Positions 1-64,000 of a stretch of 64,000 nucleotides of DNA are shown piece after piece. This DNA comes from Mesostigma viride (taxonomy: Eukaryota; Streptophyta; Mesostigmatophyceae; Mesostigmatales; Mesostigmataceae). Numbering within the stretch: the first letter of the stretch is position 1; the number at the start of each line of letters is the position of its first letter. The notes below the pieces were generated by a model. That model had not been told where the DNA came from, did no database searches, and worked only from the letters and a program-made list of their open reading frames with translations. Made by a program: the position numbers and the translations under genes. Location: assembly GCA_009746045.1 (NCBI GenBank), contig RPFO01000065.1, positions 8,184,741 to 8,248,740 of the forward strand, in the 5' to 3' direction.

Positions 1-767
1 GGTTAGTCCGCAACCTGCAAGGCAACAAGCCCCCCCTTCGGCTCTGTGCTGCAGCAAAGCCTGGACTTGCAATCCATGCCGCACTGCGCCTGACGTTGGA
101 ACGCCATGCGTACAGGAATAGTTGTCTCACTTACTCCCGAAATGAGATCCTGTACTCCATGTGCATGGACGGCTGTGCTCGATGTCAAATGTTGCATGCA
201 TGGATCGACAGCGTGGCTTATTATGGTCAGCAATAACTAAGGCAGTCAGCAATAACTAGCTTGCCATCTGTATTAATTGTAATGAATTGATTAGCACATA
301 GACACTGCGTCGTGATTCAAGTACCAATAAAGGAACCTTCAACCCCGTGGACTTTCCGTGATAGGCTAGGCATGGACATGTGCTACCCTAGATGGGACCG
401 GCTCACGCCCGGGCATGCAGCCTCCTAGCTAGCTGGTTCGTCAACGTAATTAATATGGAGGCAGATGGCTCGCAAGCTATAGGATAGGTGGCAGGTACCG
501 TAGTGGTCAACATCATGCGCTTTGCAACATGCTGAAACTACTTTGCGAATTTACCTCGCAAACTGCTATTGACTAATTAATTAATTAATTAATTAATTAG
601 ACTCGTGCTCCCGTTGGGGAGTCACGGAGCATTATACATAACCCCGATGGATGGATGGATGGGTGCAAACAGTCCTACCGGTCTATATCTACATCAGCTA
701 CCTACTACATCTATCTAACAGCATTCTAACTACAACATTGCATCTATCTAGACAGCCTCACGCTGCC
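1..767. other. Intergenic DNA with two microsatellites
   Basis: I recognise no gene in this stretch. It holds a TTAA-type microsatellite at about 574-599 and a GATG microsatellite at about 646-662. The short open frames here have no recognisable motif. The base composition is more AT-rich than that of the LINE ORF downstream. Confidence 0.6.
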
Positions 768-1137
768 CTAGGGGAGCTGTCTGGCGTGCCTCCCACGGGT
801 TTGGCGTGCCTCACACGCGGGCGCTTCCCCACTGGGGGGGGGCTCGTTGTCCTCTATGACCTGGGCCCACTTGGCCTTGTCCATCATCTTCTTCCAAATC
901 ACGGAGAGGCCTAGGCCCCCCATGTCCTCTACTAGCTGTTTTTTAATTGAAGGTGCGGGCCTTGCGGCGTCTAACATCACTGGGCCCGGCCCACGTCAGG
1001 AGGTGCCGGCCAGGCTGGGCTGGTCGCAGTCCTGCGGGGGGGCCACGTGAGGTGTCTACCTGGTTGGTGCGAGCTAGGTGCCCTACTAGCTGCAGGCGTC
1101 GCTGGTATTGATGGGCTTCCTTTTGCATGGGTCGCAA
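768..1137 (-). pseudogene. LINE C-terminal remnant (minus strand)
   Basis: Two overlapping minus-strand frames (943-1137, then 768-980) together resemble the extreme C-terminus of a non-LTR retrotransposon polyprotein. The frame at 943-1137 carries a VGHLART motif followed by a GRHLLTW motif. The decayed APE-type LINE at about 8580-8710 has the same arrangement (FVGHLARTSQV, then PGRHIIL), so the two are probably relatives. The 768-980 frame continues with a W-x-Q-rich tail as in LINE C-termini. No RT or endonuclease is present, so this is a heavily 5'-truncated relic. The family link was made by eye and rests on about 40 residues. Confidence 0.5.
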
Positions 1138-1286
1138 ATTAGTTCAAATGTTTCCGCGCCACTCCAGCACCGCGCCGCACAGCCCTAAGTCTAGCCAGTG
1201 AACGCGTCGAGCCGCATTTTTCACAATAATATTAAATAAGACAACTATAATTATTTAATGTTCAAGTACGTATATTATACTGATCA

Positions 1287-4082
1287 GTGCTACGGGATAT
1301 ACCCACGTGCCACCCTCTCGACGAACTCGGCCACAAGCTGTTTCTCGTCACCCCCCGGCTCCTCTTAGCGCCGTTGGAGCGGGGCGTGCGTGGCGTACAG
1401 GGTGCGGTCATCGCTCGCTGCCGGCGGTTCCTCCTCGGGGATTGGGAAGGGCTGTGGGCGCTGCAGCCTCCGGCCTCCACCCGGGTGTCGGGGGCCGCCT
1501 CCTTTGCCCGGGTGGAAGCTGACGTCATGCGGTTGGTGAAGGTAGGTGAATTGAGCCGGGCCATGCAAAAGCTTGAACTGAGCGCGTTGGCTCCCTCCAC
1601 TCCCCCGACCCTGCAGGCTTTGCGCGACCTTCACCCCGACGAACCGGCCTTTGCGGTGCCCGCCCCGGCCACCCCCCCGCCCCCGCCTATTGTCCTGGAC
1701 CTGGACATCTTCACGGCTGTGCTCAAGGATCTGCCGAACGCCTCCTCCACCGGCCCCTCAGGCTGGCGCTACGAGCACCTCTCCGTGATGGCGGGCCATG
1801 GCGGGGCGACCGCACTCTTTGAGGCTGCCGCCGACTTGGCCGCGGGGTCCCTGGCCCCCGCGGCGCGCCCTTGGCTGGCTGGGGCACGCCTCATTGCCCT
1901 CCTGAAAGACGACGTCCCCCCGCCTGCTGGCCGCGTTCGTCCCATTGCTTGCGGCGAGGTCCTACGCAAGCTGGTGAGTAAGGTCATTTGTCGCCAAAAG
2001 GCCCCCGAGTTTCGCGCCTACTTCTGCCCCAACCGGAGTGATACTGAGGAGTCCGTCGCGGCCCAGCTTGGCGTCGCCACCAAAGGGGGCAGCGACATCA
2101 TCGTGCACACAGTTCAGGCCTACCTCGAGACGCATCCGACCCATGTGGCGCTGAAGGTGGATTGCCACAATGCGTTCAATGCTGTCACCAAGGCTAGCAT
2201 CTTTGAGGCCGTCGGCGAGGCGTTCCCTGACCTTCTTGCGTGGACAGCAGCCTGCTACGGCGAACCCACTCAACTCTCCTTCCTCATGGAGGATGGGACG
2301 TTCGCCGACATCGCTTCCCGCACGGGAACCCAGCAAGGTGACCCCCTCGGCCCCTTTTACCTGTCTGCCCCGCTGCACAAGGCTCTCCAAGGTGTCCACG
2401 CTGCGCACCCGGATGTCGTGCTCCTCGCCTATATGGACGATATCCATGCCCTTGGCCCGGCCGACGCTGTGGTTGCCGCCCTGGCTGCCCTTGAAGTGGC
2501 CATGGCGGCCATCAACCTTCGGCTCACCCTCCCCAAGTGTGCAGTCTTTTCGCCCCAGGGGGACTGCTCTGGCTTCCCCGCGGCTATCCCGGGGGCATTG
2601 GCGCGGGCGCGTGGTTTCTCGTGCCTGGGCGTCCCTGTGGGTGACCCTGACTACGTCGAAGAGGAGCTCCGGGCCACCGTGGAACAGCGCACCCATGTCC
2701 TCGAGACTTGGGCGCGCCTCAAGGACCCCCAGACCAAAGGGCTCCTCCTGTGGTTTTGCGCCCACCCGCGGGTGGTTCACTGGCTCCGTGGCGCTCCCCC
2801 CCACTTGGTGCGGCTTGCCGCGGAAGGCCATGACGAGCGCATTCAGGCCGCCTTGCAGGTGCTCCTCCCCGGCCCTAGCCTGCCAGCTCACTCCATGCGC
2901 TTGGCCACCCTCCCCTGCCGCATGGGCGGGTGTGGGCTCACCCGCGCCGCCCGCCTCGCCCCCGCCGCCTTCCTTGGCTCTGTTGCTCAGGCCTGGGCGG
3001 AGATCCGCCGGTTGGTCCCCAGCGCCGTCAGCGCCATTCCCGACTTGGTCACCCCATCCCCCTTCCCCTTTGTGCAGGCTGTGCAGGATTCTTACCTCGG
3101 GATCCAGCAGGCTTGCGACCTCGTCCGCCCCGCTCAGGCCGTCCACCGTCGCCTGCCCCGGGGCACGCCCGGCGTGTCCACTGTCGTCAGTCCTAGTGTC
3201 TTCCCTGCCTGCGTTCATGAAAAACAACAAAAGACCTACGCGGGTATACTACACTGTGCCGACTGGATGGGTCTGCATGCGAGCTTGAACGATCAGGGGA
3301 AGGCTTGGCTTCACTCCGTTTCCCTTGAGGGGAGCGTGGGGTCCGCATTCCTGCGCGCCCTCCCCATGAGCCCTTTGTTCACACTGGTTCCGGCCCTTTA
3401 CGCCATCGCTCTCCGCCACCAGCTCTTTGCCCCGCAACCTCTCATCACGGCGGGTGCGTCCTGCGGCAGCTGCGGGCTTGCTCTGGATACTACTGGGACG
3501 CACTACATCGCGTGCATGGGTGGCCAGCAGAACCAGAACTGGTTCCTCTATCTCCATACCGCTCTCCTCCGGGTGGTGTGTGCCATGGTTCGGTCGGTCT
3601 TTCCCCACTCCACCATCAAGTGCGAGGACGCGGATGGGGCCGCCCTCTACTCACCCAACCACCGCCCCGACATTACCGTGCTTGACTACGACGGGCAGGG
3701 TTGCCACCTGCTCATCGATGTCTCCGTGGCTCGGCCGCTTTCCGGTCGCCACATCCTCCGGGCGGCTGTGGATGCCGGCGCTGCTGCCGCTGTGGCTGAG
3801 CGCGACAAGTTTGCCTCCTACGGCAATGTGGGGCCCCACTGGGTCATCCCCTTTGTCCTTGAGGAGTTCGGGGCCATGGGCCCCAAGACAGCGGAGTTTT
3901 TCCACGAGTGCTGCCAGCGCCGTGAAGACCGCCTCGACCTCGAGGGTCAGACCGCCCCGTGGTCGGCCCGCACGTGGTCCTCGTATTGGCGGCAGCGTCT
4001 GTCACTCGCCCTCACTCGCACCGTGGCTGATGTGTTATTCCGCCGCACCCGGGCCGACTTTGTCGCGACCCATGCGGTCTAG
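1287..4082 (+). CDS. R2/NeSL-type LINE ORF: reverse transcriptase plus restriction-like endonuclease
   Basis: This 931-codon open frame encodes a non-LTR retrotransposon polyprotein that would carry out target-primed reverse transcription. The RT domain spans roughly residues 130-430: palm motif A near KVDCHNAFN, then QQGDP (349-353) and the catalytic YMDD (382-385). A zinc knuckle C726-x2-C729-x9-H739-x3-C743 lies near the C-terminus. It is followed by a restriction-like endonuclease with RPD (793-795) and IDVSV (810-814), the PD-(D/E)xK layout of R2, NeSL, CRE and HERO elements. There is no ATG at the left edge: the frame opens after a TGA at 1281-1283, and position 1287 is a GTG. The N-terminal DNA-binding fingers expected for R2-like proteins are missing, so the copy is probably 5'-truncated. 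The remaining frame is intact, which suggests recent insertion. Confidence 0.85.
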   Translation: MLRDIPTCHPLDELGHKLFLVTPRLLLAPLERGVRGVQGAVIARCRRFLLGDWEGLWALQPPASTRVSGAASFARVEADVMRLVKVGELSRAMQKLELSALAPSTPPTLQALRDLHPDEPAFAVPAPATPPPPPIVLDLDIFTAVLKDLPNASSTGPSGWRYEHLSVMAGHGGATALFEAAADLAAGSLAPAARPWLAGARLIALLKDDVPPPAGRVRPIACGEVLRKLVSKVICRQKAPEFRAYFCPNRSDTEESVAAQLGVATKGGSDIIVHTVQAYLETHPTHVALKVDCHNAFNAVTKASIFEAVGEAFPDLLAWTAACYGEPTQLSFLMEDGTFADIASRTGTQQGDPLGPFYLSAPLHKALQGVHAAHPDVVLLAYMDDIHALGPADAVVAALAALEVAMAAINLRLTLPKCAVFSPQGDCSGFPAAIPGALARARGFSCLGVPVGDPDYVEEELRATVEQRTHVLETWARLKDPQTKGLLLWFCAHPRVVHWLRGAPPHLVRLAAEGHDERIQAALQVLLPGPSLPAHSMRLATLPCRMGGCGLTRAARLAPAAFLGSVAQAWAEIRRLVPSAVSAIPDLVTPSPFPFVQAVQDSYLGIQQACDLVRPAQAVHRRLPRGTPGVSTVVSPSVFPACVHEKQQKTYAGILHCADWMGLHASLNDQGKAWLHSVSLEGSVGSAFLRALPMSPLFTLVPALYAIALRHQLFAPQPLITAGASCGSCGLALDTTGTHYIACMGGQQNQNWFLYLHTALLRVVCAMVRSVFPHSTIKCEDADGAALYSPNHRPDITVLDYDGQGCHLLIDVSVARPLSGRHILRAAVDAGAAAAVAERDKFASYGNVGPHWVIPFVLEEFGAMGPKTAEFFHECCQRREDRLDLEGQTAPWSARTWSSYWRQRLSLALTRTVADVLFRRTRADFVATHAV

Positions 4083-4461
4083 ATCCCTTCCAGGCCTGCA
4101 TGGTGGGCCGGCAGCGCTGTTGCTGCGTGTAGTTTTGTGATGTATAGTTAGTTGTACCTTGTGCCGCCATGGCGTGATCCTTGGATGTCTGTGTCAGATT
4201 ACTATTAATTTCTTCCGGGTTATTCTCCTAGTTATCGGGTTTTTCCTTATGTTGCATGCCTATCTCACCTCCGTAATCTATTATCATTCTCAATGAATAT
4301 ATATTAATTAAAAATATAATTACTTATGTACAGCAGACTGAGCAGAGTGACATCACTCAAACCAAAGCAAACGCCCAGCTATAAACCTATATACAGAGCC
4401 ATGTCAAAGCTCTATACTACGAGAAGACCAATGGAAACTCCTAACGGCCAACGGGAGGAAC
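4083..4461. other. Facing 3' ends of two LINE copies
   Basis: No gene is seen here. The stretch holds the presumed 3' untranslated region of the plus-strand LINE and an AT-rich patch near 4295-4325. Beyond that is the presumed 3' end of the minus-strand fragment. I could not place the exact junction or a clear poly(A) tail. Confidence 0.45.
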
Positions 4462-4719
4462 CTAATAGCCCTGCTGCACCGCAAAATCAGCCCGCGTACG
4501 GCGGAGCATGATGTCAGCCATCCAGTCCGAGTCGATCAGCGCCACCGACAAGCGCTGACGCCAATATGACGTCCAGGTCCGCGCCGACCATGGGGCCCGC
4601 TGGCCCCCCAGGTCCAGCCGGTCCTCCCGGAGCCCGCAACACTCCTTGAAGAAGGCGGAGGTCAGGGGCCCCATGGCCCCAAACTCCTCCAGGACAAAGG
4701 GCACCACACAATGGGCACC
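4462..4719 (-). pseudogene. 5'-truncated second copy of the R2/NeSL-type LINE
   Basis: The minus strand encodes about 85 residues that match the C-terminus of the 1287-4082 ORF almost residue for residue. Shared blocks include PFVLEEFGAMGP, REDRLDL, WSARTW, SYWRQRLS and RRTRADF. Homology starts near 4719 and runs to the stop codon at 4462. Everything upstream (RT, zinc knuckle, endonuclease core) is absent, which is the classic result of aborted target-primed reverse transcription. The copies differ at several residues, so they are two insertions of one family and not an inverted duplication. Confidence 0.8.
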
Positions 4720-5329
4720 CATATATATTACCCAATTATACCCGAGCAAGCGGCAGGCTCGCATCCTACGCTTGCAGGACAAAATCAATGCGATGAAAAG
4801 CACTATTCCCCCCGCTTCCCTCCCCTCCGTTCCATCCCCACCCCGGCCACCTCCCGCTGCATGCATCCATCCCCACCCCCCATCGCCGTTCTCCCCTGTT
4901 GGGCCAGCAGGCATCCTTGGCCCACGCGACTTTTAACACACGTACATTGCTAGCACTGATGGCGATCATAGCTACCGGGTAGAGGAGCTCGTCGCCTTTT
5001 GCATAGCCCATTGTGTGTCTTAGAAGTAGCTTATTAGAATGTATTAAAAGCCATATGCCCCTTCTCTGGGATATGTGCTACATTTACTCCCAACACCGGA
5101 GTTATGTTCCTAATAAATTAATTAAAATTAATCGTGTGTCTATTCTACGCGTGCAAGAGCATCGCCGCAAGGTGCCACTTGGCAAGGTGAGCACTGATGA
5201 TTCGCCTGGCGGGTGGCTGGCGGTTTTTACTTCGCTGGTAGTGGTACACCAGGCCAAGGTGGTGTCAGTTGGTCTTTTGTGTTCGCCGCTGGCAGTTGCC
5301 AGCCTCATGCAGCACGCTGAACTTTCTAA
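4720..5329. other. Intergenic DNA between LINE copies
   Basis: I find no gene here with recognisable motifs. The frame at 5013-5378 could include the N-terminal part of the following APE endonuclease, but it shows no diagnostic residues. Confidence 0.4.
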
Positions 5330-7920
5330 CCCCGCGCCTTATGGTAGCACATTTCACCTCCGTCGAGGGGCGGTCTAAACACCACCTCACGGTGGGGGTG
5401 GACTACGCACCCCATAGTGGTCTACCTGAGTTGGAACGCCAGAAGTTCTTCGAGGACTTGCATAGCCTTGAGGGGGCCACCCCGGCCCGCCACTTTTTGG
5501 TTATGCTGCTCGACGCCAATTATGCCACGTACGCTCCCCGTGGGCACTGCTGGCAGTCGCTTTGCGCCTGCTAACACGGCTGCATGCTAACGACAACACT
5601 TCCCTGTTTTCTGCCTTTTTGCGGGATAGCGGGATGGTTGCTGTCAACTGCCACTTCCAACGTCCCTCACAGGTCGACTAATTGGTCACTGTTCGTGGCC
5701 CTAACGGCCGTCAGGCCTGTCTGGACTACGTGGTGGTACGGCAGCCCAGGTGCACCTCGGTTCTGGGCATGCACCCAAGTGTTTGACACACGTACCCGTA
5801 CGGTGTGCTCTGACCACTGGTCAATGGTGCGCGCGACCATTCGGCTCCGGTTCCACGTCGCCGAGCGCCGCGCCCCAGTGGCCCGCCCTGACTGGTCTGC
5901 CCTACGCCCGGTCCGGGGAGATCCTGAGGACTGGACGGATGCCGAGCACGCGCGGAACCGGTGCCGACTGGCGTACCTGTCGGCCCTGGACGCCCGGGCG
6001 GATGTCGACGATCGAGCTGGACAACTTAGGGTGCTCCCAACGCCGCCATTTTTGCGGGCTTTGCGGCCCGTGCCCCGTTGTTGGCGGCCCGGCACCTGTC
6101 GGTCATGCCCCGCCGCCGTCCCGGCCCGCTCTATACCGCCAGGACCCCGCGGTTTTGGCCGCCCGGCACCGCCTCAAGCGTAACCGGGACCCGCTGCAGA
6201 AACCGGTGCTCAAGGCCGCCCTCAATCGTGGAGGCCTACGAGCACGCTCAGGACGCAGAGGCGGCCCAGTGCATCGCAGATGCCAAGGCCTGCCAAGTTC
6301 GCATGCAACCAGGGCAAGGACATGTGGTACCACCTCGACCGGCTCGGCGGCCGGCGGCAGCGCACCCCGGTGGAGCACAGGGGGGCGGCACGGCGCCGGT
6401 AAGGCTGCCTTGACCGCTGGTTGGCCCACAATGTTTCCTTGACAGCTAGGTGCCAGGGGCTCGCGCCCCCCCCCCCCGCCGCTTCACCCCGAGATCGACG
6501 GCCGCCCGTACGTCTCGGGGTCGCCGGACCGCCGCCGCCGCCGGCGCCCGGCCCCCTCCTCGGCCGCGGACTACCAAGTCCCCGCCTTGTGCAAGGCGGG
6601 CTGCCTTAGCACAGGAGGGCTGCCTTAATTGCCACCAACGACGTCGTCCACCCCTTCACTTTGAAGGAATTGGACGGCGCCCTTCAGTGCACTCGCCTGC
6701 GGTACGACGCGGCACGGTGCCGACCACAGTTTCGGCTGAGCTGCTGAAGACCCCTGACCCGGCGGTGAGGGATCTTCTGCTGGCGTTCTGCAATCGTGTC
6801 CTGCTCTCTGACGAGCCCGGTCCTCCGCCTGCTGAGTGGCAGACGGCCATCCGCGTCATGCTGTACAAGAAGGGCTCTGCAGCTGACCCGGCCGGTAACT
6901 ACCGGGGTGTCTGCCTCCAGAGCGCCGCGCTGAAGGTCTTCATGCGCATGATGCTGCACAGGCTCCGCGCCGCGCTGGACCCACACCTGCCTGGGTGAGT
7001 CTCAGATGGGTTTCCGTCGTGGTCGTAACACTGTCATGGCTGTGACAGTTTTTTGTCGCGCGCCGGTTGAAGGATCGAGGAGGTGCGTCGCCTTTGCCCT
7101 GACAGTTTGCCGCTGGTCTTCATTTTTGTTGACTATATATCAAGGCCTTTGACACGGTCCTCTGGGAGGCTCTTTGGGCCATCCTAGCTCTGGATCGGGT
7201 GCCATGCCGCCAGCGTTTATTGCTGCCATTCGTCGACTGTATGAGGGCTCACAGGCAGTAGTGCGGACTGCGGAGGGCAGCACCCCACCATTCCCCCTTC
7301 ACCACGGGGTGTGGCAAGGTTGTGTCCTGTCCCCATACCTGTTCATCATTATTGTCGTGGATCACGTCATGCGCCGGGCACGTGCGCGCTTTACTGCATG
7401 CTATTAAGGGGTTTGAGCCACTGGCTTGGACATCCTTAACGAGCGCGAGCACGGCGGGGTGAAACCTGGCTACCGCCTGGCCGACCTGATTTATGCGGAT
7501 GACACCGCCCTCATCAGTCGCGCGCCCCAGGTGAGCACATTCAGACCTGGCTGCCGGAGTGTCTGGGCCTGGAGGCGAGGGCGGTGGGGAACTGGAGATT
7601 AGTGTCAACTGAGGCGATGGTGATTGGGGCCTCCAGTACACCGCCGCTGCCGCGCCTGCTCGACGGGACGGAGGTCCCGTTCCGCGATCGCTTCAAACTG
7701 TTGGGGAGTTGCATGGCTGACCCTGACACCGCAGACGATGTGGACATCCGCATCGGCCTGCATGGCCTGGGCCAGGCTCCGTTCGCTCAACACCTACTGG
7801 CGCTCGAAGGGCCTGGGCGAGCACCGCAAGCGCATGCCGTCTTCAAGGTCGGACCTCGTCCTCGATCACGGTGCTCACGTATGGCGCCGAGGCGTGGAGA
7901 ATCACACCCACACTGGCAGC

Positions 7921-8461
7921 AGTTAGGTTAATATTGTGCGGAAACCTTTTGCCACTTGGGCTTCTCAGGTTCCGCACAATATTACCAGCGATAACCACTC
8001 GCTGGTAATATTGTGCGGAACCTGAGAAGCCCAAGTGGCAAAAGGTTTCCGCACAATATTAACCTAACTAAAACCTAGCCTCTTGGGGCGAGGACGAATC
8101 ACTAGGCTCGGAACACCTGTATATATGAATATGATCGAATATGAGCATCTCGTTGGTGCAAATATCGATATGAATATGTTCGAATATGAGCATCTCCTTG
8201 GTGCACATATATGATTAGAGCCGGGTGCCAAATCGGAACGAATTATTCCCCCAAATAATCCGCTTCCGAGTGGATTCGAACCTGCGCCCCGCAAGGATCC
8301 AGGTCTTAGTTAGGTTAATATTGTGCGGAAACCTTTTGCCACTTGGGCTTCTCAGGTTGATCCGCACAATATTACCAGCGAGTGGTTATCGCTGCAGTAA
8401 TATTGTGCGGAACCTGAGAAGCCCAAGTGGCAAAAGGTTTCCGCACAATATTAACCTAACT
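7921..8461. mobile_element. 541-bp transposon with ~150-bp self-palindromic inverted ends
   Basis: The element begins AGTTAGGTTAATATTG and ends with its reverse complement. Each end (7921-8069, 149 bp; 8308-8461, 154 bp) is by itself a nearly perfect palindrome with a 7-bp centre: TAACCAC in the left end and GTGGTTA in the right end. The right end is therefore the reverse complement of the left, as long terminal inverted repeats require. The direct repeat GCAGC flanks the element (7916-7920 and 8462-8466). Removing the element and one GCAGC rejoins the LINE frame (LTYGAEAW... into KLDGTVYRML), which confirms both borders. The 238-bp interior has no gene. The superfamily is not assigned. Confidence 0.88.
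8070..8307. repeat. Interior of the 541-bp element: 45-bp tandem repeat and a tRNA-type B box
   Basis: Two copies of a 45-bp unit (GAATATG...GAGCATCTC...TTGGTGCA) lie at about 8123-8212. At 8272-8282 the minus strand reads GGTTCGAATCC, a perfect RNA polymerase III internal B box. A convincing A box in the right place was not found, so a functional tRNA or SINE is not claimed. Confidence 0.5.
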
Positions 8462-9028
8462 GCAGCTAAGCTCGACGGCACGGTTTATAGGATGCTCCGA
8501 CAGGTCCTCAACGTAGGGTTTTCCAAGCGCCCGTCATCAGAGTCTTTGTATCAAGGCATGCCCCGTATTTCGGACGAGATTAGGCAGCGTAGGATAGCAT
8601 TTGTAGGACACCTTGCTCGCACCAGCCAGGTGCTCAGGTCGACACCGCCCTTAATTGGTCTGGCAGGCCCCCAGCGGCTTGGCCTGCCAGGGCGGCATAT
8701 AATTCTGACCTCAGTGGCCTGGCCCCAAGGGCATTCCCAAAAGGGTAGGGAAACATGCCATGAACTACACCCAGATGTTGATGGCCAACCTAGTGGTCCC
8801 AGCCCAGTTTGAACACCGCATCCACTCTCTCTCCCTTCTTTGGACTGCCATGCAGAACAAGACGCGGTGGCAGAAGATATCGTCAAGGCTCACACGCCAG
8901 CCCCTGTGGGCAAGCCACCTCCCCCCATGCAAGAGGAGGAGGCGTTTTGATGAGTAGTGTAGTTAGGATTTTTCTAGACTAGATAGCTTAGAGTTAGGTT
9001 AGTCCGATTTAATGCGGCTCCTTCCACT

Positions 9029-9253
9029 CCACCCATCCATCCAGGAATATGTGCTACAAGGATCCCAACGGAGGCATGTTATAATTCAATTTTTTTTTCA
9101 TGTTACCCAATTGATTTTAATCATATATCACCTATAGCTAGCCACCCATCCATCCAGGAATATGTGCTACAAGGATCCCAACGGAGGCATGTTATAATTC
9201 AATTTTTTTTTCATGTTACCCAATTGATTTTAATCATATATCACCTATAGCTA
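9029..9253. repeat. 113-bp tandem duplication
   Basis: A 113-bp segment starting CCACCCATCCATCCAGG is present twice, head to tail (9029-9141 and 9142-9253), essentially without differences. It is non-coding and lies just left of the gypsy target site. Confidence 0.85.
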
Positions 9254-9306
9254 TGAGGTATTCATTAATTAATAGCGACACGTGGTGGTAGGTACAATTA
9301 GATTAC

Positions 9307-9311
9307 GATAA
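9307..9311. repeat. Target-site duplication GATAA (left copy)
   Basis: GATAA precedes the 5' LTR and is repeated at 56383-56387 directly after the 3' LTR. A 5-bp TSD is standard for Ty3/gypsy integrases. The match across 47 kb shows that the two LTRs belong to one insertion event. Confidence 0.9.
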
Positions 9312-10091
9312 TGTAACAAGCAAAAATGACTTTGTTGTTACATCCTTTGTTTTGTGAATGTTTGGCTTTTATTCGAGGACTTTTGGATCAGTATTGAGAA
9401 AGTTATGAGGTTTCTAAGACGACGGTACTTGGAGCTGATACTTTGTCAACCAACTGATAGGAACCCTCATTGGTCGTGGCCTGATCCACGTAGGGTTGTA
9501 GTTTGTTGGCTGATACTACTGATAGGAGCCCTCATTGGTCGTGGCCTGATCCACGTGGGGTTGTAGTTTGTTAGTTGGTACTATTGAGTCTTAAATGCTC
9601 CTTTGGGACTTCAGTGCTTACGACAGATTTAGGATCTCATGGAAAGATTCTGCCAGGCTGTGTGTGGTGTTGTTCTGCTTTGTGTGACTAGTAGGATGGA
9701 TACGAAGATCTTGTATAGAATTCCATGGTTCTGATTGGTTCTCTTCAGGCTAAGGTTGGAGCAAGTTCGACAAGCACGTCGATATCAAGGACGTGGGGTC
9801 GCCATTGTTGCTACGTTGGTTTTGATTCACCATGGTATAATAAAGCTTGTCTTTGTTGTCCATCATAAGAGCCCCTTGGCTATAGACGTCCTTCAGTTCC
9901 ACAGAGGTCGTCTATACACGAGCTTGTCTTTGTGTCTACAAGGGGTTGTGATTCCCTAAATCACGTGCTGTGGAATTTCCATCTCAACGTTGCTCGGATA
10001 CTTGAAGTTCTGCAACTCAGAAAGCAACCCAGGTAAAAGATCTTTCATATTGGACTGTGGATGATGCTGATGATCATTTTTAGTCGTTACA
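9312..10091 (+). repeat. 5' long terminal repeat of the gypsy element
   Basis: The LTR is 780 bp and bounded by TGTAAC/GTTACA. Compared by eye with the 3' LTR it shows three transitions and three small indels (TAG, T, A), so the two are about 99% identical. It contains a tandem-like repeat of a block starting CCTCATTGGTCGTGG at about 9463 and 9530. Promoter elements were not pinned down. Confidence 0.93.
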
Positions 10092-10092
10092 T

Positions 10093-10103
10093 TGGTATCG
10101 GAG
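10093..10103 (+). promoter_or_regulatory. Primer-binding site (initiator Met tRNA type)
   Basis: TGGTATCGGAG lies one base after the 5' LTR. It differs by one base from the TGGTATCAGAG typical of plant retrotransposons primed by the initiator methionine tRNA. This is where minus-strand DNA synthesis would start. Confidence 0.75.
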
Positions 10104-10740
10104 GATCTCTACTTTGGTGTTTCTCTTGAAGTCGCAACCTTCCGGGTAGTACAACGTTGATCAGATGTCTGTCATCCGAGAAGATTCATAGAGTTGCGGA
10201 AAACTTACGGTGTTACAGACTGAGACACATCCTGATGTGACTGTCTTGCTCTGTAACACTAGAAGTCAGCCGTAACCGTTGTCTCTACTAGGCAGACGAT
10301 CGCGACTCCATGTGGAAGTATGAGTAGTTCGAAGACACAATCACCTTTACCCCCTACTAATCAAGGTCAAGCGATCCGTCATCATCTCTGGAACCCATTG
10401 CTAGGGAAGGTGCTGAGACAACTACTCGTACTCCACGGCGTCAACTTGATTTCAACCGTACTTCTATGTCTGAAGTGAGGCGGCCCTCGTTGTCCATAGG
10501 GCCCAAGTTTTCCGTCATTGCATCTGGTCTCCAACCAGGCGAGCCATCGCTGACAGGCGTGGGTCGAGGAGCGTCACTGTCGCCCAGGATTCCAAGCGCG
10601 CGAACGAGTCCTGTGCGAGTGCATCATCTTCATTTCTTTTCCCGCTAAATACCACGCCTGGAAGAGACGGGACCAGACTTGCAGCGGATCGCCTCTCAGC
10701 AGCTAAAATCAGATTATTACACGATGAACAACACGCAGCG
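10104..10740 (+). other. Gypsy 5' leader
   Basis: The roughly 640 bases between the primer-binding site and the first gag ATG hold no gene I can support. Short open frames here have no motif. A packaging signal would be expected in this region but cannot be recognised from sequence alone. Confidence 0.5.
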
Positions 10741-12068
10741 ATGTATAGAAAGATGGTGGAGGAGGTGGAACAGGATGTGGGAAGACTTCGTCAGAGAATT
10801 GAGGAGGAGGAGGCGGCCATGCGTGACATGGTTGCTGGATTGGGGAGAGAGGCTCCTCGGTTGGGTGACGGAAGGGTTTTACCTAATAGTACCGCAGTTA
10901 CTACGAGGAATGAGACGCAGGATAGCGATAGGCAGGATCCAGCGCAGACGACCTCGGTCACCTTCACCACCCCCGCCAGCGACGTCCCCGTGACCGTCAC
11001 TATACCACCGCATCAAGGTTCCGCCCCGCCATTTCCAAAAATCGAATCCGTAGACAAGCTGTCGCTCACCAATCTAACCCACCGCAGTTTCGATCATTTC
11101 TCTACTCGATTCCAGGATGTGTTCGCTATCCACTTTGCTAACTACGGCAAACGAGCGGAAGAACGACTTTCCCTGGACATCCAGAAGAAGATGGTTCGAC
11201 AGCGAATGAGCGACAGTGCAGCCGACAGGTTTGATGAGTTTTTACGATCCTCGGCAGGTAATACTTGCAAGGATTTGCCATCTCTCATGCTTTCATTTCG
11301 ACGTTTTCTCCTTCCCCAGGACCAGCTCCGTCTGGACCGGGACGCGTTGGCCAACTGTACTCAGTCGGCCTGACACTACCACAATATGTAGAGACGTTTA
11401 CCAACCTGAGGGCCAAAATCCCCCAGTGCTCTGATTCTGAAGCTCTTCACAGGTTTCTGCATGGGCTCTCCCCTCAAGTCAGGGTGGATATTGACAAGCA
11501 TTTCTCCCCTTTCGACTATGTCGAGTGGAAGTGGGATACTGTGCTGTCTTATGCCCTCACGCTGTGCCGTGTCCCTGACTTTTCCCTCAAGTGGGAGCCT
11601 GCTGCAGGCAACCAGGCGCCTGCTGTTAAGAAGCCCCTGAACCAGCTGAACGCTGTGATGGAGGAGCTCAGTGCCATGGAGCAGTCCAAAGGAGCCTGTT
11701 TCACGTGTGGCCAGCTGGGACACTTTGCACGGGATTGCCCCAAGCGAGACCAGTTCCCAGGCGACACCAAGGGTCCTCAGGGGGTTCTTCCATTCACCAG
11801 ACCATCCACCTTCCCTCCTGGGGTGAGCCAGAGCGACCACAGGGCACAGCCTGGGTTTAGACCCAACTTCCAGGCTTCGGGCAAGGGACCATTCCAGCCC
11901 AAGGGCTTCAGCAGGCAAGACAGGCGTCGGATGGTCAACGCCCTGTGGCACCTCCTAGCAGAGGAGGAGGAGGGAGAAGGGGAGGCAGACGGCATAGAGG
12001 ATCAGCAGGTGCAGCCTTCAGTGGGGAGCTCGTCTTCAGATCATCCTCCTGAGCTGCCAAAAAACTAG
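10741..12068 (+). pseudogene. gag: gag of the gypsy element, one frameshift
   Basis: The capsid/nucleocapsid region starts at ATG 10741 with a Glu-rich, coiled-coil-like N-terminus. It reads to 11373 in one frame and continues in another frame (from about 11330) to 12068. The second part ends in a CCHC zinc knuckle, CFTCGQLGHFARDC, at 11697-11738, the nucleic-acid-binding motif of retroelement nucleocapsids. An acidic tail (about 11955-12060) follows. The frame change near 11330-11370 looks like a one-base indel; a programmed shift inside gag would be unusual. Confidence 0.85.
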
Positions 12069-14366
12069 TGGAGCCCCCAGGACTACGTCCAGCGGTGGAG
12101 TTAACTGGTTTGCCTGCTGTGCATGTCCGTCCTGTGAACAACTTGTCTGCCTCTGATTCCACCACCCCATTGGGCCCTCCTATTCCCAGTCAACTCTTGA
12201 AGTTCCAGGCTAGGCTGTTGAACGTGCCAGTCCCTTTGGCTCAGCCTTTATGTCTCTTCATGATTGACTCAGGTGCAGGAAGTAACTACATTTCCACTTC
12301 CTTGGTGCAGGAGCTGCATCTACCAGTGCTCCCCACCCTGTGCCTGTTAAGGTCCAATATTCTGATGGTAGGCAGAGTAACTCACCTGGCTACGTGCAAC
12401 TGCTTTTTCAAGTGTGCTCACGTCAAACCTTGTCTGTCACAGCAGATGTCATTCCACTCACTGCTGCTGATGTGATTCTGGGGATGCCATGGTTGGAGTC
12501 TGCTAATCCTGCCATCTTGTGGTCTGAGAAGGTGGTGCAGTTTCAGGATGGGTCAGTGTGGGACGCCACCACAGTGATTAAGGGGGGAGAAAGACCAGTC
12601 ACAGAGTGCTGTTCTACTAATGAGGCTGTCAATGATGGGAGAGGGGTTGCAGGTGCCAAGGAGGACGTCAAGGTGCCTTCACTGGAAGAGAAACGTGCTG
12701 CATTACTTAAGCACGTATGGTCTGCCAATCACACCTTGTCTTACCTGGCTACTTACCCAGTGGAACACGTCTTTCTCTTACAGCTGGTTCCTAACTCACC
12801 CTCTGATGAGACTCATGGCCACACGGTGAATGCTGTGAACCCAGTACCAGCTGTCACAGAGGAGGAGCAGAAGCTGCATGATGCCCTTTTGGACAGGTTT
12901 GCTGCCATTTTTGAGGACAAAATGCCACAGTACCCTCCTGAAGGGCCAATCACTCATGTCATCAAGCTTGTGGATGGTGCCAGGCCTCCCTTTGTTCCCA
13001 TGTACAGGATGGGGCCAGCTGAGATGGCAGAGCTGAAGGTGATCTTGACAGGCTGTTGGAAGCTGGACTCATTCTTCCTGCCAATAGTCCTTTCAGCTCT
13101 GGGTGTTTGCTTGTCCCCAAGCATGATGGTGGATGGCGGTTGTGCATTGATCTGAGAGGCCTGAACAAGGTCACAGTGAAGTCCAAGTATCCCTTGCCAC
13201 GGATTGATGAGCTGCTAGAGAGGACAGCTGGATCATCTTACTTCACCAAGTTTGACCTTAGACACGCGTTCTGGCAGATCAGGATAGCTACTGAGGACAT
13301 TCCAAAAACTGCATTCTCCACACCCTGGGGTCAGTTCCAGTGGACTGTGATGCCCATGGGGGCCTCCAACAGCCCAGCTACTATGCAGATGTTTGTGAAT
13401 GCTATCTTTGGCCATCTGACAGGGAACTCTCTGCCTCAGATCTCCCCTGATCTCAGGAATCCCAGGTTCAAAGACATTGCCCACCTGTGTGACCCTGCAA
13501 GACCCGTGTTCAGGACCTGCGTGGTGGCCTACATGGACGACATCCTGGTGCACTCAAAGACGTTCAAGGAGCATCTGGAGAACGTGGAGGAGGTCCTGAA
13601 GGTCATCCAGCACTACCACTTGTCTGTCAAGAGGTCTAAGGTGGAGTGGGGGCATGAAGTGGGGTTCCTAGGGTACAAGTTGAGTTCCTTGGGTATGACA
13701 CCTGACAATGCTAAGATTGCTGCCATCCTTGAGTGGCCTGTGTTGCAGTCTGCACATGATGTCAAGTCCTTCCTGGGCATGGTGGGGTGGTACAGGCGTT
13801 TTATCCCTGACATGGCTGCCATCTCCACCCCCTTGCTTGAGTTAATCAAGAAGGATGTTCAGTTTGAGTGGACAGATAGGTGTCAGCAGGCCTTTGACCT
13901 GTTGAAGCAGAAGCTCACATCCACCCCTGTGCTAGTGGGTCCCAATCCAGATCTACCTTATCAGGTTAGGTCAGATGCCTCTCAAGGCGCCATAGGTGCT
14001 GTGCTGATGCAAGACCATGGCTATGGACCACAGCCAGTGGAGTACATGTCTAAAACCATGAGCTCAGCTGAACGTAACTACCCTGTACACGAGCAGGAGT
14101 TGCTGGGTTTAGTGGTAGCATGTCACAAGTGGGAGCATCTGTTGAAAGGAGCTCAGTTTTCTGTGGCTAGCAGTGCTACAGATGGGCTAGGGCAAGAGTC
14201 TATCACACTGATGACTGACCACAGGCCCTTGGTGCATGTGCTAGAACAGAGTAGGATGAGTAAGAGGATGGCTGGGTGGATGGAGTACCTAGGGGGATTC
14301 TATCCTTTCTCTGTGCAGTATGTCCCAGGCTCACAGAATGTGGTGCCAGACGCCCTCTCTAGGAGA
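12068..14366 (+). pseudogene. pol: gypsy pol, first part: protease, reverse transcriptase, RNase H
   Basis: The aspartic protease has its active site in FMIDSGAGSNYIS near 12262, and VILGMPWL near 12474 as the second conserved block. The frame changes within the protease and again near 13060. RT then reads openly from 13056, with KFDLRHAFWQI, the MPMGASNSPATMQ block and the catalytic YMDD at 13530-13541. RNase H follows with RSDASQGAIGAVL (about 13968) and TDHRPLVHVL (about 14215), and ends at PDALSRR. Insertion A interrupts the frame at 14366; after removal of A and one AGA the reading continues at 32203. Two or more frameshifts prevent a full polyprotein. Confidence 0.9.
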
Positions 14367-14395
14367 GGGTGGTTTTACCGGATTAGGATACATTT
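14367..14395 (+). repeat. Left terminal inverted repeat of insertion A
   Basis: The 29-bp terminus begins GGGTGGTTTTACCGG and ends in AGGATACATTT. A second AGGATACATTT follows about ten bases inward as a subterminal direct repeat. The partner is at 32174-32202, with a further copy at the end of unit 1 (22468-22496). Confidence 0.88.
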
Positions 14396-15150
14396 TTTTG
14401 TCTAGGATACATTTGATGCACTGTGCAGTTTTCAGATGTGTTTGTGGGGGTTGATTGCGCCTAGCATGCATTTTATTGAAGCAATGAGTTTCCCAAGATA
14501 TACATTATATAAACTAAGACAATTGACCCATTAACGCAATGAGACAACATCAATGAGACAACATATGCCAATTGAAGGCTGCCCGCAACTTTATTCCAAG
14601 TTCATTATTATATGATTCCAAGACCATAACTCTTCCAAGACCGTACATCTTCAAGATATAGCACTACAGACACCCACGCGGCTTCCGCGGTCATCACGCT
14701 CCTCCTCCAAGACAACTCAACCTTACAGGACGTTGGGCCATCATACGTCCGGAATAATTGTGTCACTTATTACATAACCAAACTTTTTGAGGGATCGCCA
14801 TGGTTGCATGGTTTCAACACATGCGCCCTGCACTCATGTGCATCAAAGGTGTTGCGTAGTGCCAACTCAGTGTCAAAGAACTGATTCAATAATATTTCCC
14901 GTATGGCCATGAAGGCCCACATGAGTTAAACATGGCCGAGAGTGATTGCATCATCCTTCTTGGCGACATCGGTCTTGACGACGTCGATGGGGAAGACGGC
15001 AGCACCTGCATGTGAACAAAAGAATCCATGAACTGTGGCATCCAAAGGCAACAACATATTAGCATCCCATTGAACACGAAGCCACGCTGACCCGGCCATC
15101 CAGCCGCCCACGCAGCCACAGAGCCAGCCAGCCACGCAGTGACGCACCCA
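14396..15150. other. Left arm of insertion A, unit 1 (non-coding)
   Basis: I see no gene here. The arm contains direct repeats such as CAATGAGACAACAT. The whole segment 14367-15152 reappears in opposite orientation at 22497-23284. Confidence 0.6.
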
Positions 15151-15152
15151 CC

Positions 15153-15660
15153 GGCAGCCACACATCCACGCATCCACGCACCCGGCACCCCCCCCCCCCA
15201 GCCAGCCACGCAGCCACGCAGCCACGCAGCCACGCAGCAGCGCAGCCACGCAGCCACACAGCCACGCACCCTCCTTTCCAGCCACGCAGCCACGCAGCCA
15301 CGCAGCCACGCAGCCACGCAGCAGCGCAGCTACACGCAGCCACACAGCCACGCACCCTCCTTTCCAGCCAAGCAGCCACGCAGCCACGCAGCCACGCAGC
15401 CACGCAGCAGCGCAGCCACGCAGCCACACAGCCACGCACCCTTTCCAGCCACGCAGCCACGCAAACCAAGCTCAGCAACGCTTCTTGCCACGCACCTCCA
15501 TAGCCAAGCATCTCTCTCAGCGTCGCAGCCACGCAGCCACCAGCACGCAGCCACGCAGCGGCGGCAGCGGCTGGGCCACGCTCAGCGCAGCCACGCAGCC
15601 ACGCAGCCGCAGCAGCGCACCACGCCACACAGCCACGCACCCTGGTTTGCAGCCACGCAG
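15153..15660. repeat. CAGCCACG octamer array, unit 1
   Basis: This is a minisatellite built on the 8-bp unit CAGCCACG. Interspersed CAGCAGCG and CACCCTCCTTTCCAG blocks give a higher-order period of roughly 75-90 bp. The last part (about 15465-15660) is a mosaic with the polyglutamine gene seen intact at 25190-25493. Long frames through this array (Trp-Leu-Arg rich on -, Gln-Ser-His rich on +) follow from the octamer and do not indicate proteins. Confidence 0.85.
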
Positions 15661-15787
15661 CCACGCAGCCTACTTTCCATGCACCAGCATTTCTTTCCAG
15701 CACCCATTTTCCACGCATCGCCCCGGCACGCAGCCACACAGCAACGCAATTCGTCCAGCCATCGCTTCGGCTATCAGCATCGGGCAT
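15465..15787 (-). pseudogene. Unit-1 copy of the polyQ gene, overwritten by octamer repeats
   Basis: On the minus strand the 5' end still reads MPDADSRSD, and later KWVLERNAG, matching MPDADSRSD and KWVLGKKSG of the unit-2 gene at 25493. In between, short words are replaced by the octamer-encoded VAAWLR pattern. Non-repeat landmarks stay in the same order at nearly the same spacing, so this is a degraded homologue and not an unrelated array. Confidence 0.7.
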
Positions 15788-15954
15788 AGTTCCCGTGGCT
15801 AGTGCCCATCATTCTTTCCACCTTGAGCGGGGCGAAGTCACGAATTCAAGCGCGAAGTGCATTTGAATCAAGCGGGAACTGGGTGACACTGCTTGAAGAC
15901 GTGCAGCTCCAAGGCATGCAAATGATGCAATGTATGAAAGATACGATACGCAAA

Positions 15955-17165
15955 GTTCAGGTGTTCAGGTGAAGCCGTGAAGACGTGGTGAAGACAGGTG
16001 AAGACGCGGTGAAGACGTGAAGACGTGAAGACGTGAAGACGTGAAGACACGATACGGCAAGTTCAGGTGAAGTTCAGGTGTTCAGGTGAAGCCGTGAAGA
16101 CGTGAAGCCGTGAAGCCGTGAAGACGTGGTGAAGACAGGTGAAGACGCGGTGAAGACGTGAAGACGTGAAGACGTGAAGACGTGAAGACGTGAAGACACG
16201 ATACGGCAAGTTCAGGTGAAGTTCAGGTGTTCAGGTGAAGCCGTGAAGACGTGAAGCCGTGAGGCCGTGAAGACGTGGTGAAGACAGGTGAAGACGCGGT
16301 GAAGACGTGAAGACGTGAAGACGTGAAGACGTGAAGACGTGAAGACACGATACGGCAAGTTCAGGTGAAGTTCAGGTGTTCAGGTGAAGCCGTGAAGACG
16401 TGAAGCCGTGAAGCCGTGAAGACGTGGTGAAGACAGGTGAAGACGCGGTGAAGACGTGAAGACGTGAAGACGTGAAGACGTGAAGACGTGAAGACACGAT
16501 ACGGCAAGTTCAGGTGAAGTTCAGGTGTTCAGGTGAAGCCGTGAAGACGTGAAGCCGTGAAGCCGTGAAGACGTGGTGAAGACAGGTGAAGACGCGGTGA
16601 AGACGTGAAGACGTGAAGACGTGAAGACGTGAAGACACGATACGGCAAGTTCAGGTGAAGTTCAGGTGTTCAGGTGAAGCCGTGAAGACGTGAAGACGCG
16701 AAGACGTGAAGACGTGGTGAAGACAGGTGAAGACGCGGTGAAGACGTGAAGACGTGAAGACGTGAAGACGTGAAGACGTGAAGACACGATACGGCAAGTT
16801 CAGGTGAAGTTCAGGTGTTCAGGTGAAGCCGTGAAGACGTGAAGCCGTGAAGCCGTGAAGACGTGGTGAAGACAGGTGAAGACGCGGTGAAGACGTGAAG
16901 ACGTGAAGACGTGAAGACGTGAAGACACGATACGGCAAGTTCAGGTGAAGTTCAGGTGTTCAGGTGAAGCCGTGAAGACGTGAAGACGCGAAGACGTGAA
17001 GACGTGGTGAAGACAGGTGAAGACGCGGTGAAGACGTGAAGACGTGAAGACGTGCATGCAAGGTATCAAAGATACGATACGCCGCAAGTTCAGGTGAAGT
17101 CGTGAAGACGTGAAGACGTGAAGACGTGAAGACGTGAAGACGTGAAGACGTGAAGACGTGAAGAC
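15955..17165. repeat. GTGAAGAC octamer minisatellite with 141/149-bp higher-order units, unit 1
   Basis: The base unit is GTGAAGAC. Higher-order units start at ACGATACGGCAAGTTCAGG, and successive starts near 16048, 16197, 16346, 16496, 16636, 16785 and 16926 give periods of about 149 or 141 bp. These differ by exactly one octamer. An identical array lies 9706 bp downstream. Confidence 0.88.
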
Positions 17166-17254
17166 CAGGACTGACACGTGAAGACTGGGACGTGAAGGCA
17201 AGTTGCAGCACTCGGCCGCTGCAGTCGCACGCAGGTAGAAACGAGTATTGCTGC

Positions 17255-17560
17255 TTGAATCTGTCAAGACCCCATCGAATGTAAAACAGGTTTTTCGTAA
17301 AGAAATCCGATTTGTGGGCGGGCTTTACATATTGCTTCTGTCCAAGCACTACCGGATGTAAAACAGTATACTTCTTGAAGAAATAAGTTGGGGCTTTGTT
17401 GGGCGTCACATTTGACCGGTGGGCGGAGTTTCCTGCTTCTGTGAAGGCGCCATCGAATGTAGATCAGTAGATTTTCTAAAGAAATCTGAGTTGTGGGCGG
17501 GGCCTTTATTGCTTGTGTCCATCCACCACCGGATGTAGAACAGTAGACTTATTGAAGGTG
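17255..17560. repeat. Degenerate tandem repeat, unit 1
   Basis: About four imperfect copies of a unit near 85 bp contain CATCGAATGTA, AAAGAAATC and TGTGGGCGGG. The segment is repeated at 26961-27266 and has no gene. Confidence 0.65.
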
Positions 17561-18654
17561 AATCACGATACAACAGCTGTAGTTGACAACATCATGACCG
17601 GCACATCTTTCCCCCACCGCTGCTCAACCCGGTCCCCCCCAAACTCCTCCACACTTGCCCACCTTTCCACCCTCCTCCACGGCCCGTTGTGTTTGCAGGC
17701 GTCGGCACAAAGGGAGGAGGCCGTGCGAGCCGGGAAACTCACGGTATGGTTTGATTTCTAGTTTTGTATTAGGACCCTAGGGTAGCTATGTTATATAGGC
17801 ATGTCTGACAGCATAGCTCACCATTTCATTACCATGGGATGCTGAGCATACCATTTCCAGAGAGGTAAGTCAGTCACTCTTCGCAGTTGACAAGTCAGAG
17901 AAAGCAATCAAGTGCAGCGTTCACAACTCTTGCCGCTCGTAACCTTTTGTCTGCCCTGTTTGGCAGCTCCCTGTCTTTGCTTTCTCTCGTATTTCTTTCT
18001 TTTGTCTCTTTTCTACATCTTTCTTTGCTAATTCTTGAATATATGATGCTATTGTAGCATCCTTCTAGCGCGGATCGCTCTTAATATCCTTCTCGCGCAC
18101 GTTTCCTCGCTTTTTCTCATGTAAGAGCGTCTTCCCTGCCCATGCAGCGTGTACCTGGTGTGTGTGGCTCTGCCTTGCCAATCACAACTGACCGACATGC
18201 TGGTCAGGCACTGCAGGTCGTTGCCCTTGCGTGTGTGAACCTGCTGTTTTGGCTGTTCCCATGGCCGCTGCGTGTGTCCGTGAATGATACCATGGGAGGG
18301 AGACTTCTCCCATGGGTCCCCTTCGCTGACACTCGTGATGTAGGTTCGCGTCGACTTGTTTCTCTCACTGTGCCCATATTGGCCTCGCACGGCTTTGTCT
18401 CTCATTCCTTGTTTGCATGCGGCGGCGTGTAGACCATCATCTTCATCCGAGACCGCAACAGCAAGGGCCAGGAGGTGAGTAATTGCTGAGGGCATGGCTC
18501 CTATCCCTTGATGAGTCTAGCGCCATGTACCACCCTCTATGCCTGCATATAGGTGACGCATTGAAAATGCAAGCATCTTACTAGAAGTAGCACGGGCCTC
18601 CGAGGTGAGATTCTGCGCAGGCCTCATGATCCCAATGGACCTGCGAAGCGCATG
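17561..18654 (+). other. Possible small exons of an unidentified spliced gene, unit 1
   Basis: No long frame exists, but splice-like borders do. TTTGCAG precedes an exon-sized block at about 17699-17743 that ends before GTATGG. Another block, 18433-18474 (TIIFIRDRNSKGQE), sits between a TAG acceptor and a canonical GTGAGT donor. They may be 5' exons of the gene at 19692-21194. The product is not recognised and the exon model is tentative. The same sequence recurs at 27267-28360. Confidence 0.3.
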
Positions 18655-19640
18655 GCGCGCATGGGCGGCCGGCCGGCGCAGCTGGCATGCGGCGGGGCGG
18701 GGCTGTCGACGGGCGGCGGGGCAGGGCCGTCGGCGCGCGGGGGCCAGCGGCGCTGCCGGTGCGCGCGGGCGGCGGGCCGGCGCACCTGGCATGCGGCGGG
18801 GCAGGGCTGTCGACGGGCGGCGGGGCGGGGCAGTCGACGGGCGGCGGGGCAGGGCCAGCGGCGCTGCCGGCGCGCGTGGGCAGCGGGCCGGCGCAGCTGG
18901 CATGCGGCGGGGCGGGGCTGTCGACGGGCGTCGGGGCAGGGCTGTTGACGGGCGGCGGGGCAGGGCCGTCGGCGCGCGGGGGGCCAGCGGCGCTGCCGGC
19001 GCGCGCGGGCGGCGGGCCGGCGCACCTGGCATGCGGTGGGTCGGGGCTGTCGACGGGCGGCGGGGCGGGGCAGTCGACGGGCGGCGGGGCAGGGCCGTCA
19101 GCGCGCGGGGGGCCAGCGGCGCTGCCGGCGCGCGTGGGCGGCGGGCCGGCGCAGCTGGCATGCGGCGGGGCGGGGCAGTCGACAGGCGGCGGGGCGGGGC
19201 AGCCGGTGCGCGGCGGGGCGGCGCCGTCGGCGGGCGGCGAGGTGGCGCAGCCAGCGCGCAGCGAGGTGGCAGCGGCGGCGCAGCCTGCATGCGGCGGGGC
19301 AGGGCTGTCGACGGGCGGCGGGGCGGGGCAGTCGACGGGCGGCGGGGCAGGGCCGTCGGCGCGCGGGGGGCCAGCGGCGCTGCCGGCGCGCATGGGCGGC
19401 GGGCCGGCGCAGCTGGCATGCGGCGGGGCGGGGCTGTCAACGGGCGGCGGGGCAGGGCCGTCGGCGCGCGGGGGGCCAACGGCGCTGCCGGCGCGCGTGG
19501 GCGGCGGGCCGGCGCAGCTGGCATGCGGCGGGGCGGGGCAGCCTGTCGACGGGCTACGGGGCGGGGCAGCCGGCGCGCGGCGGGCCGGCGGCGCAGCCGG
19601 CGGGCGGCGGAGCGGCGGAGCGGCGGAGCGGCACAGCCGG
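18655..19640. repeat. GC-rich minisatellite, unit 1
   Basis: GGCGGGGC, GTCGACGGGCGG and CTGGCATGCGGCGG blocks alternate in units of roughly 130-170 bp. All frames on both strands are open over long distances because the sequence lacks A and T, so these frames are not evidence of coding. Unit 2 carries the same array at 28361-29346, with a few G-run length differences. Confidence 0.85.
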
Positions 19641-19691
19641 TGCCTGAAAAACGCGGTCGCTCAATGAAGGTGCACCACGCCGTCTTCTTCC

Positions 19692-21194
19692 AGGTACAGG
19701 GCAACACAGAGACCTGGTTGTCCTACCGGACCACGGAGTCCCAAAAGACGCCGTGGCAGCCCGCGGGGACTCGACAGGAAGGCGCGCCACGGTGCGGGAA
19801 GGCGATGACACAGCCATACAGGTTTGATGCGGAGGGGCGGCCGCTGTTTGGCGTCCGACTTGTGGATCCAGACCGCATTCCGATGTTGCAGGACACCCCA
19901 GCCTTCGCACCATTGAACATGGAGTTTCTGGGGAAGGAGCTGGAGTCGATCAAAACAAGGGTCGAGAAGTTGCCCCATGGCATCTGGCAGTGGTACTTTC
20001 CGCCCGACACCATCAAGCCAAACAAGGCCTTTTTTCGCAAGTCAAGTCCCACATGCCCCTGAGGAGGTGCCTGAGGAGTGGCGCCCTTTGCCGTGGCCAT
20101 CTCGCGCGGACATCTCCGCCCTGCGTGAGCACGATGCAGCGCCTGAACCACCACCGACGCAAGAAGAGCACTTCATGGCGTTGGTCGACGCAGAGGCGGT
20201 GCGCGTCACCCCGCTGGTAGACCGAGTTCGTCATGATGGCCACACACAGCAGGAATGGGCGGCAGAAGACAGGGCCATGGCAGCCAAGGTCGCTTACTTG
20301 AAGCGCATGCAAGGCGTTGAGAAAGGCTCCGCTGTTCTATACTGGCACCCTTCAGCTGGTATTCTCTGCAACTCGAAGCTCACGTGGACTCCAGTCCTCG
20401 TTGGCATCATCAAGGAGGTGGTTGCGAAGGAGGATGGCGGCCAACCTTCTATTGAGCTCTTTGTATACCGCGCTAAGCATTTGCATGACACGTGGCACCC
20501 GTGGAATACAGACATTGCGCAATGGCCCCATCCGCCAACCACTGCGGCGCACACGGTGATCATCACCGCCTCAGACCTCGTCTTGACACAAGTGGTGGGC
20601 AAGCGAGGTCAGCCGCCCCATGGAGTCTCCTTGGGTGCGAACGAAAAGCTCACCAAGGAGTGCCTAAAGGCGCTGAAGGAGGTGCCCTATGACGCGGAAC
20701 ACCCGGTCGTGAAGTGGCAAGATGCTGAATGCTCGAAGGGCATCGTCGGCATGGCGAAGGCATGCTGGGAAGGCGTAACGCTGCAGGTCAAGAGTGGCAG
20801 CCGCAACCTCGTAGGGCAAGTCGTGTGTCATTGGGCGTCGGAGCGTGTGACATCCGCGGACGGTCGCACCGAAAGCCGGGACGGCAGGTACCATGGTCGT
20901 GTCGCTGTTGTCGACACGCAAAACGACATGGTAGCCATGTACTGGGGTGCCCGTTGGGAGGAGGACGCGGTTTCTTGCGTGCCTCTCCACGAGCTGGAGG
21001 CACAGATCTGCGGGTGCCCCGGTGTGGTCGTCCCTGCGTTGCAAGCGCCGGATATCACCCTGGCCGAGGCTCGATTGCGCGAGATGGTTCCACCCAGCGA
21101 CGTTGTGGCGGAGAACAACAACGCAGGCGCCTCCCGGCGTCGGAAGCGAGCGCTCATCCTTGCCGATGACGATGACGACGACGACGACTGCTGA
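19692..21194 (+). CDS. Unknown gene of insertion A, copy 1 (acidic C-terminus)
   Basis: A coding-quality region begins after a good acceptor (TTCTTCCAG) at about 19691. It runs as VQGNTETWL... in one frame to about 20035. After a run of six T at about 20029-20035 it continues in another frame through PEEVPEEWRPLPW to a stop at 21194, where ATG 19977 gives 405 codons. The C-terminus has a basic patch (SRRRKRAL) then eight consecutive Asp. Trp-rich blocks such as HDTWHPWNTDIAQW suggest a folded domain. I recognise no catalytic motif. The single-base shift at the T run occurs in both copies, so it is either inherited or a shared consensus error. The gene is the only substantial frame of the unit and may be its transposition protein. 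Confidence 0.55.
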
Positions 21195-21610
21195 AGCGCA
21201 AGCAGCGTTGTTGTCATTGAGCTGCTCATGTGCTGCTGCTGCTGCTGTGCTGCCATGCTATTGCTGCTGCATTGCTGCCGTACTGCTGCTGTGCTATTGT
21301 GCTGATGTGTTGCTGCATTGCTGCCGTGCCGCTGATGTATTGCTGTCGTGCTGCTGTGTTGATGCACTGCTGCATTGCTGCCGTGCTGCTGAGCTAGTAC
21401 TGCCTATTAGTGAATTTCCTATCAATGGACTATAGTCCACTGATAGGAAATTCAGGAATCGGCATACTAAGTTGCTGCTGCGCTGACTTGTGCTCCTGCT
21501 ATGCGGCCGTGTTGATGTGCTACAGTTGTGCTGCTGCTGTGCTACGGTCATGCTGCTGCTGTGTTGCTGGGCTGATGTGTTGTTGCATTGATGTAGTGGC
21601 TATTGTTCCG
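21195..21610. repeat. CTG-rich low-complexity tract with a 42-bp palindrome, unit 1
   Basis: The tract is made of GCTGCTG, ATTGCTGC and GTGCTGATG words. It contains one near-perfect palindrome at 21411-21452 (GAATTTCCTATCA... around GGACTATAGTCC). The same is found at 30901-31316, with the palindrome at 31117-31158. Confidence 0.75.
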
Positions 21611-22496
21611 CTACTACAATTTGCTACTGATGCCGCTGCTGGTGCTTTTTTGCATGTCAGTGCCCGCTATGTTCACACCACTGTTGCCGCGGTTGGTATC
21701 GCGTGATTTCCACCGGTTGTGCGTTGACATGTGTTACTCATGCATTTGCCCCTATATTTGGTAGCACGCGGTTTCGCGTTAGTTAGGTGCAGACAGCTGC
21801 ATGTAGACAAACATCTTGTTTAAGTCGGTCAATTAACTGTTCTTGACGCATCATGGTCCAAGTCGACCGACCTGTAGGGACCAGTAGAGCAATTGTCTAG
21901 GAGAAAGAGCGTGATCGCTGCAGAAGCCGCGTGGCAGCCGTGGCTGTACCTGTAGTACGACCTGCATATATATGGATACTGTATTTGGATACTGGGTTGT
22001 TTATCAATTCTGGTTTTAATTTATTTAGTGTACCTGGTGTTGGCATGCCAACTCAGTGCTAAACTACTTTATGCACAATGATGCAACTTGATGCTATAGT
22101 GACGTGCCACGATGTAACTTTATTAACTTCACCATTAGTCATGGGGTCAATAGGATTGCTCATTATGCCATGTTAACATGAACCATGGGTTACGTAATAG
22201 TGAAAACAGTAATCATGATGCTCCACTTGAAGTCTCCAACATGGTCATGTTTGGAATTTTATTGATCATATTCACAATATATGAAAAGAGACAACAAACG
22301 TGGAAGCATGGCACGCCGAGGCCGATAATATATGTGTGAAATATGAAAAGAGACAACATCTTTGGCAAGCATGATCATATTATGCTTGCCAAACATATTA
22401 ATGATATCGACCATGTCCAGAAACCATGTTTGCCAATGGTGCATTTAGGATACATTTGAAGCCGTGCAAATGTATCCTAATCCGGTAAAACCACCC
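21611..22496. other. AT-rich right arm of unit 1
   Basis: No gene is seen here. The arm ends in the hairpin TTAGGATACATTT...AAATGTATCCTAA and the CCGGTAAAACCACCC terminus at 22496, which marks the right end of unit 1. Confidence 0.6.
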
Positions 22497-23284
22497 TGGG
22501 TGGGTGCGTCACTGCGTGGCTGGCTGGCTCTGTGGCTGCGTGGGCGGCTGGATGGCCGGGTCAGCGTGGCTTCGTGTTCAATGGGATGCTAATATGTTGT
22601 TGCCTTTGGATGCCACAGTTCATGGATTCTTTTGTTCACATGCAGGTGCTGCCGTCTTCCCCATCGACGTCGTCAAGACCGATGTCGCCAAGAAGGATGA
22701 TGCAATCACTCTCGGCCATGTTTAACTCATGTGGGCCTTCATGGCCATACGGGAAATATTATTGAATCAGTTCTTTGACACTGAGTTGGCACTACGCAAC
22801 ACCTTTGATGCACATGAGTGCAGGGCGCATGTGTTGAAACCATGCAACCATGGCGATCCCTCAAAAAGTTTGGTTATGTAATAAGTGACACAATTATTCC
22901 GGACGTATGATGGCCCAACGTCCTGTAAGGTTGAGTTGTCTTGGAGGAGGAGCGTGATGACCGCGGAAGCCGCGTGGGTGTCTGTAGTGCTATATCTTGA
23001 AGATGTACGGTCTTGGAAGAGTTATGGTCTTGGAATCATATAATAATGAACTTGGAATAAAGTTGCGGGCAGCCTTCAATTGGCATATGTTGTCTCATTG
23101 ATGTTGTCTCATTGCGTTAATGGGTCAATTGTCTTAGTTTATATAATGTATATCTTGGGAAACTCATTGCTTCAATAAAATGCATGCTAGGCGCAATCAA
23201 CCCCCACAAACACATCTGAAAACTGCACAGTGCATCAAATGTATCCTAGACAAAAAAATGTATCCTAATCCGGTAAAACCACCC
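22497..23284 (-). repeat. Inverted left arm of insertion A, unit 2
   Basis: This 788-bp segment is the reverse complement of 14367-15152, including the left terminus, which here ends at 23284 as CCGGTAAAACCACCC. The sequence beyond it (CAGCCACACATCC) continues in normal orientation, as after 15152 in unit 1. The terminal arm of unit 2 has therefore been flipped in place. The breakpoints lie in GGTGGGTG- and GGGTGG-like sequence of opposite polarity. Confidence 0.85.
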
Positions 23285-24187
23285 CCAGCCACACATCCAC
23301 GCATCCACGCACCCGGCACCCCCCCCCCCCCAGCCAGCCACGCAGCCACGCAGCCACGCAGCCACGCAGCAGCGCAGCCACGCAGCCACACAGCCACGCA
23401 CCCTCCTTTCCAGCCACGCAGCCACGCAGCCACGCAGCCACGCAGCCACGCAGCAGCGCAGCTACACGCAGCCACACAGCCACGCACCCTCCTTTCCAGC
23501 CAAGCAGCCACGCAGCCACGCAGCCACGCAGCCACGCAGCAGCGCAGCCACGCAGCCACACAGCCACGCACCCTCCTTTCCAGCCACGCAGCCACGCAGC
23601 CACGCAGCAGCGCAGCCACGCAGCCACACAGCCACGCACCCTCCTTTCCAGCCAAGCAGCCACGCAGCCACGCAGCCACGCAGCCACGCAGCAGCGCAGC
23701 CACGCAGCCACACAGCCACGCAGCCACGCAGCCACGCAGCAGCGCAGCCACGCAGCCACGCAGCCACGCAGCAGCGCAGCCACGCAGCCACACAGCCACG
23801 CACCCTCCTTTCCAGCCACGCAGCCACGCAGCCACGCAGCCACGCAGCCACGCAGCCACGCAGCCACGCAGCAGCGCAGCCACGCAGCCACACAGCCACG
23901 CACCCTCCTTTCCAGCCAAGCAGCCACGCAGCCACGCAGCAGCGCAGCCACGCAGCCACACAGCCACGCACCCTCCTTTCCAGCCACGCAGCCACGCAGC
24001 AGCGCAGCCACGCAGCCACGCAGCAGCGCAGCCACGCAGCCACACAGCCACGCAGCCACGCAGCCACGCAGCAGCGCAGCCACGCAGCCACGCAGCCACG
24101 CAGCCACGCAGCCACGCAGCAGCGCAGCCACGCAGCCACACAGCCACGCACCCTCCTTTCCAGCCAAGCAGCCACGCAGTCACACAG
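23285..24187. repeat. CAGCCACG octamer array, unit 2
   Basis: Same family as 15153-15660 but longer. The higher-order motif CACCCTCCTTTCCAG recurs many times with variable spacing. Confidence 0.85.
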
Positions 24188-24990
24188 TCAAACCCCCCTA
24201 CACCCCCCCCCCCACACACCCCCCCACCCCACCCACTCAACACTACACGAATGACTCACAAAGAACTGCTGCACCACCGATGATCCCTGCGGGAACTGCT
24301 CTGCTGCCGACGGTCCCTGCGAAAACTGCTGCAGTGCCGACAATGCCTGTGGAAACTGCGACATTGCCGACGCTGCCTGCGGGAACTGAAGCGCTGCTGC
24401 TGCTCACTACATTTCGCCACCGCGGAAACCCAATTTATGCGAGAATGTGGTTCCGTCAATACGGCGGGGGTTACAAATTCAATTTCGAAGTTCGGCACCG
24501 TCGGATACCAGTAAAGCAACACTTGTTATCTAGAATCGCGCCATTTGGCATCAATTGGCCAGTTCTGAAAATTTGATGAAATCTCTAGTCCTTGGTCGAA
24601 GATTTCCCTCCGATTCCGATGACGAAATTTGAGTACGAATTTCTTAGTACAGTCCACCGTTTTGTTCAGTTCAGTATATTCCCACGCCGCTTGCTGACCT
24701 GACGGAGGCCGAATTCGTACTGAACACTAGCGCAAGTGCGCTCGATACTAAAAATTGCTACTTCCGAGATGTCTGACGGAATTTCTGCTAGGTCCATGCT
24801 TTGGTACTGGACGGATGCTGATATTCACTGTGGCTCTGTCCGAACGAGGAAAATTGTCAGAAATCTACTCTCGATACGAACGTAACGAAATTTCCAAGTA
24901 TCTGACGCTCGGAGACCTGCCACCGTTTTCCCCTACTTGACCGACCCACATTCCCCGCTAAAAAAGGTGTCCTAGGCGGCGAAATGTAGT
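24188..24990. other. Unit-2 segment absent from unit 1, with a 30-bp tandem repeat
   Basis: At about 24283-24400 there are four copies of a 30-bp unit (CCTGCGGGAACTGC...GCCGACG), which on + would encode a 10-residue repeat. The rest has no recognisable gene. Unit 1 lacks this stretch. Confidence 0.55.
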
Positions 24991-24991
24991 G

Positions 24992-25054
<63 letters not shown>

Positions 25055-25103
25055 AGTTGTTGCTGCAGTTGCTGCTGCAGTTGCTGCTGCAGTTGCTGCT
25101 GCA

Positions 25104-25145
<42 letters not shown>

Positions 25146-25493
25146 GCTGGACCACTTGTTTCTGCACCTCTTGACGCAGCTGCAAACCAAGCTCTTCAAC
25201 CTTCTTGCTTTGGTTCTCCATAGCTCGTTGCATCTCTCTCATCGTCTGTTCCACGCCCACCAGTACGGGGGTCGGCGGCGGCAGCGGCTGGGTACGCTCT
25301 GGCTGGGTGCGCTCTGGCTGCCGTGCAGGACCTTGCCACATCGGCCGGCGCATTGGTGGTTTGCACCGGCCAAAAAATCTACTTTCATGGCACCAGATTT
25401 CTTTCCTAGCACCCATTTTCTACAATCGTCCCCGGCATAACACAAATCAATCAATTCGTCCATGTCATCGCTTCGGCTATCAGCATCGGGCAT
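24958..25493 (-). CDS. Polyglutamine coiled-coil protein gene, unit 2 (one frameshift)
   Basis: On the minus strand the start MPDADSRSDDMDELIDL at 25493 leads into KWVLGKKSGAMKVDF. One frameshift later the sequence continues with ERTQPERTQPLPPP and a likely coiled coil (TMREMQRAMENQSKKVEELG). A long glutamine tract follows, encoded by CTG repeats of the + strand (about 24991-25141) and broken by LQQQ units. The product is unknown; an acidic N-terminus with coiled coil and polyQ would suit a DNA-binding or gag-like accessory factor. Unit 1 holds an eroded version at 15465-15787. Confidence 0.5.
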
Positions 25494-25660
25494 AGTTCCC
25501 GTGGCTAGTGCCCATCATTCTTTCCACCTTGAGCGGGGCGAAGTCACGAATTCAAGCGCGAAGTGCATTTGAATCAAGCGGGAACTGGGTGACACTGCTT
25601 GAAGACGTGCAGCTCCAAGGCATGCAAATGATGCAATGTATGAAAGATACGATACGCAAA

Positions 25661-26871
25661 GTTCAGGTGTTCAGGTGAAGCCGTGAAGACGTGGTGAAGA
25701 CAGGTGAAGACGCGGTGAAGACGTGAAGACGTGAAGACGTGAAGACGTGAAGACACGATACGGCAAGTTCAGGTGAAGTTCAGGTGTTCAGGTGAAGCCG
25801 TGAAGACGTGAAGCCGTGAAGCCGTGAAGACGTGGTGAAGACAGGTGAAGACGCGGTGAAGACGTGAAGACGTGAAGACGTGAAGACGTGAAGACGTGAA
25901 GACACGATACGGCAAGTTCAGGTGAAGTTCAGGTGTTCAGGTGAAGCCGTGAAGACGTGAAGCCGTGAGGCCGTGAAGACGTGGTGAAGACAGGTGAAGA
26001 CGCGGTGAAGACGTGAAGACGTGAAGACGTGAAGACGTGAAGACGTGAAGACACGATACGGCAAGTTCAGGTGAAGTTCAGGTGTTCAGGTGAAGCCGTG
26101 AAGACGTGAAGCCGTGAAGCCGTGAAGACGTGGTGAAGACAGGTGAAGACGCGGTGAAGACGTGAAGACGTGAAGACGTGAAGACGTGAAGACGTGAAGA
26201 CACGATACGGCAAGTTCAGGTGAAGTTCAGGTGTTCAGGTGAAGCCGTGAAGACGTGAAGCCGTGAAGCCGTGAAGACGTGGTGAAGACAGGTGAAGACG
26301 CGGTGAAGACGTGAAGACGTGAAGACGTGAAGACGTGAAGACACGATACGGCAAGTTCAGGTGAAGTTCAGGTGTTCAGGTGAAGCCGTGAAGACGTGAA
26401 GACGCGAAGACGTGAAGACGTGGTGAAGACAGGTGAAGACGCGGTGAAGACGTGAAGACGTGAAGACGTGAAGACGTGAAGACGTGAAGACACGATACGG
26501 CAAGTTCAGGTGAAGTTCAGGTGTTCAGGTGAAGCCGTGAAGACGTGAAGCCGTGAAGCCGTGAAGACGTGGTGAAGACAGGTGAAGACGCGGTGAAGAC
26601 GTGAAGACGTGAAGACGTGAAGACGTGAAGACACGATACGGCAAGTTCAGGTGAAGTTCAGGTGTTCAGGTGAAGCCGTGAAGACGTGAAGACGCGAAGA
26701 CGTGAAGACGTGGTGAAGACAGGTGAAGACGCGGTGAAGACGTGAAGACGTGAAGACGTGCATGCAAGGTATCAAAGATACGATACGCCGCAAGTTCAGG
26801 TGAAGTCGTGAAGACGTGAAGACGTGAAGACGTGAAGACGTGAAGACGTGAAGACGTGAAGACGTGAAGAC
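25661..26871. repeat. GTGAAGAC octamer minisatellite, unit 2
   Basis: Copy of the 15955-17165 array at an offset of 9706 bp, with the same order of 141- and 149-bp higher-order units. Confidence 0.88.
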
Positions 26872-28360
26872 CAGGACTGACACGTGAAGACTGGGACGTG
26901 AAGGCAAGTTGCAGCACTCGGCCGCTGCAGTCGCACGCAGGTAGAAACGAGTATTGCTGCTTGAATCTGTCAAGACCCCATCGAATGTAAAACAGGTTTT
27001 TCGTAAAGAAATCCGATTTGTGGGCGGGCTTTACATATTGCTTCTGTCCAAGCACTACCGGATGTAAAACAGTATACTTCTTGAAGAAATAAGTTGGGGC
27101 TTTGTTGGGCGTCACATTTGACCGGTGGGCGGAGTTTCCTGCTTCTGTGAAGGCGCCATCGAATGTAGATCAGTAGATTTTCTAAAGAAATCTGAGTTGT
27201 GGGCGGGGCCTTTATTGCTTGTGTCCATCCACCACCGGATGTAGAACAGTAGACTTATTGAAGGTGAATCACGATACAACAGCTGTAGTTGACAACATCA
27301 TGACCGGCACATCTTTCCCCCACCGCTGCTCAACCCGGTCCCCCCCAAACTCCTCCACACTTGCCCACCTTTCCACCCTCCTCCACGGCCCGTTGTGTTT
27401 GCAGGCGTCGGCACAAAGGGAGGAGGCCGTGCGAGCCGGGAAACTCACGGTATGGTTTGATTTCTAGTTTTGTATTAGGACCCTAGGGTAGCTATGTTAT
27501 ATAGGCATGTCTGACAGCATAGCTCACCATTTCATTACCATGGGATGCTGAGCATACCATTTCCAGAGAGGTAAGTCAGTCACTCTTCGCAGTTGACAAG
27601 TCAGAGAAAGCAATCAAGTGCAGCGTTCACAACTCTTGCCGCTCGTAACCTTTTGTCTGCCCTGTTTGGCAGCTCCCTGTCTTTGCTTTCTCTCGTATTT
27701 CTTTCTTTTGTCTCTTTTCTACATCTTTCTTTGCTAATTCTTGAATATATGATGCTATTGTAGCATCCTTCTAGCGCGGATCGCTCTTAATATCCTTCTC
27801 GCGCACGTTTCCTCGCTTTTTCTCATGTAAGAGCGTCTTCCCTGCCCATGCAGCGTGTACCTGGTGTGTGTGGCTCTGCCTTGCCAATCACAACTGACCG
27901 ACATGCTGGTCAGGCACTGCAGGTCGTTGCCCTTGCGTGTGTGAACCTGCTGTTTTGGCTGTTCCCATGGCCGCTGCGTGTGTCCGTGAATGATACCATG
28001 GGAGGGAGACTTCTCCCATGGGTCCCCTTCGCTGACACTCGTGATGTAGGTTCGCGTCGACTTGTTTCTCTCACTGTGCCCATATTGGCCTCGCACGGCT
28101 TTGTCTCTCATTCCTTGTTTGCATGCGGCGGCGTGTAGACCATCATCTTCATCCGAGACCGCAACAGCAAGGGCCAGGAGGTGAGTAATTGCTGAGGGCA
28201 TGGCTCCTATCCCTTGATGAGTCTAGCGCCATGTACCACCCTCTATGCCTGCATATAGGTGACGCATTGAAAATGCAAGCATCTTACTAGAAGTAGCACG
28301 GGCCTCCGAGGTGAGATTCTGCGCAGGCCTCATGATCCCAATGGACCTGCGAAGCGCATG
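26872..28360 (+). other. Degenerate repeats and possible small exons, unit 2
   Basis: Second copy of 17166-18654, including the tandem repeat (26961-27266) and the 14-codon exon candidate before GTGAGT (28139-28180). No independent gene is recognised. Confidence 0.35.
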
Positions 28361-29346
28361 GCGCGCATGGGCGGCCGGCCGGCGCAGCTGGCATGCGGCG
28401 GGGCGGGGCTGTCGACGGGCGGCGGGGCAGGGCCGTCGGCGCGCGGGGGGCCAGCGGCGCTGCCGGTGCGCGCGGGCGGCGGGCCGGCGCACCTGGCATG
28501 CGGCGGGGCAGGGCTGTCGACGGGCGGCGGGGCGGGGCAGTCGACGGGCGGCGGGGCAGGGCCAGCGGCGCTGCCGGCGCGCGTGGGCAGCGGGCCGGCG
28601 CAGCTGGCATGCGGCGGGGCGGGGCTGTCGACGGGCGTCGGGGCAGGGCTGTTGACGGGCGGCGGGGCAGGGCCGTCGGCGCGCGGGGGGCCAGCGGCGC
28701 TGCCGGCGCGCGCGGGCGGCGGGCCGGCGCACCTGGCATGCGGTGGGTCGGGGCTGTCGACGGGCGGCGGGGCGGGGCAGTCGACGGGCGGCGGGGCAGG
28801 GCCGTCAGCGCGCGGGGGGCCAGCGGCGCTGCCGGCGCGCGTGGGCGGCGGGCCGGCGCAGCTGGCATGCGGCGGGGCGGGGCAGTCGACAGGCGGCGGG
28901 GCGGGGCAGCCGGTGCGCGGCGGGGCGGCGCCGTCGGCGGGCGGCGAGGTGGCGCAGCCAGCGCGCAGCGAGGTGGCAGCGGCGGCGCAGCCTGCATGCG
29001 GCGGGGCAGGGCTGTCGACGGGCGGCGGGGCGGGGCAGTCGACGGGCGGCGGGGCAGGGCCGTCGGCGCGCGGGGGCCAGCGGCGCTGCCGGCGCGCATG
29101 GGCGGCGGGCCGGCGCAGCTGGCATGCGGCGGGGCGGGGCTGTCAACGGGCGGCGGGGCAGGGCCGTCGGCGCGCGGGGGGCCAACGGCGCTGCCGGCGC
29201 GCGTGGGCGGCGGGCCGGCGCAGCTGGCATGCGGCGGGGCGGGGCAGCCTGTCGACGGGCTACGGGGCGGGGCAGCCGGCGCGCGGCGGGCCGGCGGCGC
29301 AGCCGGCGGGCGGCGGAGCGGCGGAGCGGCGGAGCGGCACAGCCGG
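28361..29346. repeat. GC-rich minisatellite, unit 2
   Basis: Second copy of 18655-19640. A few differences in G-run length move the open frames relative to unit 1, which again argues that these frames are not proteins. Confidence 0.85.
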
Positions 29347-29397
29347 TGCCTGAAAAACGCGGTCGCTCAATGAAGGTGCACCACGCCGTCTTCTTCC

Positions 29398-30900
29398 AGG
29401 TACAGGGCAACACAGAGACCTGGTTGTCCTACCGGACCACGGAGTCCCAAAAGACGCCGTGGCAGCCCGCGGGGACTCGACAGGAAGGCGCGCCACGGTG
29501 CGGGAAGGCGATGACACAGCCATACAGGTTTGATGCGGAGGGGCGGCCGCTGTTTGGCGTCCGACTTGTGGATCCAGACCGCATTCCGATGTTGCAGGAC
29601 ACCCCAGCCTTCGCACCATTGAACATGGAGTTTCTGGGGAAGGAGCTGGAGTCGATCAAAACAAGGGTCGAGAAGTTGCCCCATGGCATCTGGCAGTGGT
29701 ACTTTCCGCCCGACACCATCAAGCCAAACAAGGCCTTTTTTCGCAAGTCAAGTCCCACATGCCCCTGAGGAGGTGCCTGAGGAGTGGCGCCCTTTGCCGT
29801 GGCCATCTCGCGCGGACATCTCCGCCCTGCGTGAGCACGATGCAGCGCCTGAACCACCACCGACGCAAGAAGAGCACTTCATGGCGTTGGTCGACGCAGA
29901 GGCGGTGCGCGTCACCCCGCTGGTAGACCGAGTTCGTCATGATGGCCACACACAGCAGGAATGGGCGGCAGAAGACAGGGCCATGGCAGCCAAGGTCGCT
30001 TACTTGAAGCGCATGCAAGGCGTTGAGAAAGGCTCCGCTGTTCTATACTGGCACCCTTCAGCTGGTATTCTCTGCAACTCGAAGCTCACGTGGACTCCAG
30101 TCCTCGTTGGCATCATCAAGGAGGTGGTTGCGAAGGAGGATGGCGGCCAACCTTCTATTGAGCTCTTTGTATACCGCGCTAAGCATTTGCATGACACGTG
30201 GCACCCGTGGAATACAGACATTGCGCAATGGCCCCATCCGCCAACCACTGCGGCGCACACGGTGATCATCACCGCCTCAGACCTCGTCTTGACACAAGTG
30301 GTGGGCAAGCGAGGTCAGCCGCCCCATGGAGTCTCCTTGGGTGCGAACGAAAAGCTCACCAAGGAGTGCCTAAAGGCGCTGAAGGAGGTGCCCTATGACG
30401 CGGAACACCCGGTCGTGAAGTGGCAAGATGCTGAATGCTCGAAGGGCATCGTCGGCATGGCGAAGGCATGCTGGGAAGGCGTAACGCTGCAGGTCAAGAG
30501 TGGCAGCCGCAACCTCGTAGGGCAAGTCGTGTGTCATTGGGCGTCGGAGCGTGTGACATCCGCGGACGGTCGCACCGAAAGCCGGGACGGCAGGTACCAT
30601 GGTCGTGTCGCTGTTGTCGACACGCAAAACGACATGGTAGCCATGTACTGGGGTGCCCGTTGGGAGGAGGACGCGGTTTCTTGCGTGCCTCTCCACGAGC
30701 TGGAGGCACAGATCTGCGGGTGCCCCGGTGTGGTCGTCCCTGCGTTGCAAGCGCCGGATATCACCCTGGCCGAGGCTCGATTGCGCGAGATGGTTCCACC
30801 CAGCGACGTTGTGGCGGAGAACAACAACGCAGGCGCCTCCCGGCGTCGGAAGCGAGCGCTCATCCTTGCCGATGACGATGACGACGACGACGACTGCTGA
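29398..30900 (+). CDS. Unknown gene of insertion A, copy 2
   Basis: Second copy of the gene at 19692-21194, with an identical predicted product including the eight-Asp C-terminus and the same frame break at the six-T run. ATG 29683 gives 405 codons. Identity across both copies suggests a very recent duplication, gene conversion, or an assembly effect. Confidence 0.55.
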
Positions 30901-32173
30901 AGCGCAAGCAGCGTTGTTGTCATTGAGCTGCTCATGTGCTGCTGCTGCTGCTGTGCTGCCATGCTATTGCTGCTGCATTGCTGCCGTACTGCTGCTGTGC
31001 TATTGTGCTGATGTGTTGCTGCATTGCTGCCGTGCCGCTGATGTATTGCTGTCGTGCTGCTGTGTTGATGCACTGCTGCATTGCTGCCGTGCTGCTGAGC
31101 TAGTACTGCCTATTAGTGAATTTCCTATCAATGGACTATAGTCCACTGATAGGAAATTCAGGAATCGGCATACTAAGTTGCTGCTGCGCTGACTTGTGCT
31201 CCTGCTATGCGGCCGTGTTGATGTGCTACAGTTGTGCTGCTGCTGTGCTACGGTCATGCTGCTGCTGTGTTGCTGGGCTGATGTGTTGTTGCATTGATGT
31301 AGTGGCTATTGTTCCGCTACTACAATTTGCTACTGATGCCGCTGCTGGTGCTTTTTTGCATGTCAGTGCCCGCTATGTTCACACCACTGTTGCCGCGGTT
31401 GGTATCGCGTGATTTCCACCGGTTGTGCGTTGACATGTGTTACTCATGCATTTGCCCCTATATTTGGTAGCACGCGGTTTCGCGTTAGTTAGGTGCAGAC
31501 AGCTGCATGTAGACAAACATCTTGTTTAAGTCGGTCAATTAACTGTTCTTGACGCATCATGGTCCAAGTCGACCGACCTGTAGGGACCAGTAGAGCAATT
31601 GTCTAGGAGAAAGAGCGTGATCGCTGCAGAAGCCGCGTGGCAGCCGTGGCTGTACCTGTAGTACGACCTGCATATATATGGATACTGTATTTGGATACTG
31701 GGTTGTTTATCAATTCTGGTTTTAATTTATTTAGTGTACCTGGTGTTGGCATGCCAACTCAGTGCTAAACTACTTTATGCACAATGATGCAACTTGATGC
31801 TATAGTGACGTGCCACGATGTAACTTTATTAACTTCACCATTAGTCATGGGGTCAATAGGATTGCTCATTATGCCATGTTAACATGAACCATGGGTTACG
31901 TAATAGTGAAAACAGTAATCATGATGCTCCACTTGAAGTCTCCAACATGGTCATGTTTGGAATTTTATTGATCATATTCACAATATATGAAAAGAGACAA
32001 CAAACGTGGAAGCATGGCACGCCGAGGCCGATAATATATGTGTGAAATATGAAAAGAGACAACATCTTTGGCAAGCATGATCATATTATGCTTGCCAAAC
32101 ATATTAATGATATCGACCATGTCCAGAAACCATGTTTGCCAATGGTGCATTTAGGATACATTTGAAGCCGTGC
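30901..32173. other. CTG-rich tract and AT-rich right arm, unit 2
   Basis: No gene is seen here. This is a copy of 21195-22467, with the palindrome at 31117-31158, ending at the right terminus of insertion A. Confidence 0.6.
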
Positions 32174-32202
32174 AAATGTATCCTAATCCGGTAAAACCAC
32201 CC
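32174..32202 (-). repeat. Right terminal inverted repeat of insertion A
   Basis: This is the reverse complement of the left terminus, followed by the AGA duplication. Just inside lies a hairpin: TTAGGATACATTT, nine bases, then its complement AAATGTATCCTAA. Confidence 0.88.
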
Positions 32203-33744
32203 AGAAGGGATCTGATGGGAACATTTCACGAGGATCTGGATATCTGTGCTGCCATGGTTTCTGTGGTAGAGTGTGGTGCTGTCACAAGGGCACAGGCAGC
32301 TAACCAGCAAACCTCCAAGCTGAGTCCACCCCCTGTAGAGGCTATAGCTTTAGACTGTCACGAGATGCTCATTGACCAGGGCTCTGTCCCAGGGGCCAGG
32401 GTCGACAGGCGTCCAGGGTGGGGATCAGTCACTGCAGGGCAGTCTTAGGGAGGGTCCTGCTGGTAGCCAGTCCACTCTCACAACACAATCAAGCACAGAG
32501 AATCCTAGGAGGGGGAGGGGACGGCCCAGGAAGTGGATACTGGAGCCAGGGATGCTGTCCAAATCTAGAGGATTGGCAGCTGAGATCAAGGGGAAGTCAC
32601 GTACTGACCTGTGGCTGATGTTCTGTCATCCAAGCATCTAGTCACTAGTCACCTGCAGGAGGGTGAGGTGCTGCAGCTGCAGCCTTTAGGACCTGGCAAA
32701 CAGCTAGTCCTGCCTAACCCTATGAGTATTGCCCTGCATGCTGGACGTGATTAAGGCCTTCACTAAAACTGAGGACCTGGCCACTAAGGCCATTCAGGAA
32801 GGAAGCTTTGGTAACAGGCCTGTGGAGTACTGGGAGGGAGTCCTTTATGTCCACACCCAGGATGCAGATCATGTAGTGACCAGGAAGGTCTATGTGCCAG
32901 AAATGGCCATTCCCACTGTGTTGCATTGCTTCCATGACGACGTGACTGCGTGTCATCCTGGGTATGCTAAGCTTCTCCATGAAGTACAAGAGAGGTTTTG
33001 GTGGCCCATGGCATGTTTCGTGATATCAAAGCCTATGTGGCTTCCTGTGACTCATGCCAAAGGAATAATAAGGTTAGGACTCAGGCAGTGCCTATCTTTC
33101 CTATGGCCATGCCTATTCCCCTTCGACCCTGGATCAGTGTGACCATGGACTTCATTTGTGGCTTGCCTGTTTCTGATGCTGGCAATGACAGGATACTGGT
33201 GGTGATGGACAGGCTGTCTAGAATGTGCCATCTCATCCCCTGCAATGCCCATCTCACAGCTGCCCAGTGTGTAGAGTTGTTCATGAAGGAGGTGTACAGA
33301 CTGCATGGCATATGCCACGTGTAATCATCACTGACCAGGATCCCTTGTGGATGTCTGGGTTCTGGAAGTCCTTCTTTGACATCCTGGACACTAAGTTGGC
33401 CTTTGGAGTAGCATACAGGTGTGCCAGCACGGGGGCTGTGGAGAGGCTGAACCGTATTGTACGGGAATGCCAGAAGCACTATTGTACCCATGATAACAAG
33501 GAATGGGACAAGAAACTTCCCTTCATAGAGTTTGCCATCAACAACTCACCCCTGGCTCCTCACCAAATGTCTCCATTTGTCATTTGCCATGGCCAGTGCC
33601 CCTTGACTCCATTTGACCTGGAGTTACCTGACAGGGATGCTGAAGGCCCCTTCAGAAGACGCCTAACCTCTATCCACCAGCTGATAGCATCCTTCCAGGA
33701 AGCTCACAGTATGGTTGCTGCTCAGATGTTGCATGCACAGGACA
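32203..33744 (+). pseudogene. pol: gypsy pol, second part: linker and integrase
   Basis: The frame resumes right after insertion A. A short basic stretch, RRGRGRPRK (near 32500), resembles an AT-hook. The integrase HHCC zinc domain lies at about 32915-33060 (blocks HDDVTACHPGYAK and SCDSCQRNN). The catalytic core has its first Asp in VTMDFICGLP (about 33140), the second in TDQDPLW (about 33332), and the Glu in VERLNRIVRECQ (about 33440). At least three frame changes occur in the piece. It ends in LHAQD, where insertion B cuts the codon run at 33744. The segment 32460-32720 between RNase H and integrase is poorly conserved. Confidence 0.88.
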
Positions 33745-33817
33745 GGGTGGTCCCACGCGGAATGGGGTCATTTTTGGCGCATTTTGCAAGAAAAAAACGC
33801 TAGTTTCAATCGTCCGA
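33745..33817 (+). repeat. Left terminal inverted repeat of insertion B
   Basis: The terminus starts GGGTGGTCCCACGCGG and ends at CGTCCGA, and is preceded by GACA. It differs from the right end mainly by a small indel after GGAATGGGGT. Confidence 0.9.
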
Positions 33818-34038
33818 TATCTTTTTTTCGCGCGAATTTGGCGTCCGATCGCGTATTTTCGAGCTAATTTGGTGTCATAATGCTTAATTCATGTCAATTT
33901 GAGCGTACATTCCACATCGAGAGGCTTGAAAGTTAGTAATTCATGTAAATTTTACGTGGAGAGACTCGACATCATCCTAACCTTTGTATTAACCATAGGA
34001 CGAGCATTGCCAGCGCATGTCCAAGTGCTAACTTTCCC

Positions 34039-34601
34039 TCACACTTTCGAGGGCCTCTTCCGTAATTTCGCTTCCGCGATCTGCTGTTCCGTTTTCGAGT
34101 TCCTCCTCTTCTTATCGATCTCCTTTGTAGGCGCCCAGACTTCCACATCCTTCCAGCTCTTGCCATCCGTCAGCTTTACCACCTTCATCGCGTAGTCCAG
34201 CGGCATCCACCACAACTTGTTCTTCAACTTCCCTCCCTTCTCCCCCTCAGCGAAAAACTTAAATGCGACGTCCCTCCACTTGGTGTCGTATCCAGACACC
34301 TGCCCATAAAGCATGACGTCTTCTAGCTTGGCATACATTCGCGTAGCCGTATCCTTGTTCCCTGCTTGCATAATGGCTAAAGTCCACCCATCACACCAAA
34401 AGGCCTCTGGTGCTCCGAACCCCATTTCCCCGTCCATAAGTCTCATTTCCAACGTGGGCTTGTCATCATCCTCATCGCCCGCCTGACTGTCTTCCGCCCC
34501 CTTAGGCTCCTCCCGTCCGGAAGTGTCAGCATGTACAGCCGCTGGTCCGAAGCCCACCGCCACATTAGCCAAGCGAAGTAACTGCTCCACATCCTCATTA
34601 C
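34039..34601 (-). CDS. Last exon of the unknown insertion-B gene
   Basis: The exon starts after the acceptor GCTCGCAG on the minus strand and reads NEDVEQLLRLANVAVGFG to a basic C-terminus ending RKRPSKV. It includes the blocks FWCDGWTLAIMQAGN and WWMPLDYAMKVVKL. Final stop at 34039. Confidence 0.65.
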
Positions 34602-37600
34602 CTGCGAGCAAACCGATCATGCCATCAACGCATGACTAAAATCGAGTTAGTAGAAATCGGACTGCCAACCGTGAAAAATCAAAACACTCTACATACCAGA
34701 ATTCACTCGCAGATTTTTTCTTACCCTTTTTGGCCTTTTCCTTCGACCTCTGCTCGCAGGTAGACCCCGTCTGGGGGTGGGGGGCAGGCTCCGGGGCGGG
34801 TTTGGCGGGCTCGGCAACCTTGGCAGTCTTCGCGGTCTTGGGTAACTTCTTGGAAGCAACGCGCTCCTTTCCCCCGTCCTCCTCCTCTCCGCCGCCATCC
34901 TCCTCCTCCTTCTCCTCCTCATCGTCCGAATCTGAAAGCACAACTTCTTTTCGACGCCGTTTCTGAGGCAGGGCAGGCTTGGGAGGCTTCCCCACCTTGG
35001 CCGATTTCTTGGAAGCAACGTGCTCCGCAGCCTTCCCACCCTTGGCGGATTTCTTGGTAGCAACGTGCTGCTCCTCCTCCTCCTCCTCCTCCTCCTCCCC
35101 CTCCTCCTCCTCAGCATCGTCGTCCTCCTCCTCCTCCTCCTCCTCAGCATCGTCGTCCGAATCAGCCACTGCCACAACTGGCTTACGAAGCTGCTTCTTC
35201 GGTACCTGAGAAATGGCCAGAGTCGGCGGGGGAACCCGAAGCTGCTTCTTCGGTACCTGAGAACTGGGCAGAGGCGCCGGGGTGGGCAGAGTCGCCGGGG
35301 GAACCCGAAGCTGCTTCTTCGGAACCTGAAAAACGGGCTGCGACGCGGCAGGCTTGGAAGGCCCACCTCCATCATCCTCAACAAGTGACACGACTGCCCG
35401 TCGAGTCACTTGAGAAGCGGGCTTCTTCGCCGCAGGCGGATCCGAATCACCTTCAGGCCCCGTCCTCTGTTCGGCCTGCTGCGTTCTGACCTCGACGGGG
35501 GTCTCTCCGCGGTTAGACCCTCCTGCCGGACCTCCATCCCCTCCATCCCCTCCCTCCAACAACTGTTGGTCATCCCTCTCCACCACGGCGGACGATCCCC
35601 CAGCTTCGTGGGAAGCTTTTCGCTTCTTCGCCCTTCCGAGCCTAGGCCCCCCATCACCTTCCCCCTGTTCAAGCCGCTCCCACAATTCACTCCCTTTCCC
35701 GATCCTTTCCACTATCTCTTGAAACCCCTTAATCTCCGTCTTGGTACCAAACACGATCACCATCGGTTCGAACCTGGAGAAAAAGTCGTGGGCGCAAGCC
35801 TTCAGCACATTATCGTACATCCCGCCCGGTTGGGGAATGGACGAAGCTGTCGGGCAAGGACCGAACGCCCACCACCCTCTCTGAAAGTTACTCCACTTAT
35901 CACCCCAAATGTTCGCCAAGTTCAGCAGGCTCAGGCACGGAAGGGACCTGCCCAAGGGAAAGGGGCGGGCTGAAGCTGAGGCAACCTCGCCTGCCACCTG
36001 CTTGACGAGCGACTTGTCATCATCATCACCGTCTAGTTCCTGACAGCAAAACCAGACCCGGCGACGGCCCCAGTCCACACTCTGCCACTCATACTTCACG
36101 TCCCATTCCTCCTCCTCCTTCGCCTCCTCCTCCTTCTTCGCCTCCGTCTCCTTCCCCTTCCCCTTCCCCTTCCCCTTCTCCAGCCCCTTCACCGGCCCCT
36201 TCATCGCCGCCTCCTTCACCCCCCCTTCGAGTAATCCAACTTTTGGAGCGTACTTCCTGAACGCTTCCGGAGCCAAAAGTGCCAAACCCACCGTCTTGTC
36301 CTCGCTCTCTTTTAGCAGAATCTCCTGAAAGTCGATCTTGCCACTACTGAGATCCTTTCTCGGAATCCTCAGATGTGCGGCGTGTTTTTTGGCTTTAAGA
36401 AGGTAGGCGATGTTCCTCGTTATGATGACGGCCACATCCCAAAATTGCCGGTATCTGGCCACAATCTCCTGCCTGCCGACCGGCCGAAGGAGAGGATGGA
36501 GATTGAAGACGAGTTCGAAAATATGAGACGCCACAAACTCCTTGCCCTTTGCGTCCTTGCATTGCGCTTCCAGCGTCTCATCCTCCTTGAATCTGGCGCA
36601 AATGGTCAGCCGCAGGCACTCCAGCACATCCTTGGCGAACTCCACCAACTTGGTGAGCTTTTCCGGTCCAACCTGGCAGCTCATGATGCAATCGATCACG
36701 GCGTCCATCATAGGAAGGCTGGCCAAGTTCCTGAAAGCGGTCCAAGAGACCTTCTGGCCTTTCTTCTCCCCCTCTGCATTCGCGAATTTGCACCTTTGCA
36801 TCATCACCTCCTCAGGCGCGGGTTTCGTTGAGGCAGGATCATCAGTCTGCTCCTGTGTCAGACGGAGAAACGTGTTGGCCAGCGTGCGACTGTAAGCGGA
36901 ATGCACTGAAGCAATGCTGTGGGCCGGCTTTTTCTTTCCTTCTGCTTCCTCCTCGTGTACATCCACCGCTGCCGGCTCCACATTCCCTTCCCTTCCCCCC
37001 GCTTGCCGCATAGCCGGGAGGATGTACGTGAGCAGATTGGTGTAGTGGCCATCCGCAATATAGTGGCCCTTCCCACGCGTGACTTTGCCGTATAGATATA
37101 GCTTGTTGTAGTTCCACACGTCAAGCAACGCCTGGCCCAGCGTACGATCCGCCACGGCTAAGTCCTCCGAATTCGCCCCCTTGGCGATGTCGAACAGCTT
37201 CTCCAGCTTGCCGGTCAGCACCGCCTGCGACATCAATTAACATCGAGCGAGCAACGACAAAACTCAGTCATAAAAGGCGAGGGGTATAGCTGCGGATAGA
37301 CCCTAACAAAATTCGAAAAAGAAACGGCCGACAATACGCAACGAAAATTCCAACAAAAAAAAGGAGAGGGTCTAGCTGCAGCGAGACCCTCGCAAAAAAC
37401 TTGAAGCGCACACAAAAAACAACCACGAAAATTCCGAGGGTCTACCCGCAGCTAGACCCTGCCAAAATAGATAGCTTACATCTTCTTTTGCCTTAGGTAG
37501 ATTTCGAAGCTCACTCCACGACGGGAGCAGGTCGCCACCCTTGAGAAGAATGACGTTCGTACCCATGTAACCACCACGGAATTTCCGCAACAGGTCCTGG

Positions 37601-40600
37601 AAGGCGTGCTCCGCCTCCTTAGGAGTACTTTGCGAAATTGGACTCCGCCCCACCCTCGCACATCATTGCCCGAACCTCTCCCCACCCGCCATCCGGCCCC
37701 CTGAGAAACGACTTTAACCCCTTAAAGTAGTGGTTCCCATCCACCACCGCGTACCGGAGAACCAGATACGGTACCGGTACCCGTTCCTCAAAAAATTTCG
37801 GATCGTAGGACTTCATCGCAGTATTGCACAGCAGGTTGAAAACTTGCCGACTGCCCTCGATCTCCTGAGGCAAAACTGCGGCCACCTCGTCCACCTGGCG
37901 TAGGTACGCCACTCAAGTCCTCTCGCAGGAAAGAGGTGGTGGACTCCGTGTTAAGCCACACGTCGACTTCAGTATCCGAAAGGGGCCGGAAGTACCTGGA
38001 CCCCACATCCTCCGCGTCAATCTTGGCGCCGTGGTAATGCTTCAGCCACTTGACGAAATCCGGCATGCACAAGATTTGCTTGTCGAACAGGTCAGGTTGA
38101 GATTCGGCAAGCGCCTGGAAAGGGAACTGCCAGACCGGGACAACAACCTTGAAGTGCAAGGCGTTGTCCCGCGCATTGAGGAGAATGCGGGCCGTTCTCC
38201 TTAATGGTTTCAAGGTTTAAACGCCGCTGCCTCAAAGCCTCTGGCAAAATAAGCGCGTTGACCGTCTGGATCCGCATACTGAAACATCCGGTCTGCTGAA
38301 AATCGGCCGGCCGAATCCAACGCGTTTCCCTGAGAGAATTGGCCTTCCGGATGTTCTGGTCCCTGACCTCCTTGTTCGAGTCGACCTTTTTCGAAGGCTT
38401 CCAGCTTTCAATGATAGGGTCGGTGTCCGGGTTCCCACTGCTCGTGAGCACCCCCTCCTTAAAAAGCTTGTTGAGTGACCGGAGCAGCTCAAGAAAGGGG
38501 GAGAACTCGGGCCAGTTTGGCAGGTCATCGACGTCCGCCATCCGCCTACTCGAGCAGTACTTGAGCATATCCTTCACCAGCGCGAACACGGCGTCATGAC
38601 CAGGTAACTTCTTCTCCACCGTGGCGTCTTCGTCCCCCCCGTCATCCTGAAGTAAAAAATCGAAAAGGACCGCAGGATTTGCTCAAGTCAGTAATCTTTA
38701 GGCCGACCACGACATCCTGTTCAGGGACGAACAAAGTTCTGTTGGAATAGTACCTTACTGACACTAAACACCAAGTCCCGCAGCCGTCAGCGTCTACCCG
38801 CAGCGAGAGGTCTAAATTTTCACAACAATCGTACCTGTCCAGTTTTCTGCTGCTTCTTGGCCTCCTTAGCCTTCTCCTTCTCCGCCTTCTTCGCCTCCTT
38901 CTCCGCCGCCTTCGCCTCCGCGTTCTTCTTACTGTTGGCCTTTGCCACCGCATTCAGCGCCCTTTTTCCCTCAGCGGCCCGACGACGAAAATCAGCCTTC
39001 ATGAATTTCTCGATCTTGTCAACCTTTGCCTCTGAGTACTCCTTAGGCTGCCACTTGAAATTCTTGGTGGCTTTCGACTTCACCAGATTTGCGAATTCAT
39101 ATGCCAATTCACTCTTAAAGGTAGCGTCACCCAACACCTCCGTATCGAAATCGGCATCGACTTCCGCCTCAAGTCGTGTCAGGTACTTGCGAAACTCGGA
39201 CCCCGCAGGTCCCTCCGAATCGACGCCATCGGGCGGAGACTTAAGCATGATCAGGCCAACAGCAATAATATGATCCTTCGCAACCTTCTTGCGGGAATCC
39301 AGCTTTTCCCTTTCATGCTCAGTCAATGGGGCTTCGCCGCCTTCCCCCCCGCAGTACCCCCAGCGACAGCCCCCGCCTGCATGACAAAAAAAAACGAACA
39401 AGAAGGGACTTGACCTCAGTTCGATTGTTGCACCATCGTCTCTCTGCGGAGATACCCCTCAGCACGAAAAAAATCACACGAACTCGCGGCGGATGAACGT
39501 ACCTGCACAGCCACTTCTCCCTCAGCGTCTCCCCCATCCTCATCTCCTCCAGCGTTTTCATCCCCCCCATCCTCATCTCCTCCAGCGTTTTCTTCCTCTC
39601 CGGCAGCGCCTGCTGAGGCCAAACCCCCCGCCTGTCAACACCGAATACGACAGCTCATTGGAAATCAAAATTAGTCGACATTTGTATATTTCGCATAATG
39701 CGCTCACTAAAACTTCAGGCGAAATGCAGACATCCGGATATCGTTTAATGCTTACCATTTCCATCTCGAGTCCAGACCAAATACCAGCACTGTCAACAGC
39801 CATCGCCGCAGCCGCCCCCTGAAAAAAGACAACAGATTGGTTGGGGGCACCGTTGAAATTAGCCGAACATGTCAGTCTCAATAAAAGGGTGAGGGTCTAC
39901 CTGCAGCTAGACCCCATGTAAGATGCTCGTGGAAACTCGACGGACAAGCACCCACCTTATCAACCAAGTCTGACAAATTAGGTAAATCCTCCGATACGTC
40001 CCCTGGCATGGAGCCCCCCTGCATGATATGACAGGACAAACCATGAAGGTTGGTCAGCATATAGAGCCCTATTCAGGGAATGGAAACAACCCAAATCGAT
40101 AAACGATATCGGCAAGTTAACGTACCGAAACGTAGAACTTCCACCTCCTCAAAATCTTCCCCAAAGGCCATATCGGCACTTGATGGGCTCTCTCCTTTTC
40201 CAGTTGCCGCCTCAATTCCGCCTCGAAGAACAACTCGAGGGACTGCCAATGGCCTCCCGCCTCTAAATCAGACCACTCCGTGTCTGTCTTGGTTCGGATA
40301 CTCTGGAGACAATCAACCAACGAGATTTGATCCAACCATTCCTGGACGACTTCCCGGTATGGCTTATATGTCTGAATAACATGGAAGTCCTCCCGGTGCC
40401 GGAAACTTTGGATCACCTGTCCAGCCCAATCCAAAAAGAAAGCGACCGCTTCCCGCGAAAGGCTGGCGTCCGGGCTGACAAGAAAGTCAGTCCGCCACTT
40501 AACAAAAGATTGCAGTAAGTGGTCTCTTGCCATGTCCAAATGCGCGATCACTTCATGTGCGCGGCTCCTCCAATCCTCTACGTCATTCATTTCTTCCGGC

Positions 40601-42482
40601 ACAATTACGATATAGTCACTGTTGGACGTGTCAACAAATCCTTGCCTGACAATATCAAACACTTCATCTTCCGACAGTGAAGCCCTCGAATCCGCTCTCA
40701 TATCTCCAGTCATGAGTTTAAAGAGCTGATGCAACGCAGTGTTTTCAAGGTTTCCATATAGGAAGCCTCGATGCATGTGAAGCCAATGTGGACCTCGAAC
40801 TTTTCAACCTCATCAAAGAGCGTCGACCATATTAAAGGACGACGGAAAGTAACGTCCGACATCTCCTTCAGATTAAGGATGCACGACTGCGCGATCTTCA
40901 AACCTCATACATGTCGTCACCAACGACCCTCTTCCCATGAATGGCTCGCTGTGTGGCTTCGAACAATGCAAGACGGCCAGGCGCGTCGTTCTTCCAAATT
41001 ATGTGTGCCGACTCCGGACGGTCCACGACGACACCGGACTTCTCTGCAAACGTATCTCGCCGAAAGAAGCGGATCAAGCCTCTCAAGCCCTTTTCGGTTT
41101 TACGACTCACCCCAGCCTCCAGACTCAGTCTGAGCCAGGTACTGTTTCAGAATGGCCACCGTGGAGGGCTGCAGACAACAAGAGTAAAAAAAAGGCCACA
41201 CATCGTCATCGTCGTCGTCAACAACCTTAACTCCTAGGTCAACGTCTCTCCGCAGCTAGACCCTTACGATCAATGTATGGCATAAAATCCCACCTTTCTA
41301 CGATACACACACGCCGTTCAAGCCATCTGAAAATGTACGTCTTACATTAAAAACATACCTGATAATCGACTGAAAATCGTTCGTGAAGAAGGGGTGGGCT
41401 CCCGTTCTCGTCCTTCTCCCCCTCAACTGCCTTCGCAGCCTCCCCTCCTTCCTCGCAGCCTCCTCCATCTTCCTCGCGGCCTCTTCCGCCTTCATCCTCT
41501 CCTGTCCATCTGCAAAAAAGAGCGGCCTCCTCCGCAAGAATTCCCTTCGCTGCCGCCTCGTCTTCTTCTTCGCTCCTCCTTCTGCTTCGCCACCAGGTCC
41601 TGTGCTCCTTCTCCTGGGCAGCCTTTTTTCCTTTACTCCCTCTCCTCCTCCTCCCTCTCCGCCTTCTCCAGCCTCTCCTTCTCCTCCTCTCCACCCTCTC
41701 CCTCTCCGCCTTCTCGATGGCCTCCCTCTCCGCCTTCTCCTTCTCCTTGTCCTTTTGTCGAGAGCCGCGTATTCGTCAGCAAAGCTTGCGGCCATTAGCT
41801 AACAAATCGGACAACCGCTTCTTGACGCGATCCCGAACCGGCGATTCCGGGTCTTCAGGCCTCCCGTTAGTCTGATCGCGCTCGTCCTCCTCAACAAGCT
41901 CACTGATAGACTTCCTCAGCTTCTGAGCTCTTGGTGCGGTCGTCTTCCTCTACCCACTCGCCGCAGGCTTACGCTTAGACTGAATGCTTGGGGGACGGCG
42001 AGCGGGACGCAGCAGCGGGGACTTGCTGGTGGCGGCGAGCGGGACTTGGGGGAAAGCAGAGCGGGACGGCGAGCGGGTCGCAGTTGCGGGGTTCTTTGGT
42101 TGACGGCGAGGGGGACTTGCGAGAAGGAGAGCGGGACGCCAGGTAGCGGGGGAACTTTGGGCGGGAAGGGGGGACTTGCGGTTCGGCGAACGGGTCGCAG
42201 TTGCGGGGACTTTTGGGGACTTGCGGGGCGGCGCGGGACGCAGTAGCCTCCGGCCGACTTGGGGCGGCGATGGAGACTTACGGGGCGGAAACGGGACGGA
42301 GCGCGAGACGCAGCAGCGAGAGAGGTGGGGGGTATAATTCTGTCCAACTCGCTGGGGGCAAGTTGGACTTGGAGGGCGAGGGGGACTCGGTGGGGGGGAC
42401 CTCGCAAGACTTTTACGGGACCGAACTGCAACGAAGGAAACTCCTCCGTTGCGTTCGGCTCCGGCGAGGTGTTCGACGTCAT
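34039..42482 (-). CDS. Multi-exon gene of unknown function in insertion B
   Basis: On the minus strand coding segments with good splice borders follow each other from ATG 42482 to the stop at 34039: 42482-41916, 41795-41356, 41174-40125 (approximate), 40018-39956, 39818-39756, 39631-39503, 39376-38835, 38646-37480, 37224-34697 and 34601-34039. The 63-, 63- and 129-nt exons are in phase 0. The product would approach 1900 residues: a Pro/Arg-rich start, very charged K/E/R regions, and a large globular part with several Trp-rich blocks. A tail of acidic runs and repeated KKQLRVP motifs follows. A few single-base shifts, mostly in homopolymers, interrupt exons. I recognise no domain. It is divergent from the transposase gene across the central minisatellite and is presumably the element's second protein. 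Confidence 0.6.
34697..37224 (-). CDS. Large exon of the unknown insertion-B gene
   Basis: This is an uninterrupted frame of about 842 codons between an acceptor (GTCGCAG) and a donor (GTATGT). Its N-terminal half is globular, with WNYNKLYLYGKVTRG, FNLHPLLRPVGRQEI and RQFWDVAVIITRNIAYLL. The middle has a KGKGKGKG patch and WDVKYEWQSVDWGRRRVWF. After NLANIWGDKWSNFQRGWW it turns into disordered, K/E-rich sequence with KKQLRVPPATL repeats. No palindromic repeat lies inside this exon. Confidence 0.75.
37480..38646 (-). CDS. Exon of the unknown insertion-B gene (indels)
   Basis: The exon starts after the acceptor TTACTTCAG and ends before the donor GTAAGC. It reads as three frames joined by two or three single-base shifts. 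Recognisable coding blocks include DLPNWPEFSPFLELLRSLNK, PVWQFPFQALAESQPDLF and PDFVKWLKHYHGAKI. Confidence 0.6.
38835..39376 (-). CDS. Exon of the unknown insertion-B gene (coiled-coil end)
   Basis: Acceptor CATGCAG, donor GTACGA. After a G-run shift the frame reads PLTEHEREKLDSRKKVAKD and ends in a highly charged Ala/Lys/Glu helix (AEAKAAEKEAKKAEKEKAKE) before the donor. Confidence 0.65.
39503..39631 (-). CDS. 129-nt exon with a duplicated acidic motif
   Basis: This phase-0 exon of 43 codons is bounded by CAG and GTACGT. It contains ENAGGDEDGGD twice in tandem, which suggests an internal 33-nt duplication. Confidence 0.65.
39756..39818 (-). CDS. 63-nt exon of the unknown insertion-B gene
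   Basis: The exon lies between TTTTTTCAG and GTAAGC, in phase 0, and encodes 21 residues beginning GAAAAMAVDSAG. It has the same length as the neighbouring 39956-40018 exon. Confidence 0.6.
39956..40018 (-). CDS. 63-nt exon of the unknown insertion-B gene
   Basis: The exon lies between CATGCAG and GTGGGT, in phase 0, and encodes 21 residues beginning GGSMPGDVSEDL. Confidence 0.6.
40117..41174 (-). CDS. Exon of the unknown insertion-B gene (indels)
   Basis: The acceptor TTGTCTGCAG at about 41175 precedes STVAILKQYLAQ. After frame shifts the sequence reads KTEKGLRGLIRFFRRDTF, then PLIWSTLFDEVEKFEVHIGF, and a clean 219-codon stretch from 40776. That stretch includes HLLQSFVKWRTDFLV and FRHREDFHVIQTYKPYREV. 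The 3' border near 40117-40130 is approximate. Confidence 0.55.
41356..42482 (-). CDS. 5' exons of the unknown insertion-B gene
   Basis: ATG 42482 opens a Pro/Arg-rich segment with tandem PQLRPVRR/PQLRPARR and PFPPKVPP-like repeats (to about 41916). These are encoded by a GGGACTTGCGG-type minisatellite. A charged K/E/R segment follows to the donor GTATGT at about 41355, with one or more stops or shifts between. Which frame is used in 41360-41900 is uncertain. Confidence 0.45.
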
Positions 42483-42599
42483 CTTGGGTGAAACGGAGTG
42501 GCCTTGACAGAATCGGAATAGGAGGACGACATCTGCAGAACTATCAAAAAAGCAAGTTTTCACAATGTCATTCAGAATCTGAATCGCCGGCAGAAAAAC

Positions 42600-43079
42600 G
42601 ATGGGAGGGGTCTCGCTGCAGCTAGACCCTTTCGTGGATTCTAAAAGGACATTTAGTTTAATGCAAAACTTTGGCGTCTCGCTGCAGCGAGACCCTCACT
42701 TCAAGCAAAAACAAATCATTTTTAGGGTGAGCGTTAAACAAGCAACCTCCCATCATGCAAACATAAAAAAGTATACATTCCTTGGGGTCTCGCTTGCAGC
42801 GAGACCCTAACGTCAAACAAAAAACAAATAATTTTAGGGTGAGCGAAGGAAGCCCCTCCCATCTTGCAAAATTAAAAGTCGACATTCGTAGGGGTCTCGC
42901 TGCAGCGAGACCCTAACACCGATACAAAAACAAATCATTTAAGGGTGAGAAAAGAAAGACCCCCCATCATTGAAAAACATAAAAATTGACATTCCTTGGG
43001 GTCTCGACTGCAGCGAGACCCTAACGTCAATACAAAAACAAAATTCCGAGGGTTCTACCGCAGCGGACCCTTACGACCA
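42600..43079. promoter_or_regulatory. Upstream region of the minus-strand gene with six palindromes
   Basis: Six palindrome copies at spacings of about 50-110 bp sit in near-tandem units (palindrome, then CAAACAAAAACAAATCATTT-like AT-rich spacer). The block is where the promoter of the minus-strand gene should lie. Function is inferred from position only. Confidence 0.4.
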
Positions 43080-43735
43080 CGTATAAATAATGTGGGGGGG
43101 GAAGCTACGTATAAATCATGTGGGGGGGGATGCTATGTATAAATGCATGTGGGGGGTGGCTGGCATTAATAATTAAATGTGGGGGTGTGATGGCATGAAT
43201 AAATAAATGGGGGGGGTGCTGCCATGAATAAAGAATGTGGGGGTGTGATGGCATGAATAATGAATGTTGGGGGTGCTGGCATTAATAATTAAATGTGGGG
43301 GGGTGATGGCATGAATAAATAAATGTGGGGGTGCTGCCAGAATAAAAGATGTGGGGGTGATGGCATGAATAAATAAATGTGGGGGGTGCTGCCATGAATA
43401 AAGAATGTGGGGGTGCTGCCATGATAAAAGAATGTGGGGTGTGATGGCATGAATAAATGAATGTTGGGGGTGCTGGCATTAATATAAATGTGGGGGGTGA
43501 TGGCATGAATAAATAAATGTGGGGGGGTGCTGCCATGAATAAAAGAATGTGGGGGTGTGATGGCATGAATAAATGAATGTTGGGGGGTGCTGGCTTAATA
43601 TTAAATGTGGGGGGTGATGGCATGAATAAATAAATTGTGGGGGTGTGCTGCCATGAATAAAAGATGTGGGGGGGTGATGCATTAATAATTAAATGTGGGG
43701 GGATGATGGCATGATAAATAAATGATACGTGCGAT
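43080..43735. repeat. Central minisatellite, left arm
   Basis: About 22 units of roughly 30 bp on the pattern ATGTGGGGGGTGCTGCCATG followed by AATAAATA. Read on the minus strand, the unit core is GCAGCACCCCCCACAT, the core of the right arm. Confidence 0.85.
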
Positions 43736-46210
43736 CACCCCCCCACATGTATTGATAACGTAGGCATCACCCCCCACGTGTATTAATACGTAGCATCCCC
43801 CCCACATGTATTGATACGTAGCAGCACCCCCCACATGTATTGATACGTAGCAGCACCCCCCACATGTATTGATACGTAGCAGCACCCCCCCACATGTATT
43901 GAATACCGTAGATCCCCCAACGACATGTATTTGATACCGTAGCAGGCAACCCCCCCACATGTAATTGATACGTAGCAGCACCCCCCACACTTATTGATAC
44001 GTAGCAGCACCCCCCACATGTTTGATACGTAAGCAGCACCCCCCCACATGTATTGATACGTCAGCAGCACCCCCCCACGCTGTATATACCGTAGCATCCC
44101 CCCAACTGTATTGATACGTAAGCAGACCCCCCCACAATGTATTGATACGTAGCACACCCCCCCACATGTAATTGATACGTAGCGCACCCCCCCACAATGT
44201 ATTGATACGAGCAGCACCCCACATGTATTGATACGTAGCAGCACCCCCCACGTGTATTGATACGTCAGCAGCACCCCCCACCGTGTATTGATACGTAGCA
44301 GCACCCCCCACTGTATTGATACGTAGCGCACCCCCCACATGTATTGATACGTAGCAGCACCCCCCACATGCTATTGATTACGTAGCATCCCCCCCCCACA
44401 TGTATATTGATACGTATGCAGCACCCCCCACATGTATTGATACGTTGCAGCACCCCCACATGTATTGATACGTAGCAGCACCCCCACGTGATTGATCGTG
44501 CAGCACCCCCACATGTATTGATACGTAGCAGCACCCCCACTGTATCTGATACGCAGCACCCCCCCACGTGTATTGAATACGTTGCAGCACCCCCCACATG
44601 TATTGATACGTAGCAGCACCCCCCACATGATTTGATACTCAGCAGCACCCCCCACATGTATTGATACGAGCAGCACCCCCCACATGTAATATACGTATGC
44701 AGCACCCGCCCCCACGTGCTATTGATACGTAGCAGCACCCCCCCGTGTATTGATACGTAGCAGCCCCCCCCACAATGTATTGCTACGTAGCAGCACCCCC
44801 CCACATGTATTGATTTACAGCAGCACCCCCCCCATGTATTGATACGTAGCATCCCCCCCACACATGTATTGTACGTAGCAGCACCCCCCAATGTATTGAC
44901 ACGTAGCAGGCCCCCCACCATGTATTGATACGTAGCAGCCACCCCCCACCTACATGTCATACGTAGCAGCACCCCCCACGTGTATTCGAACTAGCAGCAA
45001 CCCCCCGACATGTATTGATACGTAGCATCCCCCCACACAATGTATGATCGTAGCACACCCCCCCACATCGTATTGACAACGTTAGCCAGCACCCCCACAT
45101 GTTATTGATAGTAGCCAGCCCCCACCACATGTATTGATACGTAGCAGCACCCCCCGTGTATTGATACGTAGCAGCACCCCCCACATGTATTGATACGTTA
45201 GCATCCCCCCCACACTTGTATTGAACGTTAGCCAGCACCCCCCAACATGTAATTGAATACGTAGCAGACCCCCCCACATGTATTGATACGTTTAGCACAG
45301 CACCCCCCCATTGATTTGATAACGTTAGCAGCACCCCCCACGTGTATTGATACGTAGCAGCACACCCCCACGTGTCATTGATACGTAGCAAGCACCCCCA
45401 CATGTATTGATACGTAGCAGCACCCCCCCCATGTATTGATACGTAGCATCCCCCCCATGTATTTGATACGTAGCATCCCCCACCACAGTATTTGATACCG
45501 TAGCAGCACCCCCCCACATTGTTTGATACGTAGCGCACCCCCCAATGTATTGATACGTGCAGCACCCCCCCACATGTATTGATATCGTAGCAGCACCCCC
45601 CCACGTGTATTGTTACGTAGGCGAAGCACCCCCCACGTGTATTGATACGTAGCAGCACCCCCCACGTGTATTGATACGTAGCAGCACCCCCCCTTGTATG
45701 ACCATACGTAGCCAGACCCCCCCAGCACTGTTATTGATAGTAAGCAGCACCCCCCCACATGTATTGATACGTTAGCCAGCACCCCCCCACGTGTGATTGA
45801 TACGTACGCAAGCACCCCCCACTGTATTGATACTAGCAGCACCCCCCCCATGTATTGATACGTAGCAGCCACCCCCCAGTATGATACGTCGCGCCACATG
45901 ATGAATCACGTAGCAGCACCCCCCCACATGTATTGATACGTAGCGCACCCCCCACTGTATTTTACGTCTGCACCTGGCACCCCCCACGTAGTATTGATAC
46001 GTAGCAGCACCACCTGTTACTGATACGTACGGACCCCATTATTGATACAGTAGCAGCACCCCCCCACATGTATTGATACGTAGCAGCACCCCCCCGTGTC
46101 ATTGATACGTAGCAGCACCCCCCACATGTATTGATACGTAAGAGCACCCCCCACATGTATTGATACGTAGCAGCAACCCCCCCACATGTTATTTGATACG
46201 TAGCAGCACA
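43735..46210. repeat. Central minisatellite, right arm
   Basis: About 80 units of roughly 30 bp on the pattern CCCCCCACATGTATTGATAC followed by GTAGCAGCA. Frequent one-base indels make the units ragged. The core is in the opposite orientation to the left arm, so the array inverts near 43735. Tyr/Gly/Cys-rich frames on the minus strand are products of the repeat. Confidence 0.88.
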
Positions 46211-47990
46211 ATTTTTAGTAGCTACCATCCACGTTGCGGCAAAAGATACCATTTTTTTGTTTCGGCAATAATGAAGATTTCTTGCAAACTATCGTCTATG
46301 CAGGAGGTAGCACGTCCGATGTTATAATCGGCAGGTAGCATGCAAACGTCGAAACGATATGAAGGGAAAAAAGCATCAAACAGGAGCACCGATTAGAAAC
46401 GCAGCAATGCGTATGTGCACATCTACACATTAACCTAACCCAGACCAACAGGCATAGCAAACCTGGAAGGGACCCAGAAACGCCAGCACACATGATCGAC
46501 AATGTGCGAGACCAAGAAACGCTCCTGGCAACAGACTTAAAGGATGGATGCCAGTGTGGATTAGGATCGGCTAAGCTGACTCTCCGAGATGCCTGCAGGT
46601 TTAGCTAGCAACGAAAGAGGAAGCAGATTTTTTATCACTCTTGCTGCTAACCATTAGAGTTCTCTGGATCGGCCAGCGGAACCATGTTGTCGCCAGTGGC
46701 TAATGCATGTTCGTCGGTCGTGCATAGCGTTTGTTTAGTTTGCCGGTTTTTTGATAGAACATTTTAGTTCAGCCTACCATCCAGATGCGGAAAGCATCAC
46801 TCTTTTTTTCGTTGTGCGGCTAAAGGCAGGACAGATTCAAACTTCCGGCACCAGGCAGGTATCAACGTAGGATTTTATAATCCAGCAGGTAGCATGCAAA
46901 CGTCGAAACGATATGGCAGCTCGTATCAGCTATGGGGTCTCTCTGCGGCTGCGCTTCTTTTTCGATGGGCGATGGGACGGTCGCAATTCGCAAACGGACG
47001 CGGCGTCACAGGGCTGAACGGTATTGAAAAAATTGGAAACGTGGCATCCTCGTTCCTCCCCACGGAACTGAAAACTGGAAGCGCGGCGCTGGTGCAAAAG
47101 CTCGATCCCATCTTTTGGAACCAAGCTAGCGGATTGGACGACATCCAATATGCCGTCACCCGTGCTTGTGGCCGCAGGTATAAAAAGAGACGACCTCCAG
47201 CCCATTTACCTGGGAACATTCGGATGTTTGGCTGACATCGTTACCATGCGTCAATGTACAATGAGGTTCTGGGTTCGATTCCTGGTGTGGTCATGGAAAT
47301 AAATTTTTTTCTGCACATCTACTGAAATCAGTCATAGCACCAAACAATCACGCTGCAGCGAGACGCTATAGCCCTGGAGCCGCTGATAAACCTGACATCC
47401 GGTACGTCTTACTATCATAGATTGCCGAACTATATAATAATAATAGTCTATACCACTTTTTCTTGTAAATGATTTACTAAATAATGATTCTATATACTTT
47501 AACATACCATATTATTAAAGTATGTGGAATTTAACCATGCTATTCACAATATATTATAAAATCTTTTGCAAAATATACTGTAATTAGTATATATATTTTC
47601 TGATAAACAATTTTATCAATGCTACTGTGTTATTTTTGTTATTCTCGCCATGCAGGTATCTGAGTGTTCTGGGAGAACTAATAAGAGAATGAGCCGCGAA
47701 GGTGAGGAAAACCTGAAATCTTTTCGTCCTTATTGGGGTCTCTCTGCAGCTAGACCATTTATAACCACAAGCAATAGCTTAAATTCAAGGGTCTCGCTGC
47801 AGCTAGACCCTCTTTATGGTTGCTATAAAATTAATGAATCAGAAGTCTGTGATTTAACAATCGCACGCCGCAATGAAGGGTCTAGCTGCAGCGAGACCCC
47901 AATCTTGGTCGGGGTATGCTAAGTTCACCACATCAGGTAATCTTTTCGTCTAACGGAAAAAGCCCCTCTAAGGGTCTAGCTGCAGCTAGA
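46211..47990. other. Region between minisatellite and transposase gene
   Basis: I recognise no gene. A direct repeat (GCAGGTAGCATGCAAACG..., about 31 bp) occurs at 46331 and 46885, with weaker similarity upstream of each. Palindrome copies lie at 46934, 47349, 47736, 47789, 47878 and 47972. At 47229-47240 and 47272-47282 the + strand has A-box-like TGGCTGACATCG and a perfect B box GGTTCGATTCC. An AT-rich patch spans 47400-47640. Confidence 0.5.
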
Positions 47991-48008
47991 CCCCAATCGT
48001 GGTAAAAA

Positions 48009-51000
48009 ATGATACACTTTCGAACTTTGTCTGTAATTGTCGCTTTTCCCAACGATACTCGATTTGCATGGATTTCGTTGTGCCGGTCGTCATGGCATGC
48101 AGCACGCGAACGGGTGGGAGTTTTCGCCCTTGCGTCCGGTCGTCCAGGATTCAGTGCAATTAAGTTGAACACCGGGACGAAGCAGTCAACTGGCGCAAAA
48201 AGGGTTTTCGGAGATGAGAACCAGAATCCAGCGCAGCCTGAAGCCAAGGAAGTCAAGCGGCCGGGAGAATACTCGAAATCAAAGAGGGTTATTGGGGAAT
48301 ATTTCGCTGACCAGGCGTTTGAAGCGGCTCAGGCGATGACAAAACCCGAGGGGCGGGGGCCGGCTTTCGACCAGATGATTGCTGGCTTTAACTCTAGGGC
48401 CGCTGAACTAGGTCACGGGAAGTATCATGAGGAGGCGAAAAAGCTTTACAATCAGGAGCGGATGGCAGAACTGAACAGGTTCTGGGTGGCTCGGATTAAC
48501 GGCTTTTTTGATGGTCTGACCAAAAGCGACGCAGACAGAGACGTCAGGATGGTGCTGATGTCCACGCTTTACTGTGGTGACGACTTGGAGAAGGAGTTTT
48601 CGGCCGCGGAGTTGGAGAACCTGACGGGGATGGACGCCAAGAAGATTCGCGGAATTCGCGCGATACGAAGGCAGCAGAAGTTGGACTACCTCAGACACGC
48701 GCAGGCTCGCAAGGGGCGCCCTTTGCCGCAATTCGTGATTGACGCGATAGTGGACGCGTGGATGCACGATGATGAGTCGCGCGCCTCCTCCCAGATGAAG
48801 GATGTCAAGCGCACTTACAGCAGGGAGGGTCGTGGCAATCACGGGGTGCTCGTCGCCGTTGAGGGAGCGCGCTATTACATGACCTCCAAGGAGGACATGT
48901 ACAATCACTTTCTCGAAAAGCATGCGTACTGGAACAAAAGGAGTAACCAGTATGATAAGGACGTGGGCATTCACGTGGGCTACACGACCTTCTGCAAATA
49001 CGCGCCCGATTGCATCAAGGGCAAGTGGAAGGAGAGGAACCTGTGCGCGTGTGAGAAGCACGTCACCATGCAGTCGGCCATGGGGGCGTGGACCAAGCAC
49101 TCCAATGCGAACCACGGCAAGAACTGCAAGTGTGGCGCGGAGTGTGCGGGATGCTCCAAGTACAGAGAGCCGGACGGTACTTGCGGAATGTGGAAAGCCA
49201 TTCACTCGACGGACTGGATCAAGCACTTTCACTGCCCGGTGTCCGCCGAGACTGACGGCAGGGATAACGGGCTGCGTGAAGGGGGCGGAATGGGCGGGGG
49301 GATGGAAGAGGGGGAGGGGGAAGATGAATGGCGGGGACGGGACCTGGAAGACCTCGACATTTCTGAGAGGCTGGTGGAGGACGAAGATGGGGTGCCGAGG
49401 ACGGAGAGGGTTCACCGCATACTGAAGATGGCGTGTGTGGAGGGGTTCTGTCCTGAGGAATCATGCGGCATCCATAATAACTGGGTGCAGTGTGATCGGG
49501 ACAAGAATTCCACGGAGATTCTGAATTGGTTCAAGTTCGAGATGGTGGAGCAGACTGTGACCCGACGGGTGAATGTGAGTTGGTTTCGATTTTATTTCTC
49601 CGTTAATATGTTGTTGACTTTTTTTTTTGTGACCTATAGCTGCAGCGAGACCCTTTGTGAGTTGCAGTTATCTTATCGAAATGCGATTTTATTGCAAATC
49701 GAAACTGTCTGCGGACCTTTGCGAAACAGGGCGAGACCGATGGCAGGGCGGCGAAGAAGGTGAAGCGGCCCGAGCAAGTCCAAATGAGGTCCACCCCAGC
49801 TGAGCTGCGGGACGAGATTCTTAAGATGTGGGACAAGTTCACCGTGCACTGCTTTACGGCCTGGTCGCAGGCGGATACAATCAAGGATCGGGAGAAGAAT
49901 CTGAGAGAGGGGGACGTGCTCGTGCACGGCGACTGGGCCGAGAACTACGAGAACAGCAGCTACGTCCAACTGCAGTCGCAGTACTTCCACAAGCGCAGCC
50001 ACATCCTGATGCCCATGATCGTGCGTTATCGGCTCAACGGCGAGCTGGAAAAGCGCGTCTTCTTTTTCCTGGGGGATTCCAGTATCAAGCGGGGCGAGCG
50101 CGCACTCGTATACGCTCTTCGCAAGATTCTGGAAACCCTGCGGGTAGAAGTAGGGGTAGAGGTGCGAAACCTGTACATGTGCTCGGACAACTGCGCGGTG
50201 CAGTTTAAGTCCAGGTACGTGATTAACCAGATTAACGGTCTGCTCATGGGGGATCCCGACCTGCAGGCCTTTGAGTTCCACTACATGGGGGAGCAGCATG
50301 GGAAGGGGGAGGTGGATGGTCAAGGAGCGAAGTGCAAGTGCGTCTTGAGGGAAATGCAGAGGATTCCCGAAAACCAGCACATACTTGAGACCCACCAGCT
50401 AGTCGCCTACTTGAACCAGAACTGGCAGGGCGGCAAGACATCGAGCAGGGAGTCGGCCCGCGCGCGGGCCGAGAACGTCACTCGCCACTTCTTCCTTTTA
50501 CCCCCGGTACGGAATTGTGTGTTATTTCAGGTTTTAAGACGTCAACTGCCGCTGTTCTATAAAAATTCAAACCCAATAAAGGTATCTCTGCAGAGAGACC
50601 CTATATACTGTCAATGGGTTGCTTTTCTTTTAGGTATGAAATTTCGCTTGTTCTATCGGTATGAAGGGGTCTCTCTGCAGCTATACCCTGTGTCGAATTT
50701 CGATCACTTGATATCTTGTCGTACGTTGTTATTATGATTCGAATGGGGTCTCTCTGCAGCTATACCCTGTGTCGAATTTCGATCACTTAATATCTTGTCG
50801 TACGTTGTTATTATGATTCGAATGGGGTCTCTCTGCAGCTATACCCTGTGTCGAATTTTGATCACTTGATGTCTTGTCGTTATTTTTTTTTTTAAGGGGT
50901 CTCTCTGCAGCTATACCCTGTTTTATTGATTTTTGGTCAATTTTGCTAACTTGAACGGTATTCTTTTTGCCCTAACTATTTGATGACAGGACGTCGAGTC

Positions 51001-51735
51001 CGGCCGACGCGCGGAGGTGAGGAGGTGCCTGGCATCAAGAAGGCGCATTGGTGGCGACTGGACAAGTCCGACCCTGGCCTTTTGATGATTAGGCGCTATT
51101 CCTGCTACTGTCCGCCCTGTTTGGCTGGGCGGTTTGAGGGATGTCTAAGCGAGTGGTCGTTTATCATCGAGTTCAATGATGCAGGAAGCTCGATGAAAAC
51201 TGTCCGTTTGCTGCCACCGAGCCAGCCCAACCCTCCGGTTCGCATGGTGACGCGGGGGGAGCAGCTGAAGGACAAGCGGGAGGCGATGGGCCGGCAGATG
51301 AGACTCCACGACTATGTGGCAGTTCCATCGGACAAGGACACGGATCACGATCCCATCCACCCGTTCTGGTTGGCTGAGGTTGTAAGCGAAGCCGGGCCGA
51401 TCGTGTTAGACGAGAACTTCGAGAGGTGGGTCGAGGGCCGGAACGGACGGGAGAAGGAGCTGTTCCTCGCCGGGAACGGCATTCTTCCCGTTCGGATTTG
51501 GAAGCGGGATAAGCATGACCCCCTGCATTTCACGCTCAACGTTGAGGATTGGCCACCGTCACGCCAGCCCGAGCTTGTGAATTGCTATCTCTGCGTCGCT
51601 CCGGCTCTCCGGCTAGAAGCACGCGTGCGCAGCGACGGAATGTGTGCCGACATCAGGATGAGCAAGGAGCTCGACAAGTGGCTTACTGCGCTGGTGATCA
51701 AGGATGAAGCCCCGGAGGGGCCGGCACCGACTTAA
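48009..51735 (+). CDS. Transposase-like gene of insertion B (three exons)
   Basis: Exon 1 ends at 49568 and exon 2 runs 49730-50506. Exon 3 starts near 50990 and stops at 51735; its border phase is unresolved. The intron 49569-49729 is GT...AG and phase 0. Exon 1 carries two cysteine-rich clusters (CKYAPDCIKGKW...CKCGAECAGC and CVEGFCPEESC), likely zinc-binding DNA-recognition modules. Exon 2 has a DWAENY block (from 49931), MCSDNCAVQFKSRY (Asp at 50186) and QHGKGEVDGQG (about 50296), the order of acidic residues of an RNase H-fold DDE transposase. From memory, a family of uncharacterised transposase-like proteins shares DF(A/S)ENY, SDG..SQYKN and HGKG..DG. Exon 3 adds a Cys-rich motif (RRYSCYCPPC). 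The start at 48009 is a guess; an upstream exon is possible. Confidence 0.75.
49569..49729 (+). other. Intron 1 of the transposase-like gene
   Basis: The intron is 161 nt, with donor GTGAAT and acceptor GAAACAG, and joins two frames in phase 0. It contains a half palindrome, CTGCAGCGAGACCC. Confidence 0.75.
50507..50989 (+). repeat. Intron 2 of the transposase-like gene, with 79-bp tandem palindrome units
   Basis: The intron holds one palindrome at 50581, then four copies starting at 50667, 50746, 50825 and 50897. The first three are parts of a 79-bp tandem unit (palindrome plus GTCGAATTTCGATCACTTGA and spacer). The donor GTACGG and acceptor GATGACAG do not give matching phase as read, so one border or one base is wrong. 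Confidence 0.65.
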
Positions 51736-52556
51736 ACAAGAAATTGGGGTCTCGCTGCGGGTAGACGACGCCCTAGTTTCGGCTCGTATTATATCTTTAG
51801 AGTGGGGCTTCAGTAGGGTGTAAAAAGGTGGCCGCATATATTGTATATATTTTTCGAGATCTTTCTGAGGTCAAGTTTAAGGGTAGTTGATAATTTTTTG
51901 CGGCCTTCAATTAACAGTTATTTTTTACTGCAACATAATTTTATGCTGTATATTTAAATAATGATAAGGATTTCGATATTTTTTTGCACAATCTATTCGA
52001 CATTTGTTTCTGCATGTCGAGAATTTATTGCTCCACCCCCACAAAAAAAATCGTTCCGGAACTGTTCGAAGCGAATAGCACTGACAGGATTCGAACCCGG
52101 GTCCACCTTAATGTTCGGAGTGAGGTAGGCCAGCCATCATGTTCCGCACTCAAATCTGGCTCGGGTCCGATCCCTCCATTGCTCTTCGCTTCGAACAGCT
52201 CCGGAACAAGTTAGGTGTGGGGTTGGAGCAATAAATACTTATTTGCCGGGCGCAGTTGTCATTCCGCCTAGTACAATTGCGTCACTAGTACAATTTTTGT
52301 CTGGGTACGGTACGAACCAATAACGCAATATTTAGTATCTAATCGCCGCTGCTCTTGCTGAATTTTATCCGGAAGCTGAAAAAGGTGTCCGGTGAAGCGA
52401 ATACTAGTGACTGGTGGTCGTGCCCTTCCATTACTCCTTATCGACAAATTTTGGGTTCTACCTGCAGTTATAACCCTTGCGCGTCTGGCTGTCGGGGTCA
52501 CCAATTTCCTGTCGATTGCAAGCAGCCAACCTTGCCGAAATTTAACACTGTCACAA
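51736..52556. other. Non-coding region with a 212-bp inverted-repeat element
   Basis: A degenerate palindrome follows the transposase stop at 51747. At 52024-52235 an element has imperfect inverted ends of about 55 bp (TTTATTGCTCC... and GTTCCGGA.CTGTTCGAAGCG). Its interior has a minus-strand B box GGTTCGAATCC at 52087-52097. A degenerate palindrome is at 52453. No gene is seen. Confidence 0.6.
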
Positions 52557-52994
52557 ATGGAGCAGAGCAATATTTTCGGTTCTCAGCATACCTATGTGAT
52601 GGTCGACAAAAATGAGCACGCTGCAAACATCAGAATTGATGTAGAGTTGCTCGGACCTTCTGCACAGTGGGGTGCAGGTGTCATTGCGTTCGGCAATGGC
52701 ATGATCGATCTGGTGCCACCCGATTCAGATTTGAACCCTGCTTACCAATGCGTGCCTGACAATCAGGCGAGAGTGGTGGTGGAGAGCACGGAAATTCCGG
52801 GCTCTCCCAATGTATCAATGATGCGCCTGAGGGCCGAGGCCCAGCAGGAGTTCCTGGCTGCTGCGGAGAACGGCGGGGCCAAGTGGAACACCAAAATGTA
52901 TACAGGCGAGCCTCCCAACTACAGGGGAGACCAGTACCAGGGAGTGTACTCCTTCGGCGATTTTGACATCGACGGATGGGGCACCTTTTTCTAG
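52557..52994 (+). CDS. Short unknown frame near the right end of insertion B
   Basis: ATG 52557 opens 145 codons starting MEQSNIFGSQHTYVMVD and ending YSFGDFDIDGWGTFF. The residue mix is that of a real protein (GPSAQWGAGVIAFGNGMIDL). It could be a small accessory protein or a further exon; a possible ATG lies 165 bases upstream in the same frame. No family is recognised. Confidence 0.45.
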   Translation: MEQSNIFGSQHTYVMVDKNEHAANIRIDVELLGPSAQWGAGVIAFGNGMIDLVPPDSDLNPAYQCVPDNQARVVVESTEIPGSPNVSMMRLRAEAQQEFLAAAENGGAKWNTKMYTGEPPNYRGDQYQGVYSFGDFDIDGWGTFF

Positions 52995-53378
52995 GCGCAA
53001 TGCCTAAGTTGTCAAATACTCCGACAATGTCAAAATTGCGAATGATAAAATTACGGACATGTGCACATATATGTACTGATTCAATAAAAACTTTCGGCAA
53101 TTTTGTTCCCGGCATTGATAATCAATAGCTGCTAGCAAGCCAAGGACTTCAAAAGTGGCAATAGATCGATGTAGGTCGTCGATAAACTTGTCTAGTCGTC
53201 ATATTTCGGTCGCAAAATTCGTGCGTGGCCTGCAGGCATCGGACAAAGTGCACGCAACAGCAGGAGTCGGTTGAGTTCGAAGCACGGCAGACACAAAATT
53301 TCGGCGCAAAGTCCGTCGGGCGAAAAATTCGCTCGGCTGCCAAATTTTCGGCAAGAATTTCGGCGCAATGTCCGGTTT
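52995..53378. other. Right subterminal region of insertion B
   Basis: No gene is seen. The words AAATTTCGGC and AAATTTTCGGC recur near 53298 and 53342, next to CGGCGCAA words, and may be subterminal protein-binding repeats. Confidence 0.4.
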
Positions 53379-53442
53379 TCGGACGATTGAAATTAGCGTT
53401 TTTTTCTTGCAAAAATCTACCCCATTCCGCGTGGGACCACCC
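53379..53442 (-). repeat. Right terminal inverted repeat of insertion B
   Basis: This is the reverse complement of the left terminus and is followed by GACA. The gypsy integrase reading resumes at 53447. Confidence 0.9.
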
Positions 53443-53995
53443 GACAAGTATTTAAACAATGCTTGGCAACAGATGTTGGCTACACACACCTTTGTGGCTC
53501 CTGGTGACCTGGTGCTCTTGGAGGCTAATCGTGTGCTACCTGAAAAGGAGCAATGCAGGAAACTGCAACCCTTGTGGAATTGGGACCTTACCCTGTCCTG
53601 GACACCTTCCACTATGGGACTGTAGTTCAAGTCCAGGTGCCTTCCCACTGGAGGCTTAAGACTAATGTGTTTCACCTGGCCCAGCTCAAGCTGTATAAAC
53701 GCAACACCTTGCAGGGACGCCTTTCTGCTCCATTACCATTTGAGCTGGATACTGAGGGGGAGAGGATATATGAAGTGGAGCAGCTGGTGGCTCACAGAGT
53801 CAAAGGAAAGGGTAGGACCAAGCAGCTGCACTGGAAAGGAGAGTTAGAGTCTACTGCCACATGGCTGTGGTTGTCTGACTTGACTCACTGCCATGAGGTG
53901 GTCCAGGAGTATTGCCAAAAGAAGGGGCTCACTCTTCCTTCTTGGTATACTGAGTTGGTGAAAACCACTGCTCCCCTTCCTATATCCCAGGACTA
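53443..53995 (+). pseudogene. pol: gypsy pol, third part: integrase C-terminus and chromodomain-like module
   Basis: After insertion B and its TSD (GACA, 53443-53446) the integrase frame resumes with KYLNNAWQQM and the VAPGDLVLLEANR block typical of gypsy integrase C-termini. One frameshift near 53545 leads into 53553-53995. There, IYEVEQLVAHRVKGKG, QLHWKG and a W-L-SDL block (about 53765-53905) match the layout of a chromodomain. Chromodomains in chromovirus integrases steer insertion to marked chromatin. The aromatic cage looks degenerate, so the call is chromodomain-like. Confidence 0.75.
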
Positions 53996-54010
53996 ACGAA
54001 TGGTTTCTTC

Positions 54011-55212
54011 GTGCATGCTGTGTGGTCCCAGATGGAGGAGGAGTTCACGTACCCCAACTTGGGCCTGGGCGCCACCACGGAGGAAGGGGTCACGGGTATG
54101 CATCCAGAGACCCCCAACCCCATGAGTTATGTGGAATCCCTGTTTGACTCTATTGTCAGGCGTGACCTTAGGAGGGGTCAGCAGATGGATACCATTAACA
54201 AGCTCTTGCATTCAGTGATCTCCAAGCAGGATAAGCTACAGGAGCTTCTTCAGGGGTTGTCCTTGTCCCAGCCCCAGATGGGGAGTGGTGTTAACATAGC
54301 TCTCAGCTCCAGCAGCACTCCCATCATTCAGATTCCTCGTCATGTGGTACCTGTCAAGAATGTGGTGGCCTATGTGGATCACAGGAAGTGCACGGGACCT
54401 TGTGAGCATTGTGAGACGCTGGCCAAGGCAGTGGCTGCCCTGCAGGGAGGAGGGGGAAGTGAGCCCTGAGGGTTATGTGGAGGAGGTCTTGTCTCAGTTG
54501 CACACCAGCCTGTATGAGATTGGCTCTCCTTTTATGGGCCACCTGTTGCACAGGATGTTTGCCTTGACTCCAGGACCTGAGATTGACATGAGACCTGCAG
54601 AGGGGCAGGATATGTTGACCACCTTGCCTGAGGCTTTGAAAGGAGCCTTCATGCAGTTCCAGCCAGCCAGTGAGCATGGGTGAGGCCTCCTACATGGAGT
54701 TGTTGGAGTTTTCAGTTCAGCAGGGAGACTTTGACTTGGCTCCTTCTTCTTCCAGCTCGGTCAAGGGGTGCTTCCCTTTGGAGACATCCAACCTTTTCTG
54801 CAGCCCAGGGTTGCCTAAGTACACCATGGAGCTCAAGGTTCGTCTGACCCCATTGAGGGCCCCTCAATGGGGTCACGGTGTTGGCAACACGGTGTTGGTG
54901 CCTTTGATAGGTGCTAAGTGGTCAGTGGTCAAGACCTTTCTCCAGTTCTGGTGGGCGTACAGGTCATGGGTGAGCAGGCACAAGACGTCTTCTACTTGGG
55001 TGATGGATCCTGAAAGCCAGTCTGTGGTGCTTCTCTCCTACCCAGGGACATGCCTGCGTTATGTTGCCCAGATGGCAGCAGGGGCTGCAGAGACGTGCAT
55101 GGTGCTGCAGGTCAGCAGGAACTTGCCAGACTTGGTTCACATGGTGGAGCAGTTTCCCTTGTTTGGGACCAAGGGCAAGGATGGCGTGAATGGGGATTGG
55201 TATAGCCTGTGA
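54011..55212 (+). other. Extra reading frames between pol and the 3' LTR of the gypsy element
   Basis: Three overlapping frames (54011-54469, 54342-54683, 54670-55212) follow pol in three phases. They could be one coding region broken by two indels, since the amino-acid style stays coding-like across the joins. The first piece has a possible coiled coil (QQMDTINKLLHSVISKQDKL) and a CTGPCEHCETL cysteine cluster. No signal peptide, transmembrane helix or envelope-like feature was seen. I do not recognise the protein. Additional 3' frames occur in some plant and algal gypsy elements. Confidence 0.5.
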
Positions 55213-55589
55213 AGAACAGAGCTGAGCAGGAAGAGGATGGGGAAGGATGAGGGAAGAGCATGGAAGGTGCTTTGGATTGTGGTGTGAGGGGGGATTCCAG
55301 GATGGATGATGGGGGGGGGCTCCAGTCCAGTTCTGATGTTCCAGTCCAGAGTTCCAGGTTCCAGGATGCTGAATGGAAGACCTTGTATTATGAGATGTGT
55401 TTATCTGGATTTATAGTAGATAAGGTAGAGACTTGTCTGCTGTAGAAACCTGTGACTAGATGTTTATGAGATAGGAGGCCCTGTTTCCAGGGATGTAAAA
55501 ACCCATCTGCTTTTCCCAAGAGATGGTGGATTTCTGTTCAATGTTCCTCTGCCTTCAAGAGTTGGCTATTGGACCTGGGAGGTCCAGTT

Positions 55590-55603
55590 TTGAGGGGGAG
55601 ATA
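55590..55603 (+). promoter_or_regulatory. Polypurine tract
   Basis: The run TGAGGGGGAGATA lies directly before the TGTAAC start of the 3' LTR. It is the expected primer site for plus-strand DNA synthesis in LTR retrotransposons. Confidence 0.8.
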
Positions 55604-56382
55604 TGTAACAAGCAAAAATGACTTTGTTGTTACATCCTTTGTTTTGTGAATGTTTGGCTTTTATTCGAGGACTTTTGGATCAGTATTGAGAAAGTTATGA
55701 GGTTTCTAAGACGACGGTACTTGGAGCTGATACTTTGTCAACCAACTGATAGGAACCCTCATTGGTCGTGGCCTGATCCACGTAGGGTTGTAGTTTGTTG
55801 GCTGATACTACTGATAGGAGCCCTCATTGGTCGTGGCCTGATCCACGTGGGGTTGTAGTTTGTTAGTTGGTACTATTGAGTCTTAAATGCTCCTTTGGGA
55901 CTTCAGTGCTTACGACAGATTTAGGATCTCATGGAAAGATTCTGCCAGGCTGTGTGTGGTGTTGTTCTGTTTTGTGTGACTAGGATGGATACGAAGATCT
56001 TGTATAGAATTCCATGGTTCTGATTGGTTCTCTTCAGGCTAAGGTTGGAGCAAGTTCGACAAGCACGTCGATATCAAGGACGTGGGGTCGCCATTGTTGC
56101 TACGTTGGTTTTGATTCACCATGGTATAATAAAGCTTGTCTTTGTTGTCCATTCATAAGAGCCCCTTGGCTATAGACGTCCTTCAGTTCCACAGAGGTCG
56201 TCTATACACGAGCTTGTCTTTGTGTCTACAAGGGGTTGTGATTCCCTAAATCACGTGTTGTGGAATTTCCATCTCAACGTTGCTCGGATACTTGAAGTTC
56301 TGCAACTCAAGAAAGCAACCCAGGTAAAAGATCTTTCATATTGGACTGTAGATGATGCTGATGATCATTTTTAGTCGTTACA
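55604..56382 (+). repeat. 3' long terminal repeat of the gypsy element
   Basis: The LTR is 779 bp and differs from the 5' copy by three transitions and three small indels that I could see. It is followed by GATAA, the right target duplication. Confidence 0.93.
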
Positions 56383-56387
56383 GATAA

Positions 56388-57130
56388 ACAACTTGCCACG
56401 AGCCATGAGGTAGCCATGGCTGACGGCGGAGCTCATAAAGTTTTGGCACCAAAAGGGGGGGGGGGGCGGGGGGGGGGGACCTCCAGGTGGCGGGGGGGGG
56501 GGGCGCGGGGGCCTTGCGACCTCCGACGCCGTCTCACTCAGACGGGGAGGCATCCTGTGGCGGATCTTCGTACTTTTCCGGTCTTTTTCGGGGGTCCTCA
56601 TGGTCGACGCCTGTCCTTCGCGCCACGCCTTTTCGCGGGGGGGCGGGGGGCTGCATCATGGCCGGCTGAGGGGGGACGGAGGGGGGGGGGGGGGGGGAAC
56701 CTCCGGGTGGGTGGGGGAGCGGGGGGCCGGGGGCGGGGGATCCCGCAGACCCTGGCGTCTCGCTGAGGCGGGGGCCGGGGAGCCTTGCGACCTCCCCGTC
56801 TCACTCAGGCGGGGAGGCATCCTGTGTCGGATCTTCTTACTTTTCCGGTCGGCGGGGGGGCGCCGGCATTGCCGGCTGAGGGGGGGGGGGGGGGGGAACC
56901 TCCGGGTGGGTGGGGGGGCGGGGGGGGCGGGGGATCCCGCAGACTCTGGCGTCTCGCTGAGGGGGGAGGGGGTTGCGACCTCGCCTGGGGCGGGGCGTCT
57001 CATTGAGGCGGCGAATGCCCTCCGGGTGGGTGGGAACCGACTGGTAAGGGCGGACGGACTGCGGTGTTTCATGCCCACACAGCTTGTCGTCATTTGTCTC
57101 CCGACTTTTTCCTTTTTTCAGCCCCCTTCA
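56388..57130. repeat. G-rich tandem repeats right of the gypsy element
   Basis: About three imperfect copies of a roughly 200-bp unit lie at 56450-57050, with GGGGGG runs, CCTCCGGGTGG, GATCCCGCAGA and GGCGTCTCGCTGAGG. Homopolymer G runs up to about 20 make the exact length unreliable. No gene is supported. Confidence 0.6.
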
Positions 57131-59131
57131 TAAGCTTCAGTTGACCTTAATCGAGTTGCCATCTGTCGGCGGACAGATCGAATCTCGACTACTAGAGTTA
57201 CGGTCGGCTTTGCGCCTTCTTTTTGGGGGGGATGCGAAGCTTGTTTATCCTAACAAACTGGCGATCGTACCACACATACGTAACGTACACGTGTAGAATC
57301 TGGTAAACTGGGAATCAACAACAACAATAATTACTGCTTATTTACTACTGCTGACCATACATCTCAATGATTCTGCGGCGTGGGACACCCCCCCCCCAAC
57401 AACATTATTATTAACACAATAAAGAAATTGCTCATGATGTACTTTTGTTCCACCGCGCCACAGGCACTAAGCCGCCCCCGCCCACCTCCGGTGGCTTGCG
57501 CCACCTTTACCCCAGTCAACCCGTCGCCCCTCGGGTTGGGGACAACGCCTCCACCATCCGACGGCCCCAATCCCTCGCGTCGCGTCTATGTGGTTTTTCG
57601 GATACATCTTTGCGGTTTTCGGATACATCTTTGCGGTTTTCGGTTGTACCTGTCCGTCGGTCCGTTGGATTCACACATCTGACGGTCGTACATCGGTGGG
57701 AGAGTAATCGGTCGGGAGAGAAGAGCATTCTCATACTAAGAAGAAGTTCCACTTCGAGTCTCGAGTTGTCGAGTTGACTTGCAATATTATTAATTAATTC
57801 CATAATTAATACTGTTTTGCCAACAGAGTTTATTCCCGCGCCGGTGGTCCGACAGCGTGTCTGGAGGTGGCATAGGATCCGGGATCTAACGTCTGGTCGA
57901 GGAGGGGTGACATTGAGCCAAGCTAAATAGGGGCCGGATCCTGCAGCCGCCGGTCCAGAATGTCCGCCCCTATTCCCATACTAGGGGCCCGTGCAGCTAC
58001 CGGCACCAATTCTAGCTAGCCCCCATCTTTTCGGCCCCTATAGGGGAGATTCCAGGGGCCGAATTTTTATGCAGCCGCCAGCCCTAGATTTCGGGCCCCC
58101 ATATTGTACAGCAGGCGCGGCATGCCGCATCATGCCACGTGGCGTCCCATCTTGCCATGCCCCGGATGCCAGCTATGTACGGGCCTACGGATGCCTACAC
58201 AAAAAAACTGTGTCGGCATCCGTCCTCACGCCGCGCCGCGCTATACTGTCATGCAGTCTGCAGATGTCTTGCCCAGTTCAGTTCAGTTCAGTTTAGTTGG
58301 AATCCCACGCCGGTCATATCCAACAGAGATAGTTTGGCGACGTAAGTAGCTCGGATGGTAACCTTACTAGGGTACTGTGATATGTCTTGCCCAGTAATTG
58401 CCTGTCGCCTCCTTCTGGTCGTCTGGTATGGCCGGCTGGCCTGGTTACAGGTCAACGTGATTTCGTAAAGGTCATTTAGGCAAAACTAGGCATTTCAGGC
58501 TATTTTTGGCATACCTGGGTCACCTTAACTGTTATATGGAAATAAACTAACACCCATTTCACCGGAAAATTTCGTAAAGGTCAAAACTAGGCAAAACTAG
58601 GCATTTCAGGCTATTTTTGGCATACCTGGGTCACCGTAACTGTTATCTGGCGGAGCCAATTTTCGGAAGAACCGTTAGGTTCGCCAGAATTGGCGAAGCT
58701 TATAAGGCCGTACACGTGAGAAAACATAGGAATAGGGGATGAAAATCCGTCAATCCATCCATCCATACATACATACATCCACCGAATTTGTCCCGAATTT
58801 GCAAGCATAAGGGTGAGGTTCTTCCGAAAATTGGCTCCGCCGTAGAGTTTCAACGGGCAAGTTGCAAACACGCACGTTACTTGATATGGAAATAAACTAA
58901 TAACACCCATTTCACCGGAAATTTCGTAAAGGTCACGTGATTTATAAGTAATATTTCCCCGTCGAGGTGCTGATTATGCCGCTTGCGATGGGGGCCCGTC
59001 GATGGGGGGGTCAACGCACTTTATTACCTGCTAATGCTATCTAGGGTAAGCCATTGACAGGGCTGGTCCTCTGCAGGAATATTTACTTTGGGACATTGCA
59101 AAGTCTATTACTTTTGGCTCTACGGAGTTGA
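57131..59131. other. Intergenic region upstream of the NRPS-like gene
   Basis: No gene is recognised. Contents: a 22-bp direct repeat (TTTTCGGATACATCTTTGCGG) near 57595-57640; a roughly 113-bp tandem duplication at about 58458-58680 (CGTAAAGGTCA...GGCATACCTGGGTCACC); an inverted-repeat element at 58649-58841 inside its second copy; and a CATC/CATA microsatellite near 58755-58785. Confidence 0.55.
58649..58841. mobile_element. 193-bp MITE-like element
   Basis: The ends GGCGGAGCCAATTTTCGG... (about 25 bp) are exact inverted repeats. It interrupts the second copy of a tandem duplication whose first copy (about 58510-58560) shows the unoccupied sequence. The extra sequence extends to about 58880, so either flanking DNA was added or the element is larger. 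A clear target duplication was not found. Confidence 0.6.
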
Positions 59132-62100
59132 ATGGCTGCCGAAAAGCCGCGAACTCTGAAAAGTCTAGTTGCGAGTGGTCCTAATCGCCCCATACCAGCT
59201 GCTGGCCTGAGTAAACGTGCCGAGAAAGTGACTTGCGCAGATGGTTCCCTCGGCGGTGCCCGTCGCGGCAATTCCGAGCCTGGTGGACAACCTGTACTCG
59301 GCTCGCCTCCTTCTGGCGTAGAAAACTACGGGCTATGTGACGAGCGGCCGCTGCTGTTAGCGTATTCCAGCCGTGCATATTATCGGGCCTTCGGTGACAA
59401 TCCTGCGCGCGAGCATGGAACTCACAACGATAAGTCGTTAAGAGGTGCTTCTGAGGGGGTCGGGGACAACTTGGTGCCAGTCAGCTTGTGTCGGCTGGAC
59501 CTGCTGGAGCTTGGGAACCAGTTCGCTCGGCGCCTGCGCGCCATGGGCATCAACCGCGGCAACTTTGTCACCGTCGTCATGGGCAGCGTGCTGGAGACCC
59601 TGCCCGTGTTGTTTGGGACAACGTTTGCGTGCGCCGCTGCGTCCCCCTTGGACCCCTCCCTCACCTCCACCGAAATCAAGCGATATTTAAAGGACAGCGG
59701 CTCCCGATTGGCGGTTGTCTCGGAAGAACCGGGCTACGAGCACGCCAGGATGGCAGTCCTGGACGCCTGCAGGGAGGTCGGTGTCTCGGTCTGGTGCGTT
59801 TCCATCCGCAATACCGACCAGGGGCAGCACAAGGACGCTCCTCGTGATGCGGCACATCCGGAGTCGTCGTATAACGATGAGTCGTCCTACAACGATGACA
59901 TTTTGTTCTCTGGGTGCGCAACAGTACCAAACACCAACCTGTTTCTAGGCGTGGTTGCCTCACAAACCCCTATCGGCGGCCATGACTCCCAGTGTACGTC
60001 ACGGTCCCGTTTCGGTTGGGTTATCCAGCCCTTACTCAGCAGCTGTGGAGATGCGATCAGCCTCCCGGATGGCGACAATCCCCAAGTCTTTAATGCTGGT
60101 CACCCGTGCGGCGATCGGACCACCCGCGGTGAGGACATCATCGATGATGATGTCACCGCCCTGGGGGATGACCCCTCCCCCGATGACATCGCCGTCATAG
60201 TCTACACATCAGGCACTACAGGGAGCGACCCAAAGGGCGTCCCGATGCGCCACCACCAGATGTGCGCGTATGCCACCTCCATGACTCGCTTCTTGTCTCT
60301 GTCACCCTCAGATGCCATCGTGATGACCATGCCGCTGTTCCACGCTCACGGTCTCCACTCCGCCATGATGTCACTCTGTTCCGGCGGGCGGCTCATCTTG
60401 CTGCCCATGAGTCCCGCCGATCCCCACGCCGTGTTCGCGGCCGCGCGACGGCACGGCACCACCTGGCACACGGGCTCCCCCACGCAGTACTCCCTCCTGG
60501 TCGACCTGGCCGAGGCCGACCCGGGGGCTGTGTGGCCTGTGGGTCAGCTGCGGTTCCTCCGCGTGGGCAGCCAGCTGCTACAGGAGGCGTTTGCAAGGAA
60601 GATCGAAGGGTTGTTGCGGGCGCCAGTGGTTAATGGGTATGCTCAGACGGAGACAGCATATATCTCCGTGAATCCACCGTCGTTGAGTCGCCGACGGCTG
60701 GACACGGTGGGCATTCCTGTGGGCATCTCAGACGTTGCGATCCTGGTGGAGAAGCCCCGGGCCATGTTTCCTTCCCTTTCCTCTGCTGCTGCTGTTGGCC
60801 ATGGTGGTGGCAGTGGCAGCAGTAATAGTGGTGGTGGTGGTGGTGGTGGTGGTGGTGGTGGTGGTGGTGGTGGTGGTGGTGGTGGTGGTGGTGGTGGTGG
60901 TGGTGGTGGTGGTGGTGGTGGTGGTGGTGGTGGTGGTGGTGGTGGTGGTGGTGGTGGTGGTGGTGGTGGTGGTGGTGGTGGTGGTGGTGGTGGTGGTGGT
61001 GGTGGTGGTGGTGGTGGTGGTGGTGGTGGTGGTGGTGGTGGTGGTGGTGGTGGTGGTGGTGGTGGTGGTGGTGGTGGTGGTGGTGGTGGTGGTGGTGGTG
61101 GTGGTGGTGGTGGTGGCGGGGGCGGGGGCGGGGGCGGGGCCAGCATGTGGGAGATCACGGGAAAGGCCGGCGTGGAGGGTGAGGTCATCGTGTCGGGGCC
61201 CGAGGTCATGGTCTCATATTGGAACAAGCCAGCAGCAACGGACGCGTTGTTTTTTTATCCGACGGATGAGACTGTCATAACTGGCACGATGGAGGCCAAG
61301 GAAAGGGCGATCGAAACAGACAAGGCAGTCGGAGGCGATGGTCATTGGGAGGAGGAGGACGGGCGACAGTGCGGGGGTCAGACCCTTATCCTTGCAACGG
61401 GGGACATGGGCCGGCAGAGCGGGGGTCAAGTTCATGAACAGGGGGAGGAGGGTGAGAAACGGCAAGCTGGGGGTCAGGTTTGTTACAAGGGGGGCGAGGA
61501 GGGGATGAAGGAGGAAGACGTGGGGGCGGAGAAGGAGAAGAACCAGGAGCAGGTGGCAGTGCGGGAACTGGAGAGTTTGGCAGCCGCATGGCGCAGTCGC
61601 CGCTGGCTGCGCACGGGCGACCTGGGCTCCTTCTCCCCCGACGGCCACCTGTCGCTCTCGGGCCGCCTCAAGGACGTGATCCACCGCGGCGGCGACAAGG
61701 TGCTCCCCGCCGAGGTGGAGGCGGCGCTCGAGGCGCACCCGCGCGTGGCGCGCGCCGCCGTGGTGGGCGGGGCGGACGCCATATACAACGAGCGAGTGCT
61801 CGCGGCGCTGGTGCTGCGGCCGGGCGGGGGTAGGAAGGGACAGCCGAACGGGAATAGGGGCCAGGCAAGCGCCGTAAAGGGGGCACGAGAGATGGTGAAC
61901 GAGAGTGGTGGAGGGCAGTCAAGAACCGCAGAGGGGCAGCGAGAGGATGGGAAAGGGCAGAACCCGATGGCGACAGCGGCTCATGGGAGGGAAGGGGAAG
62001 GGGCCTCAGGGGAGGGTGTAATGATCACCGATGGACAGGGAAAGGGAAAGGGAGAGGGAGAGAAAGCGGACGGAGAGACAATAATTAACGGGGTTGATGG

Positions 62101-64000
62101 CGCCGCGTCATCATGTGAGGCGGATGGCGGTGATGCCGGTGACCTCCCCCTGACCCACGAGGCGCTGGTCGCGTGGTGCCTCTCTTACCTGGCCCCCCAC
62201 AAGGTGCCCTCCGCCTTCTACCTGCTTGACATGCTGCCTACCACCGCCATCGGCAAGACGCAGCGGCACCAGCTGGCCACCTTGCTGGAGGCGTGCGCCC
62301 CACTGCCGCGGCGGCACGCGCGCGCGGGCGCTGACCATCAGTTGGTGGGGGGCGTGGAGGCGGCGGTCGAGCGTGTGTGGAGGCAGGAGCTGGCGACGTC
62401 ACAACACCAAGGGGGGGTGGGGGTGGCGCTGCCTACCATGGGGGGGGTTCAACCAGCGTTTTCTGACAACGTGCAAGGCAGCCTCCAAGGCACTGACCTT
62501 CCACCACATGCTGCGCAGAGTGGCATTGCGCCTGGGGCTGCCATGGCAAGCGAAAGGGCAAACGAAAGGGCAAGTCTAGGCATCCATCAAAGAATGGAGC
62601 GAAACGGGGTTATGACGGGTGCGGGCGCTGCTGCCTGCGGTGGTGGCGGCGGTCAGGATAACCCGGTGTTCTCACGGGACGACAACTTTTTGGCGGTGGG
62701 CGGCACCTCGCTGAGTGCCATTGCAGTCACACGCGGGCTGAATCAGCTCTTCCCCCGCGCGGGCGTGTCGGTGGCGGACGTGTTGATGGCGGGCAGTTTG
62801 AAGGAACTGGCCGCGCTGATAGAATCGCGGGGAGGCAGCGGTGGGGGCGGTGACAGTGGTAGTTTCAATGGCTCATTGCCTCTGGGCCCAAACTGCTCAG
62901 ACCCCGTGGGTTCAATACCCAGCAGTGTGCCCTCTGCAGGTCTGCCCCAGGCCACAGGCACCGTCCACGCTGCACCCATCATGGCTGGGGAAGTGGCTGC
63001 GGTGCCGGATCGGCAGTCCCTGCCGCCCTACGTTACTGCCGGCAGATCCTCAGCCACACCTCCTTTTGCTTCAGGGGAGGGAAAGGCTATTGGGTGGATA
63101 CCGGCAAATGCGAGCCCCGCCGGCATGCCTGCATCCGGTACTGACACATCTTCGGGTTTGGCCTCTCATGAGGGTGCGGCTGCCGGCATTACCCGCGGGG
63201 AGTTGGTGGGTCCTGCCTCGTTCGGCCAGGAAGGCCTGCTGGCGATTGCGGGCCTGGCGCCGACCAGCCCCGTGTATCACCTTCCCTTGCTGTGGGAGCT
63301 GGCGGGCCCCTTGGATGCAGCGTGCCTGCGGGCCAGCGTGGCTATGCTGGCGGCACGCCATGATGTGCTGCGCAGCCACTTTCGGTTGGCGGCTGGGGAA
63401 GGAAGGGGAAAAGGGGGGGTAGGGGCGGGCAAGGGCGTTGATAGAGGGGAGTTGCCGCTGGCATACTCCGTGGCGGTTCCGTTGGAGGAGTTTGAGTTTG
63501 ATTTTACGGTGGTGGACTTGGAGGGGTTTGGGGCCGGGGACGGCTCTGGTGGGGATGTGGGTGGACGAGATCAGCATGGCCATGGTCATAGTAGAAGAAG
63601 GGAGAGGCAGACGGCGTTGGGGACTTGGAAATTTGATGATGGGCAGGGGGCCGTTGTCGTGGGTTGCAATGGTGGCCGTGAGAAGGAATGGGAAGGCGTG
63701 CCGGACGTGGTTGCTGATGAATGCCGGCGACTGCTGCGTGCCACAGCAGATGCTCCCTTTGACCTGTACCGCGGCCCACTCATGCGCGCACTGGTAGTGA
63801 CGCTGAGCCGCAACCGCCACCTTTTCCTGCTCACCCGCCACCATGCCATCAGTGACGCGACGTCGGTGGGCATCCTGCAGCGAGAGCTGTGCATGTGCTA
63901 CGATGCGTGCCGGGGAGCAGCACGGGATGCTGATGACGCTGGGCAGATTGGCGGGGAGTCAGCAGGCAGTGAGGGTCATGCTGGGCACTGGTGGGGAAGC
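59132..64000 (+). CDS. NRPS-like protein: adenylation - carrier - condensation (3' end beyond window)
   Basis: A single frame without stops runs from ATG 59132, directly preceded by an in-frame TGA, to the last base: 1623 codons, incomplete. Residues about 115-1045 are an adenylation domain with A3 YTSGTTG (358-364), A5 NGYAQTET (501-508), RTGD (827-830), GRLKDVIHRGGDK (844-856) and the C-terminal Lys1042 in GKTQR. The FHAHGL block and general order resemble plant and algal oxalyl-CoA synthetase (AAE3). A carrier domain has Ser1193 in GGTSL, the phosphopantetheine site. A condensation domain starts near 1362 and has HHAISDA (1570-1576). Low-complexity inserts (567-669, about 690-815, about 930-1010) interrupt the adenylation domain. 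The product likely activates a carboxylic acid, loads it on the carrier and condenses it with another building block. Confidence 0.88.
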   Translation, partial: MAAEKPRTLKSLVASGPNRPIPAAGLSKRAEKVTCADGSLGGARRGNSEPGGQPVLGSPPSGVENYGLCDERPLLLAYSSRAYYRAFGDNPAREHGTHNDKSLRGASEGVGDNLVPVSLCRLDLLELGNQFARRLRAMGINRGNFVTVVMGSVLETLPVLFGTTFACAAASPLDPSLTSTEIKRYLKDSGSRLAVVSEEPGYEHARMAVLDACREVGVSVWCVSIRNTDQGQHKDAPRDAAHPESSYNDESSYNDDILFSGCATVPNTNLFLGVVASQTPIGGHDSQCTSRSRFGWVIQPLLSSCGDAISLPDGDNPQVFNAGHPCGDRTTRGEDIIDDDVTALGDDPSPDDIAVIVYTSGTTGSDPKGVPMRHHQMCAYATSMTRFLSLSPSDAIVMTMPLFHAHGLHSAMMSLCSGGRLILLPMSPADPHAVFAAARRHGTTWHTGSPTQYSLLVDLAEADPGAVWPVGQLRFLRVGSQLLQEAFARKIEGLLRAPVVNGYAQTETAYISVNPPSLSRRRLDTVGIPVGISDVAILVEKPRAMFPSLSSAAAVGHGGGSGSSNSGGGGGGGGGGGGGGGGGGGGGGGGGGGGGGGGGGGGGGGGGGGGGGGGGGGGGGGGGGGGGGGGGGGGGGGGGGGGGGGGGGGGGGGGGGGGGGGGGGGGGGGASMWEITGKAGVEGEVIVSGPEVMVSYWNKPAATDALFFYPTDETVITGTMEAKERAIETDKAVGGDGHWEEEDGRQCGGQTLILATGDMGRQSGGQVHEQGEEGEKRQAGGQVCYKGGEEGMKEEDVGAEKEKNQEQVAVRELESLAAAWRSRRWLRTGDLGSFSPDGHLSLSGRLKDVIHRGGDKVLPAEVEAALEAHPRVARAAVVGGADAIYNERVLAALVLRPGGGRKGQPNGNRGQASAVKGAREMVNESGGGQSRTAEGQREDGKGQNPMATAAHGREGEGASGEGVMITDGQGKGKGEGEKADGETIINGVDGAASSCEADGGDAGDLPLTHEALVAWCLSYLAPHKVPSAFYLLDMLPTTAIGKTQRHQLATLLEACAPLPRRHARAGADHQLVGGVEAAVERVWRQELATSQHQGGVGVALPTMGGVQPAFSDNVQGSLQGTDLPPHAAQSGIAPGAAMASERANERASLGIHQRMERNGVMTGAGAAACGGGGGQDNPVFSRDDNFLAVGGTSLSAIAVTRGLNQLFPRAGVSVADVLMAGSLKELAALIESRGGSGGGGDSGSFNGSLPLGPNCSDPVGSIPSSVPSAGLPQATGTVHAAPIMAGEVAAVPDRQSLPPYVTAGRSSATPPFASGEGKAIGWIPANASPAGMPASGTDTSSGLASHEGAAAGITRGELVGPASFGQEGLLAIAGLAPTSPVYHLPLLWELAGPLDAACLRASVAMLAARHDVLRSHFRLAAGEGRGKGGVGAGKGVDRGELPLAYSVAVPLEEFEFDFTVVDLEGFGAGDGSGGDVGGRDQHGHGHSRRRERQTALGTWKFDDGQGAVVVGCNGGREKEWEGVPDVVADECRRLLRATADAPFDLYRGPLMRALVVTLSRNRHLFLLTRHHAISDATSVGILQRELCMCYDACRGAARDADDAGQIGGESAGSEGHAGHWWGS
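60830..61138 (+). repeat. (GGT)n run encoding 103 glycines
   Basis: Ninety-five perfect GGT triplets (60830-61114) followed by eight alternating GGC/GGG codons encode residues 567-669 of the NRPS-like protein, between the A5 and A7 motifs. The reading frame is kept across the tract. The reverse strand gives a long meaningless polyproline frame. Confidence 0.95.

Follow-up and report, generated by a model that had tools for sequence, protein, structure and literature searches.

Mesostigma viride harbors a recently amplified family of giant DNA transposons, about 19.5 kb and up in length, with 4-bp target site duplications and at least two subfamilies (A and B). In both subfamilies, a plus-strand transposase gene is followed by a small third gene, and the minus strand carries a huge gene. 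We find that a 22-bp palindrome is nearly confined to this family, where it is clustered before both divergent genes and in introns. These palindromes might be part of a system by which the element recognizes itself.

Borders and copies of the element

The window (the whole 64-kb stretch of DNA analyzed) contains a 19,698-bp copy inserted into a gypsy integrase gene (Table 1). Its two terminal inverted repeats (TIRs) align with a score of 89, against a best score of 30 among 1000 shuffles, and removal of the element and one GACA leaves a single open gypsy integrase frame over the joint. These results bear out the original prediction of exact borders, TIRs, a GACA duplication, and a rejoined gypsy frame. 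The element is almost certainly a cut-and-paste TIR DNA transposon. Every one of the 40 genomic places scored (278 candidates) matches the joined 160-nt flanks from end to end, seven of them at 100%. Thus, uninterrupted copies of the target exist, as paralogous gypsy sequences.

Table 1. Features of the transposon copy, in window coordinates.
Feature	Position	Strand	Basis or remark
Complete element	33745..53442		
Target site duplication, left copy (GACA)	33741..33744		flank comparison
Left TIR, 73 nt	33745..33817	+	TIR alignment
Giant accessory gene, about 2,400 aa under the predicted splicing	34039..42482	-	ORFs, GT-AG sites
Accessory exon blocks, approximate	34039-34605, 34710-37221, 37489-38642, 38833-39375	-	by eye
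Accessory exon blocks, continued	three small between 39503 and 40019; 40121-41168; 41360-42482	-	by eye
Five palindromes upstream of accessory gene, mostly in 106-bp tandem repeat	42608..43042		motif scan
106-bp tandem repeat, 3.4 copies	42671-43042		
Minisatellite, ~29-bp units, inverted arms	43083..46209		length varies between copies
Four palindromes in the 273 bp before the transposase start codon	47736..47993		motif scan
Transposase exon 1, 522 aa, Cys/His-rich segment	48009..49574	+	open in 8/8 copies
Transposase exon 2, presumed DDE/D core (catalytic role inferred)	49730..50506	+	core matches, A/B comparison
Five palindromes in intron 2, 4/5 in 79-bp tandem repeat	50580..50918		motif scan
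Transposase exon 3	50990..51735	+	one nucleotide out of frame in window copy vs 6/8 copies compared
Third gene, 145 aa, no known family	52557..52994	+	65% identical in subfamily B
Right TIR, 64 nt	53379..53442	-	TIR alignment
Target site duplication, right copy (GACA)	53443..53446		flank comparison

Exact 4-bp target duplications were found at 12 of 14 distinct family insertion sites, six of the 14 being judged by eye from printed flanks. One exception (C224) has a 5-bp duplication, and its span holds two transposase cores. The other (C382) has no duplication and a left flank common to another insertion.

A genome search with the terminal sequence, which the original prediction had proposed as a means of finding or failing to find further copies, recovered many. 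The first 77 nt are identical to the query in all 40 places scored (467 candidates), and the 101-nt right end is identical in 40 of 41 scored matches (479 candidates). Within the same 440-Mb genome, the transposase core matches 123 times at 91 to 100% identity and 24 times at 68%. Ends, cores, and duplications at many loci thus uphold the predicted giant TIR transposon and reveal a young, multicopy family. End-to-end pairs (n = 20) span 16.1 to 58.4 kb, with 12 of the 20 within 16.1 to 25.4 kb; the longest spans probably hold nested DNA. The 16.1-kb pair contains an assembly gap. A 16-nt TIR word also had 5 matches in viral contigs and 95 in prokaryote genomes, none of which extended beyond a score of 42; scores so far below that of the TIR mark these matches as chance. 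No match came from Rfam or tRNA scans of the window.

Subfamily B retains the 19.6-kb size and the divergent gene pair, with 68% identity to subfamily A in the transposase core and 55% in the accessory exon. One B copy (on C685) has its ends at 4932 and 24552, with AAAT flanking both. The TIRs of the two subfamilies share 14 of 20 bases, a likeness equalled by 9 of 100000 shuffles.

The window copy is 97.7 to 98.1% identical to seven other copies (about 2% apart), whereas those seven are 99.1 to 99.8% identical among themselves. Its private changes cluster at 40.2 to 47.2 kb, and its divergence may reflect an unpolished assembly rather than biology. The original prediction called the element autonomous. 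For the window copy this is doubtful because of frameshifts in its genes, although copies with open transposase exon 3 and open accessory exons exist elsewhere in the genome. Copies might be mobilized in trans.

Three conserved genes

The transposase-like plus-strand gene of the original prediction stands, as three exons with every junction in phase 0 under splicing predicted from the sequence. Exon 1 recurs across the genome, with 49 of 83 scored matches tied at the top score. In exon 2, the candidate acidic residues (exon numbering) are Asp68 (GDWAEN), Asp153 (CSDNC), and Glu194 or Asp196 (HGKGEVDG), and they are kept in both subfamilies. The 1,030-aa product would be a DDE/D transposase that mobilizes the element through cut-and-paste transposition. 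A PDB sequence search with the presumed core gave no match at E values up to 1, and a single-sequence structure model of exon 2 (mean pLDDT 38) is too poor for judging an RNase H–like core. Exons 1 and 2 had no relatives among viral contigs.

The very large minus-strand gene had likewise been predicted correctly: It is supported by its open reading frames and by a last exon that recurs throughout the genome (150 scored matches, 13 of them at 55 to 56% identity). Its exon limits were placed by eye from GT-AG sites, its start codon is uncertain, and several frames are broken by frameshifts in the window copy. A start codon further upstream would put another palindrome in coding DNA. The predicted inverted minisatellite does separate the two divergent genes. 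Where two genes had been counted, however, there are three, the third being conserved in subfamily B. The three conserved coding blocks have dN/dS values of 0.25, 0.27, and 0.29, indicating purifying selection.

Searches of the accessory gene, third gene, and transposase against Pfam, NCBIfam, and PHROGs found no family and no DNA-binding domain. The accessory gene has no recognized domain and no Pfam match above cutoff, and a stretch of it had no relatives among viral contigs. By eye, one stretch (VVDGNHYFKG) appeared ParB-like; this reading was rejected, as Pfam gave only a subthreshold match to Nrap_D6 (E = 0.24). PDB matches for the same exon, to an RNA polymerase chain (E = 0.0085) and a transcriptional regulator (E = 0.034), are short and borderline and were taken as chance. 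Weak Pfam matches to RecQ_Zn_bind (E = 0.07), SIR4_SID (E = 0.55), and Bromo_TP (E = 0.17) fall under curated cutoffs. The structure model of the third gene product has a mean pLDDT of 44.

A palindrome nearly confined to the family

The palindrome, which the original prediction did not mention, occurs at 26 sites in the element at up to six mismatches. The 5.8 kb of non-coding DNA holds 25 of these and the 10.7 kb of coding DNA one. Shuffled sequence yields 0.01 sites per element at up to four mismatches. Genome-wide, there are 1,363 exact sites and 0 for a reversed control; among the 50 of these sites that were listed, 47 have a family landmark within 20 kb, and the other three are 33 kb from the nearest one. 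The 44-kb flanks in the window contain 0 sites at up to five mismatches and 3 at six. Subfamily B carries its own variant, with 135 genomic sites (control, 0), which adjoins 23 of 24 B-type cores.

In addition to the clusters in Table 1, a single palindrome precedes the third gene by 100 bp, and there is a palindrome in most of the introns examined. The palindromes are partly amplified in tandem repeats, although this is not true of all sites, and their two arms adjoin without a loop. The first palindrome of intron 2 is also found in subfamily B, at the same place and with 20 of 22 bases alike, within an intron that is otherwise unalignable.

We propose that a protein encoded by the element would bind the palindromes as a dimer, the giant accessory protein and the third gene product being the likeliest candidates. 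Bound protein would coat the element, and this would provide for recognition of its own copies, regulation of its own genes, and the countering of host silencing. In our estimate, binding of the palindromes by one of the element's own proteins has an even chance, and so does the self-recognition explanation as a whole. That their purpose is anti-silencing is more doubtful. Observed/expected CpG ratios are 1.11 in non-coding and 0.89 in coding DNA of the element, and 0.24 and 0.40 in two gypsy stretches, which have an excess of TpG/CpA. This contrast would favor the proposal, but CpG is also undepleted in a LINE-like ORF (0.83), a block at 18.5 to 21.2 kb (1.06), and the region at 57 to 60 kb (0.99), so the element is not alone in retaining it. 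CpG retention would equally be seen in an element that is young or has newly arrived.

It is rather unlikely that the palindromes are instead cis-regulatory or splicing signals for host factors, acting as promoter elements and intronic pre-mRNA hairpins in an ordinary giant transposon. Their placement before all three genes and in most introns examined would suit such signals, as would the intron 2 site shared by the subfamilies. However, a host code is expected at host genes, and the listed sites are nearly all close to the family, and the flanks lack the motif at up to five mismatches. The absence of a loop between the arms also points to a dimeric DNA-binding protein more than to a hairpin.

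We consider it improbable that the palindromes are passive, whether as tiny hairpin or introner-like insertions or as tandem-repeat drift, kept by amplification of the element. The sites within tandem repeats are consistent with this, as are the positions shared by copies of the same subfamily, which are alike because the copies are young. Conversely, the non-coding bias, the site matched between subfamilies in an unalignable intron, and the separate B variant suggest maintenance, and no palindrome copies were seen moving to new places. Binding by the transposase, for transpososome assembly or regulation, has a precedent in the subterminal TnpA motifs of Spm/CACTA and would suit an element-specific, repeated motif, but it is similarly improbable. 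Such binding should call for densely packed subterminal sites, and even the outermost palindromes (up to six mismatches) are interior, the first lying 1.75 kb in from the left end and the last about 1 kb in from the right.

Relation to known transposons

Giant KDZ and EnSpm elements of algae probably differ from the element described here in duplication length and transposase type, and KDZ membership was rejected by description, on the misfit of duplication and motif features. They resemble it in their size (10 to 30 kb) and accessory genes, to judge from the parts of the Ectocarpus study considered here (PMC12477816). The same parts describe giant KDZ, EnSpm, and Sola-1 transposons in Ectocarpus whose lengths exceed 10 kb and reach about 30 kb, and cite a 31.7-kb KDZ element that transposes actively in Chlamydomonas. 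The size of the present element is thus less unusual than the original prediction implied.

There is a nearly even chance that the element is a giant Sola (probably Sola-1) rather than a new superfamily, a comparison made by description only. The 4-bp duplications and long transposase fit, and the architecture is like that of the 21.5-kb Sola1-1_Ec32, a giant eukaryotic DNA transposon of DDE type, as presumed for the present element, with a large accessory gene opposite its transposase (PMC12477816). Sola2 has 4-bp target duplications that are AT-rich (PMC3627910), whereas G or C makes up 25 of 52 duplication bases here. The accessory protein of Sola1-1_Ec32 is 1,104 aa long and contains ParB-like and DNA-methyltransferase domains, in contrast to about 2,400 aa and no Pfam match above cutoff here, and the parts of its description considered do not mention a dispersed palindrome (PMC12477816).

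The mode of action proposed for the palindromes would parallel that of VANC proteins on VANDAL transposons in Arabidopsis. In the parts of that study drawn on here (PMC5735166), VANDAL21 (Hiun) is a three-gene DNA transposon whose short motif, specific to the family, is concentrated in introns and in intergenic and upstream regions and spread by tandem repeats; related families carry different motifs, as subfamilies A and B do, and VANC21 is the anti-silencing protein. The VANC motif (YAGTATTAY) is about 9 bp, non-palindromic, and in one orientation, unlike the palindrome here (PMC5735166). VANDAL21 is Mutator-like, whereas the present element has another transposase type, and any palindrome-binding or demethylation role is putative. 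Membership in VANDAL was rejected on the 4-bp duplications, those of MuDR-type elements being about 9 bp (9 bp in PMC3627910). The element may work like VANDAL but is not VANDAL. We advance only tentatively the idea that a giant non-Mutator transposon independently invented a VANC-like code, of a protein and a subfamily-specific palindrome in introns and promoters, which would let a 20-kb element escape silencing and exceed a hundred near-identical copies.

The family is a new one of an already known kind, the giant algal DNA transposons (set beside Sola-1 and KDZ by descriptions only), and its system of self-motifs is unusual. It bears on the question of how DNA transposons of very large size stay active where the host genome silences repeats. 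Should the palindromes prove to serve self-recognition, sequence-specific anti-silencing would not be peculiar to plant Mutator elements, and DNA transposons could invent it repeatedly. The family is well suited to direct testing, with dozens of copies that have identical transposase exons, two subfamilies with differing motif variants, and a silenced-looking gypsy neighbor as a control. Self-recognition aside, it is a documented case of a giant element in which three conserved genes lie between precise cut-and-paste borders.

Borders and copies of the transposon

The giant transposon is 19,698 bp long and ends in imperfect terminal inverted repeats (TIRs) of 73 and 64 nt, whose first 24 bases are common to both (local alignment score 89, versus 30 for the best of 1000 shuffles). 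GACA flanks it on the left and right, and removing the element with one GACA leaves a gypsy integrase frame open across the joint. Uninterrupted versions of the joined 160 nt exist elsewhere in the genome, with full-length matches in all 40 scored places (278 candidates), seven of them at 100%. Thus, the transposon went into a gypsy element that is itself repeated, and its insertion was exact; the original prediction had claimed exact borders from the TIRs, the GACA pair, and the restored frame. This gypsy target also has frameshifts, located away from the joint. The TIRs, duplication, and empty sites imply movement by a putative DDE/D transposase making 4-bp staggered cuts, whose catalytic activity is inferred.

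We find that the transposon belongs to a young family. We searched the 439.9-Mb assembly that contains the window (2,243 contigs); copy counts for the ends, the core (transposase exon 2), and exon 1 are lower bounds. The proposed search with the terminal sequences did recover further copies, with at least 40 identical ends on each side: the query is matched at 100% identity by each of the 40 left ends scored (467 candidates) and by 40 of the 41 right ends scored (479 candidates). The core has at least 147 scored matches (730 candidates), 123 at 91-100% identity and 24 at 68%; among the matches listed, 59 of the 123 tie at an identical top score. Exon 1 has at least 83 (1,126 candidates), 49 at an identical top score.

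When ends among the matches listed are paired, 20 spans result; they range from 16.1 to 58.4 kb, with 12 at 16.1-25.4 kb, and the long ones probably hold two elements or nested DNA. Exact 4-bp duplications occur at 12 of 14 distinct insertion sites (GACA, TAGG, AAAA, GCTT, AACA, GGTT, CGCA, GGCG, AGCT, CGGA, TTCG, and ATCC), with no obvious target preference among the 12. Six sites were compared by eye on printed flanks, and the copies on contigs C323 and C224 (2489380-2505487) share one site, counted once. The span at C224 638694-697078 has a 5-bp duplication (TGGCA) but holds two transposase cores, while the contig C382 site lacks a duplication and has the same left flank as a different insertion. 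At C557:402085-402553, two copies lie back to back, their left ends pointing away from the 468-bp spacer that separates them.

Seven of eight aligned copies share 99.1-99.8% identity with one another; identity between these and the window copy is 97.7-98.1%. The window copy has 240 substitutions of its own and numerous small indels, concentrated at 40.2-47.2 kb, which looks like a decayed stretch or unpolished assembly.

Gene content and classification

Two divergent spliced genes had been predicted. The transposase-like gene on the plus strand and the large accessory gene on the minus strand stand, with a minisatellite with inverted arms between them; the count of two does not, as a third gene is present.

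Features of the window
Feature	Position	Strand	Remarks
Transposon	33745-53442
Accessory gene	34039 to about 42482	-	Very long, spliced, about 2,400 aa
Third gene	52557-52994	+	145 aa, behind transposase
Inverted repeat around tRNA T-arm-like stretch	52021-52241	-	May be a small insert, tRNA-derived or MITE-like; ARAGORN detects no tRNA
LINE-like ORF	1284-4082		Reverse transcriptase domain (Pfam RVT_1)
CpG-depleted gypsy (0.40)	10.4-14.4 kb
CpG-depleted gypsy (0.24)	31.5-33.7 plus 53.4-54.5 kb
Tandem-repeat ORFs	15.1-15.8 and 23.1-24.3 kb		ATQPRSHA on one strand, CVAAWLRG on the other
Near-identical direct blocks	18.5-21.4 and 28.2-31.1 kb		About 9.7 kb apart; same ORFs (e.g., 19917-21194, 29623-30900) and same 24-bp palindrome (21421, 31127); the pair may represent long terminal repeats or a duplication

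The transposase has three exons with phase 0 joins (522, 259, and 248 aa). Exon 1 has an open frame in all eight copies; in the window copy and the C323 copy, exon 3 is shifted by one nucleotide from the frame of the remaining six. Exon 2 has three candidate catalytic acids (Asp68, Asp153, and Glu194/Asp196), and the surrounding motifs are kept in subfamily B, the 68% core group. Similar GKG..DG motifs are presumably present in unnamed animal and oomycete proteins, a lead rather than a test. Accessory gene frames are broken at positions that differ from copy to copy, so each compared copy has some break, by assembly or decay; an open version of each large accessory exon is found among them.

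No Pfam, NCBIfam, or PHROGs family scored above cutoff in the parts scanned (NCBIfam and PHROGs with a subset of the accessory exons), and no relatives were found in viral contigs. Giant Sola-1, KDZ, and EnSpm elements are known in algae, and one giant Sola-1 carries an accessory gene on the opposite strand (PMC12477816). We therefore file the element as a new family, not a new kind. It may tentatively be placed as Sola-like. A description of the family or of comparable palindromes was not found in openly licensed papers.

A second subfamily

The 68% core group is a second, full-length subfamily. On contig C685, a core (21295-22059) and an accessory last exon (5229-5738; 55% identity) have the same divergent layout. 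By eye, this element ends at 4932 and 24552 (19,621 bp) with AAAT on both sides, and its inverted ends share 26 identical nt beginning GGCCGGGCCCACTTCGAATG. The TIRs of the window copy's subfamily (A) and of B agree at 14 of 20 bases, equalled by 9 of 100000 shuffles.

Between A and B, amino acid identity and dN/dS are 67% and 0.25 for exon 2, 61% and 0.27 for exon 3, and 65% and 0.29 for the third gene, indicating past purifying selection on all three. The B sequence used comes from an unusual short copy, L176 (C557:546927-553926); its core score equals that of the other 23 B matches. At L176:1971-4932, exon 2, exon 3, and the third gene are enclosed by inverted repeats GGGACAGACGACGAGTTAA, immediately adjoining the exon 2 acceptor, with exon 1 and the usual TIR both missing. 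This block is a captured or rearranged fragment.

A dispersed palindrome and possible self-recognition

Comparing k-mers inside and outside the element, we find a 22-bp palindrome, GGGTCTNGCTGCAGCNAGACCC. The window copy has 26 sites at ≤6 mismatches, 25 in its noncoding DNA (5.8 kb) and one in its coding DNA (10.7 kb); the 44 kb flanking the element have none at ≤5 mismatches and three at 6. Shuffled elements have 0.01 sites (≤4 mismatches) or 0.64 (≤6), and other copies have 26-28 each. Five sites precede the accessory gene, four lie ≤273 bp before the transposase, and one 100 bp before the third gene; others are in introns, and two groups lie within tandem repeats (106 and 79 bp). Across the genome, exact matches to the degenerate word number 1,363 (reversed control, 0). 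Of 50 exact sites listed, 47 are ≤20 kb from a listed family landmark and three are at 33 kb.

Intron 2 of B opens with a near-identical palindrome in the same place (20/22 bases), and the rest of the intron does not align. A different B variant, GACGCTCCGCAGCGCCACCC, has 135 genomic sites (control, 0) and is found twice adjoining 23 of 24 B-type cores.

For the palindromes, the VANC proteins of VANDAL transposons in Arabidopsis offer the best precedent. VANC21 binds YAGTATTAY, which is enriched in VANDAL21 introns, intergenic, and upstream DNA and spread via tandem repeats; related families differ in motif, and VANC leads to DNA methylation loss (PMC5735166). The palindrome has a similar layout in noncoding DNA, and its dyad, having no spacer, fits a protein dimer. 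A putative self-recognition protein encoded by the element would act at these palindromes.

CpG observed/expected is 1.11 in noncoding and 0.89 in coding DNA of the element. Two gypsy stretches are strongly depleted, at 0.40 and 0.24, with TpG/CpA excess, a sign of gypsy CpG methylation in the host; the LINE-like ORF (0.83) and other window stretches (0.80-1.06) are likewise undepleted. The element's composition is compatible with self-recognition without proving it, as a newly arrived element would look alike. By analogy, the layout shared with the VANC motif suggests that the element may encode a self-recognition protein of its own.
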